A program made the translations under genes and the position numbers. From contig CAIQQH010000056.1 of the NCBI GenBank assembly GCA_903873915.1, forward strand, positions 1-64,000: a DNA stretch of 64,000 nucleotides, given 5' to 3'. This document shows, one piece after another, positions 1 through 64,000 of this stretch (position 1 is the stretch's first letter; each line of letters begins with the position of its first letter). Below the pieces are notes generated by a model, which saw only the letters and a list, made by a program, of their open reading frames with translations, was not told where the DNA came from and did not search any database. The stretch comes from an uncultured Flavobacteriia bacterium (GTDB lineage: Bacteria > Bacteroidota > Bacteroidia > Flavobacteriales_D > Crocinitomicaceae).

Positions 1-451
1 CATTCGATTCTCCTTTTTTATTTCGCGCGCGATAATTCACGAAATACGTGTATTGATTCCCACCAACAATCACGTCTGTTATGATAACAATGCTCGAATC
101 AGATTTCAATCGACACGCATCTCCCGGTTTCAATTCCAAATCAGCCAATACTTTGTCGCGTAATTTTGCATTGTACACCAATGAGCGCATTGGCCAGATG
201 TAATCCACATTTTGCTGCAAGGAGTCACGGGAATTGGTGAGTGAACGTTTATCCTTTCCAAGTGCTTTTAGATTTGCATTTAAGTTATCGATTTCTTGAC
301 GCATCTCCTGCACTTGCGATCGGCGAAGCTGGTCTTCATCGCTCAAGTTTTTATAGAGTAAAAAAATGATTAAACTAGAAAATACTGTGATCGCAATGAC
401 AGTTATCCAAAGGCGTTTTTTTGTTGTATCTGGCGCTGGTGTTGTACTCAT
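1..451 (-). CDS. membrane-anchored coiled-coil protein, C-terminus outside window
   Basis: A minus-strand reading frame opens at the ATG at 451 and stays open to the left edge, so at least 150 residues are present and the end is missing. After a short Thr/Pro-rich start, residues about 13-31 form one hydrophobic helix (LWITVIAITVFSSLIIFLL). A charged stretch with coiled-coil character follows (about 35-75), then a segment that looks folded and beta-rich with motifs YIWPMRS and KPGDACRL. The layout suggests a bitopic inner-membrane protein with its bulk outside the cytoplasm. I do not recognise the family. The AT-rich 200-bp spacer to the next gene runs divergently, so both promoters probably lie there. 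Confidence 0.7.
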   Translation of the reverse strand, partial: MSTTPAPDTTKKRLWITVIAITVFSSLIIFLLYKNLSDEDQLRRSQVQEMRQEIDNLNANLKALGKDKRSLTNSRDSLQQNVDYIWPMRSLVYNAKLRDKVLADLELKPGDACRLKSDSSIVIITDVIVGGNQYTYFVNYRARNKKGESN

Positions 452-653
452 GGTTTTTTGTGCACGGGTTATGAGGATAAACTTACGAAAAAATAGGGAT
501 AAGGGAATTGATTTCAACACAACAAAATCTTCAACTATTTCGCATTTTATACATTTTCACGGATTCAATGAAGACGACATCTTCAACTTTTATTTCACTA
601 TGTAATTCATTGATTACCTTTATCTTGATTTTAACGCAACTAAACGAACTATT

Positions 654-1586
654 TTGAAAACAAACGATTTTTCTACTTTATCAAACTTTGACATTATCGG
701 AGATATTCACGGATATGGCAAGGAGCTCATAAACGTATTAGAGAAAATGGGCTATTCAGAGAAAGAACCTTATAATTATGCGCATCCTGATGGACGGAAA
801 GTTATTTTTATTGGGGATTATATCGATCGAGGACCAGAAATCCTATTGACCTTGCGCATCGTTCGGACCATGCAAGAAAATGGCAATGCCATAGCGATCA
901 TGGGGAATCATGAATTCAATTTTCTATGTTATAATTATACCAACGAGAAAGGTGAGTCTTTCCGGCCTCAAGATAAAAAGACGGAAGGGGAAAGATTCAC
1001 CGATCAAGAACTTGGTGATGAAATAACCTCGTATCTAAATTGGATGGCAGAATTGCCTTTGGTTTTTGAAAATGACGTTTGCCGTTGCGTACATGCGCAT
1101 TGGGACAAAAAATCCATTGCATTGATACGTGAACGGGGAATTGCAAAGCTCGATCGAGAGGGATTATTGGCTCTATATGCCGATAACGAGTTGCTTCTTG
1201 CTTATGAAATTGTGCTGAAAGGAGACGAATTGGAAATCGACGAAGAATACCAGTTCGCTGATAAAGAAGGAAAGGTAAGAAAGCAGGGTCGAATCAAATG
1301 GTGGGCAACGGAAAAAGGCACTACGATGGGGGAATGCTTTGCATCAATTCCGCCAGAAAGTATTCATAAACCTTATATTTCTAAGGCTGAAGAATTTGTT
1401 TTGCATTACGATCATGATGAAAAACCTGTTTTCTTTGGCCATTATTGGATGTCCCATACTGAAATCAATGTGCAAAGAGACAACGTCTGCTGTATTGATT
1501 TTAGCGTTGCCAAAGAAGGACTTTTGGTCGGATATCGCTTTTCAGGTGAACAAACGCTTTTGTTGGAAAATTTAGTGCACCATTAA
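654..1586 (+). CDS. PPP-family metallophosphoesterase (Ser/Thr phosphatase-like)
   Basis: A 310-residue calcineurin-like metallophosphoesterase. The metal-binding signatures of the PPP family appear in order: GDIHG near residue 17, GDYIDRGP near 54 and GNHE near 83, with later histidines in VHAHWD and FFGHYW completing the usual ligands. Such enzymes hydrolyse phosphoprotein or dinucleotide phosphate bonds; the substrate cannot be read from sequence. The start is a TTG at 654, chosen because GDIHG sits only 16 residues in and no ATG lies between. It stands alone, about 100 bases before the next gene. Confidence 0.85.
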   Translation: MKTNDFSTLSNFDIIGDIHGYGKELINVLEKMGYSEKEPYNYAHPDGRKVIFIGDYIDRGPEILLTLRIVRTMQENGNAIAIMGNHEFNFLCYNYTNEKGESFRPQDKKTEGERFTDQELGDEITSYLNWMAELPLVFENDVCRCVHAHWDKKSIALIRERGIAKLDREGLLALYADNELLLAYEIVLKGDELEIDEEYQFADKEGKVRKQGRIKWWATEKGTTMGECFASIPPESIHKPYISKAEEFVLHYDHDEKPVFFGHYWMSHTEINVQRDNVCCIDFSVAKEGLLVGYRFSGEQTLLLENLVHH

Positions 1587-1688
1587 TAAGTTTTACACCC
1601 TTTATCTTTCCCCTGTTATCTTTCCTCTAAGCTGACGTATTAGGTATGTCGCTGTATTAAAACGGCTCTTACCCAAATACCTTAGCTT

Positions 1689-3536
1689 ATGAAATTCGCA
1701 CTTGTCATTGTATTGGCGCTTCTAAACTTTTCGTTGAGTCAAGCCGCCCGAAGCATAGAGGCCAAAGCGCCAGTTTTGCGGAGTGTTTTTAAGCCTTTAT
1801 CCAAAAAATCGGATCACATAGAGATTATCCGTTTGTACCAAGACAAGTCATTTGAACATTTGATTTATTCCCCTGATCGTGAATTTAAAGGAGGGGTGAG
1901 TGATGCGGTGTATTATAAGGTGCTAAAAAATACCGGGAAATATTCCATGGAAAGTGGGAAGATGAAATTGAATTGCATCGAGAAAAATTTTCCGTGCAAG
2001 TTGTATGGAATCACCCTCTTTGTTGACAATAGTAAAGTATACGACAACCGCTTCAGGTTCTTGTTCAAGAAAAAAGAGTACATCCTTCGAAGTGCACCGA
2101 AAGAAAAGTATGGTCAACCGTATTTTATGGATCCCGAGAATGGGAGGATCGTGACCAATGAAGCCCTTGAATCAGACGTGGATGTCACTGCTATCGTTCG
2201 ATACATGATAAAAGGTGAAACTGAGGGACGCATGAAAATAAAAACACTTGTTGCCTACCTCCGCGAAAATGTTCAGTTTATGGCGGATGAAACCGAAGAT
2301 TCTGATCAAACGATTTCGCTTTTGCTTGGTAACAATCGCCGCGCGGGAAGCAAAGGAATTGCTAAGCTTTTTGCTGAAATGTTGACAGTCGCGGGCTTGC
2401 CATCTAACGTCGTTGAAGGAGAATTGAAAACAGACCTGTCAACACAAAATAAACCCAAGCATTTCTGGAATAAAATACGCGTTGGAACAATTGACCAGTT
2501 GTATGATATTAGTTTGGGCGATCGTTGGATGAATGTGGATCCCGTTCTTATGATCCACTCTCATTTTCCTTTGGATGAAACTCATCAGCTTTTGGAAACA
2601 CCATTGACGAGAGTAGAATTTAATCGCTTGGCTTATAGCGCTCCTACTCGTGAAAATGCGGAATACATAAGCATTCTTCCGGCGAAGGGCGAGGTGCACA
2701 TCAAAGATCAAATGGAACTCTTGTTTTCGTCAGGATTGTCCATCTCAAAAGCTGAAATTATCCCGATAGGTACCGACAATGCAACAGCAATTGATGCAAG
2801 ATTCACCAGTACAACGACTTCAGGAAAAACGAGAGTGGTCATTCCGATCAAGGAAAAAAATGCCTTGTTGAAAGTCCGAACTTCTTCTGGTGTGGAATAC
2901 ACTTACCGCATATACAACGATGGAACAAGAGACGATGAAATTGATGGCTATTATCAGGAAATGAGATCGATTGCAATCGCGAAAAGGAAAGTGAATACGG
3001 TTGAAAATGAGGGCGTTTCAGCAAATCCAAGATCATCTTCCGCACTGCCTGCTGTATTTGGCTTAAATGCTCATTTCCGCAGCGATGTCATGTCCTACCA
3101 GTTAATTGATTTCGCGGGCTTTGATCACCCCATGATTCGCACGGCCGTTGGCTTCTATGGAACGACTGAAATTTTAGGTGCTCAAAACAATCCAAAGATT
3201 GTAGAATTTTTTCATGCCACAGGTCAACGGAATATCAATGACGACGAAACCCATTGGTGCAGTGCCTTCATCATGTATTGTGCAAAAATGAATGGTTTTG
3301 CGTATCCGAAAAATGCGGTGGCCCGATCATGGATGAAGGTGGGTAAGAAGGTCGAACAACCTAGGGTAGGTGACCTCGTGGTTTTTGGTTGGGGACAATC
3401 CTACCATGGACATGTAGCCATTTATTTAGGGGAAACGGATCATGGGGTAATTTGCCTAGGCGGAAATCAAGGCAACGAAGTTAATGTTATGGTTTTCTCC
3501 AAAGAGAGTATTCTAGGCTATAGACGATTAAACTAA
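1689..3536 (+). CDS. secreted protein: inactive transglutaminase-like domain plus TIGR02594-type cysteine peptidase
   Basis: A signal peptide (MKFALVIVLALLNFSLSQA) starts this 615-residue protein. Residues about 180-300 follow the pattern of a transglutaminase-like domain, but the position of the catalytic Cys is Ser221 (RRAGSKGIAKLF), while the His (H258, HFWN) and Asp (D284, NVDPV) are kept. Residues about 470-615 match the NlpC/P60-related TIGR02594 layout with Cys524 in HWCSAF and His575 in YHGHVAIYLG, so this half should be an active peptidase or amidase, perhaps on peptidoglycan. The middle (about 330-450) is of unknown kind. The gene lies two bases before the next start, so the two are co-transcribed. 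The activity loss in the first domain is inferred from alignment by eye. Confidence 0.75.
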   Translation: MKFALVIVLALLNFSLSQAARSIEAKAPVLRSVFKPLSKKSDHIEIIRLYQDKSFEHLIYSPDREFKGGVSDAVYYKVLKNTGKYSMESGKMKLNCIEKNFPCKLYGITLFVDNSKVYDNRFRFLFKKKEYILRSAPKEKYGQPYFMDPENGRIVTNEALESDVDVTAIVRYMIKGETEGRMKIKTLVAYLRENVQFMADETEDSDQTISLLLGNNRRAGSKGIAKLFAEMLTVAGLPSNVVEGELKTDLSTQNKPKHFWNKIRVGTIDQLYDISLGDRWMNVDPVLMIHSHFPLDETHQLLETPLTRVEFNRLAYSAPTRENAEYISILPAKGEVHIKDQMELLFSSGLSISKAEIIPIGTDNATAIDARFTSTTTSGKTRVVIPIKEKNALLKVRTSSGVEYTYRIYNDGTRDDEIDGYYQEMRSIAIAKRKVNTVENEGVSANPRSSSALPAVFGLNAHFRSDVMSYQLIDFAGFDHPMIRTAVGFYGTTEILGAQNNPKIVEFFHATGQRNINDDETHWCSAFIMYCAKMNGFAYPKNAVARSWMKVGKKVEQPRVGDLVVFGWGQSYHGHVAIYLGETDHGVICLGGNQGNEVNVMVFSKESILGYRRLN

Positions 3537-3538
3537 AA

Positions 3539-4204
3539 ATGAAGAAGATGAATAAATTAACATTGTTAGGGTGTATGTTGTTGATCGGGATGATTGGCAA
3601 AGCACAATATTATGAGCGCACTGGAAAGAATTTCGGAATGTATTTTACGGGTGTTCCAATCGCGACGACCGCCTCAAGTTTGAAAGAACTTTCTACCAAT
3701 ACCTTAAGCGTTGGGGCAGGGTTGATGAAAATGCCAATTCCTGGAATTACTTTTTCAGCAGGATACGGCTATTCAAGCTTCAGAAATTATGGTGAAAGAG
3801 GTGCGACTATTCCTTATGCTTCAGTGCATTCTGTTGTTGGTTCGGTGTTGTTTGATAAGCGCATTGCGAAATTGCAGCAGAAGAAGGTGAGAGGCATGTG
3901 CCATTACCTGTCATTGGGTTTGCTTGTTGGAGCGGATTACACCTATATGTTTGGAACACGAGCCATTCCCAATTATTCGCATGGCGAAGTTGGAGGTCAG
4001 GTTGGCTTGTCATTCTGCCACGTTTATTCGAGTGCGGGAAAGCAATCAAGAAGTCAAACCAACCATGTTGATGTCTTTTACCGACAAGGATTTACACCAG
4101 CGATTCAAGTTGAAGTTTCAGGCCAAAAACAATCGTTTTACCGCTGTGAAATTGGTGTTCGCGTTCGTTTAATGCGCCATCAGATTTATGACTTTTTAAA
4201 ATAA
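3539..4204 (+). CDS. secreted protein of unknown function, possible small beta-barrel
   Basis: A 221-residue protein with a clear signal peptide ending near residue 22 (GKAQ). The rest alternates short hydrophobic and polar stretches with many Gly, Tyr and Ser, and ends with a strand-like segment (IGVRVRLMRHQIYDFL), as in small outer-membrane beta-barrels, though I cannot assign a family. It starts two bases after the upstream peptidase stop, so it is the second gene of that operon and may work with it in the envelope. Confidence 0.7.
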   Translation: MKKMNKLTLLGCMLLIGMIGKAQYYERTGKNFGMYFTGVPIATTASSLKELSTNTLSVGAGLMKMPIPGITFSAGYGYSSFRNYGERGATIPYASVHSVVGSVLFDKRIAKLQQKKVRGMCHYLSLGLLVGADYTYMFGTRAIPNYSHGEVGGQVGLSFCHVYSSAGKQSRSQTNHVDVFYRQGFTPAIQVEVSGQKQSFYRCEIGVRVRLMRHQIYDFLK

Positions 4205-4293
4205 ATAGAACACAATTCACAACGAAAAAGAAAGTAAGATTTGTCTATTATCCACTGTGGTAAATAAGAAAATAGAAAAGGATAGAACTATGT

Positions 4294-5154
4294 TTAACAA
4301 CCCAATTCCTCTTCTTCCTTAGACGGATGATCGATGAAATCTTGAATCAAGGATCCTTCGATGAGTAATTTTTTTAGCTCTTTCCATGGAATACACATGG
4401 ATGGCGCACCAGAGGCATAAGAACCAATTTCGTAGGCGTCATAAACGAATACCATGCCTTTGCGTGTAAAAGAGATGTTGTGTGCCAATTCGAAATCTCC
4501 ACTTCCAGGCGTAAAATCCCAAGCTTCAGCACCATTTTCGGCAATGAAGAATTTTTCAGCAATGCGCTTTAATTCTTTGCCATACCCCGCTTGAAGGATA
4601 TCACTTAAGCCGAGGGTTTTTCCAGTGTGTAGGTCAAAGTTGTACGTCTCTGTTGTGCCTCCGCCATGTGCAGCTCCATAGTAGTATTCATAATTTCCAA
4701 CGACGACCACAACAATATCGCGTGATTTTTCGACTACATCACAGCGAATTGAACGTTGATATGCCATTTCAATGTCGTTGCGTTCAACCCCTTCAGATAC
4801 CCATTGACTCAGGGATTTTTCCTTTAAGGTATTGTTCGTTACTCCTTTGATGATGGCTTGATTGATGTGGTCTGCCACAGACTGATCCTTCAATTCAACC
4901 GTCAACATGTGCAAATCCATTTCTGAACAAAAGTCGTTGACCTCAGCTTCATTATTCGTAAAGCAATATTCTTTGCGGTAATCGCGAAATCGAAGGACCA
5001 AGCCACTTTTAAATTGAGGTTCAGTGACGCTGTCATTTTCCTGAGAATTTTCAGCCGCAGATTCTTTGTGTTTTGCCGACTTTTTTTCTCCACTACCACA
5101 TGCTGACGTGAGAAATAGTGTACTAAAAAAAAGTATGAAATAGGAGAAGCGCAT
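4294..5154 (-). CDS. DUF3298/RsiV-type lipoprotein
   Basis: A 286-residue lipoprotein: the N-terminus ends in a lipobox (LTSAC) at residues 15-19, then a Ser/Lys/Glu linker. The second half carries the pattern of DUF3298, the C-terminal domain of RsiV-like proteins (GAAHGGGTTETYNFDLHTGKT, later ASGAPSMCIPWKELK), usually preceded by a DUF4163-like part, which would be residues about 50-150. It should sit on the periplasmic side of an envelope membrane. RsiV is an anti-sigma factor that binds lysozyme in Bacillus, but this protein has no cytoplasmic sigma-binding part. The ECF sigma gene upstream is separated by its own terminator, so a link is only suggestive. Confidence 0.75.
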   Translation of the reverse strand: MRFSYFILFFSTLFLTSACGSGEKKSAKHKESAAENSQENDSVTEPQFKSGLVLRFRDYRKEYCFTNNEAEVNDFCSEMDLHMLTVELKDQSVADHINQAIIKGVTNNTLKEKSLSQWVSEGVERNDIEMAYQRSIRCDVVEKSRDIVVVVVGNYEYYYGAAHGGGTTETYNFDLHTGKTLGLSDILQAGYGKELKRIAEKFFIAENGAEAWDFTPGSGDFELAHNISFTRKGMVFVYDAYEIGSYASGAPSMCIPWKELKKLLIEGSLIQDFIDHPSKEEEELGC

Positions 5155-5191
5155 TGATCTAAATTTTTGCTAAAGGTAATTCATTTAGCAC

Positions 5192-5217
5192 AAAAAAAAG
5201 AGGCCTAAGCGGCCTCT
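5192..5217 (-). terminator. intrinsic terminator overlapping the sigma factor stop codon
   Basis: On the minus strand AGAGGCC and GGCCTCT pair around a 5-base loop and are followed by eight T. The upstream arm encodes the final codons and the stop (TAG) of the sigma gene lies in the loop region, so termination is built into the end of the reading frame. Confidence 0.8.
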
Positions 5218-5699
5218 TTACAAAGTTCTTTCAAACGATTCTTTGCGCGTTGAAAGTAGATATTGATTTGACTTTCAGGAATGTTCATTAACTGAGACAT
5301 TTCACGGCCACTCATTCCGTACATAAAACGGTAGGTAATCAATTGACGGTCACGGTCACTTAAAAAAGCCATGGCTTTGCGAATCACACGAAGCTGCAAA
5401 TGTTCTAGATCCTTTTGTTCGGTAGTATCGTTGTGCATGATTGTACCGTTCAAAGGCACAAGGTCCATTTTCTTCATGCTACGAATGGCATCGAAACAAA
5501 GGTTTTGGGTTACTCTATACAACCAGCTTTTGAAGTTTCCTTTTGCTGGATCAAATTTGCTGATGTTTTCAATGGCCTTGATGATGGCATCTTGAGCAAG
5601 GTCATCTGCCAAATGGAGATAATGATTTGGGAGAGAACGTTTAGCAATGGCGCGGAAATAAGGAAGTTGCTCGGAAATTAGATCAAGATTCGTTTTCAT
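5205..5699 (-). CDS. ECF-type RNA polymerase sigma factor
   Basis: A 164-residue sigma-70 family factor of the extracytoplasmic-function type. Region 2 is seen at about residues 10-80 (DDLAQDAIIKAIENISKFDPAKG, FKSWLYRVTQNLCFDAIR) and region 4 at about 108-160 (LSDRDRQLITYRFMYGMSGREMSQLM, a helix-turn-helix). No anti-sigma gene is adjacent; the lipoprotein downstream lies beyond a terminator. Its regulon cannot be read here. The upstream 370 bases are AT-rich and noncoding and should hold its promoter. Confidence 0.92.
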   Translation of the reverse strand: MKTNLDLISEQLPYFRAIAKRSLPNHYLHLADDLAQDAIIKAIENISKFDPAKGNFKSWLYRVTQNLCFDAIRSMKKMDLVPLNGTIMHNDTTEQKDLEHLQLRVIRKAMAFLSDRDRQLITYRFMYGMSGREMSQLMNIPESQINIYFQRAKNRLKELCKEAA

Positions 5700-6069
5700 G
5701 GCGTTTGGTTTTTAGGGTTAAACATTAAGCAGCTATAATGTGGAGAGTAACCTTTTTAAATCATAGGCAAATCAGTTTTTACGAAGGGTATAATTCAGTT
5801 CTTGGAAAAGGTAACGTTTATTTTCACAAAATATTACAAAAAAGTTTAAAATAAAACAAAAATAATTTTCTGAGTTACTTTGAGACACCTTTAAAATATA
5901 TTTAAATAATTGTAAATCAATACTTAAAGCCCTTTGCACATGTAAAATATGAAAATGCAAAAAAAAGTATTTTGTTTCTAATCGCTTTAGCCAACGGTAA
6001 ATTTCAAACGGTTTGGTTTATAAACCAAGCATTTCTCTAAACGAATTGGAGAGGTGAAAAATGCTTCAA
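5700..6069. other. AT-rich intergenic region with nested palindromes
   Basis: No convincing gene. The left part is the likely promoter region of the sigma gene. Near the right end lies a perfect 16-bp palindrome, TTGGTTTATAAACCAA, at 6013-6028, overlapping a second one (CAAACgGTTTG) at 6006-6016. They sit about 45 bases past the end of the large minus-strand gene, without a T-run, so they may be a protein-binding site or an RNA 3' end structure. Confidence 0.5.
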
Positions 6070-8520
6070 TTAACCCAATATATCAATCAGTTCAATGGTA
6101 TTTGATCCAATTTTAAATGAACCACCGATGCGCGTGCCTTTCAACAGTTTAGTCTCTAATTGATTTGATGTGAAGGTGATATATCCTATTTTATCCACAT
6201 CGATGCTAATCAGCATTTTTCGCCCATTGTATACTATTTCCAGTAAACTTCCTTTGGTTATTGAAGTCGGCATCTTTTTATTTTCACTGGCTTTTTTTGG
6301 TGCAACATATGCTGTGGTTGGAGGAGTAGTGTCCAATTTCAATAGAGTTGATGAATTCAAACTCGAATAGGCATTGACCAATAGCGTCTGATTGCCTTTA
6401 AAAAATTGAACATTGAAATATGCTGTTGGATCTTCATCATTTTCGCTTGTATTGACACCATTTTTTAGTGTGTCCTCTTTTAGACGATCATAGTACATGT
6501 ATTGGTCCAATGAATTGGAGCGAAAACCAGCTATGAGCCAAGCCATTTGATAATTTTTCACATGATTGGACGAAGTATGATTGAATTCACCTGGTTTCTT
6601 CTGAAAACCTTCAATAAGGGCATTGATAATAAATTTATTCTTTAGAGCGGGATAGGACATGTATGTTCTTGTTCCGAAGCCATTGTTAAAAACATAATAA
6701 ATTCGAGAAGGTGTTTTTATCAAACGAGGCACCCATCCAGCAATGTACGCACCAAGAAGTTTTTCATGATAACGCACTTCTTTCGGAACGTATCCGGGCA
6801 CGTTTAGATGCCATGGCCTTGATTCTATGGAACTAATCCAATGATTCAATAATTTTTCATCAACTACAGTACGCAGAGGTTCATATATTTTTCTGGCCCT
6901 TAAATCATGTGGCAAAGCAAAATAATACGTGGGATCTTTTTTAATCGCTTTAACCCAAGCTGTTTCTCTAATCTCATTAAAATTCTTGCTATTGCGCATT
7001 TCTTCAGGAAAAATATTGTCCGAAAAATCAGAGTCTTTGTGAGTTAAGATCAGATTGACTGCCCGTGTAATTGAAATTTTAATAGATTCATTCTGGGAAT
7101 AAGGGATATAATCAGCCAAAAGACTAGGACTAGCTCTTTCACCCGGATTTCGCGGAGTTCGTTCTAATTTCTTCGTTAATTCTTTCGGGAAATTCAATCC
7201 TAACTTGTGTAGAAAGAGTTCATGTTCTTTTATAAAATTTGGAAGTAGTTGAAATTCTTTGGCGGTGAATCTTCTTAAATCGAATATTTCTAGGGCGGCG
7301 TTCAGGGCAATTTTTTGGAATTCAAGGGTCTCCGAAGCTGAAGAATTTTTGGATAACGCGTCGTACAAGTCTGGACGCAAGGAGATAATGTTGCACACGT
7401 CTTCATAGGTGATGTTTAAATCAAGTTTATCTTTTATTTCATTCAATGAAAAGAATTCCAAATAATTAGAAATGTTTTTCAATTCAAAAGACGGTTTTTC
7501 ATTCGCAAAATTTTCAGGTAAACGATGTTGAATAAATGGCCAAAATTGCAAACGTTTTCTCCACCACTCATTTGATTTATCAAAGTCTATTTTATTCATA
7601 TTTAGTTGAAATTCTTTGGAATTCACTAAATTTAAAGACTGGGTAAAAAAGTAAATGTCCGACAACCAGTGTTCTGGATATGTATTACTTGTCCCGCGAC
7701 ATTCTACAATTGCCTTATTTATCGGATTAACGCGAAGAGCAACAACCGGTTTTCCCGCAGATCTTAGGATGTAAAAGTCGAAGGATTTGATATAATACCT
7801 TGCATGGTAGTTATCCGCAATACACCACCCAGACCCTCTTGCAGCCGATGTCAATTTTGGGACAAGTGATTTACAGCGAATCAATTGCCATCCATTATAA
7901 ATCACATCACCGGATCCAAAGGTTGACTTGATAAAGTATTCTCGCGCTAAATTTGATTTAGGTGTAATGCGGCCGTTCTTCATACGGCCATCAATCCAAT
8001 CGATAATGTCAAGCGAAGGCTCACTTAAATTTCGGCGATTTCCATATCCCGTTGATTCAAACATTGGACGCAGAATCAACAATTGAAAAGCCTCATTGTC
8101 AGGAAATTCTGTCTTGAACAATTGAGTCCATTTTTTAAATGAATTTGACTTATTCTTATTAATCAATTTGGACAAAAATATCCTGGCCTCGTGTTCCCCT
8201 TTTTCCGAATTTATTTTTTTTAACATCTCGTATTCATCTGAGTTTAACTCATGTTCATTCCCAAGAGCATGGTCTAAATTCAAATGTTTTTCTGTGATAA
8301 AAAAGTGTTTTTCTTGCCCCTTCGCCAAAGGCCATTTTGCTTTTCTAATAAGATTGGGCAAGAGCGTAGATTTGACAAACGCAACTAATGTTTCCTCATT
8401 TTTGACCACCGATTGCCAAGGGATTTCATTTTCATATTTCGCAACGATGAATTTCAAATGAACTTGTTGAATACCAAATTTTTGAACTTTCGAAGGATAC
8501 GTGAATGTATTTTCAGACAT
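6070..8520 (-). CDS. large protein with a PcfJ-like core, unknown function
   Basis: An 816-residue, probably cytoplasmic protein without signal peptide or membrane helix. Residues about 205-300 hold the most telling stretch: SGWCIADNY, then FDFYILRSAGKPVVALRV and IVECRGTSN. Order and spacing resemble the core of PcfJ-like proteins (a His/Trp-Cys pair, a strand pair ending in an R-G-x-x-N motif), which occur on mobile elements and in many Bacteroidetes with unknown role; the match is by eye and weak. The last 70 residues look like a small beta domain after a Lys/Pro-rich linker. It stands alone, upstream of the retron-like cluster and in opposite orientation. Confidence 0.6.
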   Translation of the reverse strand: MSENTFTYPSKVQKFGIQQVHLKFIVAKYENEIPWQSVVKNEETLVAFVKSTLLPNLIRKAKWPLAKGQEKHFFITEKHLNLDHALGNEHELNSDEYEMLKKINSEKGEHEARIFLSKLINKNKSNSFKKWTQLFKTEFPDNEAFQLLILRPMFESTGYGNRRNLSEPSLDIIDWIDGRMKNGRITPKSNLAREYFIKSTFGSGDVIYNGWQLIRCKSLVPKLTSAARGSGWCIADNYHARYYIKSFDFYILRSAGKPVVALRVNPINKAIVECRGTSNTYPEHWLSDIYFFTQSLNLVNSKEFQLNMNKIDFDKSNEWWRKRLQFWPFIQHRLPENFANEKPSFELKNISNYLEFFSLNEIKDKLDLNITYEDVCNIISLRPDLYDALSKNSSASETLEFQKIALNAALEIFDLRRFTAKEFQLLPNFIKEHELFLHKLGLNFPKELTKKLERTPRNPGERASPSLLADYIPYSQNESIKISITRAVNLILTHKDSDFSDNIFPEEMRNSKNFNEIRETAWVKAIKKDPTYYFALPHDLRARKIYEPLRTVVDEKLLNHWISSIESRPWHLNVPGYVPKEVRYHEKLLGAYIAGWVPRLIKTPSRIYYVFNNGFGTRTYMSYPALKNKFIINALIEGFQKKPGEFNHTSSNHVKNYQMAWLIAGFRSNSLDQYMYYDRLKEDTLKNGVNTSENDEDPTAYFNVQFFKGNQTLLVNAYSSLNSSTLLKLDTTPPTTAYVAPKKASENKKMPTSITKGSLLEIVYNGRKMLISIDVDKIGYITFTSNQLETKLLKGTRIGGSFKIGSNTIELIDILG

Positions 8521-8584
8521 ATGAATCGTTTTTAAGTGCTTCGCATTAACGGACGAACAAGGGAAAAATAATTTTCATCTCAGA

Positions 8585-9496
8585 TTAAAGTGACTTTTTA
8601 ATTTTTTGGTAGCGTTGTTCAAAGGAATTGTTACCGTCACAGTTGCATGCCTCTTTTTCAGCGTTAAAGTTCTCAATTCGCTCCTTTGGGTCTGGATGCG
8701 TACTTAATAATTCAAGAGATTGATCTCCTTTTGTTTGGAGTATTTTCTCAAAAAAGCCCGCGCCACCTGCCGCGTTGTATTCCGTCGAACACAAGTATTT
8801 CACTGAACATTTGTCGGCTTCTCGCTCATATTTTCGTGAATAGCGCAAATTCAGTAGACCCGAAGTTATTTGTCGCGCTATTGCTCCGTTTCCATTGCCA
8901 AACAAATAGGACAAAACAATGTCAATACCAATACTCTTTGTGAGCTGCCGCGTGCCGTGACGACGATCGGCATGACCAATTTCGTGGGCCATAACTCCAG
9001 CGAGTTCGGCTTCATTGTCTAAAAAATTTAAAATTCCGGTATATACAAAAATGTATCCTCCAGGTGCGCAGAATGCATTAATGGTCTCGTCATCGTCAAT
9101 GATTGTCAGTTTCCATTCAAAATCATCCTTGTGTTTAAGTTTGCCGCTGTTGAGAATGCGTTGTTTGATTTCTTCAACGTATCCGTAAAGCTTTGCATTT
9201 GAAGGCCGATCAAGCACCTTATACTCGCCACTTGACATAATTTCATCGTAGAGTTCCTTTCCCATTTTTTTGTCATCATCTATCGAGAAACCATTGATTT
9301 CGAACGCATCAAAGTTTTTCTTAAAGCCATCGATGAGCTTACTGCCTTCGTCCAATGCTTGGTCGAATTGATCGCCAAATGATTTTTCATCACTGATCTG
9401 CGTGTTTTCTGTAGTGGAGTCACAGGATAAGAGCAAGCTTAGAGATGCAGCAAGGGGTAGGGTGAGAGCAGAGATTTTTAGCCGTTTTATGGTCAT
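8585..9496 (-). CDS. M48-family zinc metalloprotease, lipoprotein
   Basis: A peptidase of family M48 with the zinc motif HEIGH at residues 171-175 and the downstream glutamate in YEREADKCSVKYLC. The mature enzyme is anchored by a lipobox Cys (LSLLLSCD) near residue 25, so it acts in the periplasm, as does BepA/YggG-type quality control of outer-membrane proteins. An ATG at 9496 was chosen, since it is the first to give a proper lipoprotein signal; a longer frame to 9595 would bury it. A predicted length near 303 residues fits single-domain M48 lipoproteins. The gene diverges from the SLOG-like gene with 80 bases between the starts. Confidence 0.88.
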   Translation of the reverse strand: MTIKRLKISALTLPLAASLSLLLSCDSTTENTQISDEKSFGDQFDQALDEGSKLIDGFKKNFDAFEINGFSIDDDKKMGKELYDEIMSSGEYKVLDRPSNAKLYGYVEEIKQRILNSGKLKHKDDFEWKLTIIDDDETINAFCAPGGYIFVYTGILNFLDNEAELAGVMAHEIGHADRRHGTRQLTKSIGIDIVLSYLFGNGNGAIARQITSGLLNLRYSRKYEREADKCSVKYLCSTEYNAAGGAGFFEKILQTKGDQSLELLSTHPDPKERIENFNAEKEACNCDGNNSFEQRYQKIKKSL

Positions 9497-9576
9497 AATA
9501 TGCAGCAATTGAATGAATTGATTAAAAATAACAATTAATCTTGGATACATTTGAATTGTGAATTCGTAAGTGTGGC

Positions 9577-10173
9577 ATGTTAGATTTAGATACATTTTTA
9601 GAAACGTACGACATCGCTGGAAGTATTGTCTTACTTGCAGGGAGTCGGAATGTTGCTTCTGTGGACCAGCAAAAATTGAAGGATTTAGGCAAATTGTTGG
9701 CTAAACGGAGTACGCAGATTGTTTTTCGCAGCGGGAATGCAGATGGAGCGGATAGTTTTTTTATCCATGGAGTTGGGGAAATTGATCCATCTCGCATTGA
9801 AATTATTGTCCCAGATCCAAAACACCGACCAAAAAACCGCGTCGCTTATGCTAGTTTTTCCTTGGATCAAGTTGATTTATTGAATGAGCCTACCTTAGTT
9901 GAACAAGCCAAGAGAAATACGGGTGCTCAATATGGAATTGATCAATATTTAGGTGGTCAGACAAGTGGCGGAAAAATTGTATCTGCTAAATATATACTTC
10001 GAAGTACATTGATGGTGACGGGTTCTCAACAGTTGAAACCTGCAGATTTTGCGATATTTTATATCGATTATTCATCAGATAAACCAGGCGGAACAGGTCA
10101 TACGATTAAGGTGTGTGAACAAATGAATGTCGAACATATTGATCAAGGCACATGGTTTTCGTGGCTGGATTAA
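9577..10173 (+). CDS. DUF2493/SLOG-like nucleotide-binding protein
   Basis: A 198-residue protein with the marks of the SLOG superfamily (YspA/DUF2493 type), a Rossmann-like fold that binds nucleotides or nucleotide sugars: a first strand then a GSR turn (VLLAGSRN, about 17-24), a central SGNADGAD motif (about 52-59) and a C-terminal GGTGHTIKVCEQ helix start (about 170-181). SLOG proteins are recurrent sensors or effectors in bacterial conflict systems (established for the superfamily). It precedes the helicase gene by 116 bases on the same strand and may belong to the retron-like unit. The ATG at 9577 has no obvious Shine-Dalgarno sequence. Confidence 0.7.
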   Translation: MLDLDTFLETYDIAGSIVLLAGSRNVASVDQQKLKDLGKLLAKRSTQIVFRSGNADGADSFFIHGVGEIDPSRIEIIVPDPKHRPKNRVAYASFSLDQVDLLNEPTLVEQAKRNTGAQYGIDQYLGGQTSGGKIVSAKYILRSTLMVTGSQQLKPADFAIFYIDYSSDKPGGTGHTIKVCEQMNVEHIDQGTWFSWLD

Positions 10174-10277
10174 TTTTCTCGCGTTAAATTTTCCTTAGTT
10201 GTCCGTTTGTGTCATGAACGCAAGAAATATGTTCGAAAATGAGAATGTTCGTCATTTTTCTTTGCGCAAAACCGATT

Positions 10278-10285
10278 TAAATTTG
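10278..10285 (+). promoter_or_regulatory. putative -7 box (TAAATTTG) at the helicase start
   Basis: TAAATTTG matches the Bacteroidetes -7 consensus TAnnTTTG and ends four bases before the ATG of the helicase gene. If used, transcription would begin at about the start codon, giving a leaderless or nearly leaderless mRNA. A chance match cannot be excluded; a clear -33 TTG at usual distance is not seen. Confidence 0.35.
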
Positions 10286-10289
10286 ACAC

Positions 10290-11324
10290 ATGCACACATC
10301 CATTCAACATCGATTGCGAAAGATTATTGACGATCAAAATAAAGATGATCAGCACATATTGGCTGATTTAACAGCCATTGTTCGAGAAATTGAGTTGCGT
10401 GAGAGATCTTTCTTCCCAGCAAAAAAAGCCATTGATGTTTTTTCTGCGCATGTCAATGACTATGGTGTGGCGGGCGAAACCATTCAAACGGGAATTGAGG
10501 ATTTTGACGAGCGCATTCCCTTGTTTCGGGGTGAATATATAGTGATTGGCGGACGACCAGCAATGGGAAAAACCCACCTTTTAATGAACCTTGCCTTAAA
10601 TATGTCCACGAAAGTACCGGTCTTGTATTGCAGTTTTGATTTATCGGAAGGATTGCTGATGAAGCGAATGGTGGCGGCCTTGTCGGGCATTTCTCTGAAT
10701 CAATTGGTGATGGGCTCATTGAATCGTTTGGAGCTGAAATTGATTGAATCCGTCAATGCAGAGTTTCAAGAACGTAGGTTGTGGATCAGTGACCAACGCA
10801 CCAACTCCTTGCAAATTTTACGTGAACGTTGTAAAAAACATATAGAAGAGGATGGGGTTCAAGTCATTTTCATCGATTACATTCAGTTGATCAGTTCTGA
10901 CCGATATCGCCACAACCGTGAAATGGAAATGAGCTATGTAAGTCGAGAATTGAAAGCCATTGCTCGAGAATTTAATGTGTTGATTATCGCGTCAAGTCAG
11001 TTGAGTAGAATGGTCGAAACTCGCGGAGGAGATAAGCGTCCTATTCTCTCAGACTTGCGTGAAAGTGGTGCCATTGAGCAAGATGCGGACAAAGTATTTT
11101 TCCTCTATAGACCAGAATATTATGGATTTATGCAAGATGAAGATGGAAACACAACGGATGGAATTACGGAGTTGATTTTGGCCAAAAATAGAAGTGGATC
11201 ATTGGAACGCATACAATATGCCCGAGATAGCAATTATACGCGGATCATTTCCATCAACGATCATCTGGAGCGATTTTCAATACATCCAGATAGATTGGAG
11301 GAATTAGGAGAAACACCATTTTAA
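10290..11324 (+). CDS. DnaB-type (SF4) helicase without the DnaB N-terminal domain
   Basis: A 344-residue RecA-fold ATPase closely following the C-terminal domain of replicative DnaB: Walker A GGRPAMGKT at residues 87-95, Walker B Asp196 in VIFIDYIQLI, the H3-like SSQLSRMVETRGGDKRPILSDLRESGAIEQDADKV-type segment (split here as SQLSRMVETRGG and SDLRESGAIEQDAD), and the LAKNRSG loop. Only about 60 helical residues precede it, so the primase-binding N-terminal domain (about 100 residues or more in DnaB) is missing; housekeeping Bacteroidota DnaB is near 500 residues. This is therefore a specialised paralogue. Its stop lies seven bases before the retron-like RNA, and the reverse transcriptase follows, so it is the best candidate for the effector or partner. 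Confidence 0.85.
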   Translation: MHTSIQHRLRKIIDDQNKDDQHILADLTAIVREIELRERSFFPAKKAIDVFSAHVNDYGVAGETIQTGIEDFDERIPLFRGEYIVIGGRPAMGKTHLLMNLALNMSTKVPVLYCSFDLSEGLLMKRMVAALSGISLNQLVMGSLNRLELKLIESVNAEFQERRLWISDQRTNSLQILRERCKKHIEEDGVQVIFIDYIQLISSDRYRHNREMEMSYVSRELKAIAREFNVLIIASSQLSRMVETRGGDKRPILSDLRESGAIEQDADKVFFLYRPEYYGFMQDEDGNTTDGITELILAKNRSGSLERIQYARDSNYTRIISINDHLERFSIHPDRLEELGETPF

Positions 11325-11331
11325 TGCATAC

Positions 11332-11493
11332 GAGAGCCGTTGCCCAACTTATGTGTCGGAATGACCGATAAGTGGTTGTGCACCTGCAACCCAATGAAAA
11401 ATGGAGGCCATGAACTTTGATGTTTCGTCGAAGTTCCGCTGCGCTCCATTTTCGCCGAAACATCTAAATTGAAGATAAGAAGCAACGGCTCTC
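11332..11493 (+). ncRNA. retron-type msr-msd RNA (candidate)
   Basis: The 188-base spacer before the reverse transcriptase is bounded by a perfect 12-bp inverted repeat, a1 GAGAGCCGTTGC (11332-11343) and a2 GCAACGGCTCTC (11482-11493), as in retron noncoding RNAs. Inside are two msr-like hairpins (ACTTA..TAAGT with inner TCGG/CCGA, 11347-11373; GGTTG/CAACC, 11374-11391) and a long msd-like hairpin: AAAATGGAG (11398-11406) with CTCCATTTT (11444-11452), holding GAACTTTGA/TCGAAGTTC (11412-11436, one G-T pair). Six T follow a2. The branching G cannot be fixed by eye. It begins seven bases after the helicase stop and ends 19 bases before the reverse transcriptase ATG. Confidence 0.85.
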
Positions 11494-11512
11494 TTTTTTA
11501 AATTAAACGCAC

Positions 11513-12592
11513 ATGACATTGTACGATTTTGTGGAACAGCAGCGTCCGGAATTAAAGCAAACACTGCGCTTGCACACCTTGAAAATTAAAATTTTCCCAG
11601 GGGTGACAAAACACATGATTTCCGCTGGTCTCCTGCTTTCTATGGAAAATGCTCAAGACGTATGCGCCTATTTTCAGCTGCCACGCGCAGTGCTCGAGCA
11701 ATTGATCAACTCCCCCAAATACAAAAGCTTTTCTATTGCCAAAAAGCGAGGAGGTGTCAGATCGATAGAAGCGCCCGAACCTCGATTGATGAATGTTCAA
11801 CGCGCATTGAATCATGGACTTCAGTCCTTGTATATGTGCAATCCCGATCCGGCGGTTTTTGGTTTTGTCATCAACGAGGACAACAGAACCCCAGCATCGC
11901 CAATTGTACAAAACGCCATGCCACACGTGGGTAAACTGCATGTGCTCAACATCGATTTAAAAGATTTTTTTCCTTCCATTCGTGCATTCCGTGTTAAGGA
12001 ACTTTTCCTTTCTGATCGCTTCAGATTTAATGAGCAAACAGCGACAGTTTTAACCTTATTAACAACACATCAAGGGCATTTACCCCAAGGTGCGCCCACG
12101 TCGCCCATCATTACCAACTTTATTTGTGCGCAAATGGACGAGGAAATGAGAAAGATTTCATTAGAAAGGGCTTGGACCTACACCCGCTATGCGGACGATC
12201 TTACCTTCTCTGCTGATGTATCATTTCATGATGAGGCAATCGCTCAAATTCGTTCTATTGTTGAGCACAATCGATTTGTCATTAACGAAAAAAAGATCCG
12301 TCAAAAAGGTGAAGGAAAAAGGAAAGAGGTGACGGGAATTGTTGTGAATACGAAGGTAAATGTCAAACGAAATCAAATCCGTCAAGTAAGAGCTATGCTA
12401 TTTGATCTCGAACGAAATGGCAGAACAGCTGCGGCAGCGAATCATTTCAAAAATTCACCTGTTGTGCGTGAAAATGACCAAGATGTTTTTTTAAATCGTT
12501 TACGCGGATACATCTCTTTTATCGGACAGGTGCGGGGCAAGGATGATCCAATTTTTCTCCGGTTTCAGGGAAAATTGCACGAATTAATTTAG
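11513..12592 (+). CDS. ret: retron-type reverse transcriptase
   Basis: A 359-residue reverse transcriptase. Catalytic motifs are present: the first Asp in NIDLKDFFPSI (D148/D151), QGAPTSPIITN in the middle, and YADD at 226-229. Two retron hallmarks are also visible: NAxxH (NAMPH, 134-138) ahead of the palm and VTG (273-275, EVTGIVVN) after YADD. Retron enzymes copy the msd part of their own RNA into ssDNA primed from a branching G. Length and a single catalytic domain fit retrons rather than group II introns, with no maturase or endonuclease. The directly upstream structured RNA supports the call. No accessory gene follows; a repeat tract and a convergent malic enzyme gene do. Confidence 0.92.
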   Translation: MTLYDFVEQQRPELKQTLRLHTLKIKIFPGVTKHMISAGLLLSMENAQDVCAYFQLPRAVLEQLINSPKYKSFSIAKKRGGVRSIEAPEPRLMNVQRALNHGLQSLYMCNPDPAVFGFVINEDNRTPASPIVQNAMPHVGKLHVLNIDLKDFFPSIRAFRVKELFLSDRFRFNEQTATVLTLLTTHQGHLPQGAPTSPIITNFICAQMDEEMRKISLERAWTYTRYADDLTFSADVSFHDEAIAQIRSIVEHNRFVINEKKIRQKGEGKRKEVTGIVVNTKVNVKRNQIRQVRAMLFDLERNGRTAAAANHFKNSPVVRENDQDVFLNRLRGYISFIGQVRGKDDPIFLRFQGKLHELI

Positions 12593-12593
12593 C

Positions 12594-12613
12594 GTGGCTT
12601 CGAGCTCAGCCAC
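12594..12613. repeat. short copy of dispersed hairpin element (GTGGCT...AGCCAC)
   Basis: GTGGCT and AGCCAC form the ends of a 20-base hairpin directly after the reverse transcriptase stop. It is a collapsed form of a 33-base element seen intact at 58107-58139 and in related forms near 39450, 57612 and 57750. Confidence 0.6.
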
Positions 12614-12629
12614 TGAAGCATGATTGAGT

Positions 12630-12797
12630 CCCTTGTCTCTTGTCTTGATGTCTTGAAATCTTAATGTCTTAACATCTTGAAGTCCCTTGTCCTTTGTCTC
12701 TTGTCTTAACATCTTAACATCTTGAAGTCCCTTGTCCCTTGTCCCTTGTCCCTTGTCTCTTGTCTCTTGTCTTGATGTCTTGAAATCTTAACATCTC
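12630..12797. repeat. tandem octamer and heptamer repeats
   Basis: The spacer between the convergent reverse transcriptase and malic enzyme genes is built from degenerate 8-base units (CTTGATGT, CTTGAAAT, CTTAACAT, CTTGAAGT) and 7-base units (TTGTCCC, TTGTCTC). The same units recur at 22624-22660 before ppk1. No gene is seen here. Confidence 0.85.
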
Positions 12798-12800
12798 CAA

Positions 12801-14405
12801 TCAATAATAAGGATCATACAAAAGTGCTTCAATCATTCCTCTGATAGAACCAGTACGAGGTGCTTTAGCCAAGTTCATTTCATAGGCTTTTTCGGCAACT
12901 GATTCCGCGATTTGAAGCGAAACATCACGAATGTCGCGAATAGGTGGATAAAGTGAGCCATGATGTAAATCTTCTTCTGTGACTAAATCAGCCAAGGTTT
13001 GAGCGGCGATAAGGAAGAACTCATCTGGGATAAAGGTTGCTGCACACGCCGTAACACCGAGACCTAATCCAGGGAAAATGTAAGCATTGTTTCCTTGTCC
13101 GGGATCATAAGATTTTCCATTCAGTTGTACATTGTCAAAGGGGCTTCCACTAACGAATACGGCATTTCCTTGACTCCAGGTGTAGGCCTGTTCAGCGGTG
13201 CACTCAGCATTGGCAGTTGGATTTGAAAGTGCAAAGATTACAGGGCGCTCATTGAGTTCACACATCGTTTCAATTACCTCTTGGGTAAAAGTTCCTGCAG
13301 CACCAGTTGCACCGATGAGAATATCTGGTTTTATGGATTTAATTGCTTCTACAAAGTTCAATTGTTGATGTTCATGTGCGTAGGGTAAATTGTGTTCGAG
13401 AAGGTCTGTTCGATCCCCAACCACTAAGCCATTCACATCCACAAACCATAGGTGTTGACGGGCATCTTTAGGATTCAAACCCTCCTTTTCGAGGGCATAA
13501 GCAATTAAATCTGCAATTCCCGTGGCGGCTGATCCTGCGCCAAGGAACATAATTGTTAGTGTTGAAAATGATTTTTTTGTTATCCGGGTTGATGCGTAAA
13601 TACCTGCCAAAGCAACGGAGGCTGTACCTTGGATATCATCATTAAAACAAAGCACCTTGTTTTTATATGTTTTTAGTAATCCATAAGCATTCGGTGTTAA
13701 GAAATCCTCAAACTGAATCATGGCCTTTGGGTACAGCTGTTGTACGCTCATAATGAACTCATCGACCAATTCATAATAGACGGAGCCTTCAATCCTCCTA
13801 TGTGGATATCCGAGATAAAATGGATCATCCAAGAGTTGTTGGTTGTTTGTTCCAACATCAATCATTACGGGCAAACATTGCGCGGGATTAATGCCTGCAC
13901 AAGCGGAATACAACATCAATTTTCCTATAGGAATACCCATGCCATTTGCTCCAAGATCCCCAAGTCCTAATATGCGTTGTCCATCAGTAACAACTACCAC
14001 TCGAATGTCTTCTTCGGGCCAGTTTTTCAACATCTCCGGTATCATTCCGCGGTCATCGGGGGTAATGTAAAACCCTTTTGTTTCAGAAAATAAATGTGAA
14101 TATTCGCGGCACGCCTCACCAACGGTTGGTGTGTATACAACAGGCAAAAGTTCTTCAATGTTTTCGATCAATACACGATAAAATAAGCGTTCATTCCTGC
14201 TTTGTAAAGCAGATAAATAAGAGTACTTATCGATGTTCGTCGGCTTCTTTCTTAGATTTCGGAGAACTCTTTTTACCTGCACCATTTGCGAAGAAACAGC
14301 ATAGGGAAGAAGGCCACGAATGGCTTTTTCATCGCGTTCATCGTGGGTAAAGGCAGTCGATTTGTTGAACTTGTTGTGCTTGAGCCAATGTAAGTTGTTG
14401 TCCAT
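12801..14405 (-). CDS. maeA: NAD-dependent malic enzyme
   Basis: Malate dehydrogenase (oxaloacetate-decarboxylating), which turns malate into pyruvate and CO2 with reduction of NAD(P). At 534 residues it has the SfcA/MaeA length. Family motifs are clear: LLPVVYTPTVGEACREYSHL near residue 85, VVTDGQRILGLGDLG near 140, FNDDIQGTASVALAG near 258 and a Rossmann turn FLGAGSAATGIA near 290; the catalytic Tyr lies in VYTPTVG. NAD rather than NADP preference is assumed from the SfcA-like type. It is a single-gene unit with a conserved ATG at 14405. Confidence 0.95.
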   Translation of the reverse strand: MDNNLHWLKHNKFNKSTAFTHDERDEKAIRGLLPYAVSSQMVQVKRVLRNLRKKPTNIDKYSYLSALQSRNERLFYRVLIENIEELLPVVYTPTVGEACREYSHLFSETKGFYITPDDRGMIPEMLKNWPEEDIRVVVVTDGQRILGLGDLGANGMGIPIGKLMLYSACAGINPAQCLPVMIDVGTNNQQLLDDPFYLGYPHRRIEGSVYYELVDEFIMSVQQLYPKAMIQFEDFLTPNAYGLLKTYKNKVLCFNDDIQGTASVALAGIYASTRITKKSFSTLTIMFLGAGSAATGIADLIAYALEKEGLNPKDARQHLWFVDVNGLVVGDRTDLLEHNLPYAHEHQQLNFVEAIKSIKPDILIGATGAAGTFTQEVIETMCELNERPVIFALSNPTANAECTAEQAYTWSQGNAVFVSGSPFDNVQLNGKSYDPGQGNNAYIFPGLGLGVTACAATFIPDEFFLIAAQTLADLVTEEDLHHGSLYPPIRDIRDVSLQIAESVAEKAYEMNLAKAPRTGSIRGMIEALLYDPYY

Positions 14406-14674
14406 GGAGAGAATTTAGGTAAAACTAAGGATAAACAGCTTAAAATGAAGAATGAAGAATGAAAAATCAGGAATTAAAAAAGGAGAAATGACTGTTTTAA
14501 TGAGTTTCCATTTTGTCCACATAAAACACTAATTCTGCGCGTGAAATTCAATTTAAAACAACTTTTAATAGGTATTTACACTCATTTTAGTAAAATAATC
14601 TTGACAACTAAGGTCACAAACTTGTTCATTAGCAGCATTTTGACCTTTCTTTGCTGCACAAAAAAGTCTCTTCA

Positions 14675-15520
14675 ATGCTCAACCAACATAAAATCTTGCG
14701 CGTTTTGCAACTGATTTCATTATTAAAACAAGAGCCTGCGAAATCAATTCATCAACTCGGTGTTATAATCGATACGACAGATCGAACAGTATACCGTTAT
14801 TTTGATTTGTTGAAGGAATTGGGATTTGAATTGCAGCGCGATCAATTTAATAAGTACTCAATTCCAGCGAGCGATGGAGAAGGAGGTGTAATATTTACCA
14901 AAGAAGAATCGAGCTTGATTCGAAAAATGCTACTGAATTTTGCAAAGAACCACCCCTTGAAAGATGCTGTTTTAAAGAAAATTTACCTTTCGTCGGAAAC
15001 AACAATTGTTTCGAGTCACCTGCTCAGAGCGCATCTTGGCCGAATCGTTGAGCTATTGTGTGATGCCATTGAAACACGTCGACAAGTGGTGCTTAAGAAT
15101 TATCATTCATTGAATAGTCAGAAAATTTCAGATCGCTTTTTAGAACCCTTTGCGTTTACTGACAATTACCGCGCATTGATGGCATACGAACCAGCGTCTG
15201 GCGAAAACAAGTACTTCAACATTGAGCGAATCACGAATGTTGAGCTTTTGGAAGTGTCGTGGATGCACGAAGAAAAACATACATTGACAAAACCTGATGC
15301 TTTTGGTTTTGGCCCTACAGATACAGTTTATTCCTTGCATTTTGAAATGTCACTCAAGGCCTATTTGCTTTTAAAAGAGGAGTATCCATTGTGTGGACCA
15401 CATTTGACTAAATCTATACATTCGGATCGCTACGAATTGAAAATGGAGGTGAATAGTCGAATTCCAATCGACAGATTTGTGCTTGGTTTGAAGGATGAAA
15501 TTACCGAAATCAATGAGTAA
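14675..15520 (+). CDS. HTH-WYL transcriptional regulator
   Basis: A 281-residue regulator with an N-terminal winged helix-turn-helix (ILRVLQLISLLKQEPAKSIHQLG through TVYRYFDLLKELGF, residues about 6-55) and a WYL-type ligand-binding domain at about 150-215 (LEPFAFTDNYRALMAYEPASG, IERITNVELLEVSW). WYL proteins bind nucleic acid or nucleotide ligands and often control defence or stress genes (known for the family). ATG 14675 was preferred over an upstream TTG at 14651, since it places the helix-turn-helix right at the start. It opens an island that has a second WYL gene at 16.8 kb. Confidence 0.85.
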   Translation: MLNQHKILRVLQLISLLKQEPAKSIHQLGVIIDTTDRTVYRYFDLLKELGFELQRDQFNKYSIPASDGEGGVIFTKEESSLIRKMLLNFAKNHPLKDAVLKKIYLSSETTIVSSHLLRAHLGRIVELLCDAIETRRQVVLKNYHSLNSQKISDRFLEPFAFTDNYRALMAYEPASGENKYFNIERITNVELLEVSWMHEEKHTLTKPDAFGFGPTDTVYSLHFEMSLKAYLLLKEEYPLCGPHLTKSIHSDRYELKMEVNSRIPIDRFVLGLKDEITEINE

Positions 15521-15558
15521 ACGATTGGGCAGAACGTTTTGAATCAAAAAAAAACTTA

Positions 15559-15597
15559 AAAGTTCTGTGGCATTTTAATGGTTTACCACAGAACTTT
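15559..15597. terminator. bidirectional terminator hairpin
   Basis: AAAGTTCTGTGG (15559-15570) pairs perfectly with CCACAGAACTTT (15586-15597) around a 15-base loop, with A-rich sequence to the left and T-rich to the right. It separates the convergent WYL and UVR-motif genes. Confidence 0.85.
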
Positions 15598-15608
15598 CTT
15601 AGATTTTT

Positions 15609-16049
15609 TCAGTGACGTTCTAGGTAGTATTGAATTACACTGCGAAGTTTCAATTGCTCATTGAGTGCTATAATCAGCGGCTCCGCCAATTCTTTGTCCT
15701 GTGCGGTTAGGTGTACTTGACGCTCTTTTTTTAACTCCGAAATACGCAGTTCTGTCTGATTTAAACTTTCCCTAGCAAAACTTTGATCAACTGATTGAAA
15801 CTCGATCATTAGATTCCGTATTGCTTGTTTGATTCTGAAGTTAACTTCATTCAATGCAAGTGAATTGTCGTAATGCAGCAGTTTTGCTTGCAGGATGGCT
15901 AAGTCGTCTATGATCTTCCTTTCTTTATCCCTGATATCTGCGGCCTTCTCATACTGTTGACATTTTATGACTTCTACTTTTTCAAGCACAATTTCGGCCT
16001 TCTTTAATTTCAAGCGAAGAATGTCATAATGGATTTGATCTAGGTTCAT
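15609..16049 (-). CDS. coiled-coil protein with UVR-like motif
   Basis: A 146-residue, almost wholly helical protein. Residues 30-46 (CQQYEKAADIRDKERKI) match the UVR motif of UvrB, UvrC and McsA (Y-E-x-A-x-x-x-R-D), a helical hairpin used for protein contact. The remainder is a charged coiled coil. It is the second gene of a minus-strand pair, starting 11 bases after the stop of the beta-rich gene at 16061. A role as an adaptor is possible; no enzyme motif is seen. Confidence 0.7.
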   Translation of the reverse strand: MNLDQIHYDILRLKLKKAEIVLEKVEVIKCQQYEKAADIRDKERKIIDDLAILQAKLLHYDNSLALNEVNFRIKQAIRNLMIEFQSVDQSFARESLNQTELRISELKKERQVHLTAQDKELAEPLIIALNEQLKLRSVIQYYLERH

Positions 16050-16060
16050 GGTTGCTGAGT

Positions 16061-16540
16061 TTAATTTTCGCTAATAAAACGGATTTCTATCGGAAGGTTT
16101 TCTCGGACACTTACAGAAAAGAAGTTGAAGTCATCACGAATGTTTCCATCGCGCTCAATGACATCGATCATTGTCGTTCCTTTGGGAAGAGCAGGAAAGT
16201 AGAGGGTGTAACTGTGTGCCTGTCCTTGACATTGGAAGTGGTACTTTGTTGGTGCAATGGGAATACCTTCTGCTTTGATTAACTGTAGTTTCATGTCTGA
16301 CCCGTGCGGACGAATATAGCACGAAGGGTGCATTTGAATCCATCCTCCTTTGATGTAAAGTCTTGACGAAATGTAAAAGAATTCAATTCGTGTAAGCTCA
16401 TCATTGAGTTCAATTTCGCTGATGGCAACATCCGAATCTGGTCCTTCTTCGATCACTGGCTGTTTGATGATTTGAGGTTTTGTTTTTGGAGTGGTTGTTT
16501 TCACTTCTTCTTTTTCTGGGGTAACAGTTTTTGTGTTCAT
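16061..16540 (-). CDS. beta-rich protein, island paralogue 1
   Basis: A 159-residue protein with a Thr/Lys/Pro/Glu-rich start (residues 1-35) and a compact beta-rich domain. The pattern GGWIQMHPSCYI..., KLQLIKAEGIPIAPTKYHF, YTLYFPALPKGTTMIDVIE, FNFFSVSV matches that of the proteins at 17791 and, more weakly, 20861. In Bacteroidetes this pattern is familiar as a beta-sandwich next to secreted thioredoxin-like proteins (my recollection), but here there is no signal peptide, so the protein looks cytoplasmic. First gene of the minus-strand pair, with a shared promoter element about 115 bases upstream. Confidence 0.7.
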   Translation of the reverse strand: MNTKTVTPEKEEVKTTTPKTKPQIIKQPVIEEGPDSDVAISEIELNDELTRIEFFYISSRLYIKGGWIQMHPSCYIRPHGSDMKLQLIKAEGIPIAPTKYHFQCQGQAHSYTLYFPALPKGTTMIDVIERDGNIRDDFNFFSVSVRENLPIEIRFISEN

Positions 16541-16655
16541 GTATGTGTTGGTTTATGGTTACAACTTAATTTTCTATCCGTATCGTTTCAAGTAACGGTG
16601 TTCTTCCGAAGGCATAACATCCGAGACGAATAATTGTGACAAAGAAACAACATCA

Positions 16656-16665
16656 CTCGGTATTC
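16656..16665 (-). promoter_or_regulatory. shared island promoter element, copy C
   Basis: On the minus strand AATACCGAGT is followed after 11 bases by TTTG, the layout found before the DUF932 gene. It lies in the divergent region between the beta-rich paralogue 1 and the second WYL gene and points to the former. Confidence 0.5.
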
Positions 16666-16732
16666 TATGTAATGAGTAAAATTAAAATCGATTAACTGCC
16701 TATAAATAAGTTGTTAACAATTACGCATCTTA

Positions 16733-16742
16733 TATACCGAAT
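16733..16742 (+). promoter_or_regulatory. shared island promoter element, copy A
   Basis: TATACCGAAT, identical over ten bases with copy B at 18334. A TAGTTTTG box (16758-16765), a match to the Bacteroidetes -7 consensus, follows at 15 bases, about 48 bases before the second WYL gene. The element could be a WYL operator or a -35 element for the sigma factor of the island. Confidence 0.55.
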
Positions 16743-16813
16743 AAACTTTTTTTGTTTTAGTTTTGTGCTTCAACAGCAGATTTGTTGAGAGATGAACATT
16801 TAATACGTGCCCT

Positions 16814-17794
16814 ATGCCAGTAACAAAAAATCCTTACCTCAGGTACAAAGCCATCGATTCTCGGCTTCGAAATCGGCAAAAGCCATTGCCTACACTTATA
16901 GACCTGATTCAGGCCTGTGAGAAAGAAACAGATTATGAGCCCGCATTAGACACGGTCGTGAAGGATATAAAAAACATGCGTATTTCCTTCAATGCGCCGA
17001 TCGAATTTAACCGGTCCAAGATGGCGTATGAATATACAGATGACACTTATCGTTTTGATGGTGTGGGATTAATGGAGCAAGACATCAACAGCATTAAAAA
17101 TGCCATTGAGTTGATTCAAAGTATTGGAAGTTCACGTGTAAGCGGTCAATTTGAACATGCCATGGAAAAAGTACTGACTGCTTACCGTGAAAAATTCCCC
17201 CAAGGAAATTTTAAACGTCAATTCATTCAAACTGATGCGGCCAAGGATTTTCGTGGATTCCAGCATTTTGACTTATTCTTTCGGGCCATCAAAGATCGAA
17301 TCCCGGTATCCATTGTTCATTATTCATACAGCAAACATAAATTTACTTCCCGCATTATACATCCGATGTTACTCAAGGAATTTGACAATCGATGGTACAT
17401 CGTCGCTTTTTCGGAAGAACACAATGAAATACGAACCTTTGGATTTGACCGAATCCATGATCCCGTATTTGTGCAAGGAGATTTTCGCGGTGAACTAGGG
17501 CCAGATGCAGTGTCTTACTTCCAGAATATATATGGAATTTATCCAATTGAAAATCAAGACATACAGAATATTTTGATCGACATATCGCCTCAAGAATTGG
17601 CTTATTTTAGATCCTACCCCATTCATGAAAGTCAACAATTTGTCATGGTCCATAATAGTGGTCGTGCACGCATAAAATTGAATCTCATTCCGTCCTTTGA
17701 ACTCGTTCGATTGTTGCGATCTTTCGGAAAAACGATTCGAATTGTTGAACCAGAATGGTTGAGACATGAAGTCAACGAAAATTTTAAACGATGA
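16814..17794 (+). CDS. WYL-domain transcriptional regulator
   Basis: A 326-residue regulator: an N-terminal helix-turn-helix-like part (residues about 8-50, RYKAIDSRLRNRQKPLPTLIDLI), a middle domain and a WYL domain at about 150-225 (HPMLLKEFDNRWYIVAFSEEHN, FGFDRI), then a C-terminal WCX-like part (about 240-326). WYL repressors such as BrxR/CapW control phage-defence loci, which makes this a plausible local regulator. Its stop overlaps the start of the next gene by four bases (ATGA), so both are one operon. The shared TATACCGAAT element lies 72 bases upstream of its ATG. Confidence 0.87.
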   Translation: MPVTKNPYLRYKAIDSRLRNRQKPLPTLIDLIQACEKETDYEPALDTVVKDIKNMRISFNAPIEFNRSKMAYEYTDDTYRFDGVGLMEQDINSIKNAIELIQSIGSSRVSGQFEHAMEKVLTAYREKFPQGNFKRQFIQTDAAKDFRGFQHFDLFFRAIKDRIPVSIVHYSYSKHKFTSRIIHPMLLKEFDNRWYIVAFSEEHNEIRTFGFDRIHDPVFVQGDFRGELGPDAVSYFQNIYGIYPIENQDIQNILIDISPQELAYFRSYPIHESQQFVMVHNSGRARIKLNLIPSFELVRLLRSFGKTIRIVEPEWLRHEVNENFKR

Positions 17795-18252
17795 AAAAAA
17801 CAACGAAATCATACCTGTTCCCCAATGTTCCGAATGAGGGAATATCTGATAATCCAACATTGTTAAGGATTACGATTGCTCCTGCGCATACAAAAGTAGA
17901 TTTTGGATATTCCACCTTTAACAGTGTTTATTCAAATGGTGGGTGGATTCAAATTTCACCGGAAACGTATATGCAAGCAATGAACGGAACGCGAAAATAT
18001 AAACTGCTAAATGCAGAGGGAATATCTTTTTCGCCGAATAAACATTATTTTGAATCGCTCCGTGATTGGCAGTTTTATTCCCTGTATTTCGAAGCAATTC
18101 CAGCTGAAGATGGAATTTATGAAATCATAGAACCAGAATTTATGGGAGATAAGGAGGAAATAATGGCTGCTCGTCAAGTTTCTGGAGAGAATTTCGACTT
18201 TTTTCACATTCAGCTTGAGATACAAAAAGCGATTCAAATTAAGGAGAATTGA
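17791..18252 (+). CDS. beta-rich protein, island paralogue 2
   Basis: A 153-residue protein, no signal peptide, translationally coupled to the WYL gene by a four-base overlap. The order SNGGWIQISPETYM, KYKLLNAEGISFSPNKHYF, FYSLYFEAIP, YEIIEPE, FDFFHIQLEI follows that of paralogue 1 closely. The function is unknown; the coupling suggests it is made in fixed ratio with the regulator and may bind it or its ligand. Confidence 0.72.
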   Translation: MKKTTKSYLFPNVPNEGISDNPTLLRITIAPAHTKVDFGYSTFNSVYSNGGWIQISPETYMQAMNGTRKYKLLNAEGISFSPNKHYFESLRDWQFYSLYFEAIPAEDGIYEIIEPEFMGDKEEIMAARQVSGENFDFFHIQLEIQKAIQIKEN

Positions 18253-18333
18253 TTCCGATTTTGATTTTTTCAAACTTTTTTAGAGCGCAGTATGACAAAA
18301 GAAAAGTAAATTAATTTTTAACTACGTATCAAG

Positions 18334-18343
18334 TATACCGAAT
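18334..18343 (+). promoter_or_regulatory. shared island promoter element, copy B
   Basis: TATACCGAAT, then TTTATTTG at 18351-18358, 40 bases before the DUF932 gene. Copies B and C share TACCGA..TGA and a TTTG at the same distance. Confidence 0.55.
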
Positions 18344-18382
18344 GACATATTTTATTTGTAGAACATTAAAATATGTTTAGTT

Positions 18383-19225
18383 ATGAAAGAATCATTAAAA
18401 ATGGAAATCGATTGGGATGTCAATCGAGAAGAGTTGTTAACCGTGCGTGGGGAGAAATCCAATCGCTTTGCTTTAACCCGGTCTGACAATAGAGAAATCC
18501 TAAGTGTGTGTTCAGGAATATATGAGCCATTTTACAACAGGGACTTGATGAACTTGGTCGAGCGGATTGAGAAACTGTCAGATTTTAAGAGTATCGGCTT
18601 TGAACAATTTCAGAAAGGGAAGCGCATATTGGCTTTTTTGAAGGATAGTTCACCAGCATCTTTAGTTAATCAACGCGCTGATCATTATTTAATCATTGGG
18701 AATTCGCATGATCAGTCATCTAAAATTTTCTTAGGGCTTTCAAACTACATTTTTCGTTGTGAAAATCAATTTTCCCGCGAGTTATATCACTTGAGAATAA
18801 AGCATACGCACCGATTGGATATGTCAGACGAAGATATCTATGACGTGCTTAAGAAATATGAGCAGGGAAAGAGGGAGCAAATTTATTTATCAAAGGAGTT
18901 ATCGAATCGATCAATAGGGAAGGATGACGTACATGTATTCCTTCAGTTCATGTTTCCTGAACCTCAGGTCAAAGAACAAATGTCTATACAGGAGAATGAA
19001 GCACTTCGTCGTTCGAGGAATCGCCGTCGAGAAATGATGGAGTCCATTCAATTGGAAATGAAAGATCTCGGCCAAAATGCGTGGGGCTTATTGAATGGTG
19101 TTACGTTTTATACCTCTCACCGTATAAGAGGAAATTCTGGCTTTGGCAATACCAATGGGACCGCACAACAATTGAATGCCCGTGCGTGGGAATATTGTCA
19201 AGGATTGTTAATTGAACGAAAATAA
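18383..19225 (+). CDS. DUF932 family protein
   Basis: A 280-residue protein with the pattern of DUF932, common on phages, plasmids and islands: VNQRADHYLIIGNSHDQS, a central FRCENQFSRE (where C-x-N usually stands), and near the C-terminus NAWGLLNGVTFYTSH, the conserved asparagine-rich helix. The function of the family is unsettled. A gene alone in its transcript by spacing: 130 bases after paralogue 2, with its own shared promoter element, and 365 bases before the sigma gene. Confidence 0.75.
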   Translation: MKESLKMEIDWDVNREELLTVRGEKSNRFALTRSDNREILSVCSGIYEPFYNRDLMNLVERIEKLSDFKSIGFEQFQKGKRILAFLKDSSPASLVNQRADHYLIIGNSHDQSSKIFLGLSNYIFRCENQFSRELYHLRIKHTHRLDMSDEDIYDVLKKYEQGKREQIYLSKELSNRSIGKDDVHVFLQFMFPEPQVKEQMSIQENEALRRSRNRRREMMESIQLEMKDLGQNAWGLLNGVTFYTSHRIRGNSGFGNTNGTAQQLNARAWEYCQGLLIERK

Positions 19226-19590
19226 AAGGATGATTACAGCGTGAATATGAAAATAAAATATGCATTAAACAATTAAAAATCAGTTAATTAGATATTTCAT
19301 CAAAAATAATTGAAAAAAAATTGTTACTTATTTGATCTTCATGCGTTAACAGCACGGCGTGTAAAATCCCAACCCCCTTTATTATAGAATTTCAGCTTGT
19401 CTCTCTCCGGAGCGATAAGGCTTAGATGTGTCCTTCCCTGGTTTCAGTAATGGATGATGTCAATTGGTGTATGCAATATACTATGCGATGTGATTATGAC
19501 CTGAAATTAGGGAAATCGACACGCGATGATAGAACACCTTATATATGGGGGGTGAATGTTAAAACTGCAAACAACTAAAACAACTGGTAT
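19226..19590. other. intergenic region before the island sigma factor
   Basis: 365 bases with no convincing reading frame. An 8-base inverted repeat (AATTTCAG near 19388, CTGAAATT near 19500) is widely spaced. It may hold a long 5' untranslated leader for the sigma gene; nothing certain is seen. Confidence 0.4.
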
Positions 19591-20121
19591 ATGGAAAGAA
19601 GAGTGATGGAAACGATGGAGCAAGCGGTGTTGAACAACGAAGGAATGGTGCGTAAAGCAGCAAAGAAATACCTTGCTAGAGGATATGAGTGTTGGTTGGA
19701 CGATGTTGTGCAGGATATTTTAATAAAAGCTTGGACGCGAATTGGTCAATATGATGAAAATGTTGGCAGCTTAGGGTCTTGGATGTATACTATGACGCGC
19801 AACCATTGTTATGATTTAATGGAGCGCAAAGGAAACTCTTTGTCGATTCGCGTTGGCTCGGATGATTTGATCAACCTTGCGGTGTCACCGTCTTTTTCAG
19901 ATGAATACGGGGTGGATAGCAAAACTTTACGCAAGGCCTTGGAGCGTGCAGGTGAACGCGACCGAATTGTGCTCACCTTGAAATACTATTTCGGTTATAG
20001 CGGTAAAGAAATTGCAGTTCTTATGGACATTCCCGAAAAGAATATTGGAATGACTGTGATGCGTGCAAAAGACCGTGTTAAGAGAATTCTTGTCGGGTGG
20101 GGCTATGGCACTGGTTTTTAG
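19591..20121 (+). CDS. ECF-type RNA polymerase sigma factor of the island
   Basis: A 176-residue sigma-70 family protein with region 2 at about 15-85 (WLDDVVQDILIKAWTRIGQYDENVGSLGSWMYTMTRN-like, seen as DVVQDILIKAW and SWMYTMTRNHCYDLM) and region 4 at about 115-165 (ERDRIVLTLKYYFGYSGKEIAVLM). It differs from the two other ECF factors in the window. No anti-sigma gene is adjacent. The DIP1984-family gene follows 58 bases on and may be in the same transcript. It is a natural candidate to read the shared element at the three island promoters. Confidence 0.9.
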   Translation: MERRVMETMEQAVLNNEGMVRKAAKKYLARGYECWLDDVVQDILIKAWTRIGQYDENVGSLGSWMYTMTRNHCYDLMERKGNSLSIRVGSDDLINLAVSPSFSDEYGVDSKTLRKALERAGERDRIVLTLKYYFGYSGKEIAVLMDIPEKNIGMTVMRAKDRVKRILVGWGYGTGF

Positions 20122-20179
20122 TGCTTAACCAAACGATTGCCAGATTTAATGCTTTAGTAAATTTTAAAAACAAATAGAT

Positions 20180-20608
20180 ATGACGATTGCGCAAGCGCTT
20201 AAAGAAAAAAACAAGAAAGTAGCAAACCTACACGTTCTTTGGGACCGGTTGAATAAAAACAATTCGGTGCTTGAAGGAAACAGACGGTCGTATGACCCCC
20301 TTGAACTCATGACCCTTATTGAGACCGAACTCGACGCATTGGTCGACTTGAAAACGCGAATTCACAATGCTTCAGCACCTGTTCGAAGTCAAATTTTCAG
20401 AATGTCAGAGCTGAAAAATAAAGCACTTAAAATGAAATACCTGAACACGTCTGAGGGACCTGTGCAAGATAAATACGAAGGTACAGTTACTCGTCGTGAC
20501 GCTGTGTTTCCAGCAGAACAAGTGGACAAGCGCGTAGAGGCTGCGCAAGAAGAAATAGAAGCGATTCAAGATGTCTTGGATAAATTCAACTTCTCAACAC
20601 ACATATAA
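20180..20608 (+). CDS. DIP1984-family helical protein
   Basis: A 142-residue helical protein following the DIP1984 (septicolysin-like) pattern: RLNKNNSVLEGNRRSYDPLELMTLIETELDAL-type N-terminal half (key parts RLNKNNSVLEG and DPLEL), a central helix of ILARDxL-like kind, here FRMSELKNKALKMKYL, and an acidic C-terminal helix. The role of the family is unknown. It follows the sigma gene on the same strand. Confidence 0.65.
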   Translation: MTIAQALKEKNKKVANLHVLWDRLNKNNSVLEGNRRSYDPLELMTLIETELDALVDLKTRIHNASAPVRSQIFRMSELKNKALKMKYLNTSEGPVQDKYEGTVTRRDAVFPAEQVDKRVEAAQEEIEAIQDVLDKFNFSTHI

Positions 20609-20846
20609 GCCCACCTTTTTAAGAAGTCGTTTACGGAAAGAGTAGCATAAAGTCAGGTGCAATCTATTCTATTTATAAAGATCTCAGATGATGCAAAGCG
20701 ATCTAGTATCAAAGGTCAAAATTCAAGAGGTCAAGAATCATAAAGCACAAATTCAAGACTCATTTATCTGAATTATGTTGCCTTGAAGTAAGCGGCTTCT
20801 CCTTAAAAACTAATTATAGTTAAGTACAAAATTTATTTTTGTTTTC

Positions 20847-20852
20847 AGGAGG
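20847..20852 (+). promoter_or_regulatory. strong Shine-Dalgarno sequence AGGAGG
   Basis: AGGAGG eight bases before the ATG at 20861 is a full anti-16S match, rare in this window, and decides that start. A TATTTTTG box (20834-20841) of the TAnnTTTG type lies just upstream, so leader and ribosome site are very short. Confidence 0.6.
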
Positions 20853-20860
20853 TAAAATCA

Positions 20861-21292
20861 ATGTTTCGATGTATTTTGCATAAAATACAGATCATGAGTT
20901 TCCGAATGTCAGATACAGATACACTTGTTGCAAAACCCAAAATTAAGGTTAAGAATTCGGTAAAACCTAAAATTGAAGAAGAACGCCAAGTTATTGTTCA
21001 TTGCTCCATTCCCTGCGAATTCGGTATGGGTGTGCGCATCTGGAAAACAACCTTTCTGATCACCGATGATGGTCAAAAAATTCAGTTGGTTCATTGGGCG
21101 AATATAAGTCTAGCTCCTCAATGGACAAGAATCTTCCAAAATGGAGTTTATAACTTTACGCTCGTTTTTAAAGGCTTACCAAAAGGCTGTAAACTTTTTT
21201 CACTGAAAGAGGAAATCCCCGAACCAGGAGGATTTGTTGTGTTGGATATCCCAAGGAATAAAACAGATGTGTATCGCGTAACCATATCATAA
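20861..21292 (+). CDS. beta-rich protein, island paralogue 3 (diverged)
   Basis: A 143-residue protein. The segment KIQLVHWANISLAPQWTRIF, then YNFTLVFKGLPKGCKLFSLKEE, aligns with the AEGI..P.K and LYF..LP motifs of paralogues 1 and 2, but the GGWI motif is lost. A Lys/Pro/Thr/Glu-rich N-terminus recalls paralogue 1. The start at 20861 is supported by AGGAGG; a later ATG at 20906 would give a start like that of paralogue 1. Function unknown; probably cytoplasmic. Confidence 0.6.
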   Translation: MFRCILHKIQIMSFRMSDTDTLVAKPKIKVKNSVKPKIEEERQVIVHCSIPCEFGMGVRIWKTTFLITDDGQKIQLVHWANISLAPQWTRIFQNGVYNFTLVFKGLPKGCKLFSLKEEIPEPGGFVVLDIPRNKTDVYRVTIS

Positions 21293-21427
21293 GCCCTCCA
21301 TTTTGCTGCACTACGTCTATCCAGTTGGACAGTAAATGGCCTGTCAATTTTAGAGGTGTTGACAACTTTTCTTCGAGTAAATTGGATTGCAGCGTATCTT
21401 TGAAAACATCTGCAACAGCGCCACCAA

Positions 21428-21721
21428 ATGACTCCCAAACAAGAAGAGAAAATCACGGAATTAATTCGAAAATACAATGATATTTTATTGATTTCTATGC
21501 GTTTGGCTGTGGCTGAGGATTTTGTTAATTTGTTAATTTTGAATCGGGATGATCAAGAATTTGAGTTGAATGATCTGCTGGAGAACAAGGAGGCATTGAC
21601 CAATCACATCATGAAACAATTTCTTAAGTTTAATAGTTCCCCCATATTGGAAGAGTTGAGAAATAAACCCACCTCAACGCCTAAAATGCGTAAGAAACCC
21701 ACAATCAGAAAAAAGAGTTAA
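21428..21721 (+). CDS. small helical protein, unknown
   Basis: A 97-residue reading frame with two amphipathic helices (about 5-30 and 45-75) and a Lys/Pro/Thr-rich basic tail. Composition and ATG start are protein-like, but no family is recognised. Its stop overlaps the stop of the convergent lipoprotein gene by four bases. Confidence 0.5.
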   Translation: MTPKQEEKITELIRKYNDILLISMRLAVAEDFVNLLILNRDDQEFELNDLLENKEALTNHIMKQFLKFNSSPILEELRNKPTSTPKMRKKPTIRKKS

Positions 21722-22104
21722 TCACAGGTCATCCCATCAGTGAAATGCACCTTTGTAATGGTGATTCTCACTTTCGTTGCATCATCTACCCAGTTATTTT
21801 CTAGATCTTTTGTTGTAGAATTAGGTTTTATTGGTGAAATAAAATTCCCCGAACTCCAAGATCCTTCGCGTACACCTTTTTGATCATTGAAATTATCATA
21901 GAAAGTAGCTTTCCATCTTAAGGCATCTACCGTGCGGCTCGAATTGTTCTTAAATTCAACATAGTACCCAATGTTCTTCCCGAGCACATTTTGCGTATAT
22001 GCTTTTGATACACTTATGTTGCACATGCCCTTGTGAGTAGGTTCTGTGGCGCTGCACAAGATTAATAAGCAGAAGATACTTGTGATTGTTATGATACTTT
22101 TCAT
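21718..22104 (-). CDS. small secreted protein, unknown
   Basis: A 128-residue protein with a signal peptide (ITITSIFCLLILCSA) and a beta-rich body whose pattern YYVEFKNNSSRTVDALRWKATFYDNFN resembles FxLYD or similar extracytoplasmic beta-sandwich modules. LILC could be a weak lipobox. It lies 16 bases after a broken small gene on the same strand, so the two were likely one transcript. Confidence 0.6.
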   Translation of the reverse strand: MKSIITITSIFCLLILCSATEPTHKGMCNISVSKAYTQNVLGKNIGYYVEFKNNSSRTVDALRWKATFYDNFNDQKGVREGSWSSGNFISPIKPNSTTKDLENNWVDDATKVRITITKVHFTDGMTCD

Positions 22105-22120
22105 AGTCAGTGGTAATAAT

Positions 22121-22369
22121 TTATTCCTCGTCTAACGTTTTTATAAACTTTGGGTACAAATTTACATATACCCATTGATAAACGCGACATGTTTTTAGGA
22201 TTGTAATCCATTCTGTTTCTTCGTCATACACGTTTTCTTCTTCAGATTCAAAAATCACTTTGTCGGCAATCCCGCCCGGATCATTCGGAAAAATCAATCG
22301 CTCCGTTCAGGAATCTCGGATGCAATGAGCGCAAATCAAAATGCTAAATACTTCCATTCTTAATTTCAT
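22121..22369 (-). pseudogene. 82-codon reading frame broken by one in-frame TGA
   Basis: From an ATG at 22369 the frame reads MKLRMEVFSILICAHCIRDS, then TGA (22309-22307), then continues for 61 codons (TERLIFPNDPGGIADKVIF... WITILKTCRVYQWVYVNLYPKF) to TAA at 22121. The second half is protein-like in composition and directly precedes a real gene. Most likely a recent nonsense mutation; a TTG restart at 22297 could still make 58 residues. A sequencing error is the alternative. No family recognised. Confidence 0.5.
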
Positions 22370-22415
22370 CTTGATGTGTTACACTGAAGCGGAACTTTTC
22401 TACCTTTGCACCCCC

Positions 22416-22490
22416 GGGTAATTAGCTCAGTTGGTTTAGAGTACTGCCTTGACAGGGCAGGGGTCACAGGTTCGAATCCTGTATTACCCA
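22416..22490 (+). tRNA. tRNA-Val (anticodon GAC)
   Basis: A full cloverleaf: acceptor GGGTAAT/ATTACCC plus A, D-arm GCTC...GAGT, anticodon arm CTGCC-TTGACAG-GGCAG giving GAC, and T-arm CAGG-TTCGAAT-CCTG. CCA is not encoded. It stands at the right end of the island, a common integration site, though I see no copy of its 3' end nearby. Confidence 0.93.
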
Positions 22491-22501
22491 CATTTTTAAA
22501 A

Positions 22502-22576
22502 GAATTAAGGATTAAGAATTAAGGATTAAGAATTAAGAATTAAGGATTAAGAATTAAGAATTAAGAATTAAGAATT
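22502..22576. repeat. heptamer tandem repeat (GAATTAA/GGATTAA)
   Basis: Over ten copies of a 7-base unit directly after the tRNA. Being 7 long, the array puts a stop in each frame. Octamer and TTGTCTC-type units follow at 22624-22660. Confidence 0.9.
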
Positions 22577-22734
22577 CATTCTTGTATGCCTTAGGCCACC
22601 GAAGTATGGTCAAAGTCCTACTATCTTAACATCTTGAAGTCTCTTGTCTCTTGTCCTTCGTCTCTTCAAAGTCTTCACATTTAATTAACCTCAATTTTAC
22701 CTTACACTTCAATTCAAATGACCAATTTTGGGTT

Positions 22735-24777
22735 GTGAATACAATAAACCGAGAACTGAGTTGGCTTTCGTTCAACGATCGCGTGCTTCAAGAAGCCATG
22801 GATCCGAATGTTCCCTTGATTGAACGCGTACGTTTTTTGGGCATTTACTCCAACAACATGGATGAGTTTTATCGTGTTCGTGTTGCCAATGTGCGGAGAA
22901 TGATGCTGTTGAAAAAACAGAAAGTCCATGGATTCAACGGAACAGCGGAAGATCTTTACAAGACGATTCGTGAAGTCGTGCTTCAACAGCAAGTGAAGTT
23001 TGAGGAAACCTTTGCGGTATTGGTGGAAGAATTGCGAAAAAACAACATCCATCTCATCAATGAAAAACAGGTCGAAGAAACGCAAGTCCAGCATCTGTCT
23101 GATTTCTTTCATTCTGAATTGAAGCATGAGATTTTTCCAATCATCTTGGATAAAAAAAGGGGCTTTCCAAAACTGAGAGATTATGCGATCTATTTGGCTG
23201 TTAAGATGCTTTGTAGCCAGGGGAAGGTGCGCTATGCACTCATTCAAATTCCTGGTGATATTTCTCGATTTGTCGTATTCAGTAAAGAGGAAAAGTCATT
23301 TATCATCCTCATCGACGACATCATTCGCACTCATTTAAAGGAAATCTTTAGCATTTTTGAACCTCAAGACATTAGCGCTTATACCTTTAAGTTTACCCGC
23401 GATGCTGAATTGGACATCGACGATGATTTGTCGACCAATTTTATTCAGAAAATTGAACACAGCCTAAAGGAACGTAAAAAAGGTGCTCCTGTGCGCTTTG
23501 TGTACGATAGCCAGATGCCAGACGATTTACTTCATTTTCTCTTGCAGTCGCTGCATCTTAAAAAAGGGTTAAATACCATTCCAGGTGGTCGATATCACAA
23601 TTTCAAAGATTTCATTTCCTTTCCAAAGTTTAATAATCCAGCTTTCTTGTATGAAGCTCAGCCCCCCGTTGTTCATCCAGAGTTGGAGCATCCTCAAGGG
23701 ATAATCCCAACTGTACTTAAGAAGGATGTGCTCCTACATTTTCCCTACCAGCGCTTTGATTATGTCACTGATTTACTGCGCGAGGCAGCTCTTGATCCTA
23801 AGGTGAAGTCGGTAAAAATCAATATCTACCGCATTGCTCGGAATTCGGATATTATGAATGCCATTCTTTCGGCGGCTTTTAATGGGAAAGAGGTGGTCGT
23901 GGTGATGGAACTACAAGCGCGCTTTGATGAACAAAATAATCTTTATTGGGCTGACCGTTTGAAGGAGTTTGGGGTAAAGGTAATTTATGGTGTTCCAAAC
24001 ATGAAGGTGCATTCGAAATTGCTGCAAATAACGCGAATGAACCGAACAAAGGAACAGTTGATCACCTATATCGGAACAGGTAATTTCAATGAGAAAACTT
24101 CGCGAATTTATTCGGATATGTGTTTGTTGACAAGCGGCAATCAGGTGTCACAGGAGGTGCGTAAAGTGTTTAGACTTCTGGAAAATAATTTAGAACGTCC
24201 TTCATTCAGGTCTTTACTTGTTTCTCCATTCAATACGCGCAGAAAAATTCTAGCGCTCATCAGTCGCGAAATTGATCATGCGAAAAAAGGCAAAAAGGCT
24301 GGGATGCGCATAAAATTGAACAATCTCACTGACAATGAAATCATAGAAAAGCTATATCAAGCGAGTAAAGCTGGTGTAAAGATTGAGATGATTATTCGGG
24401 GAATTTGCTGCCTCATTCCCGGACAAAAAGGATTGAGCGAAAACATCACGATTATAAGCATTGTCGACCGCTATTTGGAACATAGTCGATTCCTAATTTT
24501 TGAAAATGACGGCAACCCAACGTACATCATTACGAGTGCCGATTTCATGGAACGTAATCTTGACAATCGCATTGAGGTTGGTGTGCAGGTTTCGGATTTA
24601 TTTATCCAGAAAGAATTAGATCTGCTGTTCAACTATCAATGGCGAGGTAGTGTCAAGGCGCGCCTAATCAGTGCGGACTTTTTAAACAGTTACCACAAAA
24701 GAGATTTGCCCCCATTCCATGCGCAAAAGGAAATCTATCAGCATTTTAAGTCGATGGCTGAGGGCAATGAAAATTAA
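22735..24777 (+). CDS. ppk1: polyphosphate kinase 1
   Basis: Polymerises ATP gamma-phosphate into polyphosphate. The N-terminal pattern INRELSWLSFNDRVLQEA, the catalytic His426 in MKVHSKLL, YIGTGNFNEKT, and the second phospholipase-D-like half (RGICCLIPG, YLEHSRFLIF) are all family marks. Start: GTG at 22735, four codons before INRELSW; the frame stays open further upstream only through a noncoding repeat tract. This gives 680 residues, normal for PPK1. Pairs with ppx downstream (107 bases). Confidence 0.95.
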   Translation: MNTINRELSWLSFNDRVLQEAMDPNVPLIERVRFLGIYSNNMDEFYRVRVANVRRMMLLKKQKVHGFNGTAEDLYKTIREVVLQQQVKFEETFAVLVEELRKNNIHLINEKQVEETQVQHLSDFFHSELKHEIFPIILDKKRGFPKLRDYAIYLAVKMLCSQGKVRYALIQIPGDISRFVVFSKEEKSFIILIDDIIRTHLKEIFSIFEPQDISAYTFKFTRDAELDIDDDLSTNFIQKIEHSLKERKKGAPVRFVYDSQMPDDLLHFLLQSLHLKKGLNTIPGGRYHNFKDFISFPKFNNPAFLYEAQPPVVHPELEHPQGIIPTVLKKDVLLHFPYQRFDYVTDLLREAALDPKVKSVKINIYRIARNSDIMNAILSAAFNGKEVVVVMELQARFDEQNNLYWADRLKEFGVKVIYGVPNMKVHSKLLQITRMNRTKEQLITYIGTGNFNEKTSRIYSDMCLLTSGNQVSQEVRKVFRLLENNLERPSFRSLLVSPFNTRRKILALISREIDHAKKGKKAGMRIKLNNLTDNEIIEKLYQASKAGVKIEMIIRGICCLIPGQKGLSENITIISIVDRYLEHSRFLIFENDGNPTYIITSADFMERNLDNRIEVGVQVSDLFIQKELDLLFNYQWRGSVKARLISADFLNSYHKRDLPPFHAQKEIYQHFKSMAEGNEN

Positions 24778-24884
24778 GGTTTAGTTGATTTTTTCACGTC
24801 GCTTAATTATTCTTTGAAGAGTTTTCAACGAATGGTGCTTTCCTTCAATCAGTTCTGTATTTTTGCGCTTTATTTGAGGTGTAA

Positions 24885-25766
24885 ATGAAATTTGGAGCGA
24901 TTGATATAGGAACGAATGCAGCACGTCTTCTCGTTGGAGAGGTGGATAAGAACAAACAGCGCTTGTATGTCAAAAAGGTGTCGTATACACGAATTCCTTT
25001 GCGTTTGGGCGAGGATGTTTTTGATGAAGGAAACATCTCAAAAAAGAAGGGAAATGACTTTGTCAAGACCATTCAGGCCTTTCGATTGATCAGTGAAATT
25101 TTTGAAGTTCATTCCTTGCGCGCCGTAGCGACATCAGCTATGCGAGAAGCAAAAAATGCCGAGAAAATACTACAGAAGATTCAAAAAGAAACAGGGGTAA
25201 CGATTGAAATAATAAGCGGCCAGGAAGAAGCCGATTTGATTTTTGGAAATTTTGAAGTGCTTGATATTGATCGTGAAATTCCGTTTATTGTTATTGACGT
25301 CGGAGGAGGTAGCACAGAAGTAAGCATTTTCGAAAATGGTCATCTGATTTCTTCGCGTTCCTTTGAAATCGGTACACTGCGTGCGCTAAAAGGAAAGGTG
25401 GATCCAGACGCATGGGATTTTTTACGCGATTGGATTGATGAAAATGTCGATATGACTCGTCCCCACCAAATCTTTGGGACAGGTGGTAACATCAATAAAA
25501 TTCACAAAATACTTGGTGCCAAACAAAATGAATCAATCAGTGTGATTGATATTCAGGCTTTACATGAGCAATTGAAGCCTTTGTCTGTAAAGAAGCGCGT
25601 TGAATTGTTTCAGCTCAAGCCCGATCGTGCCGATGTCATTGTACCGGCTATGGAGATTTATTTGTTTATCCTCAACCAACTCGGTTGTTCTGAACTTTTT
25701 GTCCCAAAAGTCGGACTTTCTGACGGCATGATTTTGAAGATGCATCAAGGATATGAAGGGTTCTGA
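24885..25766 (+). CDS. ppx: exopolyphosphatase, Ppx/GppA family
   Basis: A 293-residue ASKHA-fold phosphatase with the family start AIDIGTNAARLLV, the second phosphate loop VIDVGGGSTEVSIF at about 141 and GTGGNINKI near 200. It hydrolyses polyphosphate ends or pppGpp; this short form lacks the C-terminal HD-like domain of E. coli Ppx. The adjacent ppk1 gene favours polyphosphate turnover. Confidence 0.92.
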   Translation: MKFGAIDIGTNAARLLVGEVDKNKQRLYVKKVSYTRIPLRLGEDVFDEGNISKKKGNDFVKTIQAFRLISEIFEVHSLRAVATSAMREAKNAEKILQKIQKETGVTIEIISGQEEADLIFGNFEVLDIDREIPFIVIDVGGGSTEVSIFENGHLISSRSFEIGTLRALKGKVDPDAWDFLRDWIDENVDMTRPHQIFGTGGNINKIHKILGAKQNESISVIDIQALHEQLKPLSVKKRVELFQLKPDRADVIVPAMEIYLFILNQLGCSELFVPKVGLSDGMILKMHQGYEGF

Positions 25767-25880
25767 AAAATTAAAAATTAAAAATTAAAAATTAATAATG
25801 AATAGATGGTTATCCTCACGTTTAATTCGTCAGTAGTAACTAGTCATTCGTAATTCGTAACTCGTAATTCGTCATTCTCC
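25766..25880. repeat. heptamer repeats of two kinds
   Basis: AAAATTA units (25766-25795), starting within the ppx stop region, then TTCGTAA/CTCGTAA-like units (25840-25880). No gene. Confidence 0.8.
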
Positions 25881-25951
25881 TTCGAATTGTTAATTACAGT
25901 TAAAATCATGTAACCCTTGTTACTTTTTCAGTTTTAGAAGGTTTAAGGAAC

Positions 25952-27010
25952 ATGAAAACATTGATCCTGCTACTTTTTGTGACCGCAATTTCTTTCGTTC
26001 ACGCAGCAATTACACCGAAACGCCAGCGCCAACTCGACAGTTTAGTCACGAATGTTCCGCTTCCCATTTTAAAGAATCTCGATTCGTTGCACACGCATTT
26101 GCATAGTGCCGCTTCCACCGATGAGGAGCGCGTATTCATGTATTTCGGTCTGTTCGGGATTCATTTCAAGTATGATCAAGCTCGTTTCAAAGCAAAGTAC
26201 GCACGTGAGTATACGCCAGCATACACTTTGTCTAAGAAGAGAGGGGTATGCCGAGATTTTGCAGACTTGTTTCAAGAGTTGTGCAAGCGCAGTGAAATTC
26301 CATGTGTTGTAGCCCTGGGCAGTACAAAAAAGAAATGGTACGAAGTTCCAGGTGAGATCATCCACCACAAATGGAAACAAGCAAATCACGCATGGAACAT
26401 TGTAAAGTTCAATGACGAATGGCATTTAATGGATCCAACTTGGTCTAAAGTTCTTTCGGCAGAGAAAATCTATGGAAAGGATGCGAAAGGGAAAACGATA
26501 TATCAATGTTCAATTAAAACGCCATGGAGGGCCTATTACGATTCGAAAAGTGCGTTTTTCTACAAAGAACGAAATGCGGTACATCCTGCATACTACCTCA
26601 ATTCGTCTATTTTCTCCTTCAAAACTGCGTTGAGAAAACAGCAAAATAGAAAGGTAGAATGTATGAACTATCCCTATGCCCAAGTGTTGGATTGCATCGC
26701 TGAAAATCCTCATGAACAACAGTCAGCAGAGTTTTTTAATACGGAAATGCTCTATTCAAAGCGAACTGGATTCTATTACCGAATGAGCGATTTCATGCTG
26801 TTTACGGATTTAAAGCGCGCTCCACATGACCCACTGACGATTGAGCAATGTAAAAAGAATTACGAGGAGTTTGAGACAATGATTAAATTCTTGGAGTCAG
26901 AATTTGACAAGTCATTTCAAGACTATTATTCAGTTTATGTTCAGACCATGACAAAAGAGCTTGAGTCATTAAAACGCAAGACAGGTGCATTTAGCAACAA
27001 ATCGAATTAA
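25952..27010 (+). CDS. secreted transglutaminase-like cysteine protease
   Basis: A 352-residue protein with a signal peptide (LILLLFVTAISFVHA) and a transglutaminase-like core: Cys100 in KKRGVCRDFADLF, His146 in NHAWNIV and Asp161 in HLMDPTW, the complete catalytic triad. Such proteins act as peptidases or amidases outside the cytoplasm. The C-terminal 150 residues are of unknown kind. An M1 peptidase gene follows after 47 bases, so a small secreted-hydrolase operon is likely. It is the intact contrast to the dead domain at 1689. Confidence 0.88.
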   Translation: MKTLILLLFVTAISFVHAAITPKRQRQLDSLVTNVPLPILKNLDSLHTHLHSAASTDEERVFMYFGLFGIHFKYDQARFKAKYAREYTPAYTLSKKRGVCRDFADLFQELCKRSEIPCVVALGSTKKKWYEVPGEIIHHKWKQANHAWNIVKFNDEWHLMDPTWSKVLSAEKIYGKDAKGKTIYQCSIKTPWRAYYDSKSAFFYKERNAVHPAYYLNSSIFSFKTALRKQQNRKVECMNYPYAQVLDCIAENPHEQQSAEFFNTEMLYSKRTGFYYRMSDFMLFTDLKRAPHDPLTIEQCKKNYEEFETMIKFLESEFDKSFQDYYSVYVQTMTKELESLKRKTGAFSNKSN

Positions 27011-27057
27011 TTCATTGATTTTCTTGCGTTGCTAATTTTAAGTTCCGTAATTCGCAC

Positions 27058-28695
27058 ATGATCAAATTAAAAAAATTGAAAAAGACTGTACTGAATTGTG
27101 CAGTCTTTTTGATTTCGTTCCATTCGATTTCTCAAGCATACAATGGCATAGATGTACGTTCCTACCAATTGGATTTACAGGTCAGTGATTCTTCGGATGT
27201 GATTCGCGTGCATGAAGACATTTACTTCTACCACAAAGATCCAAAGGCATGTATTGCATTCGATCTTGTTGGACAAACAAAGATTTCTGATCGTGAGGTA
27301 ATTACAGGCATGAAGGTCACTTCGTGTAAATTTCAAGGAAATAATGTGCCTTTCATTCAAGACCAGGATAAGTTGTTTTTGAAACTTCCCGAAAGTGACG
27401 TTGCTGCCATCGATGAGGAAACTGAATTGCATCTTGAAGTGTCGTTTAGCGGCATCCCTGCCAATGGACTCATCATAGGAAGCAATATGTATGGCGACCG
27501 AACCTTCTTTGCGGACAATTGGCCAAATCGCGCACACCATTGGTTTGCCTGCAATGACCATGTCTCAGATAAAGCAGGATTCAATGTCACCGTTCATGCG
27601 CCAGAAAAATACGAGGTTGTGGCGAATGGAGTCCTAATGGATACTCGAATGGAAAACGGCATGAAGGTACATCAGTTTGAATCTGGCATTTCACTTCCTG
27701 TGAAAGTGATGGTTGTAGGGATTGCAGACATGGTTCTGAAAACATTTGAAACGGTAAATGAGGTTCCCATCAGTGGCGCTGTCTATCCTCAAAATCAAAC
27801 TAAGGCGCTGTATGATTTAGCACCTAGTCCACAGATTGTGCAGTTTTATACCGACCTTTTTGGCGCTTACCCCTTTGAAAAGCTTATCGGTGTTCAGTCT
27901 ACTACGATGTTTGGTGGAATGGAAAATGCAGGCTGTATCTTTTACGACGAAAAGGCTTTAAATGGAAAGAGAACGAGTGAAACACTCATCGCCCATGAAA
28001 TCGTTCATCAGTGGTTTGGAAATTCGGCAACAGAGTCGGATTGGTCTCACCTGTGGTTGAGTGAAGGATTCGCTACCTACTTTACGAATGTGTACATCGA
28101 ACGGACCAAGGGGATGGAAACCTTTCAAAAACAATTAAAAAAGGACCGTAACCAAGTCATCGACTTTTACGGCTATTACCAACATCCCCTAGTTGACACA
28201 AGTTATACAAACCTGATGGAATTGCTCAATGCCAATGCCTATCAGAAAGGTGGGTGGGTACTTCACATGTTGCGTCGAAAGCTCGGTGACGAGGTGTTTT
28301 TTCGAGGAATCAAGCACTACTATGCGCGCTATGAAATTTCTAATGCGTCAAGTGCTGACTTTCAAAAAGCAATGGAAGAGGTGAGCGGACAGCAGTTGGA
28401 TGCGTTTTTCAAGCAATGGGCCTACACAGCAGGTCATCCAATCCTAGAAGTAAAAGGCACGCCAAATGGATTGTCCTATGTATTGCTTATTCGGCAAATT
28501 CAACGGGAGGCTCCGTTTCATTTCCCATTAACCTTAAAATTGCTGCTTAAAAATGGTCAGTCAGTAGAAAAAACGATTGAAGTGACCGAGAAGAACGCTC
28601 AATTCAAATTCGAAATGACAAGTCCTGTGGAATCTGTGTGCTTAGATCCAAATTGTGATCTGCTTTTCGAAGTGAAGGCAAGCAATTTAAAGTAA
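27058..28695 (+). CDS. secreted M1-family aminopeptidase
   Basis: A 545-residue zinc aminopeptidase of family M1: GGMENAG at about 281, HEIVHQW with H313, E314, H317, and the third zinc ligand E336 in LWLSEGF. Catalytic Tyr probably lies in NANAYQKGG. The N-terminus (LNCAVFLISFHSISQA) looks like a signal peptide. The ERAP-like C-terminal domain is missing, as in short bacterial forms. Its stop abuts the stop of the convergent OmpA gene. Confidence 0.93.
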   Translation: MIKLKKLKKTVLNCAVFLISFHSISQAYNGIDVRSYQLDLQVSDSSDVIRVHEDIYFYHKDPKACIAFDLVGQTKISDREVITGMKVTSCKFQGNNVPFIQDQDKLFLKLPESDVAAIDEETELHLEVSFSGIPANGLIIGSNMYGDRTFFADNWPNRAHHWFACNDHVSDKAGFNVTVHAPEKYEVVANGVLMDTRMENGMKVHQFESGISLPVKVMVVGIADMVLKTFETVNEVPISGAVYPQNQTKALYDLAPSPQIVQFYTDLFGAYPFEKLIGVQSTTMFGGMENAGCIFYDEKALNGKRTSETLIAHEIVHQWFGNSATESDWSHLWLSEGFATYFTNVYIERTKGMETFQKQLKKDRNQVIDFYGYYQHPLVDTSYTNLMELLNANAYQKGGWVLHMLRRKLGDEVFFRGIKHYYARYEISNASSADFQKAMEEVSGQQLDAFFKQWAYTAGHPILEVKGTPNGLSYVLLIRQIQREAPFHFPLTLKLLLKNGQSVEKTIEVTEKNAQFKFEMTSPVESVCLDPNCDLLFEVKASNLK

Positions 28696-29574
28696 TTACT
28701 GCTTAACAGGCGAAATGAATTGCGCATCAACGCGTCGATTTTTTTGTCGATCGCTTTCGGAGATTTCCGGGAACACCAATGGCTCTGTATTCGACATGCC
28801 TAAGGCTTTCAACCGTCTTTTGTCAACTCCCATTTCCACCAAACGTTTCACCACTGCCTGAGCGCGTTTTTTTGAAGCCCGCTTATTTTCTTCACAACAC
28901 ACATGCCCACGAATGATGACCTGGATTTGACTATTTTTAAATAGGTAGGATGCCAAAACATTCAATACGGCTGAACTTCCGGGCTCCATTTGAAAGGTTC
29001 CTGGAATAAAATTGATATTCAAAATATAGGGTTCGCTGCGCTCAATCGATTGTTGCATATCAACTTGGATCTGAGCATGCTCGTGGTACGGAGATTCTTC
29101 TACCTCTTCCATTGTTAGTAGTTCGGTCGGATTTTCGATGGATTCAGAAGGTACTTCAGGTGCGATTTCAATTACATCAAAATATACAATCGTGTAATAG
29201 ACATCCACGCGTCGCCAGTTGAGTACATTCTTGACATCAGTTCGACGTTCCAAGGTTGCGGGTACAAACTTGATATTGAGAGATGCATCATTTAATTCGA
29301 GGTAGTTCTTGACATAATTTAGCCGATCATGTGCCAATTTATCATTGATTGAACGACTTCCAGTGCTGTCTGTGTAGGAGTATACGGCTGAGATATCAAT
29401 GGTAGAGTATATGTCTCCTTGCATTTGTAATTTGAACTGCGTCAGCGCTTGAAGTGAAGAATCCGAAGGGGTGCTTTTTCCTACGTTAAAGTAAAATGAT
29501 GCTGTTTCATTTTGTGCCCTGAGCCCATAAAAATGAGCTGAAATCGTGAACAAAAGGGCAACTAGGATTCTCAT
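28696..29574 (-). CDS. OmpA-family protein
   Basis: A 292-residue protein with a signal peptide (ending near FYGLRAQ) and a C-terminal OmpA-like peptidoglycan-binding domain at about 180-290 (QVIIRGHVCCEENKRASKKRAQAV, RRLKALGMSNTEPL, NRRVDAQF). The usual Asp-x-x-Gly pocket is modified to GHVCCEE. The first half may be a second, diverged OmpA-like fold (DSTGSRSINDKLAHDRLNYVKNYL). It should tether the outer membrane to the cell wall. Confidence 0.85.
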   Translation of the reverse strand: MRILVALLFTISAHFYGLRAQNETASFYFNVGKSTPSDSSLQALTQFKLQMQGDIYSTIDISAVYSYTDSTGSRSINDKLAHDRLNYVKNYLELNDASLNIKFVPATLERRTDVKNVLNWRRVDVYYTIVYFDVIEIAPEVPSESIENPTELLTMEEVEESPYHEHAQIQVDMQQSIERSEPYILNINFIPGTFQMEPGSSAVLNVLASYLFKNSQIQVIIRGHVCCEENKRASKKRAQAVVKRLVEMGVDKRRLKALGMSNTEPLVFPEISESDRQKNRRVDAQFISPVKQ

Positions 29575-29726
29575 TTATTTGACTTAAAATACACCATCAA
29601 AGGTACGACAAATCGAAATGTGAAGTGTGTTAAATTTCTCGTCTTGTGGTCGTTTAATCCGAGTAAAGAACAAAAAACTGCAGGCCTACTCTATTTAAAC
29701 AAGCACAAATCAGCATTCGAGTCAAC

Positions 29727-30650
29727 TTACTGGGATAATTTTGAAAGTTCAGCACTGAGCTGTGCCCCAAGTTTACAATTGTTATAGACTAAGGAAATGT
29801 TTGATTCTAGTGATTTCCCTTTGGTAATTGAAGCAATTTTTTGCAGAAGATAAGGTGTCGTTTCTTTTCCTTTTATTCCTAGCTTATTCATCTCCGAAAT
29901 GGCATCTTCGATTGCTTTGTCAATCAAAATTTTATCCATTGAAAACTCATGTGGAATCGGATTTGCGATGAGTACACCACCTTTCAATCCCAGATCGTAT
30001 TTTGTTTTTAAGAAATGAGCAATGCTTTCGGGCGTGTCCATTCTGAAATTCACCTTAAAATCACTTTCATCACAATAGAAAGCGGGCAAGACGGCGGTCT
30101 TATAGCCAATTACTGGAACACCTTTCGTTTCAAGGTATTCAAGGGTCAATCCTAAGTCAAGGATGCTTTTTGCCCCAGCGGAGATGACGGCAACATCGGT
30201 CATGGCCAATTCTTCCAAATCGGCACTAATGTCCATGGTCAGTTCAGCCCCTCGGTGAACCCCACCAATTCCTCCTGTTGCGAAGATTCGTATTCCTGCC
30301 AATGAAGCGATATACATTGTTGCGCTTACCGTTGTTGCGCCATTGATCTTGTTTGACACATTGTAAGCAATGTCTCTACGGGATGTTTTTTGAATTTTCA
30401 CTCCTTCTTTTCCCAAAAAATCAATTTCCTCATCACTCAATCCAACTTTCAATTTGCCATTTAAAATAGCAATCGTCGCAGGAATTGCTCCATTTTCACG
30501 AACAATCTGCTGACACTGCAAAGCGGTGTTGACATTTTCAGGGTAGGGCATTCCGTGAGAAATGATTGTCGATTCGAGCGCCACTAGAGGTAATCCGTTC
30601 TCAATGGCATTTTTTACTTCACTACTATATTCCAAATATGTCTCTTTCAT
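29727..30650 (-). CDS. psuG: pseudouridine-5'-phosphate glycosidase
   Basis: Cleaves pseudouridine 5'-phosphate to uracil and ribose 5-phosphate. The sequence follows the family throughout: LVALESTIISHGMPYPEN, TTVSATMYIA, FATGGIGGVHRGAE, VISAGAKSILDLGLTLEYLETKGVPVIGY, ANPIP. Length (307) is as expected. The gene begins one base after the psuK stop, so both steps are co-expressed. Confidence 0.95.
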   Translation of the reverse strand: MKETYLEYSSEVKNAIENGLPLVALESTIISHGMPYPENVNTALQCQQIVRENGAIPATIAILNGKLKVGLSDEEIDFLGKEGVKIQKTSRRDIAYNVSNKINGATTVSATMYIASLAGIRIFATGGIGGVHRGAELTMDISADLEELAMTDVAVISAGAKSILDLGLTLEYLETKGVPVIGYKTAVLPAFYCDESDFKVNFRMDTPESIAHFLKTKYDLGLKGGVLIANPIPHEFSMDKILIDKAIEDAISEMNKLGIKGKETTPYLLQKIASITKGKSLESNISLVYNNCKLGAQLSAELSKLSQ

Positions 30651-30651
30651 A

Positions 30652-31539
30652 CTATTCTTCGTCTAACGATGTATTGTTTTTATAAATGGAGTTCTTCGAT
30701 TGTAAAGTGTCGAACGCCATTTTCTTGGCGATTTCTAGGCTTTCTGTGGCACTCATGAGGTGAACAAGGCCATGTATAAATCCGCCCAAAAAAGCATCTC
30801 CCGCTCCGGAAGAGTTTACCACAGTATCTACAGCAATTGGCATTGTGCGAATGTGTTCATCTGCTGATTGATAAAGAATCTCATTTCCCTCGTTGGTAAC
30901 GAGTATTTTCTTTAGACCTTGACTCAATACATCATCCATTCGCACTTGAACTGTTTCTCCATCAGAAAATGCGTTAAGTTCAAGGGAATTGAGCTTTAAT
31001 AAGCTGACATTTTCCAACAGTCCTTTTAGCTTAAGTACCTTTTCCGAACTAACGGCATCCATGACAATTTGCTTGTCAGAATAGGTAAGAAGTAAATGTT
31101 TTAGAATCTCCGTAGATACATTGGTGTCAATGACCAATACATCAAAGTCCCTGATATAGTCCTCTCTTTGCTTGAAAAAATCTACCGTTAAACAATTCAC
31201 GATGTCCATATCATTCAATCCAATGAATAGGTTGTTATCGACATTCATAACTGCCAAATACATGCTGTTTCGCGCAGCTTCGACGGTAAGGCTTCGGTCG
31301 AATTGAATCTTAAGATTTTCTAAATTGCTTTTTGCAAGTGTACCGAAGGTATCATCACCGAATACCGTAAGGAATGACACATCATTGCCCAATAAAGCAA
31401 GGTTTGTGGCGATATTGCAAGCGACACCACCAAATGACAAATGGATATTTGCAGCATTTGAATCGTGAAGCACAACTTCCGATGTTGCCTGCGCAAAGAT
31501 GTCTATGTTCTGGCCTCCTATGACCAATGTTCTAAGCAT
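30652..31539 (-). CDS. psuK: pseudouridine kinase, PfkB family
   Basis: A PfkB/ribokinase-type kinase: N-terminal VIGGQNIDIFA, GGVACNIATNLALLG and the C-terminal ATP/catalytic motif NSSGAGDAFLGGFIHGL with the base Asp. Place directly before psuG gives the substrate, pseudouridine. ATG 31539 was chosen, as it puts VIGGQN five residues in; the frame goes back to 31575. About 295 residues. Confidence 0.9.
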   Translation of the reverse strand: MLRTLVIGGQNIDIFAQATSEVVLHDSNAANIHLSFGGVACNIATNLALLGNDVSFLTVFGDDTFGTLAKSNLENLKIQFDRSLTVEAARNSMYLAVMNVDNNLFIGLNDMDIVNCLTVDFFKQREDYIRDFDVLVIDTNVSTEILKHLLLTYSDKQIVMDAVSSEKVLKLKGLLENVSLLKLNSLELNAFSDGETVQVRMDDVLSQGLKKILVTNEGNEILYQSADEHIRTMPIAVDTVVNSSGAGDAFLGGFIHGLVHLMSATESLEIAKKMAFDTLQSKNSIYKNNTSLDEE

Positions 31540-31707
31540 AGTTTTTTTGTGTTGATCAAGTGCTTGGTGCAACACTGCTGCAGCAAAAGTCAGTTAAAGG
31601 TATCAATTGTTTTATTCTAGGAGTGAGTGCAGTCCACGATTTTAATACTTTTCCAAGGTGAATGCATTGATTCTGCCTTTTTCATTTCTAAAATTTGTTT
31701 ATCCAAA

Positions 31708-31739
31708 AAAAAGCATCCAACAGGTGCTGGATGCTTTTT
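31708..31739. terminator. bidirectional intrinsic terminator
   Basis: AAAAAGCATCCA and TGGATGCTTTTT form a perfect 12-bp stem with an 8-base loop. A-run and T-run flank it, so it can stop transcription both ways. It lies after the M16 gene pair, which reads from the other side away from it, and upstream of psuK; it may serve an unseen short transcript. Confidence 0.8.
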
Positions 31740-31790
31740 ATATTTAATCGATAGATTACTATTTCATCATCAAAAAGGCAAAGCAAATAC

Positions 31791-33881
31791 TTACTTAAAA
31801 TCTTTCAAATCAATTTTTCCATTCACTTCAATCGAAGTCACTGTTCCTGAGAAACCAGCCTCGCCAACCGAGATCACCAATGAATGAGGGAACAAAATTC
31901 CGTTTACGTCTTTGTAGTCTGCATAAGCCGTTGACATTTCCGTTGTTTCTCCTTCTTCGGTGCGGATACTAACGGTCTTAACTTTCATGTAGCTTGTAAC
32001 GTCGTAGTATTCATAAGTTTCTGATTGACCATCCATCACCTTGAGTACATACACGTCTTTACCATTGACATTCTCAATCCCAGTCAGTTCGTAGTTCATT
32101 CCCGTTTTTCCGTAGTTCAACTCCGGAAGTAAACCGTTCGATTTGTTCTTGGCTGCAATATCTTCGGCTGACATTTCTTTTTTGCCGCCTTGCATGTTCC
32201 AAGAGCTTCCAGATGTACCTTCAAAAATTGCCTTTTGGAACACCATACCTTGACCTTCCATTTTCATTCCGTCCATGTTCGGTGCCATCCAAATGTCTGT
32301 CATCTTAAGCGGGAAGGGAACTTGTGCCATACTCAAATCTGTTGCTTTGCGTACCGATTTGATTTTCTTCAATTTCTTATCGGCTGCTTTCAGTGATGAG
32401 GTAGAGGTTACCGCCAAGACATAGCGTTCGATCAATTGTTCTTTGGTGATGTCCGCCGCTTTCGTTTCTTTCACAGGTTCTCCGAAGGCATCCAACATTT
32501 CGATGACTCCATCTGCATCAAAGATCTTCAACCGCTCCAATACCTCTTCGTTTCCAACCACAACGATGTTGCAGTTTTTTGCACTGAAATAGGTTTGAGC
32601 CATGGTCAAAACAGCTTCCTTATCCACAGCCTCTAAACGCTTCAAGTAGGTTTGGTAGTAATCTTTGGATAAATTGTAATAAATGATGTTCAAGGCAAAA
32701 TCTGCGATGGTTATTGGGCGTTCCAACGAACGGGCAAAATCACCCGCCATAGACGATTTCGTTAGATTCAATTCTTCATCTGTTACATATTCATTGGTAA
32801 TTTTATCCAATTCATATAGCATCTGTGTAATGGCTGAATCCGTCACGTCATTTCTGAAGTTCCCACCAATGGAGAGCCATGATCCATCCTCAGTAATGTT
32901 CAAATCAGAGTAACAGCCATAGGTATAAGCCTTGTCTTCACGCAAGTTTTGCATCAAACGGGTTCCAAAACCACCTCCGCCAAGAATCCCATTCAAGACA
33001 TTCAAAGGCAATTGATTCTCATCTTTATTGCGAATTTTTATTGGGAAAGACACTTGGATAACGGATTGAACAGCTCCAGCTTTTTTTACAAAAATGACAC
33101 GGTTTCCTTTATTGAATTGACCGTCATTCGTCTCAGATTTGATTGCTTCGCCACCTTTCCATGTGCTAAAATATTGACCAACAAGTTTTTTTGCTTGGTC
33201 AAGTGTGATGTCTCCAACGATAACCAGATAACTTCCTTTTGGTGTGAATGTACGTTGGTAGTAGGCCACAACATCTTCGCGTGTGATGTTTTTTAAGGTG
33301 CTTTCCGTCATCACTTCACCGTAAGGGTGATTCGGAAAATTGACCCTTACTTCAGCATTCGAAGCCATTGTCCCTGGATCTGATTTCGTAGAAAGGAGAC
33401 CTGATTCGTTTTGTTTCTTGATGCGTTCAAACTCAGACATTGGGAAAGAGGCATTGAATAATACATCCGACATCAATGTCAAGCCCTTGTCCATGTGCTT
33501 TGTTAAGCATGAAAGAAAGATTTTTCCCGATGATGCATTCAAGGAAGCACCGATGTAGTCTATTTCTTTGTCCAATTGGTCTTTGTCACGGGTGCTTGTT
33601 CCAGACATAATCAGAGAACCTGCCATTTCTGACAATCCCGCCTTAGGTCCTTCCAAAACAGGGTCATTTCCGATCACCAAATTGAAGGCAACGCGCGGAA
33701 GTGTATGGTTTTCAGAAAGAATCACAGTAATCCCATTCTCTGTAGTAAACACCTCTGAATCTTTGATGTTGATTATTGGTGCTTTGGCAGCGCTTGGCCG
33801 CACTGAACGATCGATTTGACCGAACAGGATTGCAGGCATCATTAATCCTGCGAAAAGCAATAGTTTATACATGGTGGTCAT
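31791..33881 (-). CDS. M16-family peptidase, non-catalytic partner
   Basis: A 696-residue secreted protein (signal peptide YKLLLFAGLMMPAILFGQ) with two M16 (insulinase/LuxS-like) domains, about 40-250 and 260-450. The zinc motif HxxEH is missing: the place reads AGLSEMAGSL. This is typical of the inactive subunit of two-gene M16 proteases. A C-terminal extra part (about 490-696, TGIENVNGKDVYVLKVMDG) resembles outer-membrane lipoprotein-sorting-like beta domains. Four bases separate it from the active partner upstream. Confidence 0.9.
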   Translation of the reverse strand: MTTMYKLLLFAGLMMPAILFGQIDRSVRPSAAKAPIINIKDSEVFTTENGITVILSENHTLPRVAFNLVIGNDPVLEGPKAGLSEMAGSLIMSGTSTRDKDQLDKEIDYIGASLNASSGKIFLSCLTKHMDKGLTLMSDVLFNASFPMSEFERIKKQNESGLLSTKSDPGTMASNAEVRVNFPNHPYGEVMTESTLKNITREDVVAYYQRTFTPKGSYLVIVGDITLDQAKKLVGQYFSTWKGGEAIKSETNDGQFNKGNRVIFVKKAGAVQSVIQVSFPIKIRNKDENQLPLNVLNGILGGGGFGTRLMQNLREDKAYTYGCYSDLNITEDGSWLSIGGNFRNDVTDSAITQMLYELDKITNEYVTDEELNLTKSSMAGDFARSLERPITIADFALNIIYYNLSKDYYQTYLKRLEAVDKEAVLTMAQTYFSAKNCNIVVVGNEEVLERLKIFDADGVIEMLDAFGEPVKETKAADITKEQLIERYVLAVTSTSSLKAADKKLKKIKSVRKATDLSMAQVPFPLKMTDIWMAPNMDGMKMEGQGMVFQKAIFEGTSGSSWNMQGGKKEMSAEDIAAKNKSNGLLPELNYGKTGMNYELTGIENVNGKDVYVLKVMDGQSETYEYYDVTSYMKVKTVSIRTEEGETTEMSTAYADYKDVNGILFPHSLVISVGEAGFSGTVTSIEVNGKIDLKDFK

Positions 33882-33884
33882 TTT

Positions 33885-35351
33885 TTAGTTCTCTTTTGGT
33901 AAGTAGTATAGAATCACGCGCGCATTTTGCGTCAAATAGGTGTTCGCCACGCGAAGGATGTCTTCACGTGTCACTTTCATGTAATTCTCAAGTTCTGTGT
34001 TGGCGCGATTAGCTGTGCCGTAATACACGTGGTAGTTGGCAAGGTTTTCAGCAACACCAGCAATGGTTGCGTTTGAGGACACAAAGTTGTTCTCGAATTT
34101 GTTGCGCACCTTCTCAAATTCTTCCTGAGAAATCAACTCCGTTTTCATGCGATTGATTTGTGCGTCAAATTCAACTTGAATGGAATCCAACGGCACCTTG
34201 TCCGCAGCAACTGCTGCAAAGATTCCAACGCCAGCATCTTCCAATCCGTAGTTGAACGAGAAGGCGAATGTGGCCAACTGTTTTTTCTCTACAACTGCTT
34301 TGTTGATGCGTGAAGAAGATCCTCCTGAAAGAACTTCATTCATCATTTCTAACGCATAACTGTCAGCACTTGTTTGATTAGGGAAACGGTAGCCCATGAA
34401 AATGGCAGGCAATTGAATATTGTCATAAATCGTATCTTGAATGACAGTTTTCATCACCTCTTTATCCTTCTCAGGTCTCGGAATCATTACGTTCAACTTC
34501 GCGTATTGAGCAATCAACTTTTTCGCTTCAGGAGATTTCGAGTTCATGAAATCTTTTGCGTCAAAAACTGATTTTGCTGTGCCGTAGCGCTTTTGGAAAT
34601 CGCCATCACTCAGGTTTTCAAAATCACGGTAAAGGTTGATGGCTTGTCCAGTTGGAATGGTGCCAAAATACTTCGCAATCCATTTTTTTGTTTCCTCTAC
34701 ATTCAAATCCCCAGCAATCGACAAGGTCGCATTTGCAGGAACATAAAAGGTCTTATAAAAATTGACGTAATCTTCTTCTTGCGCTGCGTCAAGGTGCTCC
34801 ATGCTGCCAATGACTGCCCAATTGTAAGGGTGAACAGTGAACATTCTCTTGAACATCTCAGAAATAAACGAAGCGTAAGGTTGGTTGTCAATGCGCTGAC
34901 GTTTTTCTTCCTTCACCACGCTGCGTTGAGTTTCAACACCCGTATTGTCTACCTTGGCATGCAAAAGACGCTCACTTTCCAACCACAATCCAAGTTCCAA
35001 TTGGTTGGATGGCAAGAGCTCATAATAATAGGTCCGGTCTTGAGAGGTATTGGCATTCAATTCACCCCCATTTTTTTCAACCAATTCGGAGTATTCACCA
35101 CGACCGATGTTCGCAGATCCTTCAAATAGCAAGTGCTCAAAGAAATGGGCAAATCCTGTTCTGTCAGGATTCTCATTTTTTGAACCTACATGGTACAAAA
35201 TAGATACAGCAACAATCGGAGTCGCATGCTCTTCGTGGATAATGACGTGTAGCCCATTCGGCAAGTCATATTCCACATACTCGATCTTTTTCTGTCCATT
35301 TACGGAGAATGTAAGAATAATCGATAATACAGAAAGTGAAATAAATTTCAT
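33885..35351 (-). CDS. M16-family zinc peptidase, catalytic partner
   Basis: Secreted M16 peptidase with the inverted zinc motif HFFEH (FAHFFEHLLFEG) and the later Glu of the ENGGELNAN stretch. Two M16 domains, about 488 residues. ATG 35351 gives a signal peptide (FISLSVLSIILTFSVNG); a longer frame reaches 35543 but has no signal there. With the following gene it forms the active/inactive pair known from bacterial M16B proteases. Confidence 0.92.
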   Translation of the reverse strand: MKFISLSVLSIILTFSVNGQKKIEYVEYDLPNGLHVIIHEEHATPIVAVSILYHVGSKNENPDRTGFAHFFEHLLFEGSANIGRGEYSELVEKNGGELNANTSQDRTYYYELLPSNQLELGLWLESERLLHAKVDNTGVETQRSVVKEEKRQRIDNQPYASFISEMFKRMFTVHPYNWAVIGSMEHLDAAQEEDYVNFYKTFYVPANATLSIAGDLNVEETKKWIAKYFGTIPTGQAINLYRDFENLSDGDFQKRYGTAKSVFDAKDFMNSKSPEAKKLIAQYAKLNVMIPRPEKDKEVMKTVIQDTIYDNIQLPAIFMGYRFPNQTSADSYALEMMNEVLSGGSSSRINKAVVEKKQLATFAFSFNYGLEDAGVGIFAAVAADKVPLDSIQVEFDAQINRMKTELISQEEFEKVRNKFENNFVSSNATIAGVAENLANYHVYYGTANRANTELENYMKVTREDILRVANTYLTQNARVILYYLPKEN

Positions 35352-35491
35352 GAATATGAACATTTTGTGAGGTACAAAGAAACTAAGTTTTTTTGAAGGA
35401 TTGGGGGATTTTATAATGAATTGATTGGTATCCGTTTTTCTTCGTGGAGAATAGGCTATTTTTCGGTCCGAATATTGCGTAAATTGGACCC

Positions 35492-36568
35492 GTGAAAAAT
35501 TTGTTCTTCTTCTTGTTTGCATGCGTGACTTCGGTGCATGCACAACGCGTTATTCCTTTCGTTGACTTTAATTATTACTTCCGGACCTTTGAAAATGACA
35601 ATTTTCGACAGCTCGAATTTCAGCAAATTCGAGAATATAAGGGAGGGGACGATTTTGTCGCGTACATCGATACCAAAGGAAACTTGCGCGTGTATGACGG
35701 GAAGGAGCGGAAAGACATTTCCAACATGAATGTCGTTTACAAAACGTCAGATCACTTAATGGCTTACAACATAGGTCCGACATTAAATATGTGGGACGAT
35801 GGAAAATTGCAAACCTTGACCTATTATGCGCAAGATTATGAGGTGAAGGATAGCATCATTGTATATGAAGACACCAGGTTTAAAACTGTCAGTGTTTACT
35901 GGAATAAGCAAATCTATCAGATCTATCAAATGACAGGTGAAATGGCTATGCCTGTGGCTATTGGAGACAACATTGTGGCCTTCAAAGACAATGGTAATTT
36001 TTACAAGGTGTTTTACCGGGGACAAATTTATGACCTTGGCGTTTGGAATTCGACCATCGATTTTGAGGCGGGATGTGACATGTTGTGTTTCAATGACCCA
36101 ACAACGCGCACATTCGCCTTGTTCGAAAATGGACAATTTCTCGATGTGGAGTCCTTCTACATGAAGAGGTATAAGGCTGGTCGTGGATTTTTAGTCTATG
36201 AAGACTTGAATGGAAACCTAATTCTCTATAAAAAAGGCGAAAAACAAACACTGTCGAACTTTAGTCCTTCGTTTTGGGAGGTGAAAGACGACCTTGTTGT
36301 GTGGGGAGAGAACTCGTACGTGTTTGCCTATCAAAATGACAAGAAAATTCAAGTGGCGAATTTCACCCCGAAGGATTACCTTCTGAAAAATAATGTCTTT
36401 GCCTTCAGAAACATCATGGGTGGGGCCAGTGCTTTAGTCGATGGAAAAGTCGTTGAACTCAGCAATCAGCCAAATTGCGAGTTCCAAATTTATGGAAATA
36501 GTGTGCTTGTCACGTTGTTTAATCGTTCTTACATCGTATACAACAAAGGACGTAAGTTTATTCCTTAA
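35492..36568 (+). CDS. secreted repeat protein, propeller-like, unknown
   Basis: A 358-residue protein with a GTG start at 35492 and a signal peptide (LFFFLFACVTSVHAQ). Short blocks recur about every 45-50 residues: a V/I-A-Y/F strand, an acidic turn, then a Y-x-x-G-K/Q strand (FVAYIDTKGNLRVYDGKE, IVAFKDNGNFYKVFYRGQ, FLVYEDLNGNLILYKKGE, LVVWGENSYVFAYQNDKK). This suggests a beta-propeller. No enzyme motif. It diverges from the M16 pair, 140 bases apart. Confidence 0.7.
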   Translation: MKNLFFFLFACVTSVHAQRVIPFVDFNYYFRTFENDNFRQLEFQQIREYKGGDDFVAYIDTKGNLRVYDGKERKDISNMNVVYKTSDHLMAYNIGPTLNMWDDGKLQTLTYYAQDYEVKDSIIVYEDTRFKTVSVYWNKQIYQIYQMTGEMAMPVAIGDNIVAFKDNGNFYKVFYRGQIYDLGVWNSTIDFEAGCDMLCFNDPTTRTFALFENGQFLDVESFYMKRYKAGRGFLVYEDLNGNLILYKKGEKQTLSNFSPSFWEVKDDLVVWGENSYVFAYQNDKKIQVANFTPKDYLLKNNVFAFRNIMGGASALVDGKVVELSNQPNCEFQIYGNSVLVTLFNRSYIVYNKGRKFIP

Positions 36569-36658
36569 ATTTTACCTCTTATTATTATTTATCAACGACG
36601 AAGAAAGGATGCCTTTTTTCTGTCTAAATTTGTTAATCAATCAACAACATATCACATC

Positions 36659-37309
36659 ATGAATAATTGGTTTACCGTTAAGGTGAAATACACAAAACAA
36701 TTGGAAAACGGCACGTTTAAGCGTGTGTCTGAACCGTATTTACTCGCAGCAATGACCTTTACAGATGCCGAGGCGCGCATCTATGAGGAGCTAGGCAGCG
36801 TGATCAGAGGAGAGTTTGATGTCGTAGGCATTTCACGTACAGAGATTCACGACATTTTCGCGTATGAAGATGCATACACTTGGTACAAAGCGAAGATTTC
36901 ATACGAGCGCGAAGATGGTGAAGGAGAGGATGCAAAGAAGAAAAAGATTTCTCAAAATTTCTTGGTTTCTGCACATTCAGTAAAAGATGCTTACGAACGC
37001 ATTCGCGAAAGTCTAGCCACTTTGATGATCGATTATCAAATTCCGGCGATCATTGTTTCACCAATCGTCGATATTTTCCCACCTACCGAAAATTTGGATC
37101 GCGAAATTAGCCGCACACCAATGGAAAAGGAAGAGAAAACTCCAGCACCCAAAGCAAAAGTATTCTCAGCGCCAGGATCTGACATCGACGATGAGGACGT
37201 AAGTGACGACGACGATGAAGAAGAAGTGCTCGAAGACGATGAAATTGAAGAGGGGGATGACAATGAGGACGAAAGTGTGCTCGAGGATGATTTTTCTGAC
37301 GAAGACTAA
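36659..37309 (+). CDS. DUF4494 family protein with acidic tail
   Basis: A 216-residue protein. Residues 1-145 fit DUF4494, a small Bacteroidetes family (NWFTVKVKYTKQLENGTFKRVSEPYLL, YEELGSVIRGEFDVVGISRTE, PAIIVSPIVDIFP). The last 50 residues are almost wholly Asp and Glu, a tail seen variably in the family. Function unknown. Its TAA overlaps the ATG of pdxH by one base. Confidence 0.87.
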   Translation: MNNWFTVKVKYTKQLENGTFKRVSEPYLLAAMTFTDAEARIYEELGSVIRGEFDVVGISRTEIHDIFAYEDAYTWYKAKISYEREDGEGEDAKKKKISQNFLVSAHSVKDAYERIRESLATLMIDYQIPAIIVSPIVDIFPPTENLDREISRTPMEKEEKTPAPKAKVFSAPGSDIDDEDVSDDDDEEEVLEDDEIEEGDDNEDESVLEDDFSDED

Positions 37310-37953
37310 TGGACGATATTCTTGAACAACTGAGAAACGATCATCAGGACTTTGACCGCGGAAATCTTGAAGGTTTTTTCGGTCACGAGCCATTCGACTT
37401 GTTTCAGAAGTGGTACACAGAGGCCTTTGAATCGAAACAACTCGAACCGAATGCTTTTGTGCTCTCAACGATCAATCCGGATGGAATGCCAAGTTCAAGA
37501 ATACTCTATCTAAAAGAATTACTCGATAACGCGTTTGTCTTTTATACCAATTACCAAAGCCATAAAGGACACGATTTAGCTGCAAATGGGTATGCGTCCA
37601 TGCTTTTCTTTTGGCCTGGACTTCAGCGACAACTGCGCATTGAAGGTAGGGTAGAAAAGGTGTCCGAAGAAACAAGTGATTCCTATTTTGCATCCCGTCC
37701 ACGCTCGAGTCAAATTGGTGCATGGGCTTCGCATCAATCCGCTTTGTTAAATGAAAGAAAAGAGTTGGAAGATCGTTTTGCGATGTACGACGAGAAGTTT
37801 CCCAATGAGGTTCCTCGTCCGCCACATTGGGGTGGTTACACCTTGAAGCCTAGTCTGATTGAATTTTGGCAAGGACGCCCATCGCGCCTTCATGACAGAA
37901 TCGTATACGAATGGAACGGTACAGACTGGAAACTATACCGCAAAAATCCTTAG
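37309..37953 (+). CDS. pdxH: pyridoxamine 5'-phosphate oxidase
   Basis: FMN-dependent oxidase of pyridoxine or pyridoxamine 5'-phosphate to pyridoxal phosphate. The 214 residues carry all usual stretches: PNAFVLSTINPDGMPSSRILYLK, FVFYTNYQSHKG, FWPGLQRQLRIEGRVEKV, SYFASRPRSSQIGAWAS, PPHWGGYTLKPSLIEFWQG, RLHDRIVY. Stop-start overlap with the DUF4494 gene and three bases to the following M16 gene show one operon. Confidence 0.97.
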   Translation: MDDILEQLRNDHQDFDRGNLEGFFGHEPFDLFQKWYTEAFESKQLEPNAFVLSTINPDGMPSSRILYLKELLDNAFVFYTNYQSHKGHDLAANGYASMLFFWPGLQRQLRIEGRVEKVSEETSDSYFASRPRSSQIGAWASHQSALLNERKELEDRFAMYDEKFPNEVPRPPHWGGYTLKPSLIEFWQGRPSRLHDRIVYEWNGTDWKLYRKNP

Positions 37954-37956
37954 TCG

Positions 37957-39201
37957 ATGTACGAAATCCTTCCTGAAATATTTACCCTATCAAATGGGAT
38001 GCGTGTGGTTTACCTGCATGCCAATGCACAGGTGGCGCATCTGGGAGTTACTGTTCTTGCCGGTTCACGATTTGAACAACCCCATGAGAATGGCCTCGCG
38101 CACTTTTTGGAACATTGCATTTTCAAAGGGACCTCAAACCGTAAAACTTTTCATGTATTGTCACGCCTCGATTCGGTAGGAGGAGAACTGAATGCCTACA
38201 CGGCCAAAGAGGAATTGTGTGTGTATGCTTCGTTTAGCAAAGAACATATCGTTAGGGCATCCGAATTGTTGTCGGACATCATGCTCAATTCGAATTTTCC
38301 AGATAAAGAAATCAAGAAGGAAAAGGAAATCATCATCGATGAAATCAACTCCTACCTCGATAGTCCCAGCGATAAGATCTTTGATGATTTTGAAGCCATG
38401 ATTTTCAAAGGGCATGCGCTCGGAAACAATATTCTTGGCACACGTGAAAGTGTACAGAGCTTTACCCGTGAGCACCTCATGGAATTCATGAAGCGATCGT
38501 TTACAGCTGATAATATGGTGATTTCTTTCGTTGGTGATATTTCAAAACACCGATTGGAACGTATGCTTGAATCGCATTTTGGCGCCTGTGCCTCTGGAAA
38601 ACATATGCACACACCTGAGTTGTTTGAACCTTTGCCTCCTTTTCACAAGCGATCTAAGGAAGCCAATTATCAAGTGCACGCCATCATTGGCGGAATGGCA
38701 CCTGGCTACAAGGACGATGAACGCAGAGGTATGGCCTTGCTGACAAATATCTTGGGCGGACCAGCCTTGAATTCACGCTTAAATCTTTCCATCCGCGAAA
38801 AATATGGTTATTCATACAACGTGGAAGCCGGATATACCTCCTATGCCGATACGGGCTATTGGAGCGTGTATTTTGGAACAGACCAAAAGTACGTGGACAA
38901 GTCAATGTCTTTGGTTCAAAAAGAATTGAGATTGTTGTGCGACAAAAGGTTGGGTGTGCTTCAATTGAATCAGGCCAAAGAACAACTCAAAGGCTATCTC
39001 GCACTGTCATTGGACTCCAACTCTGGGTTGATGCTCGGATTAGGAAAAAGCTTGCTACTCTTTGATCAAATAGACACCATTGCAGAAATTTGTGACGGCA
39101 TCGACGAATTGACATCTTCTCAATTGTTGGAAATTGCCAATCAGTTTTTTGCAATCGAACATTGTTCAGATTTGGTCTTCGACCTTCAGGACGGCGATTA
39201 G
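37957..39201 (+). CDS. M16-family zinc peptidase, cytoplasmic type
   Basis: A 414-residue M16 peptidase with HFLEH (GLAHFLEHCIFKGT) and the distal Glu in KEKEIIIDEINSY. No signal peptide, so unlike the other two M16 proteins in the window it should act in the cytoplasm, like the YmxG/PqqL-like processing peptidases. Both M16 domains are present. Last gene of the DUF4494-pdxH operon. Confidence 0.92.
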   Translation: MYEILPEIFTLSNGMRVVYLHANAQVAHLGVTVLAGSRFEQPHENGLAHFLEHCIFKGTSNRKTFHVLSRLDSVGGELNAYTAKEELCVYASFSKEHIVRASELLSDIMLNSNFPDKEIKKEKEIIIDEINSYLDSPSDKIFDDFEAMIFKGHALGNNILGTRESVQSFTREHLMEFMKRSFTADNMVISFVGDISKHRLERMLESHFGACASGKHMHTPELFEPLPPFHKRSKEANYQVHAIIGGMAPGYKDDERRGMALLTNILGGPALNSRLNLSIREKYGYSYNVEAGYTSYADTGYWSVYFGTDQKYVDKSMSLVQKELRLLCDKRLGVLQLNQAKEQLKGYLALSLDSNSGLMLGLGKSLLLFDQIDTIAEICDGIDELTSSQLLEIANQFFAIEHCSDLVFDLQDGD

Positions 39202-39708
39202 TTACTAATTACTAATTACGAATTAGGAATTACGAGTTACGAATTATGAATGTTTGGTGAGTTGACACTCAGCAAGAAAAAAATAAAAATCCCCTCGTGG
39301 AGGGGCAAGGGGTGGTTTATACATGCTTCCTAAGCTATAAGGCAGGTGACAATACGAGAGATATCCAAATGTCCTTTGTCTAACAGCCGAAGGTGGTCTA
39401 TTGTCTTTTAATTGCGAGTTACGAGTTACGAAGGATGAATAATTCTTTTGTGGCTTCGAGTCTGCTAGCGCACCTCAGCCCAAGTCTTAATATCTTATTG
39501 TCCTTTTTCCTTTGTCTATTGTCCATCAGCCGAAGGCGGTCCAAAACGGAGCAAAGAACATGGATTTGATTATTCCTTTAGCTTGAAATCCATTGTCCAT
39601 CAGCCGAACGCGGTCTAGGTTCTATCAGCGCAGCGGCCTATTGTCCTTCAATTGCGAATTATGAGTTTCGAAGAACGATTAAGTCCTTTGTCCTTTGTCT
39701 CTTGTCTA
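39202..39708. repeat. mosaic repeat region
   Basis: Some 500 bases without a gene, assembled from repeats: TTACGAA-type heptamers (39203-39250, 39410-39432, 39650-39675), the GTGGCT hairpin element (39450-39481), several CAGCCGAAGGCGGTC modules (about 39382, 39530, 39602) and TTGTC-type units. All recur at 56.2-58.2 kb. Confidence 0.85.
39279..39305 (-). terminator. probable terminator for the aroC side
   Basis: CCCCTC/GAGGGG with a 3-base loop (39291-39305), followed on the minus strand by a T-rich run. The adjoining GGGG blocks resemble a widespread Bacteroidetes intergenic repeat, so a repeat origin is possible. Confidence 0.5.
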
Positions 39709-40779
39709 TTAGCGAAGCTGCGTAGCTTGCTGCCGAAGCAACATGTCCAACAAAACAATCGCAGCCATGGACTCAACAATAGGCACTGCCCTTGGAACCA
39801 CGCATGCATCATGACGTCCTTTTCCTTGAACAACGCTTTCTTCGCCTGAGACTGTAATTGTTTCTTGCTTTTGGGCAATTGTCGCTACAGGTTTAAATGC
39901 CACACGAAATACAATGGGCATACCGTTCGAAATGCCTCCTTGAATTCCACCACTTAAATTTGTTCGTGTGCTGCCATCCATATTGAAAATATCGTTGTGT
40001 GCAGATCCACGCATGTCAACGGCGGAAAAACCACTGCCAAATTCAACGCCTTTTACAGCATTGATGGACAACATCGCTTTTCCCAATTCAGCATGCAACT
40101 TATCAAACACTGGCTCTCCCAATCCTTTAGGGACATTTACCACTATACACTGAATGCAGCCTCCTATTGTGTCACCTTCGCTTCGTACTTCACGAATGAG
40201 CGCTTCCATCTCGTTTGCCTTTTCTCCATCGGGACAGCGCACAGGGTTAGATTCTATGGCATCGCAATGAAAGAAAGCCGGGTCATTCAATCGAATGGAT
40301 CCAATCTGATCGACATAGGTGGAAAATTCTATGTTGAATGTGTTGAGAATTTGCTTTGCTATTGATCCCGCTACCACCCGACATGCCGTTTCACGGGCGC
40401 TTGAGCGTCCTCCTCCTCGGTAATCGCGAATGCCGTATTTTTCTTGGTAGGTATAATCTGCATGGGAGGGACGGTAAACATCCTTCATCTCTGCGTAATC
40501 TTCCGATTTGTGATCCTCATTCCGAATGATAAAACCAATAGGAGTTCCGGTCGTTTTTCCCTCAAAAAAACCGGATAAAAATTCAACCGTATCGGATTCT
40601 TTTCGCTGAGTTACGATGGCAGATTGTCCTGGTTTTCTTCGGTCGAGTTCTTCTTGAACGCGTTCAATACTGATTGTCATTCCAGAAGGCACACCATCAA
40701 TCACACCGCCAATTGCTTCGCCATGTGATTCACCAAAGGTGGTGAGTTTGAAAATCGTACCAAATGTTGATCCTGCCAT
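39709..40779 (-). CDS. aroC: chorismate synthase
   Basis: Last step of the shikimate pathway: 5-enolpyruvylshikimate 3-phosphate to chorismate, with reduced FMN. 356 residues with the family signatures [18 protein letters not shown] near 16, the RHxDY-like [27 protein letters not shown] stretch (here cited as [13 protein letters not shown]) near 125, and [15 protein letters not shown]-like [14 protein letters not shown]. The C-terminal residues and stop run into a repeat module. Confidence 0.97.
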
Positions 40780-40824
40780 GCTGCAATATTAGGCAATTCG
40801 AATGAATTGAACACATCACGCGTC

Positions 40825-40968
40825 TTACTTCACTGCTGCGGCATCGTCAATGGCACCAATCAAAACGTCGTTTTCTTGCATAAAGGCATGGTCGAGAACG
40901 GACTTGCTAAAACTATCCAGTTGCTTTAAGTTTGTCCAGTGTTGAATAAGCAATTTACCATTGACATT
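40825..40968 (-). pseudogene. possible coding remnant
   Basis: An open stretch of 47 codons (VNGKLLIQHWTNLKQL..., DHAFMQENDVLIGAIDD) ends in TAA at 40825 but begins right after a stop, with only a TTG as a start. Composition is protein-like and NGKLLIQHW recalls the last strand of SnoaL/NTF2-like proteins. It may be the tail of a decayed gene, or chance. Confidence 0.3.
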
Positions 40969-40999
40969 TTATTCAAAGCTTACCACAAATAAAAACAAC

Positions 41000-42409
41000 T
41001 TAGAGGCAAATGGCTTGTTCAGTGGCTTTCAAAATCACACGAACTTCCTCCAAGGTTGGTGCTTCGGCATAGGTGCGTAATACGGGCTCAGTTCCAGATG
41101 GACGAATCATTACCCAACGGTCATCGTCAAAGAAATACTTGAATCCATCGGTTGTTTTCAAATCACTCACCGTGTAGGGTCCAAACGACTTGTAGTTGTC
41201 TGCTTTGCAATTGGCGATGATACGCTGCTTCAATTCTTCTGTGATATGGAGGTCATTGCGTTCAAACTTGAATTCGCCAACAATCTCGTAAACTTCAGCG
41301 ATCAATTCATCCAAGGTCTTACCTGATTTCGCCATAAATTCCCAGATGATCAGTCCCATCCAAATGCCATCGCGCTCAGGAATATGTCCTTTTACAGCGA
41401 TACCACCGGATTCTTCACCACCAATCAATACATCATCTTCAACCATGATGGCTGCGATGTCTTTGAATCCAATTTTTGTGGTAATCAATTCAAATCCATA
41501 ATGGGCTGCCATGCGTTCCACACGAGGTGTTACCGAGAAGGCAATGACAACTTTACCCGTCATCTTTTTGTACTTCGCCATGTAATGGATAAGCAATAGG
41601 ATGATGTGGTGCGAATCGACAAATTCCCCCTTGCCATTGTACAGACCAATTCGATCGGCATCGCCATCCGTTGCCAAGGCGCAGTCAATGTTTCCTTTTT
41701 CTTTGATGTATGCTTCGAGTTCTTTTAGGTTCTTCGCAATCGGTTCTGGTGCCTGTCCCATGAAGGAAGGATTATAGTCGCAATGCAAGAACTGGGTATT
41801 CGGTAAAATGCGTTTTAAGGCGCGCTGACCTGCACCGTACATGGCGTCATATACGAGATTCATTCCTGAATTTTCAATGGCAGCGATGTCGAAATGTGCT
41901 TTTACATGGTCCACATAACGCGTTTCTAAATCGACAATTTCCAATTGACCAGCAGCGATCGCACTGTCCAAATCAATGGCCGAATAATCCACTGGACAAA
42001 CATCCGGAATAATGTCTTCCACCTCTTGCACATGCCAAGGCGCTAAAGGTCCTCCGAAGAATGCTTTGAGTTTAAATCCGTTGTAGGATGGTGGGTTGTG
42101 ACTTGCAGTGATAATTACCCCAATTTCGCAGTTCAGTTGATTGGCACCGAGAGAAATCATTGGCGTTGATACAAATCCTCGAGCCAATTTCACGCGAATA
42201 CCCTGTGAGAGCAAGACTTTGGACGTCGTTTCAGCAAACAATTCACCTGCAAAACGGCAGTCATGTCCGACCACCACGCATGGATTTTCGTAGCGTTTTT
42301 TCATCCATTCTCCTGTAGCGAAAGTCACACGAGCGACATTTTCAACGGTAAAATCATTCGCGATGATCGCGCGCCATCCGTCTGTTCCGAATTTGATTTT
42401 TTGTGCCAA
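41000..42409 (-). CDS. phosphohexomutase (phosphoglucomutase/phosphomannomutase)
   Basis: A 469-residue alpha-D-phosphohexomutase: start FGTDGWRAIIA, active-site Ser103 in TASHNPPSYNGFK, metal loop DGDADRIG, sugar-binding GGEESGG, and phosphate-binding RPSGTEPVLRTYAEA. It moves a phosphate between C1 and C6 of glucose or mannose; the GEESGG loop does not settle the choice. Alone in its unit, diverging from the lipoprotein gene. Confidence 0.94.
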   Translation of the reverse strand: MAQKIKFGTDGWRAIIANDFTVENVARVTFATGEWMKKRYENPCVVVGHDCRFAGELFAETTSKVLLSQGIRVKLARGFVSTPMISLGANQLNCEIGVIITASHNPPSYNGFKLKAFFGGPLAPWHVQEVEDIIPDVCPVDYSAIDLDSAIAAGQLEIVDLETRYVDHVKAHFDIAAIENSGMNLVYDAMYGAGQRALKRILPNTQFLHCDYNPSFMGQAPEPIAKNLKELEAYIKEKGNIDCALATDGDADRIGLYNGKGEFVDSHHIILLLIHYMAKYKKMTGKVVIAFSVTPRVERMAAHYGFELITTKIGFKDIAAIMVEDDVLIGGEESGGIAVKGHIPERDGIWMGLIIWEFMAKSGKTLDELIAEVYEIVGEFKFERNDLHITEELKQRIIANCKADNYKSFGPYTVSDLKTTDGFKYFFDDDRWVMIRPSGTEPVLRTYAEAPTLEEVRVILKATEQAICL

Positions 42410-42629
42410 AGTAGTTCTGTTTTATAGCGGCAAAGATAATGAAAAGTAGGTGGAATAAAAGGTGTCACTTGATTGAAATTCGGTATAGAACCAAATGGCA
42501 TTTGATCAAATTCTTTCGACATTCCGTTTTGTTGTGGATAGTAGAAGATTGACGCCAACATTCTGAAATAAAAAGCTTTACTTTTATACTCGATATTTAT
42601 TTGCAGTTCAATCATTTCATGTGCTAATT

Positions 42630-43985
42630 ATGAGACTTAATTTATTCGCATTGCTTAGGGTAATCCCAATTGGCGCATTGCTATTTAGCACCATTTCTTG
42701 TTCAAACGGCAATGCAGCGGAAAGTGAAGGTAAAGTGGCATCACCGGAAGATTCAATTCGCAAGGTGCAACTGGTTGAGGGACCAAATTTTAAGGAACTT
42801 AAGCTAGTGAAGGTGATTCAAAGTAGAACAATGGCGCCAAAAGATCCATTAGCGGTCTATGAACCAGCTGTTAATTCACCAAAGTCGGTCACCTACTCTA
42901 AAGACGGATCGAAGTTCTATGTGAACTCCCTAGAAGGATATACCACCATTGTTTTTGATTCGAAAACCTTGGAGAAATTGAAGGAAATTCGTCATGAATT
43001 CAATGAGTCAAACAATGCGTTATTCAAAGACAACGTAAACACCGCGTTTGATTATAAATTCAAGCAAGAGCGCAAGGAATACAATCACTTTTTGGGAAAG
43101 CCTGTTGAAAGTTGTTTGTCGCACAATGGAAAATACCTTTGGGTGACCTACTACCGACGTAACTGGGACCCAAAGGCAGAATCTCCATCGGCGATTGCAA
43201 TCATTGACACCGAAACAGATCAAATTGTGCGTGTCATGCCTTCAGGTCCACTACCGAAAATGATTACCTGCTCATCCGATAATAAATACATTGCTGTGAC
43301 CCATTGGGGAGACAATACGGTAGGATTGATCGATGTTTCCGGGAAAAATCCAATGGAATTCTCTTACGTGGCGCACATCGTGGTGGACAAGCGACTAGAA
43401 ATGGATTTTTCAGCCGACTCAGACCGTGATTCGGAGTGTGGAAATTGCTTGAGAGGCACCGTATTTACCCCAGATAACAGCAAACTGTTGATTGCCAAGA
43501 TGGGTGGTGAGGGAATCGCAGTGATTGACATGGAAACAAAAACATACATCGGAACAATCACAGGTGCGTATGCAAATCTACGCCATTTGGTCATCAATAA
43601 TGGATACCTGATGATGAGTTCGAATAGATTCGGGGTAGTTCAAAAAGCGAAATTGGAGGATATCTTTGCCCAAGGATTTGATGACAATTCCAAGCTTGTT
43701 TTCAAGAAATGGGAGACAGTAACGGTTGGTCCCGGAGCTCGAACCATTGACGTGACTGATGATGGCAAGTATATCTTTGCTTGCGTCAATGATGCGTACA
43801 AAGTGGTTGTGATTGATGCCTTAAGCATGACGAAAATTGCCGAGGTAGACGCCGCAAAATTCCCAGTTGGAATGGCCCTATCTCCCGATGGAAAACAGCT
43901 AGTAACAACATCTCAAGGCAAAGATTCTGTCCCGAATACAGGGAACACGGTGATGGTGTTTGAGGTGGTGTATAAAGAGAATTAA
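42630..43985 (+). CDS. beta-propeller lipoprotein (YncE/cytochrome d1-like)
   Basis: A lipoprotein of about 451 residues; ATG 42630 preferred over GTG 42621, as it fits a signal with lipobox FSTISC. The body has propeller blades with YVTN-like pattern (VTYSKDGSKFYVNSLEGYTTIVFDSKT-type, shown as KTLEKLKEI; IAIIDTETDQIVRVMP; LLIAKMGGEGIAVIDMETKTYIGTI; MALSPDGKQLVTTSQGKDS). A Cys pair (DSECGNC) sits mid-protein. Likely binding or redox partner role; function unknown. The stop lies inside a heptamer repeat. Confidence 0.8.
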   Translation: MRLNLFALLRVIPIGALLFSTISCSNGNAAESEGKVASPEDSIRKVQLVEGPNFKELKLVKVIQSRTMAPKDPLAVYEPAVNSPKSVTYSKDGSKFYVNSLEGYTTIVFDSKTLEKLKEIRHEFNESNNALFKDNVNTAFDYKFKQERKEYNHFLGKPVESCLSHNGKYLWVTYYRRNWDPKAESPSAIAIIDTETDQIVRVMPSGPLPKMITCSSDNKYIAVTHWGDNTVGLIDVSGKNPMEFSYVAHIVVDKRLEMDFSADSDRDSECGNCLRGTVFTPDNSKLLIAKMGGEGIAVIDMETKTYIGTITGAYANLRHLVINNGYLMMSSNRFGVVQKAKLEDIFAQGFDDNSKLVFKKWETVTVGPGARTIDVTDDGKYIFACVNDAYKVVVIDALSMTKIAEVDAAKFPVGMALSPDGKQLVTTSQGKDSVPNTGNTVMVFEVVYKEN

Positions 43986-44001
43986 GAATTAAGAATGAAA
44001 A

Positions 44002-44541
44002 ATGAAAGGTGCCAGATTGATTCATCCTTTAGCTAAGTACACCACGATCATTACTTTTTTCATTGCCTTTTTGATTTGCTTGGCGTTTGTTTTTACGGGG
44101 GACATGGACTATGGATTTATAGGGCTTTTCTATTTTTTCGGTGCCGGGATCATCAATCTCATCATTATGATTTTCCTTGCGGTGATTGGCGGAAAAGGCA
44201 GTGCATACATGCTGTTAAACATCCCCACAGCAATTGTTTTCTTTGCCATTGGAATCTATTTAACGAGTATCATGCGTGTGACATTCATCAATGATTCCGG
44301 TCAAGATATTCGAAACATTCACATTTCAGGTTGCGAAAAGGAACACATCGAAGCACTCGAAAATGGAGATTCGGAAACTGTATGGATTGATATTGAGCAC
44401 GATTGTCAGATTGAGATGACTTATACCACAAAAAAAGGAAAACGAAAATCAGAAGTCGTTATGAGTTATGTAACCAATGGAATGGGACAAAAATACGTGC
44501 ACCATATCGGCAAAAGTGAATACGAAAATATAAACTTCTGA
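44002..44541 (+). CDS. small membrane protein, unknown
   Basis: A 179-residue protein with three hydrophobic helices (about 14-33, 39-62, 68-92) and a soluble beta-like C-terminal half (VTFINDSGQDIRNIHISGCEKEHIEAL) predicted on one side of the membrane. No family recognised. It begins in the flank of the heptamer repeat that ends the previous gene and is one base from the YdeI-like gene. Confidence 0.7.
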   Translation: MKGARLIHPLAKYTTIITFFIAFLICLAFVFTGDMDYGFIGLFYFFGAGIINLIIMIFLAVIGGKGSAYMLLNIPTAIVFFAIGIYLTSIMRVTFINDSGQDIRNIHISGCEKEHIEALENGDSETVWIDIEHDCQIEMTYTTKKGKRKSEVVMSYVTNGMGQKYVHHIGKSEYENINF

Positions 44542-44542
44542 A

Positions 44543-45208
44543 ATGAATTTGAAAAATCCGCAGGTAGATGATTTCCTAGAAAAGGCGAAAAAGTGGCAAG
44601 CAGAAATGACCCTTCTTCGAGAGATAGTCCTTGAATGCCATTTGACGGAAGAATTCAAATGGCGCCAACCCTGTTATTCCTTTAACGGGAAGAATGTTTT
44701 GTTTGTCAGCTCCTTCAAAGATTTCAGTGTCCTTGCATTTTTCAAGGGAGCCTTGCTCGCAGACCCATCGAATGTCCTTGCTCGCTCAGGCGAAAACACA
44801 CAAGGAATGCGGATGATTCGCTTCACGAATTGCGAACAAATTCAAGCTATACGAACAGAAATTAAACAATACATCTTCGAAGCCATTGAAATCGAAAAGG
44901 CAGGGTTGAAGCTGCCAAAAACGGATGTGGCTTCACCATCTTTACCAGCTGAATTGTCAGAGGTTTTCGATCAGAATGCGGAGTTTCAACAAGCTTTTAA
45001 TAAACTCACACCCGGAAGACAGCGTGCCTATATCCTACATTTTTCATCGGCAAAGCAAGCAGAAACACGTAAGTCACGCATCGAAAAGTTAATTCCACGT
45101 ATCTTGAAAGGCAAGGGTATCGACGACTGTATCTGTGGTTTGTCGAAGCGCATGCCGTCGTGTGATGGTTCGCATAAAGCGATCGAGGATTTTAAGAAAC
45201 CTTACTAA
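44543..45208 (+). CDS. YdeI-like (DUF1801/OmdA) protein with C-terminal CDGSH motif
   Basis: A 221-residue protein: DUF1801 at about 15-115 (EEFKWRQPCYSFNGKNVLFVSSFKDFSVL-type, key part WRQPCYSF), an OmdA-like helical domain at about 125-195 (LTPGRQRAYILHFSSAKQAETRKSRIEKL-type, key part GRQRAYILHF), and a tail CICGLSKRMPSCDGSH that fits the CDGSH iron-sulfur motif C-x-C-x2-S-x3-P-x-C-D-G-S-H. If metallated it binds a 2Fe-2S cluster with three Cys and one His. Role unknown. Confidence 0.82.
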   Translation: MNLKNPQVDDFLEKAKKWQAEMTLLREIVLECHLTEEFKWRQPCYSFNGKNVLFVSSFKDFSVLAFFKGALLADPSNVLARSGENTQGMRMIRFTNCEQIQAIRTEIKQYIFEAIEIEKAGLKLPKTDVASPSLPAELSEVFDQNAEFQQAFNKLTPGRQRAYILHFSSAKQAETRKSRIEKLIPRILKGKGIDDCICGLSKRMPSCDGSHKAIEDFKKPY

Positions 45209-45249
45209 GGCTTGTTATCTTACCTTTGTCCACACTTTCAAATCTGTTC

Positions 45250-45960
45250 ATGAACGAAAACAAAGCGCCGAAGCTTCCACCGAAAAAATACCAGCCAAGT
45301 GGACTCACCATTCTCTACGAGGACCAAGAAATCATCGTTGTGGATAAGGCTCCAGGCTTGTTGACAATTGGAACAGATCGTGAAAAGGAACGAACAGCTC
45401 ATTTTTTGCTCAATGAGTATGTCATGAAAGGGAATTCGCGTTCGAAAAACCGAGTGTTTGTCGTGCATCGATTGGACCGCGAAACTTCTGGAATTTTGGT
45501 ATTCGCAAAGAATGAACAGTCGAAGGGGTTTCTACAAGAAAACTGGAAAGATTTTGGTAAAAAATACCTCGCTGTTGTTCATGGAAAATTAAAGTATAAG
45601 CAGGGTGAATATACTTCCTACTTGATGGAAAACAAGGCTTTAAGAGTATACTCTACAAAAGATACGGTTGCAGGCAAGTTGGCACGTACTGGATTTAAAG
45701 TGCTGAAAGAAACGGATGAACTCAGTTTGTTAGAGATCGAATTGTTCACGGGAAGAAAACACCAAATCAGGGTGCATTTATCGGAAAAAGGCCATCCAGT
45801 GTTGGGAGATAAGGTCTACGGAAACACAAGTAAGGGACCACAGCGCTTGGCCTTACATTCATCCTACCTGCGCATCATTCATCCTTTCAAGAAAAAGGAA
45901 ATGGTATTTGAAACTGTGGTGCCAACCTATTTCATGAGCTTCTTTCAGCGCGAAAAGTAA
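45250..45960 (+). CDS. RluA-family RNA pseudouridine synthase
   Basis: About 236 residues with the RluA catalytic motif HRLDRETSGILVFAK (catalytic Asp) and later GRKHQIRVHLSEKGHPVLGDKVYG. N-terminal DQEIIVVDKAPGLLT is also typical; no S4 domain. ATG 45250 preferred over TTG 45226. Target RNA (rRNA or tRNA) cannot be told. Confidence 0.92.
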   Translation: MNENKAPKLPPKKYQPSGLTILYEDQEIIVVDKAPGLLTIGTDREKERTAHFLLNEYVMKGNSRSKNRVFVVHRLDRETSGILVFAKNEQSKGFLQENWKDFGKKYLAVVHGKLKYKQGEYTSYLMENKALRVYSTKDTVAGKLARTGFKVLKETDELSLLEIELFTGRKHQIRVHLSEKGHPVLGDKVYGNTSKGPQRLALHSSYLRIIHPFKKKEMVFETVVPTYFMSFFQREK

Positions 45961-46000
45961 GGCGTCAATCCGAAGTAATAAGGAATATACTCCTTCGAAT

Positions 46001-47299
46001 TTATTTTATGAAATCGCGGATCGTTTTTTCGATGATGGCCACGCATTCCATCAATTCGCTTTCTGTCATGACCAGGGGCGGCGCAAAACGAATGATGTTT
46101 CCATGTGTTGGCTTGGCCAATAGTCCATTGTGCATCAACGCAACACAAAGATTCCATGCGGTAGAACTGTCGGGCGAGTCATTGACAATGATTGCGTTCA
46201 ACAATCCTTTTCCACGCACTTTTACGATCAACTCGGAAGAGTCAATGATGCGCTGCATTTCGTTTCGGAAAACAATACCCAATCGACGCGCATTCAGCAT
46301 CAATTGTTCGTCTTCGACCACCTCAAGTGCCGCAACAGCCACCTTTGCTGCCAACGGATTTCCGCCGAAAGTAGAGCCATGCTGACCAGGTTTAATGACC
46401 ATCATAATCGCATCATCCGCTAAAACTGCAGAAACAGGATAAACACCACCAGAGAGTGCTTTACCAAGAATAAGGATATCTGCTTTAATAAAGGTTGATT
46501 GACGTTCGCAACGTTTTTCACAGGTACAATCTCCACAAGTCGCTAAAATACTACCTGTTCGGGCAATGCCTGTTTGTACTTCATCGGCCATAAACAATAC
46601 GTTATTGGCTTGACACATGGCGTGTGCTCGCTGAATGTAATCGGAGGATGGAACGTAAACACCTGCTTCCCCTTGAATCGGCTCAACAAGGAATCCAGCT
46701 ACATTTTTCTGTGTTAGTGCGTGTTGAAGTGCATCTAAATCGTCGTAAGGGATGCGAATAAATCCTGGGGTGAAAGGACCGAAATTCGTATTGGCGTCTG
46801 GGTCGTTGGAGAAGGAGATGATAGTAGTTGTGCGTCCGTGGAAGTTGCCTTCGCACACAACGATGATCGCGTCGTTTTCTGCAATTCCTTTTTTCTCATA
46901 GGCCCATTTACGGCACAACTTAATCGCAGTTTCTACAGCTTCTGCTCCTGTATTCATTGGAAGTACTTTGTCGTACCCAAAGAACTTAGTCACATATTCT
47001 TCATAGGTACCCAATGAGTCGTTGTAGAAAGCACGAGATGTAAGTGTCAGTTTTTGCGCTTGTTCAGTAAGTGCTCCAACAATTCTTGGATGACAATGAC
47101 CTTGGTTCACAGCAGAATACGCAGACAGAAAATCGTAATAGTGTTTGCCATCAACATCCCACACATGTACACCTTCACCTTTTTCAAGGACAACGGGCAG
47201 TGGGTGGTAATTGTGCGCACCATATTGATCTTCGAGTTGTATTAAGTCAGCAGAACCTAGCTTTGTCATATTCTTTTGTTTACATTTTTTGAAGGACAT
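46001..47299 (-). CDS. rocD: ornithine aminotransferase
   Basis: PLP enzyme turning ornithine into glutamate semialdehyde. The 432 residues show [26 protein letters not shown]-type start (key part [12 protein letters not shown]), [40 protein letters not shown], and the PLP Lys in [16 protein letters not shown]. Between ARTG and [10 protein letters not shown] is an inserted Cys-rich loop ([10 protein letters not shown]). Start may be 47299 or the ATG at 47269. Convergent with the RluA gene. Confidence 0.93.
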
Positions 47300-47410
47300 T
47301 CGTCGCGGAGAATGCCGATCCTTTCCTCATTTCAATGCAGGAGAGAAATCATCCTAAAAGCAGGTCAAAGATAACCAATCCTTTCAAGTGTTACAAGCAG
47401 AAAGTCCGAT

Positions 47411-48172
47411 TCAGAAGTCGCAATGAGGAATAGGCTTTATGACATATAAAGTATTCGTTTTGCCATCAAATGTATCCTTCCACCAGAATAGTTTTCCTTG
47501 AAAGGAGTGCTTGTTTGGAAGCACATCAATGTCAAAATAACGAGTTGGCGCTTGCTCGTTGTTCATAGGGACATAATATCCGACAAGCACCTTTTTGTCA
47601 TTCCGGATTTTAATGAGTTTCTTTTCTTCGGCACTTCCAATTTTCCCAATTAGAATTCGAACTGTGTGCGTCGTGGAATTTTGAATGCAGAGTGGAATGC
47701 TATCTTTTGTTGGGACTGGCATGCATTCGTTTGGTGCGGGTTGCTTAGGATGATCAATAGGTTCTTGAATGAATGTTACTTCACGGTCCCAAGAATTGTC
47801 GATCGAGTGACTGAAACTACCGTCTTCCTTAAAATAAAATGTTTCATCATAATGTTGAATGCCACCGTCTGGTTGAAAAGTGCGACGAATTGTTTTGACC
47901 GCACCTGTTGAATGGTATTCGATGTCCAAACCACTGCTTCCGTGCAAATAACCTTGTTCGCCTTCGAAAACAATGATGCCGGCAGAATTATATGCAATGA
48001 AGTGGGTGTAGCGTTCGTGCTTCGCATCTGGATAGTTAATCGATGAGATTTTTCCATCGGCAAAATAACAGCTGGTCGAATCTCCGTTAGGCAGGTGCTT
48101 GGTTTTGCAGTTCAGCTGCGCAAAGACACCGAGTTGAAAGAAGATAAAAACAAGGATTAATAGGCGTTGCAT
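47411..48172 (-). CDS. secreted MORN-like protein, unknown
   Basis: About 253 residues with signal peptide RLLILVFIFFQLGVFAQ (ATG 48172 chosen for this). The body has short Tyr/Gly strands (YFADGKISSINYPDAKHERYTHFIAYNSAG, seen as DGKISSINYPD and YNSAGIIVFEGEQGYLHGS) like the toxin-antitoxin YwqK/MORN variant repeats of Bacteroidetes. Six bases of linker separate it from the DUF4301 gene stop region upstream (operon-like). Confidence 0.65.
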   Translation of the reverse strand: MQRLLILVFIFFQLGVFAQLNCKTKHLPNGDSTSCYFADGKISSINYPDAKHERYTHFIAYNSAGIIVFEGEQGYLHGSSGLDIEYHSTGAVKTIRRTFQPDGGIQHYDETFYFKEDGSFSHSIDNSWDREVTFIQEPIDHPKQPAPNECMPVPTKDSIPLCIQNSTTHTVRILIGKIGSAEEKKLIKIRNDKKVLVGYYVPMNNEQAPTRYFDIDVLPNKHSFQGKLFWWKDTFDGKTNTLYVIKPIPHCDF

Positions 48173-48213
48173 GGATTTTTTTTCGCCGTTTGGCAAGATA
48201 TGTACCAAAGTGT

Positions 48214-49617
48214 TTAGGCTTCTTTTGGTTTGTGTGAATCATCCAACAAATCCAAGACTGTTTTCACCGGACTGAAACTTTCTGAATCAACCTCTACAAA
48301 AAGCGTATTCCAATTCGCCATGCTGCCATTCCACAGTCCGGGCAATTCAATGTAGCGAACGGGTGTTCCGTTGTGGTCTTTGCGCACAATAAAAAATGCT
48401 GAAGGATCGGAAAATTGATGAAGATCAAATTTTTCTCCAGACAAGGAATAGGGAGAAATTGCCATCAAAACAGGGTTGAAATGACTGCTTTTCAAAAGTA
48501 TATCTAGCTGATCAGGTGAAGAGGAAATTTGTGCTTTTTCAACGATTTGTTTTGACCGAAGTCCTGTGATGGAATCTTTTACCCAAAACGGACCGCCGCC
48601 GGGTTGTCCAACATTTCGCACCATCCCACACACCCGTGTAGGCCGATTTATTAAGGCGCGTATCTTGGAATTGTCGTTGCAATTTTCAATTACTGCATCA
48701 TCGTACAAGCCATAGTGTTTGTTTAGTTTACGCAGTCCCTCGATAGTTGGATTTTCAAAGAGCCTTTGAGTTTGTTCTTTCAGTTCAATAAGCTGTCCGC
48801 CCAATATTTTTAATGTCTCAAAAGAAGACGCTGATTTTTCTGGATGTTGAACATTGTCAATATTTTTTATGAAAATCAGCTCATTTTCCAAAGCGTTTAG
48901 ATTCGACAACAAGGCACCATGGCCAGCAGGACGACGAACATAGTGACCTCCATCCATCAATGCCAAACCACTTTCTGTAAACGCAATGGCATCTGATTCA
49001 TGCGATTGATCGGAGAAGGTAAGCTCCGCGTTTGGAGCTGCTGTAGTGATTGAGTTTCGGATTTCTGAATGAAATTCTTTCTGAACTGTAAAATGAAAAG
49101 ATACGCTGCGATCATTGTATTCAAGCCCTTGAAGCACATGGTCTTGAAAGGCATTAAGGGTTGAATTCCCCAGCGTGTGAAATGGAATTAAGCCTTTCGG
49201 AAAGTGTCCTAAAGCAAGCCCATTTTTCTCAAGAAGATAGGTCAGTAAATCACTGTAGTGTTCTTTTTTTGAGAGAACTAAAGTTTTTACGTCTTCAGTT
49301 AAGTTTTGGTAAAAGGCAAAAGTTTCCAAGTGAGAAAGGAACCGTTCAATTGGCCCACGTTTCTCATTGCTTGGATTCATCAAAAAGTCATGGATAAACT
49401 GAAACATTCTTGATCCTGAACCTGACGCAGGAATAAAATAAAGAAGTTCACGCATTTCGGCATCAAAGCGTTGAATGAGCAACTCTCGGTCTTCATTGGA
49501 GATAACCTTGATCCCATTCTCAGGGGTGCATGGAGCATCCAATTTCATGGTCGGATTTTCACGAAAAACTAGTGCTCGTTGTTCGTTGATCCATGATTCC
49601 GAAGGGGGCTTACTCAT
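48214..49617 (-). CDS. DUF4301 family protein
   Basis: A 467-residue protein that matches the Bacteroidetes DUF4301 family: FIPASGSGSRMFQFIHDFL near residue 62 (a glycine-rich, nucleotidyltransferase-like loop), FHTLGNSTLNAFQDHV, MDGGHYVRRPAGHGALLSNLN, and RVCGMVRNVGQPGGGPFWVKD. Function unknown; the loop suggests sugar-nucleotide chemistry. Its start overlaps or abuts the divergent methyltransferase. Confidence 0.85.
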   Translation of the reverse strand: MSKPPSESWINEQRALVFRENPTMKLDAPCTPENGIKVISNEDRELLIQRFDAEMRELLYFIPASGSGSRMFQFIHDFLMNPSNEKRGPIERFLSHLETFAFYQNLTEDVKTLVLSKKEHYSDLLTYLLEKNGLALGHFPKGLIPFHTLGNSTLNAFQDHVLQGLEYNDRSVSFHFTVQKEFHSEIRNSITTAAPNAELTFSDQSHESDAIAFTESGLALMDGGHYVRRPAGHGALLSNLNALENELIFIKNIDNVQHPEKSASSFETLKILGGQLIELKEQTQRLFENPTIEGLRKLNKHYGLYDDAVIENCNDNSKIRALINRPTRVCGMVRNVGQPGGGPFWVKDSITGLRSKQIVEKAQISSSPDQLDILLKSSHFNPVLMAISPYSLSGEKFDLHQFSDPSAFFIVRKDHNGTPVRYIELPGLWNGSMANWNTLFVEVDSESFSPVKTVLDLLDDSHKPKEA

Positions 49618-49646
49618 TTCTGCGCGAGATTGTTTTTCTTTGTACT

Positions 49647-50414
49647 GTGAATATCGTCACCGAAATTATAAAATATCGTTGGAATGCCAAGGGAAGACAT
49701 GGGACACATTCTCCTTTTGTCTATGCCTTTACGGATAAATGCCAGCGAATCTCCATTGATTTGGATTTTTTGGAGGGTTTAAAAAATATTGAATCACTCT
49801 GTAAATCAAATGGTAAGATCATCCTAGTTAATGATCAGGGTGTTGGCTCGCATCGACTTTCGAACCAACGCAAAGTGAAGGATATCTATCGTGTAAGTTC
49901 ATCTAAAGGAAAATTTGGTCGTTTGTTGTTTCAAATTTCAAGGCATTACGCGCCCATGAATATACTTGAGTTAGGCACTTCGCTTGGGGTTGGAACGTAT
50001 TGCTTAGCCAAAGGAAATCCGAAAGGACACGTCGTGTCAATTGATGCCTGCGCAAACACTCAAGCTATTGCTTGTCAAATTCTCGAAGCCACAGCTGTAA
50101 GGAATTGTACGTTAATCAATTCAACCTTTGACGAATACCTCACACGAAATCCAAAAGAAATCTTTGATCTTGTCTTCATTGATGGGCATCACGATGGGGA
50201 GGCCCTATTGCGTTATCTCGATGCTTTGAAAAACAACTCACACGATGACACCATTTTCATCTTAGACGATATCCGTTGGAGTGCGTCGATGTTTGATGCA
50301 TGGCAAAAAATCATCGCAGATCCGGAATACCATGTCACGATGGATTTTTTCCGAATGGGCATGGTTGTGCGAAGACCGATGCAGCGAAAAGAGCATTTTG
50401 TGGTGAAGGTGTGA
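49647..50414 (+). CDS. class I SAM-dependent methyltransferase
   Basis: About 255 residues. The N-terminus KYRWNAKGRHGTHSPFVYAF is typical of a Bacteroidetes methyltransferase subset, and the Rossmann core shows ILELGTSLGVGTYCLAKG (motif I, about 124), VVSIDAC (motif II) and FDLVFIDGHHDGEA. Substrate unknown. GTG 49647 is preferred; the ATG at 49593 would overlap the DUF4301 gene by 25 bases, which is possible too. Confidence 0.8.
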   Translation: MNIVTEIIKYRWNAKGRHGTHSPFVYAFTDKCQRISIDLDFLEGLKNIESLCKSNGKIILVNDQGVGSHRLSNQRKVKDIYRVSSSKGKFGRLLFQISRHYAPMNILELGTSLGVGTYCLAKGNPKGHVVSIDACANTQAIACQILEATAVRNCTLINSTFDEYLTRNPKEIFDLVFIDGHHDGEALLRYLDALKNNSHDDTIFILDDIRWSASMFDAWQKIIADPEYHVTMDFFRMGMVVRRPMQRKEHFVVKV

Positions 50415-50435
50415 ACTATTGAATTCCACTTTACT

Positions 50436-51188
50436 TCAAAACGTCGCCGTCAACAAATCAAGAACTGAAGGATGCGCTGAAACAGGGGATGAGGCAGTAG
50501 CGTCATCTTTTTCCATGTCCGAAGCCTTGAATATCCCATCCGAATGACTCCAAGACTCATCGGCCACCTTTCTAGACATGGTCGCGGTTTCTGAAGAGAT
50601 TACCTCAACAGGCGCGATACTTTCAATCACGGCGATTTCTTCACTCGCACTGCGAAACGATTCAAGTTCTGAAGGTATTGCTTCGTTGCTTTCTTGTGAA
50701 GTAGTCACCTCCGCAACTTGCACCGGTGGCGTTTCATTTGACTCTGCCGATGTTGTTTTTGATTTGGAAGTAGGGGTTGGTTTCTTGTTTTCTAACTGAG
50801 CAAGTGATGGTTTCGCGGGTAGGGTGTTGTCAAAAAGGAAAGGGGTGGTCATCAACGCGATAATTCCGATTGCAGCCGCATAGGCCAATGGACGTTGAAA
50901 GAGCGGTTTGTCTTTCGGATAAAGCGCTACACCAATGCTGTTCAACCAAATAACGCGTGTGTTTTTCTGGTGCTTGGCAGCGAACAGATCATCCAGAGAT
51001 TGCTTTGTTTCTCGTTTCGGGAAAAATGTGCTTATGTTTCTTAAGCCCTCGATTTGTTCGAATACCTGTTTCAACTGAAGAAACTCATCTTCAGTGGCAC
51101 ACCATTCATTCAATGATTCTTTCTCTTTCGAGGTCAATTCAAAGTAGTGCTTGTTGCGCACCAACTGTTCCAGTTCTTTTTCCATCAT
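50436..51188 (-). CDS. putative anti-sigma factor, single membrane helix
   Basis: A 250-residue protein with a helical cytoplasmic part (1-105), one membrane helix (about 111-128, LAYAAAIGIIALMTTPFLF) and a Ser/Thr/Glu-rich periplasmic stretch. Its start overlaps the stop of the ECF sigma gene by four bases, the usual arrangement of sigma with membrane anti-sigma. No zinc-binding HxxxCxxC motif is seen. Confidence 0.75.
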   Translation of the reverse strand: MMEKELEQLVRNKHYFELTSKEKESLNEWCATEDEFLQLKQVFEQIEGLRNISTFFPKRETKQSLDDLFAAKHQKNTRVIWLNSIGVALYPKDKPLFQRPLAYAAAIGIIALMTTPFLFDNTLPAKPSLAQLENKKPTPTSKSKTTSAESNETPPVQVAEVTTSQESNEAIPSELESFRSASEEIAVIESIAPVEVISSETATMSRKVADESWSHSDGIFKASDMEKDDATASSPVSAHPSVLDLLTATF

Positions 51189-51775
51189 CGATTCAATTGA
51201 GGGTCAAATACTTTTAATTTTTCTGCCAAATATTTTGTCGCATAAAACAAGCGCGACTTGATTGTCCCTTCTGCAACACCAAGTACTTCAGTAATTTCTA
51301 GTATAGACAATCCATCCAAATGGCGCAGGGCAAATGCCTCCTTGTGCTTTTGATCCAGTTCGTTCATACTTTGTTTAAAGGCTTCTTGAAAAAAGCGGTC
51401 TTGCACTTCGTTCATGACATTTGCAGTGGTATCGAATAAACTGAAATGGCTGTCTAAATCATTCCGTGTTCCTTTGCGTACTTCAGCTTTCTTGTATTCG
51501 TTCTTGCACATGTTGTTGGCGACTGAATACACCCATGTTTTAAAATTCCGCGTTGGATCGAAATACTCAGGTTTGTTCACAATCTTGGCAAATAAGTCAT
51601 GCACAAAGTCTTCCGATTTTTCTCTGTCGCGCCAAAGCATACGCATGAAATAGCCCAAAAGTGGTCCTGAATAGCGTTGGTACAATTCATCAAAGGCACG
51701 TTTTTCACCGCGCATGATGGATTCCATGAGCTTTTCATCGGTAAAATTCGTGTATGATGTGCGCAACAACTTCAT
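51185..51775 (-). CDS. ECF-type RNA polymerase sigma factor
   Basis: A 196-residue factor with region 2 (GEKRAFDELYQRYSGPLLGYFMRML, DFVHDLFAKIVNKPEYFDPTRNFKTW-type, key DFVHDLFAKI and FKTWVYSVANN) and region 4 (LDQKHKEAFALRHLDGLSILEITEVLGVAEGTIKSRL-type, key LRHLDGLSI and EGTIKSRLF). Middle of a three-gene operon: a secreted repeat protein three bases upstream, the membrane anti-sigma downstream. Confidence 0.93.
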   Translation of the reverse strand: MKLLRTSYTNFTDEKLMESIMRGEKRAFDELYQRYSGPLLGYFMRMLWRDREKSEDFVHDLFAKIVNKPEYFDPTRNFKTWVYSVANNMCKNEYKKAEVRKGTRNDLDSHFSLFDTTANVMNEVQDRFFQEAFKQSMNELDQKHKEAFALRHLDGLSILEITEVLGVAEGTIKSRLFYATKYLAEKLKVFDPQLNR

Positions 51776-51778
51776 TCC

Positions 51779-52993
51779 TTAATAACTCGCTTTGATGGAT
51801 TGAACTTGTTCGTATTTCCCGCATTGCACCGCAATTTGATCCAGGGCTGCATCAATTTTCTTGACTTGTTCTTGCTGTCCTCTGCGTTGATATTCATTGC
51901 GCAACAGCAACAACATGGGGAGGTAGTTTGCGGACAATGACCGAGCCTTATCGCGACCATTTTTGACGATAGAAACAGAAAGCGTGTTGTTCCAAAGGTC
52001 TTCATTTCGTTCAAAATTCCCTGTACAACCATCTGGATGGAATTCCATGACCAAGCCAGAAACATACAAATTCTGTTGTATGGGAACAAGGTATTCTTTC
52101 GGAACTGTCAAAGAAACCCCGAGGTTTTTTGTGGAATTTAATGCGCAAAAATTTGTTAGGAAGCTTACATCAATTGTCGTTGAATTTGGAAAGGTGAATC
52201 CTTTGTTTTTTAATGTGCTTCGGTAGGACTCACTTTGAAGAAAATCGAGCGAAACAATCGTGACATCCGTTCGTTCGTTCATTAAGAGTTGGGCATATAC
52301 GGTCCCAAAGTTGTCTTCAAATCCATGGGTAATCGCACATCCATTTTTAGGAACTGAACGCAAAACATCTTGGCCGTAAAGGATCATTGTTTCAGTGATT
52401 CGTCCATTGGTATGCAGCTTTTTTAGGTATTTCTTCGCTTCTTCAAAATTTTGAGAGATGAGGTGAAATGCAGCGAGTTGAATGTGCACATCTGAGTTGT
52501 CTGGACGCAGCTTTTCAGCTTTCAGGAGATGATCAATCAATGCGATGTTGTAGTTGCCAGCGATGTAGGTATAATAATGGAATTCAAATGATTCAGGTGC
52601 AGCTTGTGACAAAAGTTCGACATATTGATTCATTTGTTGCTGCTGTGCAGTATTCGGTGTACGTTGAGTTCGTTGTGTAGAAGCTTGTTGACGCGTGGCT
52701 GTAAAAAGTCCGCTTACTTGTTGAAGTTGTTGTGTTGTTTCCGCGCTGTAACCGTAGGTGACTGTGGTATTTAAGTCCTTTAATTTCTCCGTTTGTTTTT
52801 TTTCTTGAATGGATTCTTCGCGTTTCTCTAGCTCATTTTTGAAGGAAAGGGTGTCAATCGCCTGTTCTTCCAAAGATTCAGATTCATTGATATTCATGTT
52901 TGAATTTGTCTGCGGTGCAGCATTTGTGTTGATCGACTGAGCACAGACAACCGGTCCAATGAGTAGTAGGAAAAAAAGGATACGAAAATTCAT
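51779..52993 (-). CDS. secreted TPR-like protein upstream of sigma gene
   Basis: About 404 residues with a signal peptide (FRILFFLLLIGPVVCAQ), a Gln/Thr-rich stretch (Asn/Gln/Ser low complexity) and helical repeats (AAPESFEFHYYTYIAGNYNIALIDHLL, RPDNSDVHIQLAAFHLISQNFEEAKKYLKKL) of TPR kind at about 140-220. ATG 52993 chosen for the signal peptide. First gene of the sigma operon, so perhaps a signal input or target in the envelope. Confidence 0.72.
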   Translation of the reverse strand: MNFRILFFLLLIGPVVCAQSINTNAAPQTNSNMNINESESLEEQAIDTLSFKNELEKREESIQEKKQTEKLKDLNTTVTYGYSAETTQQLQQVSGLFTATRQQASTQRTQRTPNTAQQQQMNQYVELLSQAAPESFEFHYYTYIAGNYNIALIDHLLKAEKLRPDNSDVHIQLAAFHLISQNFEEAKKYLKKLHTNGRITETMILYGQDVLRSVPKNGCAITHGFEDNFGTVYAQLLMNERTDVTIVSLDFLQSESYRSTLKNKGFTFPNSTTIDVSFLTNFCALNSTKNLGVSLTVPKEYLVPIQQNLYVSGLVMEFHPDGCTGNFERNEDLWNNTLSVSIVKNGRDKARSLSANYLPMLLLLRNEYQRRGQQEQVKKIDAALDQIAVQCGKYEQVQSIKASY

Positions 52994-53103
52994 CTTGAAC
53001 AAAATTTGTCGGCTGTACAAATGTATGGGATAAACGTTCAAAATGATTTCAAATTTTTTCTGCTACTTAGCAAAACTTAGGCCTAAGTTGAAAAACGATG
53101 GAA

Positions 53104-53781
53104 TCAAGTGTTGTCTGCTGCAAACAAGAATTTATTCGGAGAGACCAAATGTGTTTTCACGGCATACATAACAATTCCGGCAGTGTTTTTCACACCCAAT
53201 TTCGCCATGATGTTTTTGCGGTGGGTGTTGATGGTATGGTTGCTTAGAAACAGTTGATCGGCAATTTGGTGGTTCGTGAGTCCCTCCGCAATTAAGGTGA
53301 TGATTTCATTTTCTCTTTCAGAGAGAATAACTGGTTCACATGAAAACGATTCGAAATCTATGTCGTTCACATCAATTGCTGCGCGTTGAATCGTTTCAAG
53401 GATTTGACCACAAAAAAACTTATTTCCATGAGCTGTTTCTTCGATCGCATTAATGATTTCACCCAAATCACAATCTTTTTTTATGTAGCTGATGACACCT
53501 GATCGGAGCGCATTGACCAGGGTTTGACCAGATTGCTCCGGAGTGATGGCGAGAAATTTAACTTGCTTGTGGTTCATCAACACTTTCGGAATGATGTCGA
53601 TGTTGAAGCCTGGAGATGTATAGTCGATGACAACCACCGTTGGCTCGAAAAATTCAACTTGCGCCTGCAATTCCTCGCTGTCTTTCGCTTCACCAACGAT
53701 TTGAAATCCACCGTGTGAATTCAATATGGTTCGAAGTCCAACCCGAACCAAATCATTGCTATCTGCTAAAAGGACACGCAC
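53104..53781 (-). CDS. LuxR/NarL-family response regulator
   Basis: About 226 residues: receiver domain with phospho-acceptor Asp53 (VVVIDYTSPG) and conserved Lys (SYIKKD), then a LuxR-type helix-turn-helix (LSERENEIITLIAEGLTNHQIADQLFLSNHTINTHRKNIMAKL-type; key LSERENEI and TINTHRKNIMAKLG). The acidic pair near the N-terminus is D-S, one acid short. GTG 53781 is chosen, since the TTG at 53805 lies inside a -7 box. No kinase gene is adjacent. Confidence 0.9.
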   Translation of the reverse strand: MRVLLADSNDLVRVGLRTILNSHGGFQIVGEAKDSEELQAQVEFFEPTVVVIDYTSPGFNIDIIPKVLMNHKQVKFLAITPEQSGQTLVNALRSGVISYIKKDCDLGEIINAIEETAHGNKFFCGQILETIQRAAIDVNDIDFESFSCEPVILSERENEIITLIAEGLTNHQIADQLFLSNHTINTHRKNIMAKLGVKNTAGIVMYAVKTHLVSPNKFLFAADNT

Positions 53782-53802
53782 CTTATTTAGAATTAATTTA
53801 AA

Positions 53803-53810
53803 CAAAGGTA
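53803..53810 (-). promoter_or_regulatory. -7 box (TACCTTTG) of the response regulator gene
   Basis: TACCTTTG on the minus strand fits TAnnTTTG and lies 22 bases before GTG 53781. It overlaps the only earlier start candidate (TTG 53805), so that start cannot be in the mRNA if the box is used. Confidence 0.55.
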
Positions 53811-53873
53811 GTCATCTTCTCGCGAAGCATTGTGTCAGATGTTGAGATTTTTTAACGATTAAAAGTGGAAACG

Positions 53874-53902
53874 AAAAAACCCGAACGATGTCCGGGTTTT
53901 AC
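53874..53902 (-). terminator. intrinsic terminator after glutamine synthetase
   Basis: AAAACCCG/CGGGTTTT with a 9-base loop, followed on the minus strand by a T-run; 20 bases past the glutamine synthetase stop. Confidence 0.85.
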
Positions 53903-53921
53903 TTTTATTTTTCGTGATGAA

Positions 53922-56108
53922 TTAACGTGTGAAAAGCATTTCTCTAAATTTCGGCAATGGCCACAATTCATCGTCAACCAGCATTTCAAGTTTGTCTACA
54001 TGGTAACGGATTTCATCAAAATGCACACGTACTTTATCGCAGTAAGCAAACGCCTTGTCTTCTGAATGACTTAGTTTATTTGCGTCTTTGCGTGCCATAA
54101 GCATCGTATCGGCTGCGGCTTTCATTTTATTCATGTGAATAGCAATGCGTTGGATCAATTCAATTTGCGTGTTTGCCGCTTCTTTGCCCGCTTTTGCACC
54201 GAGTACATCAATTAATCCTTGTACATTTTGCAGCAACACATTTTGGTAATTCACAACTGCTGGGATAATCATCGAGTTGATGACATCTCCCATAATTCGC
54301 GCTTCGATTTGAACCTTCATGATGTAGTTTTCAAATTCAATTTCTTGGCGTGCTTCGAGTTCTCGTGGTGTTAAAATCCCCATTTCATCGAACAACCTCA
54401 CTACATGTTTATCTGCCCAAACCTGCAATGCGCGGGGTGTGTCTTTTAGGTTTTTCAATCCGCGTTTCTCGGCATCCTTGACCCATTCCTCGCCATAACC
54501 GTTTCCTTCAAAACGGATCTTCTTTGATTCCTTGATGAGCTTTTGCAGTTCTTTCAAGATGGCTTCGTCCTTGCTTTCACCTTTATCGATACGAACGTCA
54601 ACAGATTTCTTGAAGACCTTCAATTGCTTCGCCATGATGGTATTCAATACAATCATCGCAGATGCACAGTTCGCCGATGAACCTACAGCACGGAATTCGA
54701 ATTTGTTCCCTGTAAAAGCAAAGGGAGATGTACGGTTTCGATCGGTGTTGTCCAACATGATTTGCGGAATTTTTCCGATGTTCAATTTCAATTCTGTTTT
54801 ATCTTCAGGCGTCATTTTCCCTGCCTTGACATTCAGTTCGATGTCATCCAATAATGTTGAAAGCTGCGTTCCGATAAAAGCGGAGATAATCGCTGGGGGT
54901 GCTTCATTTGCTCCCAAGCGGTGATCATTTCCTGCTGAGGCAATGCATGCACGTAGAATATCTGAGTGGTCATGGATGGCTTTTATGGTATTCACGAAGA
55001 AGGTCAGGAACTGAAGGTTTGACTTTGGATTTTTTCCTGGAGCAAGAAGATTTACACCTGTGTTCGTTGCAAGTGACCAGTTGTTGTGTTTTCCAGAACC
55101 ATTGACGCCAGAGAAAGGTTTTTCATGCAACAAAACGCGGAAGTCATGCTTGCGTGCAATTTTCTCCATAAGATCCATCAACATCAGGTTGTGGTCATTG
55201 GCAAGGTTACATTCTTCGAAGATAGGCGCACATTCGAATTGGTTTGGCGCAACCTCATTGTGACGTGTAGTTACTGGAATTCCCAATTGAATGGCTTCTG
55301 TTTCGAAGTCACGCATGTAGGCCGTAACACGCTCTGGAATCGAACCGAAATAGTGGTCTTCCAATTGTTGGCCTTTGGCAGCGGCGTGACCAAACAAGGC
55401 ACGCCCCGTCATCATCAAGTCTGGACGCGCATTAAAAAGGGCTTGGTCAATTAAGAAGTATTCTTGTTCCCAACCTAGAGTCGCGTTCACTTTAGTGACA
55501 TTTTTGTCGAAATATTGGCAAACTTCAACTGCAGCTTGATCAACAGCGTTCAGTGCTTTTAATAATGGCATTTTGTAATCCAACGATTCACCAGTATACG
55601 AGATGAAAATGGTTGGAATACACAATGTTTTACCAATCACAAAGGCAGGAGAAGAAGGATCCCATGCCGTATATCCGCGTGCTTCAAAGGTATTTCGGAT
55701 TCCTCCATTTGGGAACGAAGATGCATCTGGTTCTTGTTGAACCAATAAGTCACCGTCAAATCGTTCAATCGCTTTTCCTGGACCAACGGGTTTAAAGAAG
55801 GCATCGTGTTTTTCTGCAGTTGAACCAGTCAGAGGCTGAAACCAATGCGTGTAGTGCGTTGCACCTTTTGTCAAGGCCCAATCCTTCATGGCAGAGGCAA
55901 CTTGATCTGCCATTTTTCGGTCTAGTCGCGTTCCATTTTGAATGGATTCTATCATGGATTTGAAGGCATCTGACGGAAGGTATTCGCGCATAATTTCCAA
56001 ATGGAAAACACTTTTCCCATACAATTCAGATACTTTTCCATCATATTCAATATGTTTTGGTGTTCGATTGAGCACATCTTGATACGCTTTCTGTCTTTTT
56101 GTTGCCAT
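53922..56108 (-). CDS. glnN: glutamine synthetase type III
   Basis: ATP-dependent synthesis of glutamine from glutamate and ammonium. The 728 residues match GSIII, the long form common in Bacteroidetes and cyanobacteria: GATHYTHWFQPLTG, DGDLLVQQEPDASSFPNGG, GWEQEYFLID, TRHNEVAPNQFECAP, VNGSGKHNNWSLATN, GNDHRLGANEAPP, NRTSPFAFTGNKFEFRAVGSS. ATG 56108 is used; TTG 56126 in frame precedes it. Followed by its own terminator. Confidence 0.97.
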   Translation of the reverse strand: MATKRQKAYQDVLNRTPKHIEYDGKVSELYGKSVFHLEIMREYLPSDAFKSMIESIQNGTRLDRKMADQVASAMKDWALTKGATHYTHWFQPLTGSTAEKHDAFFKPVGPGKAIERFDGDLLVQQEPDASSFPNGGIRNTFEARGYTAWDPSSPAFVIGKTLCIPTIFISYTGESLDYKMPLLKALNAVDQAAVEVCQYFDKNVTKVNATLGWEQEYFLIDQALFNARPDLMMTGRALFGHAAAKGQQLEDHYFGSIPERVTAYMRDFETEAIQLGIPVTTRHNEVAPNQFECAPIFEECNLANDHNLMLMDLMEKIARKHDFRVLLHEKPFSGVNGSGKHNNWSLATNTGVNLLAPGKNPKSNLQFLTFFVNTIKAIHDHSDILRACIASAGNDHRLGANEAPPAIISAFIGTQLSTLLDDIELNVKAGKMTPEDKTELKLNIGKIPQIMLDNTDRNRTSPFAFTGNKFEFRAVGSSANCASAMIVLNTIMAKQLKVFKKSVDVRIDKGESKDEAILKELQKLIKESKKIRFEGNGYGEEWVKDAEKRGLKNLKDTPRALQVWADKHVVRLFDEMGILTPRELEARQEIEFENYIMKVQIEARIMGDVINSMIIPAVVNYQNVLLQNVQGLIDVLGAKAGKEAANTQIELIQRIAIHMNKMKAAADTMLMARKDANKLSHSEDKAFAYCDKVRVHFDEIRYHVDKLEMLVDDELWPLPKFREMLFTR

Positions 56109-56212
56109 TTTTGAATTTTTTTTCAAATTTAACTCAAAATAGAGGGGGTACTTTCTGAAAAATGTAATTTTTTATCAACAAGTGACTTTTTAAATGGGGG
56201 CATTTTAAAAAA

Positions 56213-56590
56213 TTACTAATTACTAATTACGAGTTACGAATTTAGTGGCTCCGCCCCAGCGGACACGTGAAGTGCGCTAGCAGACTCGAAGCTATGAATT
56301 ACTAATTATGAATTACGAGTTACGAGTTGCGAATTTGGTGGCTCCGCCCTATCGGACACGTGAGGTGCGCTAGCAGATCCGAAGCTATGAATTACTAATT
56401 ACGAATTATGAATTACGAATTTGGTGGCTCCGCCCCAGCGGACACGTGAGGTGCGCTAGCAGACTCGAAGCCACGGGTTACGAGTTGCGAATTACGACTT
56501 TGAGTTTTAACCATTCGAAGTGCGATCTAGTCTATTGTCCTTTAGTCCATTGTCTTTCAAACTTCGAAGCTCAAAGAGCGAAGAAGTGTC
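56213..56590. repeat. triplicated repeat unit of about 90 bases
   Basis: Three near-copies start at about 56245, 56338 and 56424. Each has GTGGCTCCGCC, then CGGACACGTGA, GTGCGCTAGCAG, TCGAAGC and a heptamer tract (ATTACGA types). The right end holds an inverted copy of the CTTCTTCGCTC module. No gene is seen. Confidence 0.9.
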
Positions 56591-56600
56591 TTTTATGCAA

Positions 56601-57482
56601 TTAAAGTTTCACCACTCTCACTGTTTCCTTGAATTCTTTGGATTGAATCATCACCAAGTAAATGCTGGGAGCGAGGTTCGTTAAGTCCATTGCTTGCTCA
56701 AAGCTTCCACGTTCAATTTTTCCGTTGAATACGGCTTGAATGAATTGGCCTTGGTTGGAGAAGAGTTGGATATTTGCATCGATAGCATTTGGGATTCCAA
56801 GTTTTAATGTACTCGATTCTATAGCCGGATTTGGGTAAGCTATAGCAGAAAAGTATGTAGGTATTGGATTTCCATTGGCGTCTAGCTCAATTACAGGTTG
56901 GATTTGCTGGGTATATTCATAATAAGCGGGCAACATGGCAATATCTCCCATCATGGTATAATTCAATGCATGTTTTTCATTTTCAATTGCTTCAATCTCT
57001 TGGATAACTTCTTGTGGCATTTCCATCTCACCCATGGTCACTTCTTCTAGCTCCTGAATGATGGGGATATTCACCCATTCAAATTCTTTTTCTGCAGTTT
57101 CATTTTGTTGTTGTTGAACAACTTCTGTCAATTTTTTTTGAGTAATTCGGATTTGTTCTTCCTGCTGCTGATTGGTGCAACTGAATAATGTTAGCCCGAA
57201 AACAATCAACAGTGAAGCCACCATGGCACGTTGCATGTGAGACCGTGTGCCTCGGGACCAGCGTTCGTATTCGAGATTCAATGAATCAAGTTGGGTGTTT
57301 TTAATGCGCGTGCAAATCGACTGATGCTGGTTCTGTAGGATTACAGAATGAATTTCAGTGTTGGACATCTTGGTCAGATCAAGTACATTTTTTGCACACG
57401 ACTGACAAAATGAACCTTTTTCATTTGGGGTCATTGCTTTCCAATCTTCGGAACACGGCGTTTGAATCTGAATGTATTTCAT
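56601..57482 (-). CDS. T9SS sorting-tail protein with N-terminal zinc-ribbon-like domain
   Basis: A 293-residue protein in three parts: residues 1-65 with paired cysteines (CSEDWKAM, FCQSCAKNVLDLTKMSNTEI) like a Bacteroidetes cytoplasmic domain; one membrane helix at about 84-101 (MVASLLIVFGLTLFSC) ; and a C-terminal Por-type domain of about 75 residues (YPNPAIESSTLKLGIPN, LTNLAPSIYLVMIQSKEFKETVRVVKL-type end, key part SIYLVMIQ). There is no classical signal peptide at the N-terminus, odd for T9SS cargo. Confidence 0.75.
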   Translation of the reverse strand: MKYIQIQTPCSEDWKAMTPNEKGSFCQSCAKNVLDLTKMSNTEIHSVILQNQHQSICTRIKNTQLDSLNLEYERWSRGTRSHMQRAMVASLLIVFGLTLFSCTNQQQEEQIRITQKKLTEVVQQQQNETAEKEFEWVNIPIIQELEEVTMGEMEMPQEVIQEIEAIENEKHALNYTMMGDIAMLPAYYEYTQQIQPVIELDANGNPIPTYFSAIAYPNPAIESSTLKLGIPNAIDANIQLFSNQGQFIQAVFNGKIERGSFEQAMDLTNLAPSIYLVMIQSKEFKETVRVVKL

Positions 57483-58204
57483 GGCTTTAAGTTTTATCGG
57501 TGTGAACTTACACCTTGATGTAGATTAGGTTCATTTTCCATACGAAGGGACAAAAGACACTTCTTCGCTCGTTGAGCTTCGAAGTTTGAAAGACAAAGGA
57601 CAAAAGACTTGGGCTGAGGTGCGCAGCATACTCGAAGCCATGAGGGACGAAGGACCGCTATGGGAACATAGACCGCCTTCGGCTGATAGAACATGGACCG
57701 CTTCGCTTATGGATAATGGATTTTAAGACGTCAAGATTTCAGGACTTGGACTGAGGTACACTAGCAGACTCGAAGCCACAAAAGACTTGATCGCACTTCA
57801 ATTGATTGAGATAACTCGTCATTAGTAACTAGTCATTCGTAATTTAAAGACAAAAGACACTTCTTCGCTCGTTGAGCTTCGAAGGACAAGGGATTTCGAG
57901 CTATAATTTTATTTAAATCAATATTCTATGCTCCATATTCCATTACAAGGAACGCTGCGCTTCAAGAATTGATCAAACTTCGAATTGCCGAAGGCATCAA
58001 ATTCCGATAGGATCAAATTTGCAAATTCCGACAGGAACAAATTATGAATTTTTCAAATTCCGTCAGGAACAAATTATAATTTTTTCAAATTCGTAACTCA
58101 CATTTCGTGGCTTCGAGACTGCTATCGCACCTCAGCCACCAAAATCATAATTAGTACCTTTTATTTGACAACTCGTCACTATCTTTGCACCAAATAAAAT
58201 TGTC
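57483..58204. repeat. mosaic repeat region
   Basis: 720 bases without a gene: two CTTCTTCGCTCGTTGAGCTT modules (about 57560, 57857), hairpin elements at 57612-57640, 57750-57772 and 58107-58139, a CCGCCTTCGGCTG module near 57672, heptamers near 57825, and tandem CAAATTCCGNCAGGAACAAA units (57998-58075). Confidence 0.85.
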
Positions 58205-58684
58205 ATGATTCAGCGCATTCAATCCATTTATCTCGCGATCTCTATTATTCTTCTGTCTATCGTTGCTGTCGGTGCAGATGTATTTCATTTTGCAGGAAAA
58301 AATTCATCATTCGTTTTTGATTCCTTTGGCATTCAACAGGTTAAAATTGGCAATGGTGAAGGATTAATGATGGTGAGTAAATATCCCCTTTACATTGGTT
58401 TGATTGCCTTGGTGCTTTTGCTTTTCATTACCTTGATGGCTTACAAAAACTTGAATCGTCAACTGAAATTGGTCCGTACCGTATTTTATATGTATGTTTT
58501 AATGATCATTGGTTTGGTCGTATTCTCAGTCCTGGGAATTGATGACCTGGCGAATGAACCATTGAAACGCCAGCTAGGTGCTGGTTTCTTCCTGTTCGTT
58601 GCAGGGTTGCCATTTGTGTTCATGGCCAATCTCTCCATCAAACGCGACAAAGGATTGATCGACTCATTGAACAGACTGCGTTAA
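58205..58684 (+). CDS. DUF4293 membrane protein
   Basis: A 159-residue protein with four membrane helices (about 5-25, 60-80, 92-112, 125-145) that fits DUF4293, restricted to Bacteroidetes, starting IQRIQSIYL as usual. Function unknown. It is one base from the ABC-F gene, so the two are co-transcribed. Confidence 0.88.
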   Translation: MIQRIQSIYLAISIILLSIVAVGADVFHFAGKNSSFVFDSFGIQQVKIGNGEGLMMVSKYPLYIGLIALVLLLFITLMAYKNLNRQLKLVRTVFYMYVLMIIGLVVFSVLGIDDLANEPLKRQLGAGFFLFVAGLPFVFMANLSIKRDKGLIDSLNRLR

Positions 58685-58685
58685 C

Positions 58686-60572
58686 ATGAATTATTTATCG
58701 GTAGAAAATCTCACCAAATCGTTTGGTGACAGGCTTATTTTTGGTGACCTGACCTTTGGAATTGATCAAGGACAAAAAGTAGCCATTGTCGCCAAAAACG
58801 GAAATGGTAAAACGACCTTGTTGCGTTGCTTGATGGGGATGGAGGACTGTGATAGCGGTCGTGTTGTCTACAGAAATGATCTCCGCGTAGCGTTCATGGA
58901 GCAAAGTGAAAACTTAGATGAAACGCATAGCATCTTCGAAGCAGTATTTTCACACGATCTTCCCGAACTTCAAATTGTAAAGAAATACAACCAGGCGCTG
59001 CGCGATGGCGATGAAGAGGCGGTTAACGCCTGTTACGATGAATTGACCGAGCTCAATGCCTGGGATATGGAGGTGAAGGTCAATCAAATCCTTTCCGTAC
59101 TGAAATTGGACAATACTGATTTGTTGATTGGCACCCTTTCTGGTGGACAAAAGAAGCGCGTGGCTTTGGCACAAGTACTTGTGGCTGAAGCAGATTTTTT
59201 GATTCTAGATGAGCCAACTAACCACCTAGACCTCGACATGATTGAATGGTTAGAAGAATACCTTTCAAAGTCAAAGTCTACTATTCTAATGGTAACACAC
59301 GATCGGTACTTCTTGGAGGTAGTGTGTGATACCATTTATGAATTGGAGGATCGAACGATTTACAAGTACAAAGGAAATTTCTCCTACTACTTGGAGAAAA
59401 AAGCAGAACGTACAGAGCAGTTGTCTTCTTCCATTGACAAAGCACGCAATGCCTTTAAAAAGGAATTGGAATGGATTCGTCGTCAGCCCAAAGCAAGAAG
59501 CACAAAGCAGAAAGCGCGCATCGATTCTTTTCAAGACGTCAAAATGGCAGCGAGTCAACGTATCGATGAGGATGAAATAGATATTCCAGTGAAAATGGAG
59601 CGCCTAGGATCGAAAATTCTTGAACTCCATAAAGTAGGGAAGTCCTTTGGCGAGAAGGTCATTCTAGATGGCTTTACGTATAATTTTCAACGCAAGGAAC
59701 GTTTGGGAATTGTAGGAAACAATGGAACTGGAAAATCTACGTTTCTAAACATCATTCAAAGTCGTGAAGAAGCCGATCGCGGTAAAGTTGTTACGGGTGA
59801 AACGGTAGTCTTTGGCTACTATTCACAAGATTTGATCAAGGTAGATGAGGACAAAAAGGTCATTGATGTCATTCGCGATATTGCTGAATTTATTCCCTTA
59901 GAGAAAGGCAAGCAGTTATCTGCAGCGCAGTTTTTGGAAAAATTTCTTTTCGAACGAAGCATGCATTACAACTTCGTGCATAAGTTGAGCGGTGGGGAGA
60001 AGCGTCGCTTGAAGTTGATGACCGTGTTGATGTCCAATCCAAACTTCCTGATTTTGGATGAGCCAACGAATGACCTAGATATCTTCGTAATGTCTGTGTT
60101 GGAAGATTATCTCCGCACCTTCGAAGGCTGTTTGATTGTTGTTTCTCACGACCGTTACTTCATGGATAAAATGGTGGATCACCTTTTTGTGTTCGAAGGA
60201 GAAGGTGCTGTTAAGGATATTATTGGAAATTACACGGAATACCGCAAGCAAACTGCCGTCGATTACAAGAAAGAAAAGCAGGAGGCCAAAGATGGCACGC
60301 CTACGGAGAAGGTTAAAGTGACGCAATTGACATCCTCTTCGGATAAATCTGCAGAGAAGCGAAAACTGACGTTCAAGGAAAAGGAAGAATTCAAGGTACT
60401 TGAAAAGGACATGGAATCATTGGAAGCTGAGAAGCTAATACTCACAGAAAAACTATCTGATGCCTCACTTTCAAATGAAGAGTTGATGAACGCAGGAAAT
60501 CGAATTTCGGAAGTGGTAGCCAAACTTGACTTCGTCACGGACAGATGGTTGGAGTTGTCTGAGTTCGTTTAG
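58686..60572 (+). CDS. ABC-F family ATPase, Uup-like
   Basis: A soluble 628-residue protein with two ABC domains: Walker A NGNGKTTL and NGTGKSTF, signatures LSGGQKKR and LSGGEKRR, Walker B with DEPTNHLD and DEPTNDLD. A linker between the domains and a C-terminal coiled coil (about 545-625) match Uup. ABC-F proteins act on the ribosome in translation quality control or on DNA structures. No membrane helices. Confidence 0.94.
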   Translation: MNYLSVENLTKSFGDRLIFGDLTFGIDQGQKVAIVAKNGNGKTTLLRCLMGMEDCDSGRVVYRNDLRVAFMEQSENLDETHSIFEAVFSHDLPELQIVKKYNQALRDGDEEAVNACYDELTELNAWDMEVKVNQILSVLKLDNTDLLIGTLSGGQKKRVALAQVLVAEADFLILDEPTNHLDLDMIEWLEEYLSKSKSTILMVTHDRYFLEVVCDTIYELEDRTIYKYKGNFSYYLEKKAERTEQLSSSIDKARNAFKKELEWIRRQPKARSTKQKARIDSFQDVKMAASQRIDEDEIDIPVKMERLGSKILELHKVGKSFGEKVILDGFTYNFQRKERLGIVGNNGTGKSTFLNIIQSREEADRGKVVTGETVVFGYYSQDLIKVDEDKKVIDVIRDIAEFIPLEKGKQLSAAQFLEKFLFERSMHYNFVHKLSGGEKRRLKLMTVLMSNPNFLILDEPTNDLDIFVMSVLEDYLRTFEGCLIVVSHDRYFMDKMVDHLFVFEGEGAVKDIIGNYTEYRKQTAVDYKKEKQEAKDGTPTEKVKVTQLTSSSDKSAEKRKLTFKEKEEFKVLEKDMESLEAEKLILTEKLSDASLSNEELMNAGNRISEVVAKLDFVTDRWLELSEFV

Positions 60573-60648
60573 AGGATAGTGTAAAATTGCCTCGTATACA
60601 TTTTCATCGCGTTTTTTTTTAAAACTTTCCTAGCAATTCGGTCGTAAC

Positions 60649-61764
60649 CTAATTTTTAGATAGAATCGATTCGTTCAATTCATAATTTGTGCTGCGCCCT
60701 CCCTTTTTACTTTTGACTAAAATTTCTTTTTCAATTAACGACTGGATATCCCGCAAAGCAGTATCCTGAGAGCATTTTGTGATTTTTGACCATTTCGTTG
60801 TATTTAAAACACCGTCGAAGTCCTCTAATAGCATATTTAAAATTTTACGTTGTCTGTCATTTATAGTGTTTTGTGAAATTTTAAGCCAGAACAAATGTTT
60901 ATCGATTATCTTTTCGAGAATTTTCTCTGAATTCTGAATTGCATTAAGAAGACAATTTAAAAACCACACTAGCCAGTTTGTTATATCAAGATGGCCTTTT
61001 TGAGTTTTTTCTAATATGTCATAATATGAATTTCTTTCTTTTCTTATTTGTGCGGACATGCTATAGAAACGGTTGGATTGCTCATCGGATCTTGCAAGAA
61101 GCATGTCGCATATTGCCCTTGAGATTCTGCCATTTCCATCTTCAAAAGGGTGGATTGTGACAAACCATAAATGTGCAATTGCGGCCTTTAAAACTGGATC
61201 ATTTTCTTCATTTAAATTGAACCAATCAAGAAAAAGCTTCATTTCGTGTTCAATTTTTGAAGCCGGTATTGCTTGATAATGCACTTTTTCTTTACCCAAT
61301 GCACCTGAGACAACTTGCATAGGTCCCGTCGAATCATCTCTCCATGATCCAGTTAAAATTCTGTAAAGTCCACTCATGCCAGATGGAAAAAGTGAATTTT
61401 GCCATGCGAACAACCGATCTTTTGTAAGTTCGATCTCGAAATTTTTTGTAGCATCTATCATCAAATCTACAATGCCATCTACATGCCTCTCAGAGTATAT
61501 TAAACCAGAAATTTCAAGGCCCAATCTTCGCGCGATTGAAGACCTAACTTGATCAATATTTAAGTATTCCCCTTCAATCTCTGTAGATTTCATGATTTCA
61601 ATCGTTAGGATTTCAAGATTTGCCTTATTTCGCAATTCAAACCCTAATGCTCCCATTTTTCCAATTAGTCTGCCCTGTTGATTTCTAACATACGAAAGCA
61701 GTGGGATAAGTTTATTATTGTCCCAATGAAAAACTGGCCAGTTTGTGTTGTTGTAAATGTACAT
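60649..61764 (-). CDS. Fic-family AMP-transferase with inhibitory helix and HTH
   Basis: About 371 residues: N-terminal DUF4172-like part with an inhibitory helix motif STEIEG (residues 60-65, form [ST]xxxE[GN]), the Fic motif HPFEDGNGR beginning at His205, and a C-terminal winged helix-turn-helix (CSQDTALRDIQSLIEKEILVK). Fic enzymes transfer AMP or other nucleotide parts to proteins; here an internal Glu64 should hold the site off. ATG 61764 chosen, since FHWDNN follows at the family position. A palindrome lies upstream. Confidence 0.92.
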   Translation of the reverse strand: MYIYNNTNWPVFHWDNNKLIPLLSYVRNQQGRLIGKMGALGFELRNKANLEILTIEIMKSTEIEGEYLNIDQVRSSIARRLGLEISGLIYSERHVDGIVDLMIDATKNFEIELTKDRLFAWQNSLFPSGMSGLYRILTGSWRDDSTGPMQVVSGALGKEKVHYQAIPASKIEHEMKLFLDWFNLNEENDPVLKAAIAHLWFVTIHPFEDGNGRISRAICDMLLARSDEQSNRFYSMSAQIRKERNSYYDILEKTQKGHLDITNWLVWFLNCLLNAIQNSEKILEKIIDKHLFWLKISQNTINDRQRKILNMLLEDFDGVLNTTKWSKITKCSQDTALRDIQSLIEKEILVKSKKGGRSTNYELNESILSKN

Positions 61765-61823
61765 AAGTTTTTTTCTCCGCGTTTTTTGCGATGAATATAC
61801 CAATTATTCACCGCAAACTTGAA

Positions 61824-61850
61824 TTATATCCGAAAATTTTGCGGATAATA
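61824..61850. promoter_or_regulatory. palindrome upstream of the Fic gene
   Basis: TATCCG and CGGATA (61827-61832, 61842-61847) flank AAAATTTTG, about 65 bases before the Fic start. Two more CCGCAAA/GCGATG-like partial copies lie nearby. It could be the operator of the HTH of the Fic protein. Confidence 0.5.
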
Positions 61851-61963
61851 TGGTTGTGAAATCAATCAATATTGTCAGAAGTTACTGCTTTAGACGTTTT
61901 AAAAAATGAATAGGGCTATTCTTTTCACTCAAAAAACTATTCAATAATTATAAAATTAGGCAC

Positions 61964-62329
61964 TTATGGTTGGATTTGGAACTGAATGTCATCTGCTTGA
62001 ATCATCGAATAGACCGTTACGAGATGAAATGCTGCAATCAATACATTGCAAATGACAATTGGGTTTTTAATGCTTTTCACCGTAAAAGGACTGAGTACTT
62101 TATAGATAATTTGCATCACAAATAGACCAAATGCGAGCTTGAAATCTGTGAAAAAAAGCAGTGCGAAGGATGCCGTTAAAATCGTCAAATAAATAGCAAG
62201 TAAAATCCCACGAGCAGGCGTAAAAATCCCTGCCGCAAATTCCATGTGCCTATAATTCACGAGCAGCGCAATGCAAACGGGGATGAGCACAATAATATTC
62301 AGTAGGAGCGAAGCTGTGACCATAACCAT
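61964..62329 (-). CDS. small membrane protein, four helices
   Basis: A 121-residue hydrophobic protein with helices at about 5-25, 42-60, 65-80 and 90-110. No family recognised. Begins ten bases after the M1 gene stop, so both are one transcript. Confidence 0.75.
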   Translation of the reverse strand: MVMVTASLLLNIIVLIPVCIALLVNYRHMEFAAGIFTPARGILLAIYLTILTASFALLFFTDFKLAFGLFVMQIIYKVLSPFTVKSIKNPIVICNVLIAAFHLVTVYSMIQADDIQFQIQP

Positions 62330-62339
62330 TTGAAGGACA

Positions 62340-64000
62340 TCAATTAATCAACGAAAACAACTTTCCACTTTGATTAACAAGATTCATTTTTAAGGTGAAA
62401 CGAATTTTTTCTCCATACTTTCCCCCTTTGAAAGAGTCGTTCAGCTCTTTGCTCATCCATATTGGGAAATATACACCAAACACTTTTCCAAAGCGCACGG
62501 CCATTCCTGTATTGATTGCTGTATTCACAGAAAACCCATTAGAGAATGCGCCTAAATCGGCATAGACGCCAAAAATACCGAATGTTGGAATAGGGAGTTG
62601 GAAATAGATGTTTGTCGTCGCCATCCAATTGTAGGTAGTTCCATAACCAGAAGTGCTCTTGAATCCTCCCATGTTTTCATTCCGCTGTTGTGACCACATG
62701 CCCGACTGAGGACCCCTGGCAAAATAGTAGTCCTCGAAGAAAAGGTCTTGTGCGCCATTAGACCCACTCAATGAAAGTCCATACGGGTCATTCATCGCGA
62801 TTGGCGAACTAGTAAAGCGATTCATTCGGCCAACAAACCCTCGAATTTCTATCCATCGCTTCATGGAGTAGCGCGCATAGCGGTATGCATAACTCGCCTC
62901 ACCCATGGTACGATTTACCCACTGACCTCCGCGTAATCTCAATAGTTCTTGTCGTACTTGAATGTTAAATTTGTGGTCAGGGTATTTCAGATTCAGGTCA
63001 TATTTTACAAAGCCACCTGTATAGCTCAGCACTTGCTCTTCCTGAGAAGCGAAACTACCTTTGGCGATTCCTTGAACTTGAATGGTTTGTGATAAAGGGC
63101 TATTTTCTTTTCGTTTTCCAATTTTGGCAATCCAATACGGAGATAGTGCTAAATAAACGCCGTATTGTTTTCGTGTTGTTGCCTGGTTGTCGTTTTTGAA
63201 CGATTTTACAGAAAGTCCAAATTTGGATTGTTTGAACGTGTTTGCTGGTAAACAGGTGTAGGACAATTCAGCCATTCCTGAAACCATATTTCTGCCAATG
63301 GAATACATTGGAGCTACCAAGTATTGAAATTTATTAAACGGCAGGGCCATGTTGTGGAAGGCGCCACCAATCATAAACTTATCGTATGCATTTCCAGCGA
63401 CAATAGGGGACCAATACATGGTGTTGCGCTTTGGATCATTGTCGCCAAACAAGAATTCCATATTGAATTTCTCTGCTTTTCCGAACAATCCTTTCTCGTG
63501 CCAATTGTTGTTGTCGCGGTAAATTTCCGGCAGATCGCGTTCAACATCAATGTGCACTTCTGCAGCATCGGGTGTTGACATTTGGACCGTTGTATTGCGT
63601 TTTACGCTTGGTTCTATCCATTTTGTCTCAAAAACATCTTCTCCACTTGTAATGCTCACTTCAATTGGGCCATTCACTTGACCTACATTACGGACTTTAA
63701 CCGTGGTTCCATCGTCGTTCGTTTTTACCGATTTGATTTTATAATCGATATGGTTTGTCGTTTGAATTAAATCAACGAATAGCCAAGCCAAATCTTTACC
63801 TGAAACGCGTTCAAGCGTTGCTCTCATATCCTCTGGTTGCGGATGTTTAAACTTCCACTCCTCGAAATAGGCGTGCATGCATTTATCAAACAAATCTTCT
63901 CCTAGATAGTCTTTCAAATAGTAAAATACCAATCCTGTTTTACTGTACATGATGGTGGCATAGTTCGTTTGTGTGAATTCTTCAGAACGTGTTTCAATGG
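62340..64000 (-). CDS. M1-family metallopeptidase C-terminal part plus beta-barrel-like domain
   Basis: The frame is open to the right edge (553 codons seen), so the N-terminus and zinc motif lie outside. The visible start ETRSEEFTQTNYATIMYSKTGLVFYYLKDYLG corresponds to the region after the M1 active site (key parts NYATIMYSKTG, FDKCMHAYFEEW, VSGKDLAWLFVDL). The last 350 residues alternate strands with many aromatic residues (GGAFHNMALPFNKFQYLVAPMYS, GLSLSG) like an outer-membrane barrel. The first ATG in view is at 63950. Confidence 0.8.
   Translation of the reverse strand, partial: IETRSEEFTQTNYATIMYSKTGLVFYYLKDYLGEDLFDKCMHAYFEEWKFKHPQPEDMRATLERVSGKDLAWLFVDLIQTTNHIDYKIKSVKTNDDGTTVKVRNVGQVNGPIEVSITSGEDVFETKWIEPSVKRNTTVQMSTPDAAEVHIDVERDLPEIYRDNNNWHEKGLFGKAEKFNMEFLFGDNDPKRNTMYWSPIVAGNAYDKFMIGGAFHNMALPFNKFQYLVAPMYSIGRNMVSGMAELSYTCLPANTFKQSKFGLSVKSFKNDNQATTRKQYGVYLALSPYWIAKIGKRKENSPLSQTIQVQGIAKGSFASQEEQVLSYTGGFVKYDLNLKYPDHKFNIQVRQELLRLRGGQWVNRTMGEASYAYRYARYSMKRWIEIRGFVGRMNRFTSSPIAMNDPYGLSLSGSNGAQDLFFEDYYFARGPQSGMWSQQRNENMGGFKSTSGYGTTYNWMATTNIYFQLPIPTFGIFGVYADLGAFSNGFSVNTAINTGMAVRFGKVFGVYFPIWMSKELNDSFKGGKYGEKIRFTLKMNLVNQSGKLFSLIN

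Follow-up and report, generated by a model that had tools for sequence, protein, structure and literature searches.

A recurring WYL regulator module with an operator-like palindrome in Flavobacteriales

Introduction

Several regulators carrying a WYL domain have been described in sufficient depth to serve as points of comparison, and each account is cited here for the following features. The Caulobacter activator DriD binds ssDNA and has several target promoters, at which its palindrome overlaps the -35 and keeps a constant distance from the -10; a further site precedes the gene for DriD itself, without that gene being activated (PMC12340889). Among mycobacterial WYL activators, PafBC and SiwR act in the response to genotoxic stress and bind ssDNA (PMC11804915, PMC10693628), and PafBC, which is triggered by ssDNA, is reported to adapt sigma and to insert itself between sigma domain 4 and the promoter (PMC11804915). 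BrxR is a repressor; one 11-bp inverted repeat, spaced by 5 bp, precedes the gene for BrxR itself, and another precedes brxA (PMC9122601). Outside the WYL family, the LexA-like SOS regulators of Bacteroidetes are associated with the motifs GGA-N5-TCC and CTAA-N5-TTAG and with a TTAC-N5-GTAA site (PMC8565304).

Here, we analysed a block of nine small genes in a 64,000-nucleotide stretch of an uncultured Flavobacteriia bacterium (the window). A sequence-only reading had proposed that a local sigma factor might govern the whole block as a single inducible system. Our comparison indicates that it is not one system: half of it corresponds to a recurring WYL switch, and the rest look like neighbours unrelated to it. 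A literature search, at overview level, returned no description of the module or its box.

Results

Gene content of the block

All nine ORFs proposed for the block were confirmed in the window. Together with the sites discussed below, they are as follows.

14675-15520, + strand: WYL1, a neighbour whose module membership is not supported; without box
15609-16049, - strand: UVR-like coiled-coil protein, encoded second in the betaA arm
16061-16540, - strand: betaA, predicted Ig-like beta-sandwich protein, no family match
16640-16643, - strand: betaA promoter TTTG; its end is 15 nt beyond box 1
16655-16677: WYL box 1, before betaA; PWM 15.2, with the PWM built without the window site
16720-16742: WYL box 2, weaker, before WYL2; PWM 13.4
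16814-17794, + strand: WYL2, WYL-WCX transcriptional regulator; Pfam WYL 1.1e-13, WCX 2.5e-7
17791-18252, + strand: betaB, betaA paralogue; ATGA overlap with WYL2
18321-18343: WYL box 3, 39 nt before DUF932; PWM 15.5
18355-18358: TTTG of the DUF932 promoter
18383-19225, + strand: DUF932 protein, predicted regulon member; Pfam 5e-13
19591-20121, + strand: sigma-70 family factor, a neighbour whose module membership is not supported
20180-20608, + strand: DIP1984-like protein, a neighbour whose module membership is not supported
20861-21292, + strand: betaC, a neighbour; member of a separate short-protein family and distant paralogue of the other beta proteins
22416-22491: tRNA-Val

The ATGA coupling of WYL2 to betaB is a real overlap. 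The tRNA-Val at which the block was said to end is present, with three further ORFs (58-128 aa) between betaC and the tRNA. As an integration site, this tRNA was rejected: no exact second copy of its last 12-20 nt occurs in the window, and nothing there points to an attachment site. In four relatives, the stretches upstream of ppk hold other genes and no tRNA, and malic enzyme was detected in none of the same four at E 1e-50.

Protein families and predicted folds

WYL2 has a WYL domain by Pfam (51.4 bits), and its WY and R.FG.DR motifs, which by analogy would be ligand residues, are invariant across 23 module regulators. Pfam gave no HTH match in WYL2 at E 1; a conserved 'TiqKD..M' stands in the module regulators at the position expected for a recognition helix. 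WYL1 matched Pfam WYL at 0.011, below the Pfam cut-off, and a PADLOC WYL model at 2e-12. Among the remaining proteins, the UVR motif fell below the Pfam cut-off (0.0056), the sigma factor matched sigma-70 region 2 (Pfam, 1.9e-13), and the DIP1984-like protein matched NCBIfam at 5.5e-7, below that model's cut-off. The DUF932 protein (PF06067) scored 49.8 bits against a gathering score of 23. Its structure model reached pLDDT 51 from an alignment of six sequences, whose rows include 360-aa genes of unconfirmed DUF932 identity, and was not used for mechanism. These 360-aa genes, found beside betaA in L110, L113, L118 and L129, were not counted as DUF932: profile comparison with DUF932 gave E 0.13, and the L113 gene had no Pfam match at 0.01.

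Three genes had been read as sharing one beta-rich pattern. For betaA and betaB this is borne out, as they are clear paralogues (E 6.6e-14), while betaC is only distantly related: BLASTP against betaA gave 5e-6 over 46 aa, BLASTP against betaB gave no match, and a betaA/betaB profile built without betaC found it at 7.2e-5. No family matched betaA in profile searches, Pfam and PADLOC among them. Its AlphaFold model (pLDDT 83) had no Foldseek match at 0.001, the best being 1lmi at 0.027, and gave VIA Z 9.0 to 3fbq (rmsd 5.7, 114 aligned), 8.1 to 4r4g (rmsd 3.4, 106 aligned) and 6.7 to 1lmi (rmsd 3.3, 99 aligned). These are middling matches, with an Ig-like sandwich of the MPT63/DUF4352 type as the candidate fold.

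A recurring five-gene unit

The block was compared with 35 betaA-related loci from named genomes, mostly Flavobacteriales MAGs, using aligned betaA relatives. Five genes form the recurring unit: the UVR-like gene and betaA share one strand, and WYL2, betaB and DUF932 run divergently from them. A betaB-WYL2 pair diverges from whole betaA in 26 of the 35 loci (in L114 with an inserted gene), counts that are not independent, as the loci are related to one another. UVR-like relatives lie near betaA in 18 of the 35, as detected with an HMM of six sequences that included the window protein, and in L061 a betaA domain is fused to UVR. The partnership of WYL2 with betaA, betaB, the UVR-like protein and DUF932 is upheld by this recurrent neighbourhood and by a common operator-like site. 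The co-occurrence of WYL, DUF932 and DIP1984 was found in part: DUF932 accompanies WYL in three loci, one of them that of the window, and DIP1984 accompanies it in none.

The other genes of the block behave differently. Searches of the 35 named loci for relatives of these genes gave one weak match to the sigma factor (E 9e-6), lying more than 7 kb from the module in L113, nothing for DIP1984, and a single strong relative of WYL1 (E 9e-98), ~7 kb away from the module in L127. Across 150 genomes of the order, betaC was found in 11 and DIP1984 in two, own genome included in each count, on contigs other than the module's where both were seen; their distribution does not follow that of the module, from which they are spread independently. 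No box precedes the sigma, DIP1984, betaC or WYL1 genes, and none of these recurs beside the module. That the sigma factor leads the whole block as a single inducible system, to which physical adjacency alone points, is thus contradicted by the neighbourhood data and highly improbable.

An operator-like palindrome

A palindrome, ACTCCGTAT-N5-ATACGGAGT, with 9-bp arms and a 5-bp spacer, lies upstream of betaA. A PWM score of at least 13 was obtained before betaA in 31 of the 35 loci, 17 of which were in the PWM training. The window boxes are weak, at 13-15.5 against a training median of 24.3. At a score of at least 15, 33 matches were found in 466 kb, training sites included, whereas the controls gave none in order-1 Markov sequence and between 0 and 2 with each of six column-permuted PWMs. 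Outside the training set, boxes comprise the three of the window, those before DUF932 in L053 (relative G079) and AAA-UVR in L098 and L099, and those of the fusion in L061, a lone betaA in L062 and a macro-domain gene in L146. No PWM match was found before betaA in L107, L112, L117 (cut by a contig end) or L129, and L064, one of the three DUF932 loci, has no box; the L112 promoter, in G079, gave a composite match with 2 mismatches. Of 14 stretches preceding other WYL genes in the order, none scored at least 13 (best 8.3).

Promoter geometry

In 27 of 31 box promoters, picked so as to avoid near-duplicates, a TTTG ends exactly 15 nt after the box, against 0.28 expected from shuffled spacers; without the macro-domain gene, the figure is 26 of 30. 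Three other promoters carry TTTG at +35, approximately two helical turns (20 nt) further, and L126 has no TTTG. By its resemblance to the consensus, we take TTTG to be the end of the -7 element. In the wyl arm, the spacing is different and looser, with the best -7-like match ending at 19-21 and once at 23.

Because the box-TTTG spacing is fixed, it suggests activation by WYL2 from the -33 region, by analogy with known activators. An exact spacing, together with a class displaced by 20 nt, is what an activator facing RNA polymerase needs. Alternatively, WYL2 could act as a BrxR-like repressor, occupying the box and obstructing the -33 region at its target promoters as well as at its own until ligand binding releases it. 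The arms and spacer before wyl2 and its partners recall the BrxR layout, and a repressor over -33 could likewise occupy a constant place; the exact 15-nt spacing and the +35 class fit it less well than an activator, as does the differing wyl arm. We regard repression as plausible, at clearly less than even odds.

Candidate unlinked targets

The box alone led to an unlinked macro-domain gene (Pfam 7.2e-15) in the window's own genome, whose promoter shows the same box-TTTG geometry as betaA. With up to 2 or 3 mismatches allowed, the box plus TTTG pattern was no more frequent genome-wide than its reversed counterpart, and nearly all composite-pattern matches beyond the module are attributable to chance. 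Only this gene and recA in G070, which has a weak box (PWM 10.2, 2 mismatches), were kept as candidates.

Defence context

Defence and toxin-antitoxin genes surround the module more often than they surround control stretches, in a rough comparison that matched 172 PADLOC families among 139 neighbouring proteins and 24 among 124 control proteins. AbiE and PLD genes are inserted in the divergent gap of some loci, and retron-like genes lie near three modules. These observations weigh against a stress or housekeeping regulon that is unrelated to phage and merely sits in variable regions collecting defence genes. We nevertheless place that possibility not far short of an even chance: it would account for the box before the macro-domain gene and, weakly, recA in G070, it agrees with the common chromosomal neighbourhood shared by five loci (L120-L123 and L125), and no relative of betaA turned up when viral contigs were scanned by pattern, a result on which a phage origin of the module was also rejected.

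Against PADLOC 2.0.0, betaA, betaB, UVR and DUF932 had no model match at E 0.01; within the block apart from betaC, only the two WYL proteins matched, as regulators, WYL2 additionally overlapping a Cas3c model weakly through its WYL part. Across module loci, the core is constant and the third genes vary, and caspase-like genes lie near the module in L113 (Pfam 1.6e-17) and, by similarity, in L064. Both features would suit a toxin-antitoxin-like set in which betaA and betaB keep an effector (DUF932, AAA-UVR or caspase) inactive; in many loci, however, there is no effector beyond the UVR-like protein, and we consider such a set improbable.

Discussion

We propose, with a probability of about 0.58, that WYL2 is a site-specific, likely activating regulator of a small regulon, probably triggered by single-stranded nucleic acid. 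The predicted regulon comprises betaA-UVR, WYL2-betaB, DUF932 and the unlinked macro-domain protein. WYL2 would bind the palindrome, placed on the -33 region of betaA-type promoters at a fixed 15 nt from the presumed end of the -7 element, and would most likely activate by replacing a missing -33 contact. The likely trigger would be single-stranded nucleic acid that the WYL domain binds when DNA is damaged or phage attacks, and betaA and betaB may be paired adaptor-like proteins working with UVR-like coiled coils and variable effectors.

A wider reading, which we offer tentatively and regard as rather doubtful, is that some Flavobacteriales possess a second, LexA-independent alarm. In it, a WYL activator reading single-stranded nucleic acid, with its own operator and fixed promoter geometry, would control paired beta-sandwich adaptors, UVR-like and DnaA-like ATPase proteins, DUF932 and dispersed genes (macro-domain; recA in one genome), and would in this way connect exchangeable effectors to phage attack or DNA damage. 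For a Bacteroidota WYL regulator, a predicted operator and promoter geometry make direct targets predictable, and the placement of DUF932, UVR-like coiled coils and the beta-sandwich pair in one predicted regulon offers a starting point for working out what they do. Were ssDNA the trigger, the module would constitute a LexA-independent damage or phage alarm.

Comparison with known systems

As described for DriD, the WYL2 boxes lie at a -35-type region, at a fixed distance from a -10-type element, and at several promoters, with one also ahead of the regulator gene; the DriD site, ATACGAC-N7-GTCGTAT, differs from ACTCCGTAT-N5-ATACGGAGT, its targets are other ones, and the portion of the account drawn on here mentions no beta partner (PMC12340889). 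The targets and sites given for PafBC and SiwR likewise differ from those of the WYL2 module. With BrxR, as reported, the module shares an inverted repeat with a 5-bp spacer before regulator and partner, as well as defence neighbourhoods (PMC9122601), whereas BrxR is a repressor and the partners here match no PADLOC model. The Bacteroidetes LexA-like regulators also have palindromic sites before damage genes of Bacteroidota; they belong to the S24 family, in contrast to the WYL protein here, and the box core CGTA-N7-TACG, compared by eye, is unlike all three motifs in the cited account (PMC8565304). The WYL-controlled regulon proposed here would have an operator of its own and partners, the beta-sandwich and UVR-like proteins, that are as yet undescribed.

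Composition of the gene block

The nine-gene block is a patchwork whose core, judged from sequence, is a real and recurring regulon defined by a common site, with a regulator of a known kind and partners undescribed before. In the source draft genome (87.5% complete; 2.8 Mb in 137 contigs), all nine genes named in the sequence-only reading are present at or near the places given, and WYL2 and betaB do overlap by ATGA. The family names given there held for DUF932, WYL2 and sigma, which score comfortably above the cut-off, whereas UVR, WYL1 and DIP1984 fell below theirs; WYL1 has stronger support from PADLOC (2e-12). Of the three genes to which a beta-rich pattern was attributed, betaA and betaB are clear paralogues and betaC is a distant one, recovered at E 7e-5 by a betaA and betaB profile built without it. 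By our own reading of the sequences, betaC relatives appear to be a group of their own, made up of short Bacteroidota proteins. A 97-aa ORF (window 21428-21721) adjoins betaC; its 54% identical relative in L183, a locus of a same-genus genome, lies ~5 kb from betaC, so this pair may predate the rest of the block as a neighbourhood.

BetaA is predicted with fair confidence (pLDDT 83) to be an Ig-like sandwich; the model gave middling matches only, to lipoproteins, NEAT and adaptin-ear domains, and an adaptor role is a guess. Judged from sequences, some long Bacteroidota proteins that look secreted, with thioredoxin-like and OmpA-like parts, also carry a betaA-like domain at the N-terminus, at these loci:

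L068, L069, L072, L077, L087, L088, L090, L092, L093

Recurrence of the module and its variable partners

Relatives of betaB occur in 10 of 150 genomes of the order (own genome counted), and in eight of these a second beta gene lies on the opposite strand across a WYL gene. A search with an alignment of betaA relatives recovered 35 loci from named genomes; almost all of these are MAGs labelled Flavobacteriales or relatives, and several are close kin (L095-L097; L120-L123 and L125). Under automatic gene calling, betaB and WYL2 diverge from a whole betaA in 26 of the 35, among them L114, which has an extra gene inside the divergent gap. L128 shares this layout with a broken betaA frame, L129 has every gene in one direction, and at L127 the WYL regulator is also there (same place in genome G038), masked by overlapping ORFs in automatic calling. 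G038 carries two very similar module copies on different contigs (L119, L127). At L127, 722-1570, a strong WYL1 relative (E 9e-98) lies ~7 kb from the module, one case only; WYL1 (window 14675-15520) could be a looser companion.

A UVR-like relative lies near betaA in 18 of the 35 loci, as detected by an HMM trained on six sequences, the window's included. In L098 and L116 the UVR-like part sits in a protein with a weak, below-cut-off AAA match, L099 encodes a similar protein, and one genome carries a betaA-UVR fusion (L061). DUF932 relatives were found close to the module in the window, in L064 and in L112 (identical with L053). In four other loci betaA or betaB is flanked by a 360-aa gene whose assignment to DUF932 was confirmed neither by Pfam (one of four scanned) nor by profile comparison.

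Defence-type neighbourhood

The module tends to sit among defence-type genes, as measured against a rough control. Two insertions lie inside the WYL2-betaA divergent gap:

L107, 1131-2769: AbiE toxin-antitoxin pair
L114, 8935-9852: PLD-family gene

Further neighbours include nucleotidyltransferase/HepT, HipA, RES, SIR2, GmrSD and a ResIII-PLD helicase. PADLOC families matched at 1e-10 numbered 172 for 139 neighbour proteins versus 24 for 124 control proteins, a tendency rather than a rate because the families overlap heavily, two reverse transcriptases accounting for most of the 25 families listed. Neighbour proteins (at least 120 aa) came from 27 chosen loci of the 35, window excluded, three of which yielded none, and for about the first twenty examples the proteins were chosen by eye before the scan; controls came from 18 stretches of seven module-bearing genomes, one yielding none and one just two. 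A pattern scan of viral contigs found no betaA relatives.

Among the module's neighbours are also retron-like reverse transcriptases, seen in L099, in L102 and in the window. At window 10290-12592, a DnaB_C-type ATPase (Pfam 1.3e-71) precedes one whose best PADLOC models are retron XI and I-C; L099 has a similar pair in the neighbourhood of the module, and L102 has one immediately adjacent to betaB. The arrangement may be a retron with a DnaB-like partner. In L099, an RtcR-like sigma54 activator (6560-7987; Pfam RtcR 3.4e-6) separates the retron-like genes from the module.

A shared operator-like site

The WYL2-betaA gap contains the palindrome ACTCCGTAT-N5-ATACGGAGT (the box). A weight matrix (PWM) built from 17 gaps, window excluded, scored at least 13 upstream of betaA in 31 of 35 loci. 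At 15 or above there were 33 matches in 466 kb, 17 training sites counted among them, against 0 in order-1 Markov sequence and 0-2 across six column-permuted matrices. The box also precedes other genes:

Window, 18321-18343: before DUF932
L053: before DUF932
L098 and L099: before AAA-UVR genes
L061: before the betaA-UVR fusion
L062: before a lone betaA

No match of at least 11 was found before WYL1, sigma, DIP1984 or betaC, or in L064. Other matches of such strength in the scanned sequence lie inside reading frames, in stretches picked for matching a looser pattern, or, in L104, L109 and L121, in gaps where no module gene begins at the usual spacing. Of 14 stretches that precede other WYL genes in the order, none carries the box (best 8.3). 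The proposal that the whole block is one inducible system under a local sigma factor is not supported, the box being absent before WYL1, sigma, DIP1984 and betaC, which are, as far as the evidence goes, neighbours.

Promoter geometry

Across 31 promoters (betaA, DUF932, AAA-UVR, fusion and macro-domain genes, near-duplicate loci dropped), TTTG ends exactly 15 nt past the box in 27, against 0.28 expected from shuffled spacers (26 of 30 without the macro-domain gene); the window's betaA and DUF932 promoters both fit. TTTG ends at 35 in L120, L123 and L061 and is absent from L126. We read TTTG as the final bases of TAnnTTTG, the -7 element of Bacteroidota. Among 17 wyl promoters, 16 have their best -7-like match ending at 19-21, and L128 has it ending at 23; the scores are just 4-6 of 6, and four loci offer an equally good match that is nearer. 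The spacing therefore places the box over the -33 region of partner genes at a fixed phase, and differently before the regulator's own gene.

Candidate targets beyond the locus

The box combined with a spaced TTTG, a composite pattern scanned in 10 genomes, showed no excess over the reversed control among the matches listed, so single matches mean little. Surroundings were examined for part of the listed non-module matches; among those with at most two mismatches, two candidates stood ahead of a gene start with the expected geometry, the remaining examined matches lying inside longer reading frames or without a start codon near:

G000:C79 (own genome), L146, 4623-5210 (-): macro-domain gene (Pfam Macro 7.2e-15) with the box in its promoter, ~2.4 kb from an ADP-ribosylglycohydrolase gene at 1469-2272 (+)
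L230 (G070:C4:116945-116979): recA promoter of genome G070, CGTA-N7-TACG palindrome with TTTG 15 nt further

The macro-domain gene, found first by a box-only search and matching the composite with one mismatch, is a likely regulon member on this promoter evidence. The G070 recA, named by sequence (two mismatches, PWM 10.2), is a lead, either a WYL target or chance. Both candidates would fit a damage response.

Mode of action and comparison with known regulators

The fixed phase points to an activator contacting RNA polymerase, and activation by WYL2 is favoured: bound to the box at the -33 region, WYL2 would touch the polymerase and switch partner genes on. A BrxR-like repressor is less favoured; BrxR (PMC9122601) provides a counter-example, a repressor whose inverted repeat, with its 5-bp spacer, precedes both the gene of BrxR itself and a partner gene, but the constant phase of box and TTTG is activator-like. 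Across 23 module regulators, the W-Y and R.FG.DR residues of the WYL domain do not vary, which would be in keeping with a nucleic-acid ligand.

For an activating WYL2, precedents exist. The portions available of a preprint (PMC12340889) describe DriD as driven by ssDNA, and those of PMC11804915 describe PafBC as inserted between sigma domain 4 and promoter DNA, with ssDNA as trigger. Bacteroidetes LexA motifs, so far as the accessible text of PMC8565304 gives them, differ from the box. The box shares with BrxR its 5-bp spacer, although BrxR represses; with DriD, whose sites overlap -35 at a constant distance to -10, it shares its position, over -33 and in fixed phase.
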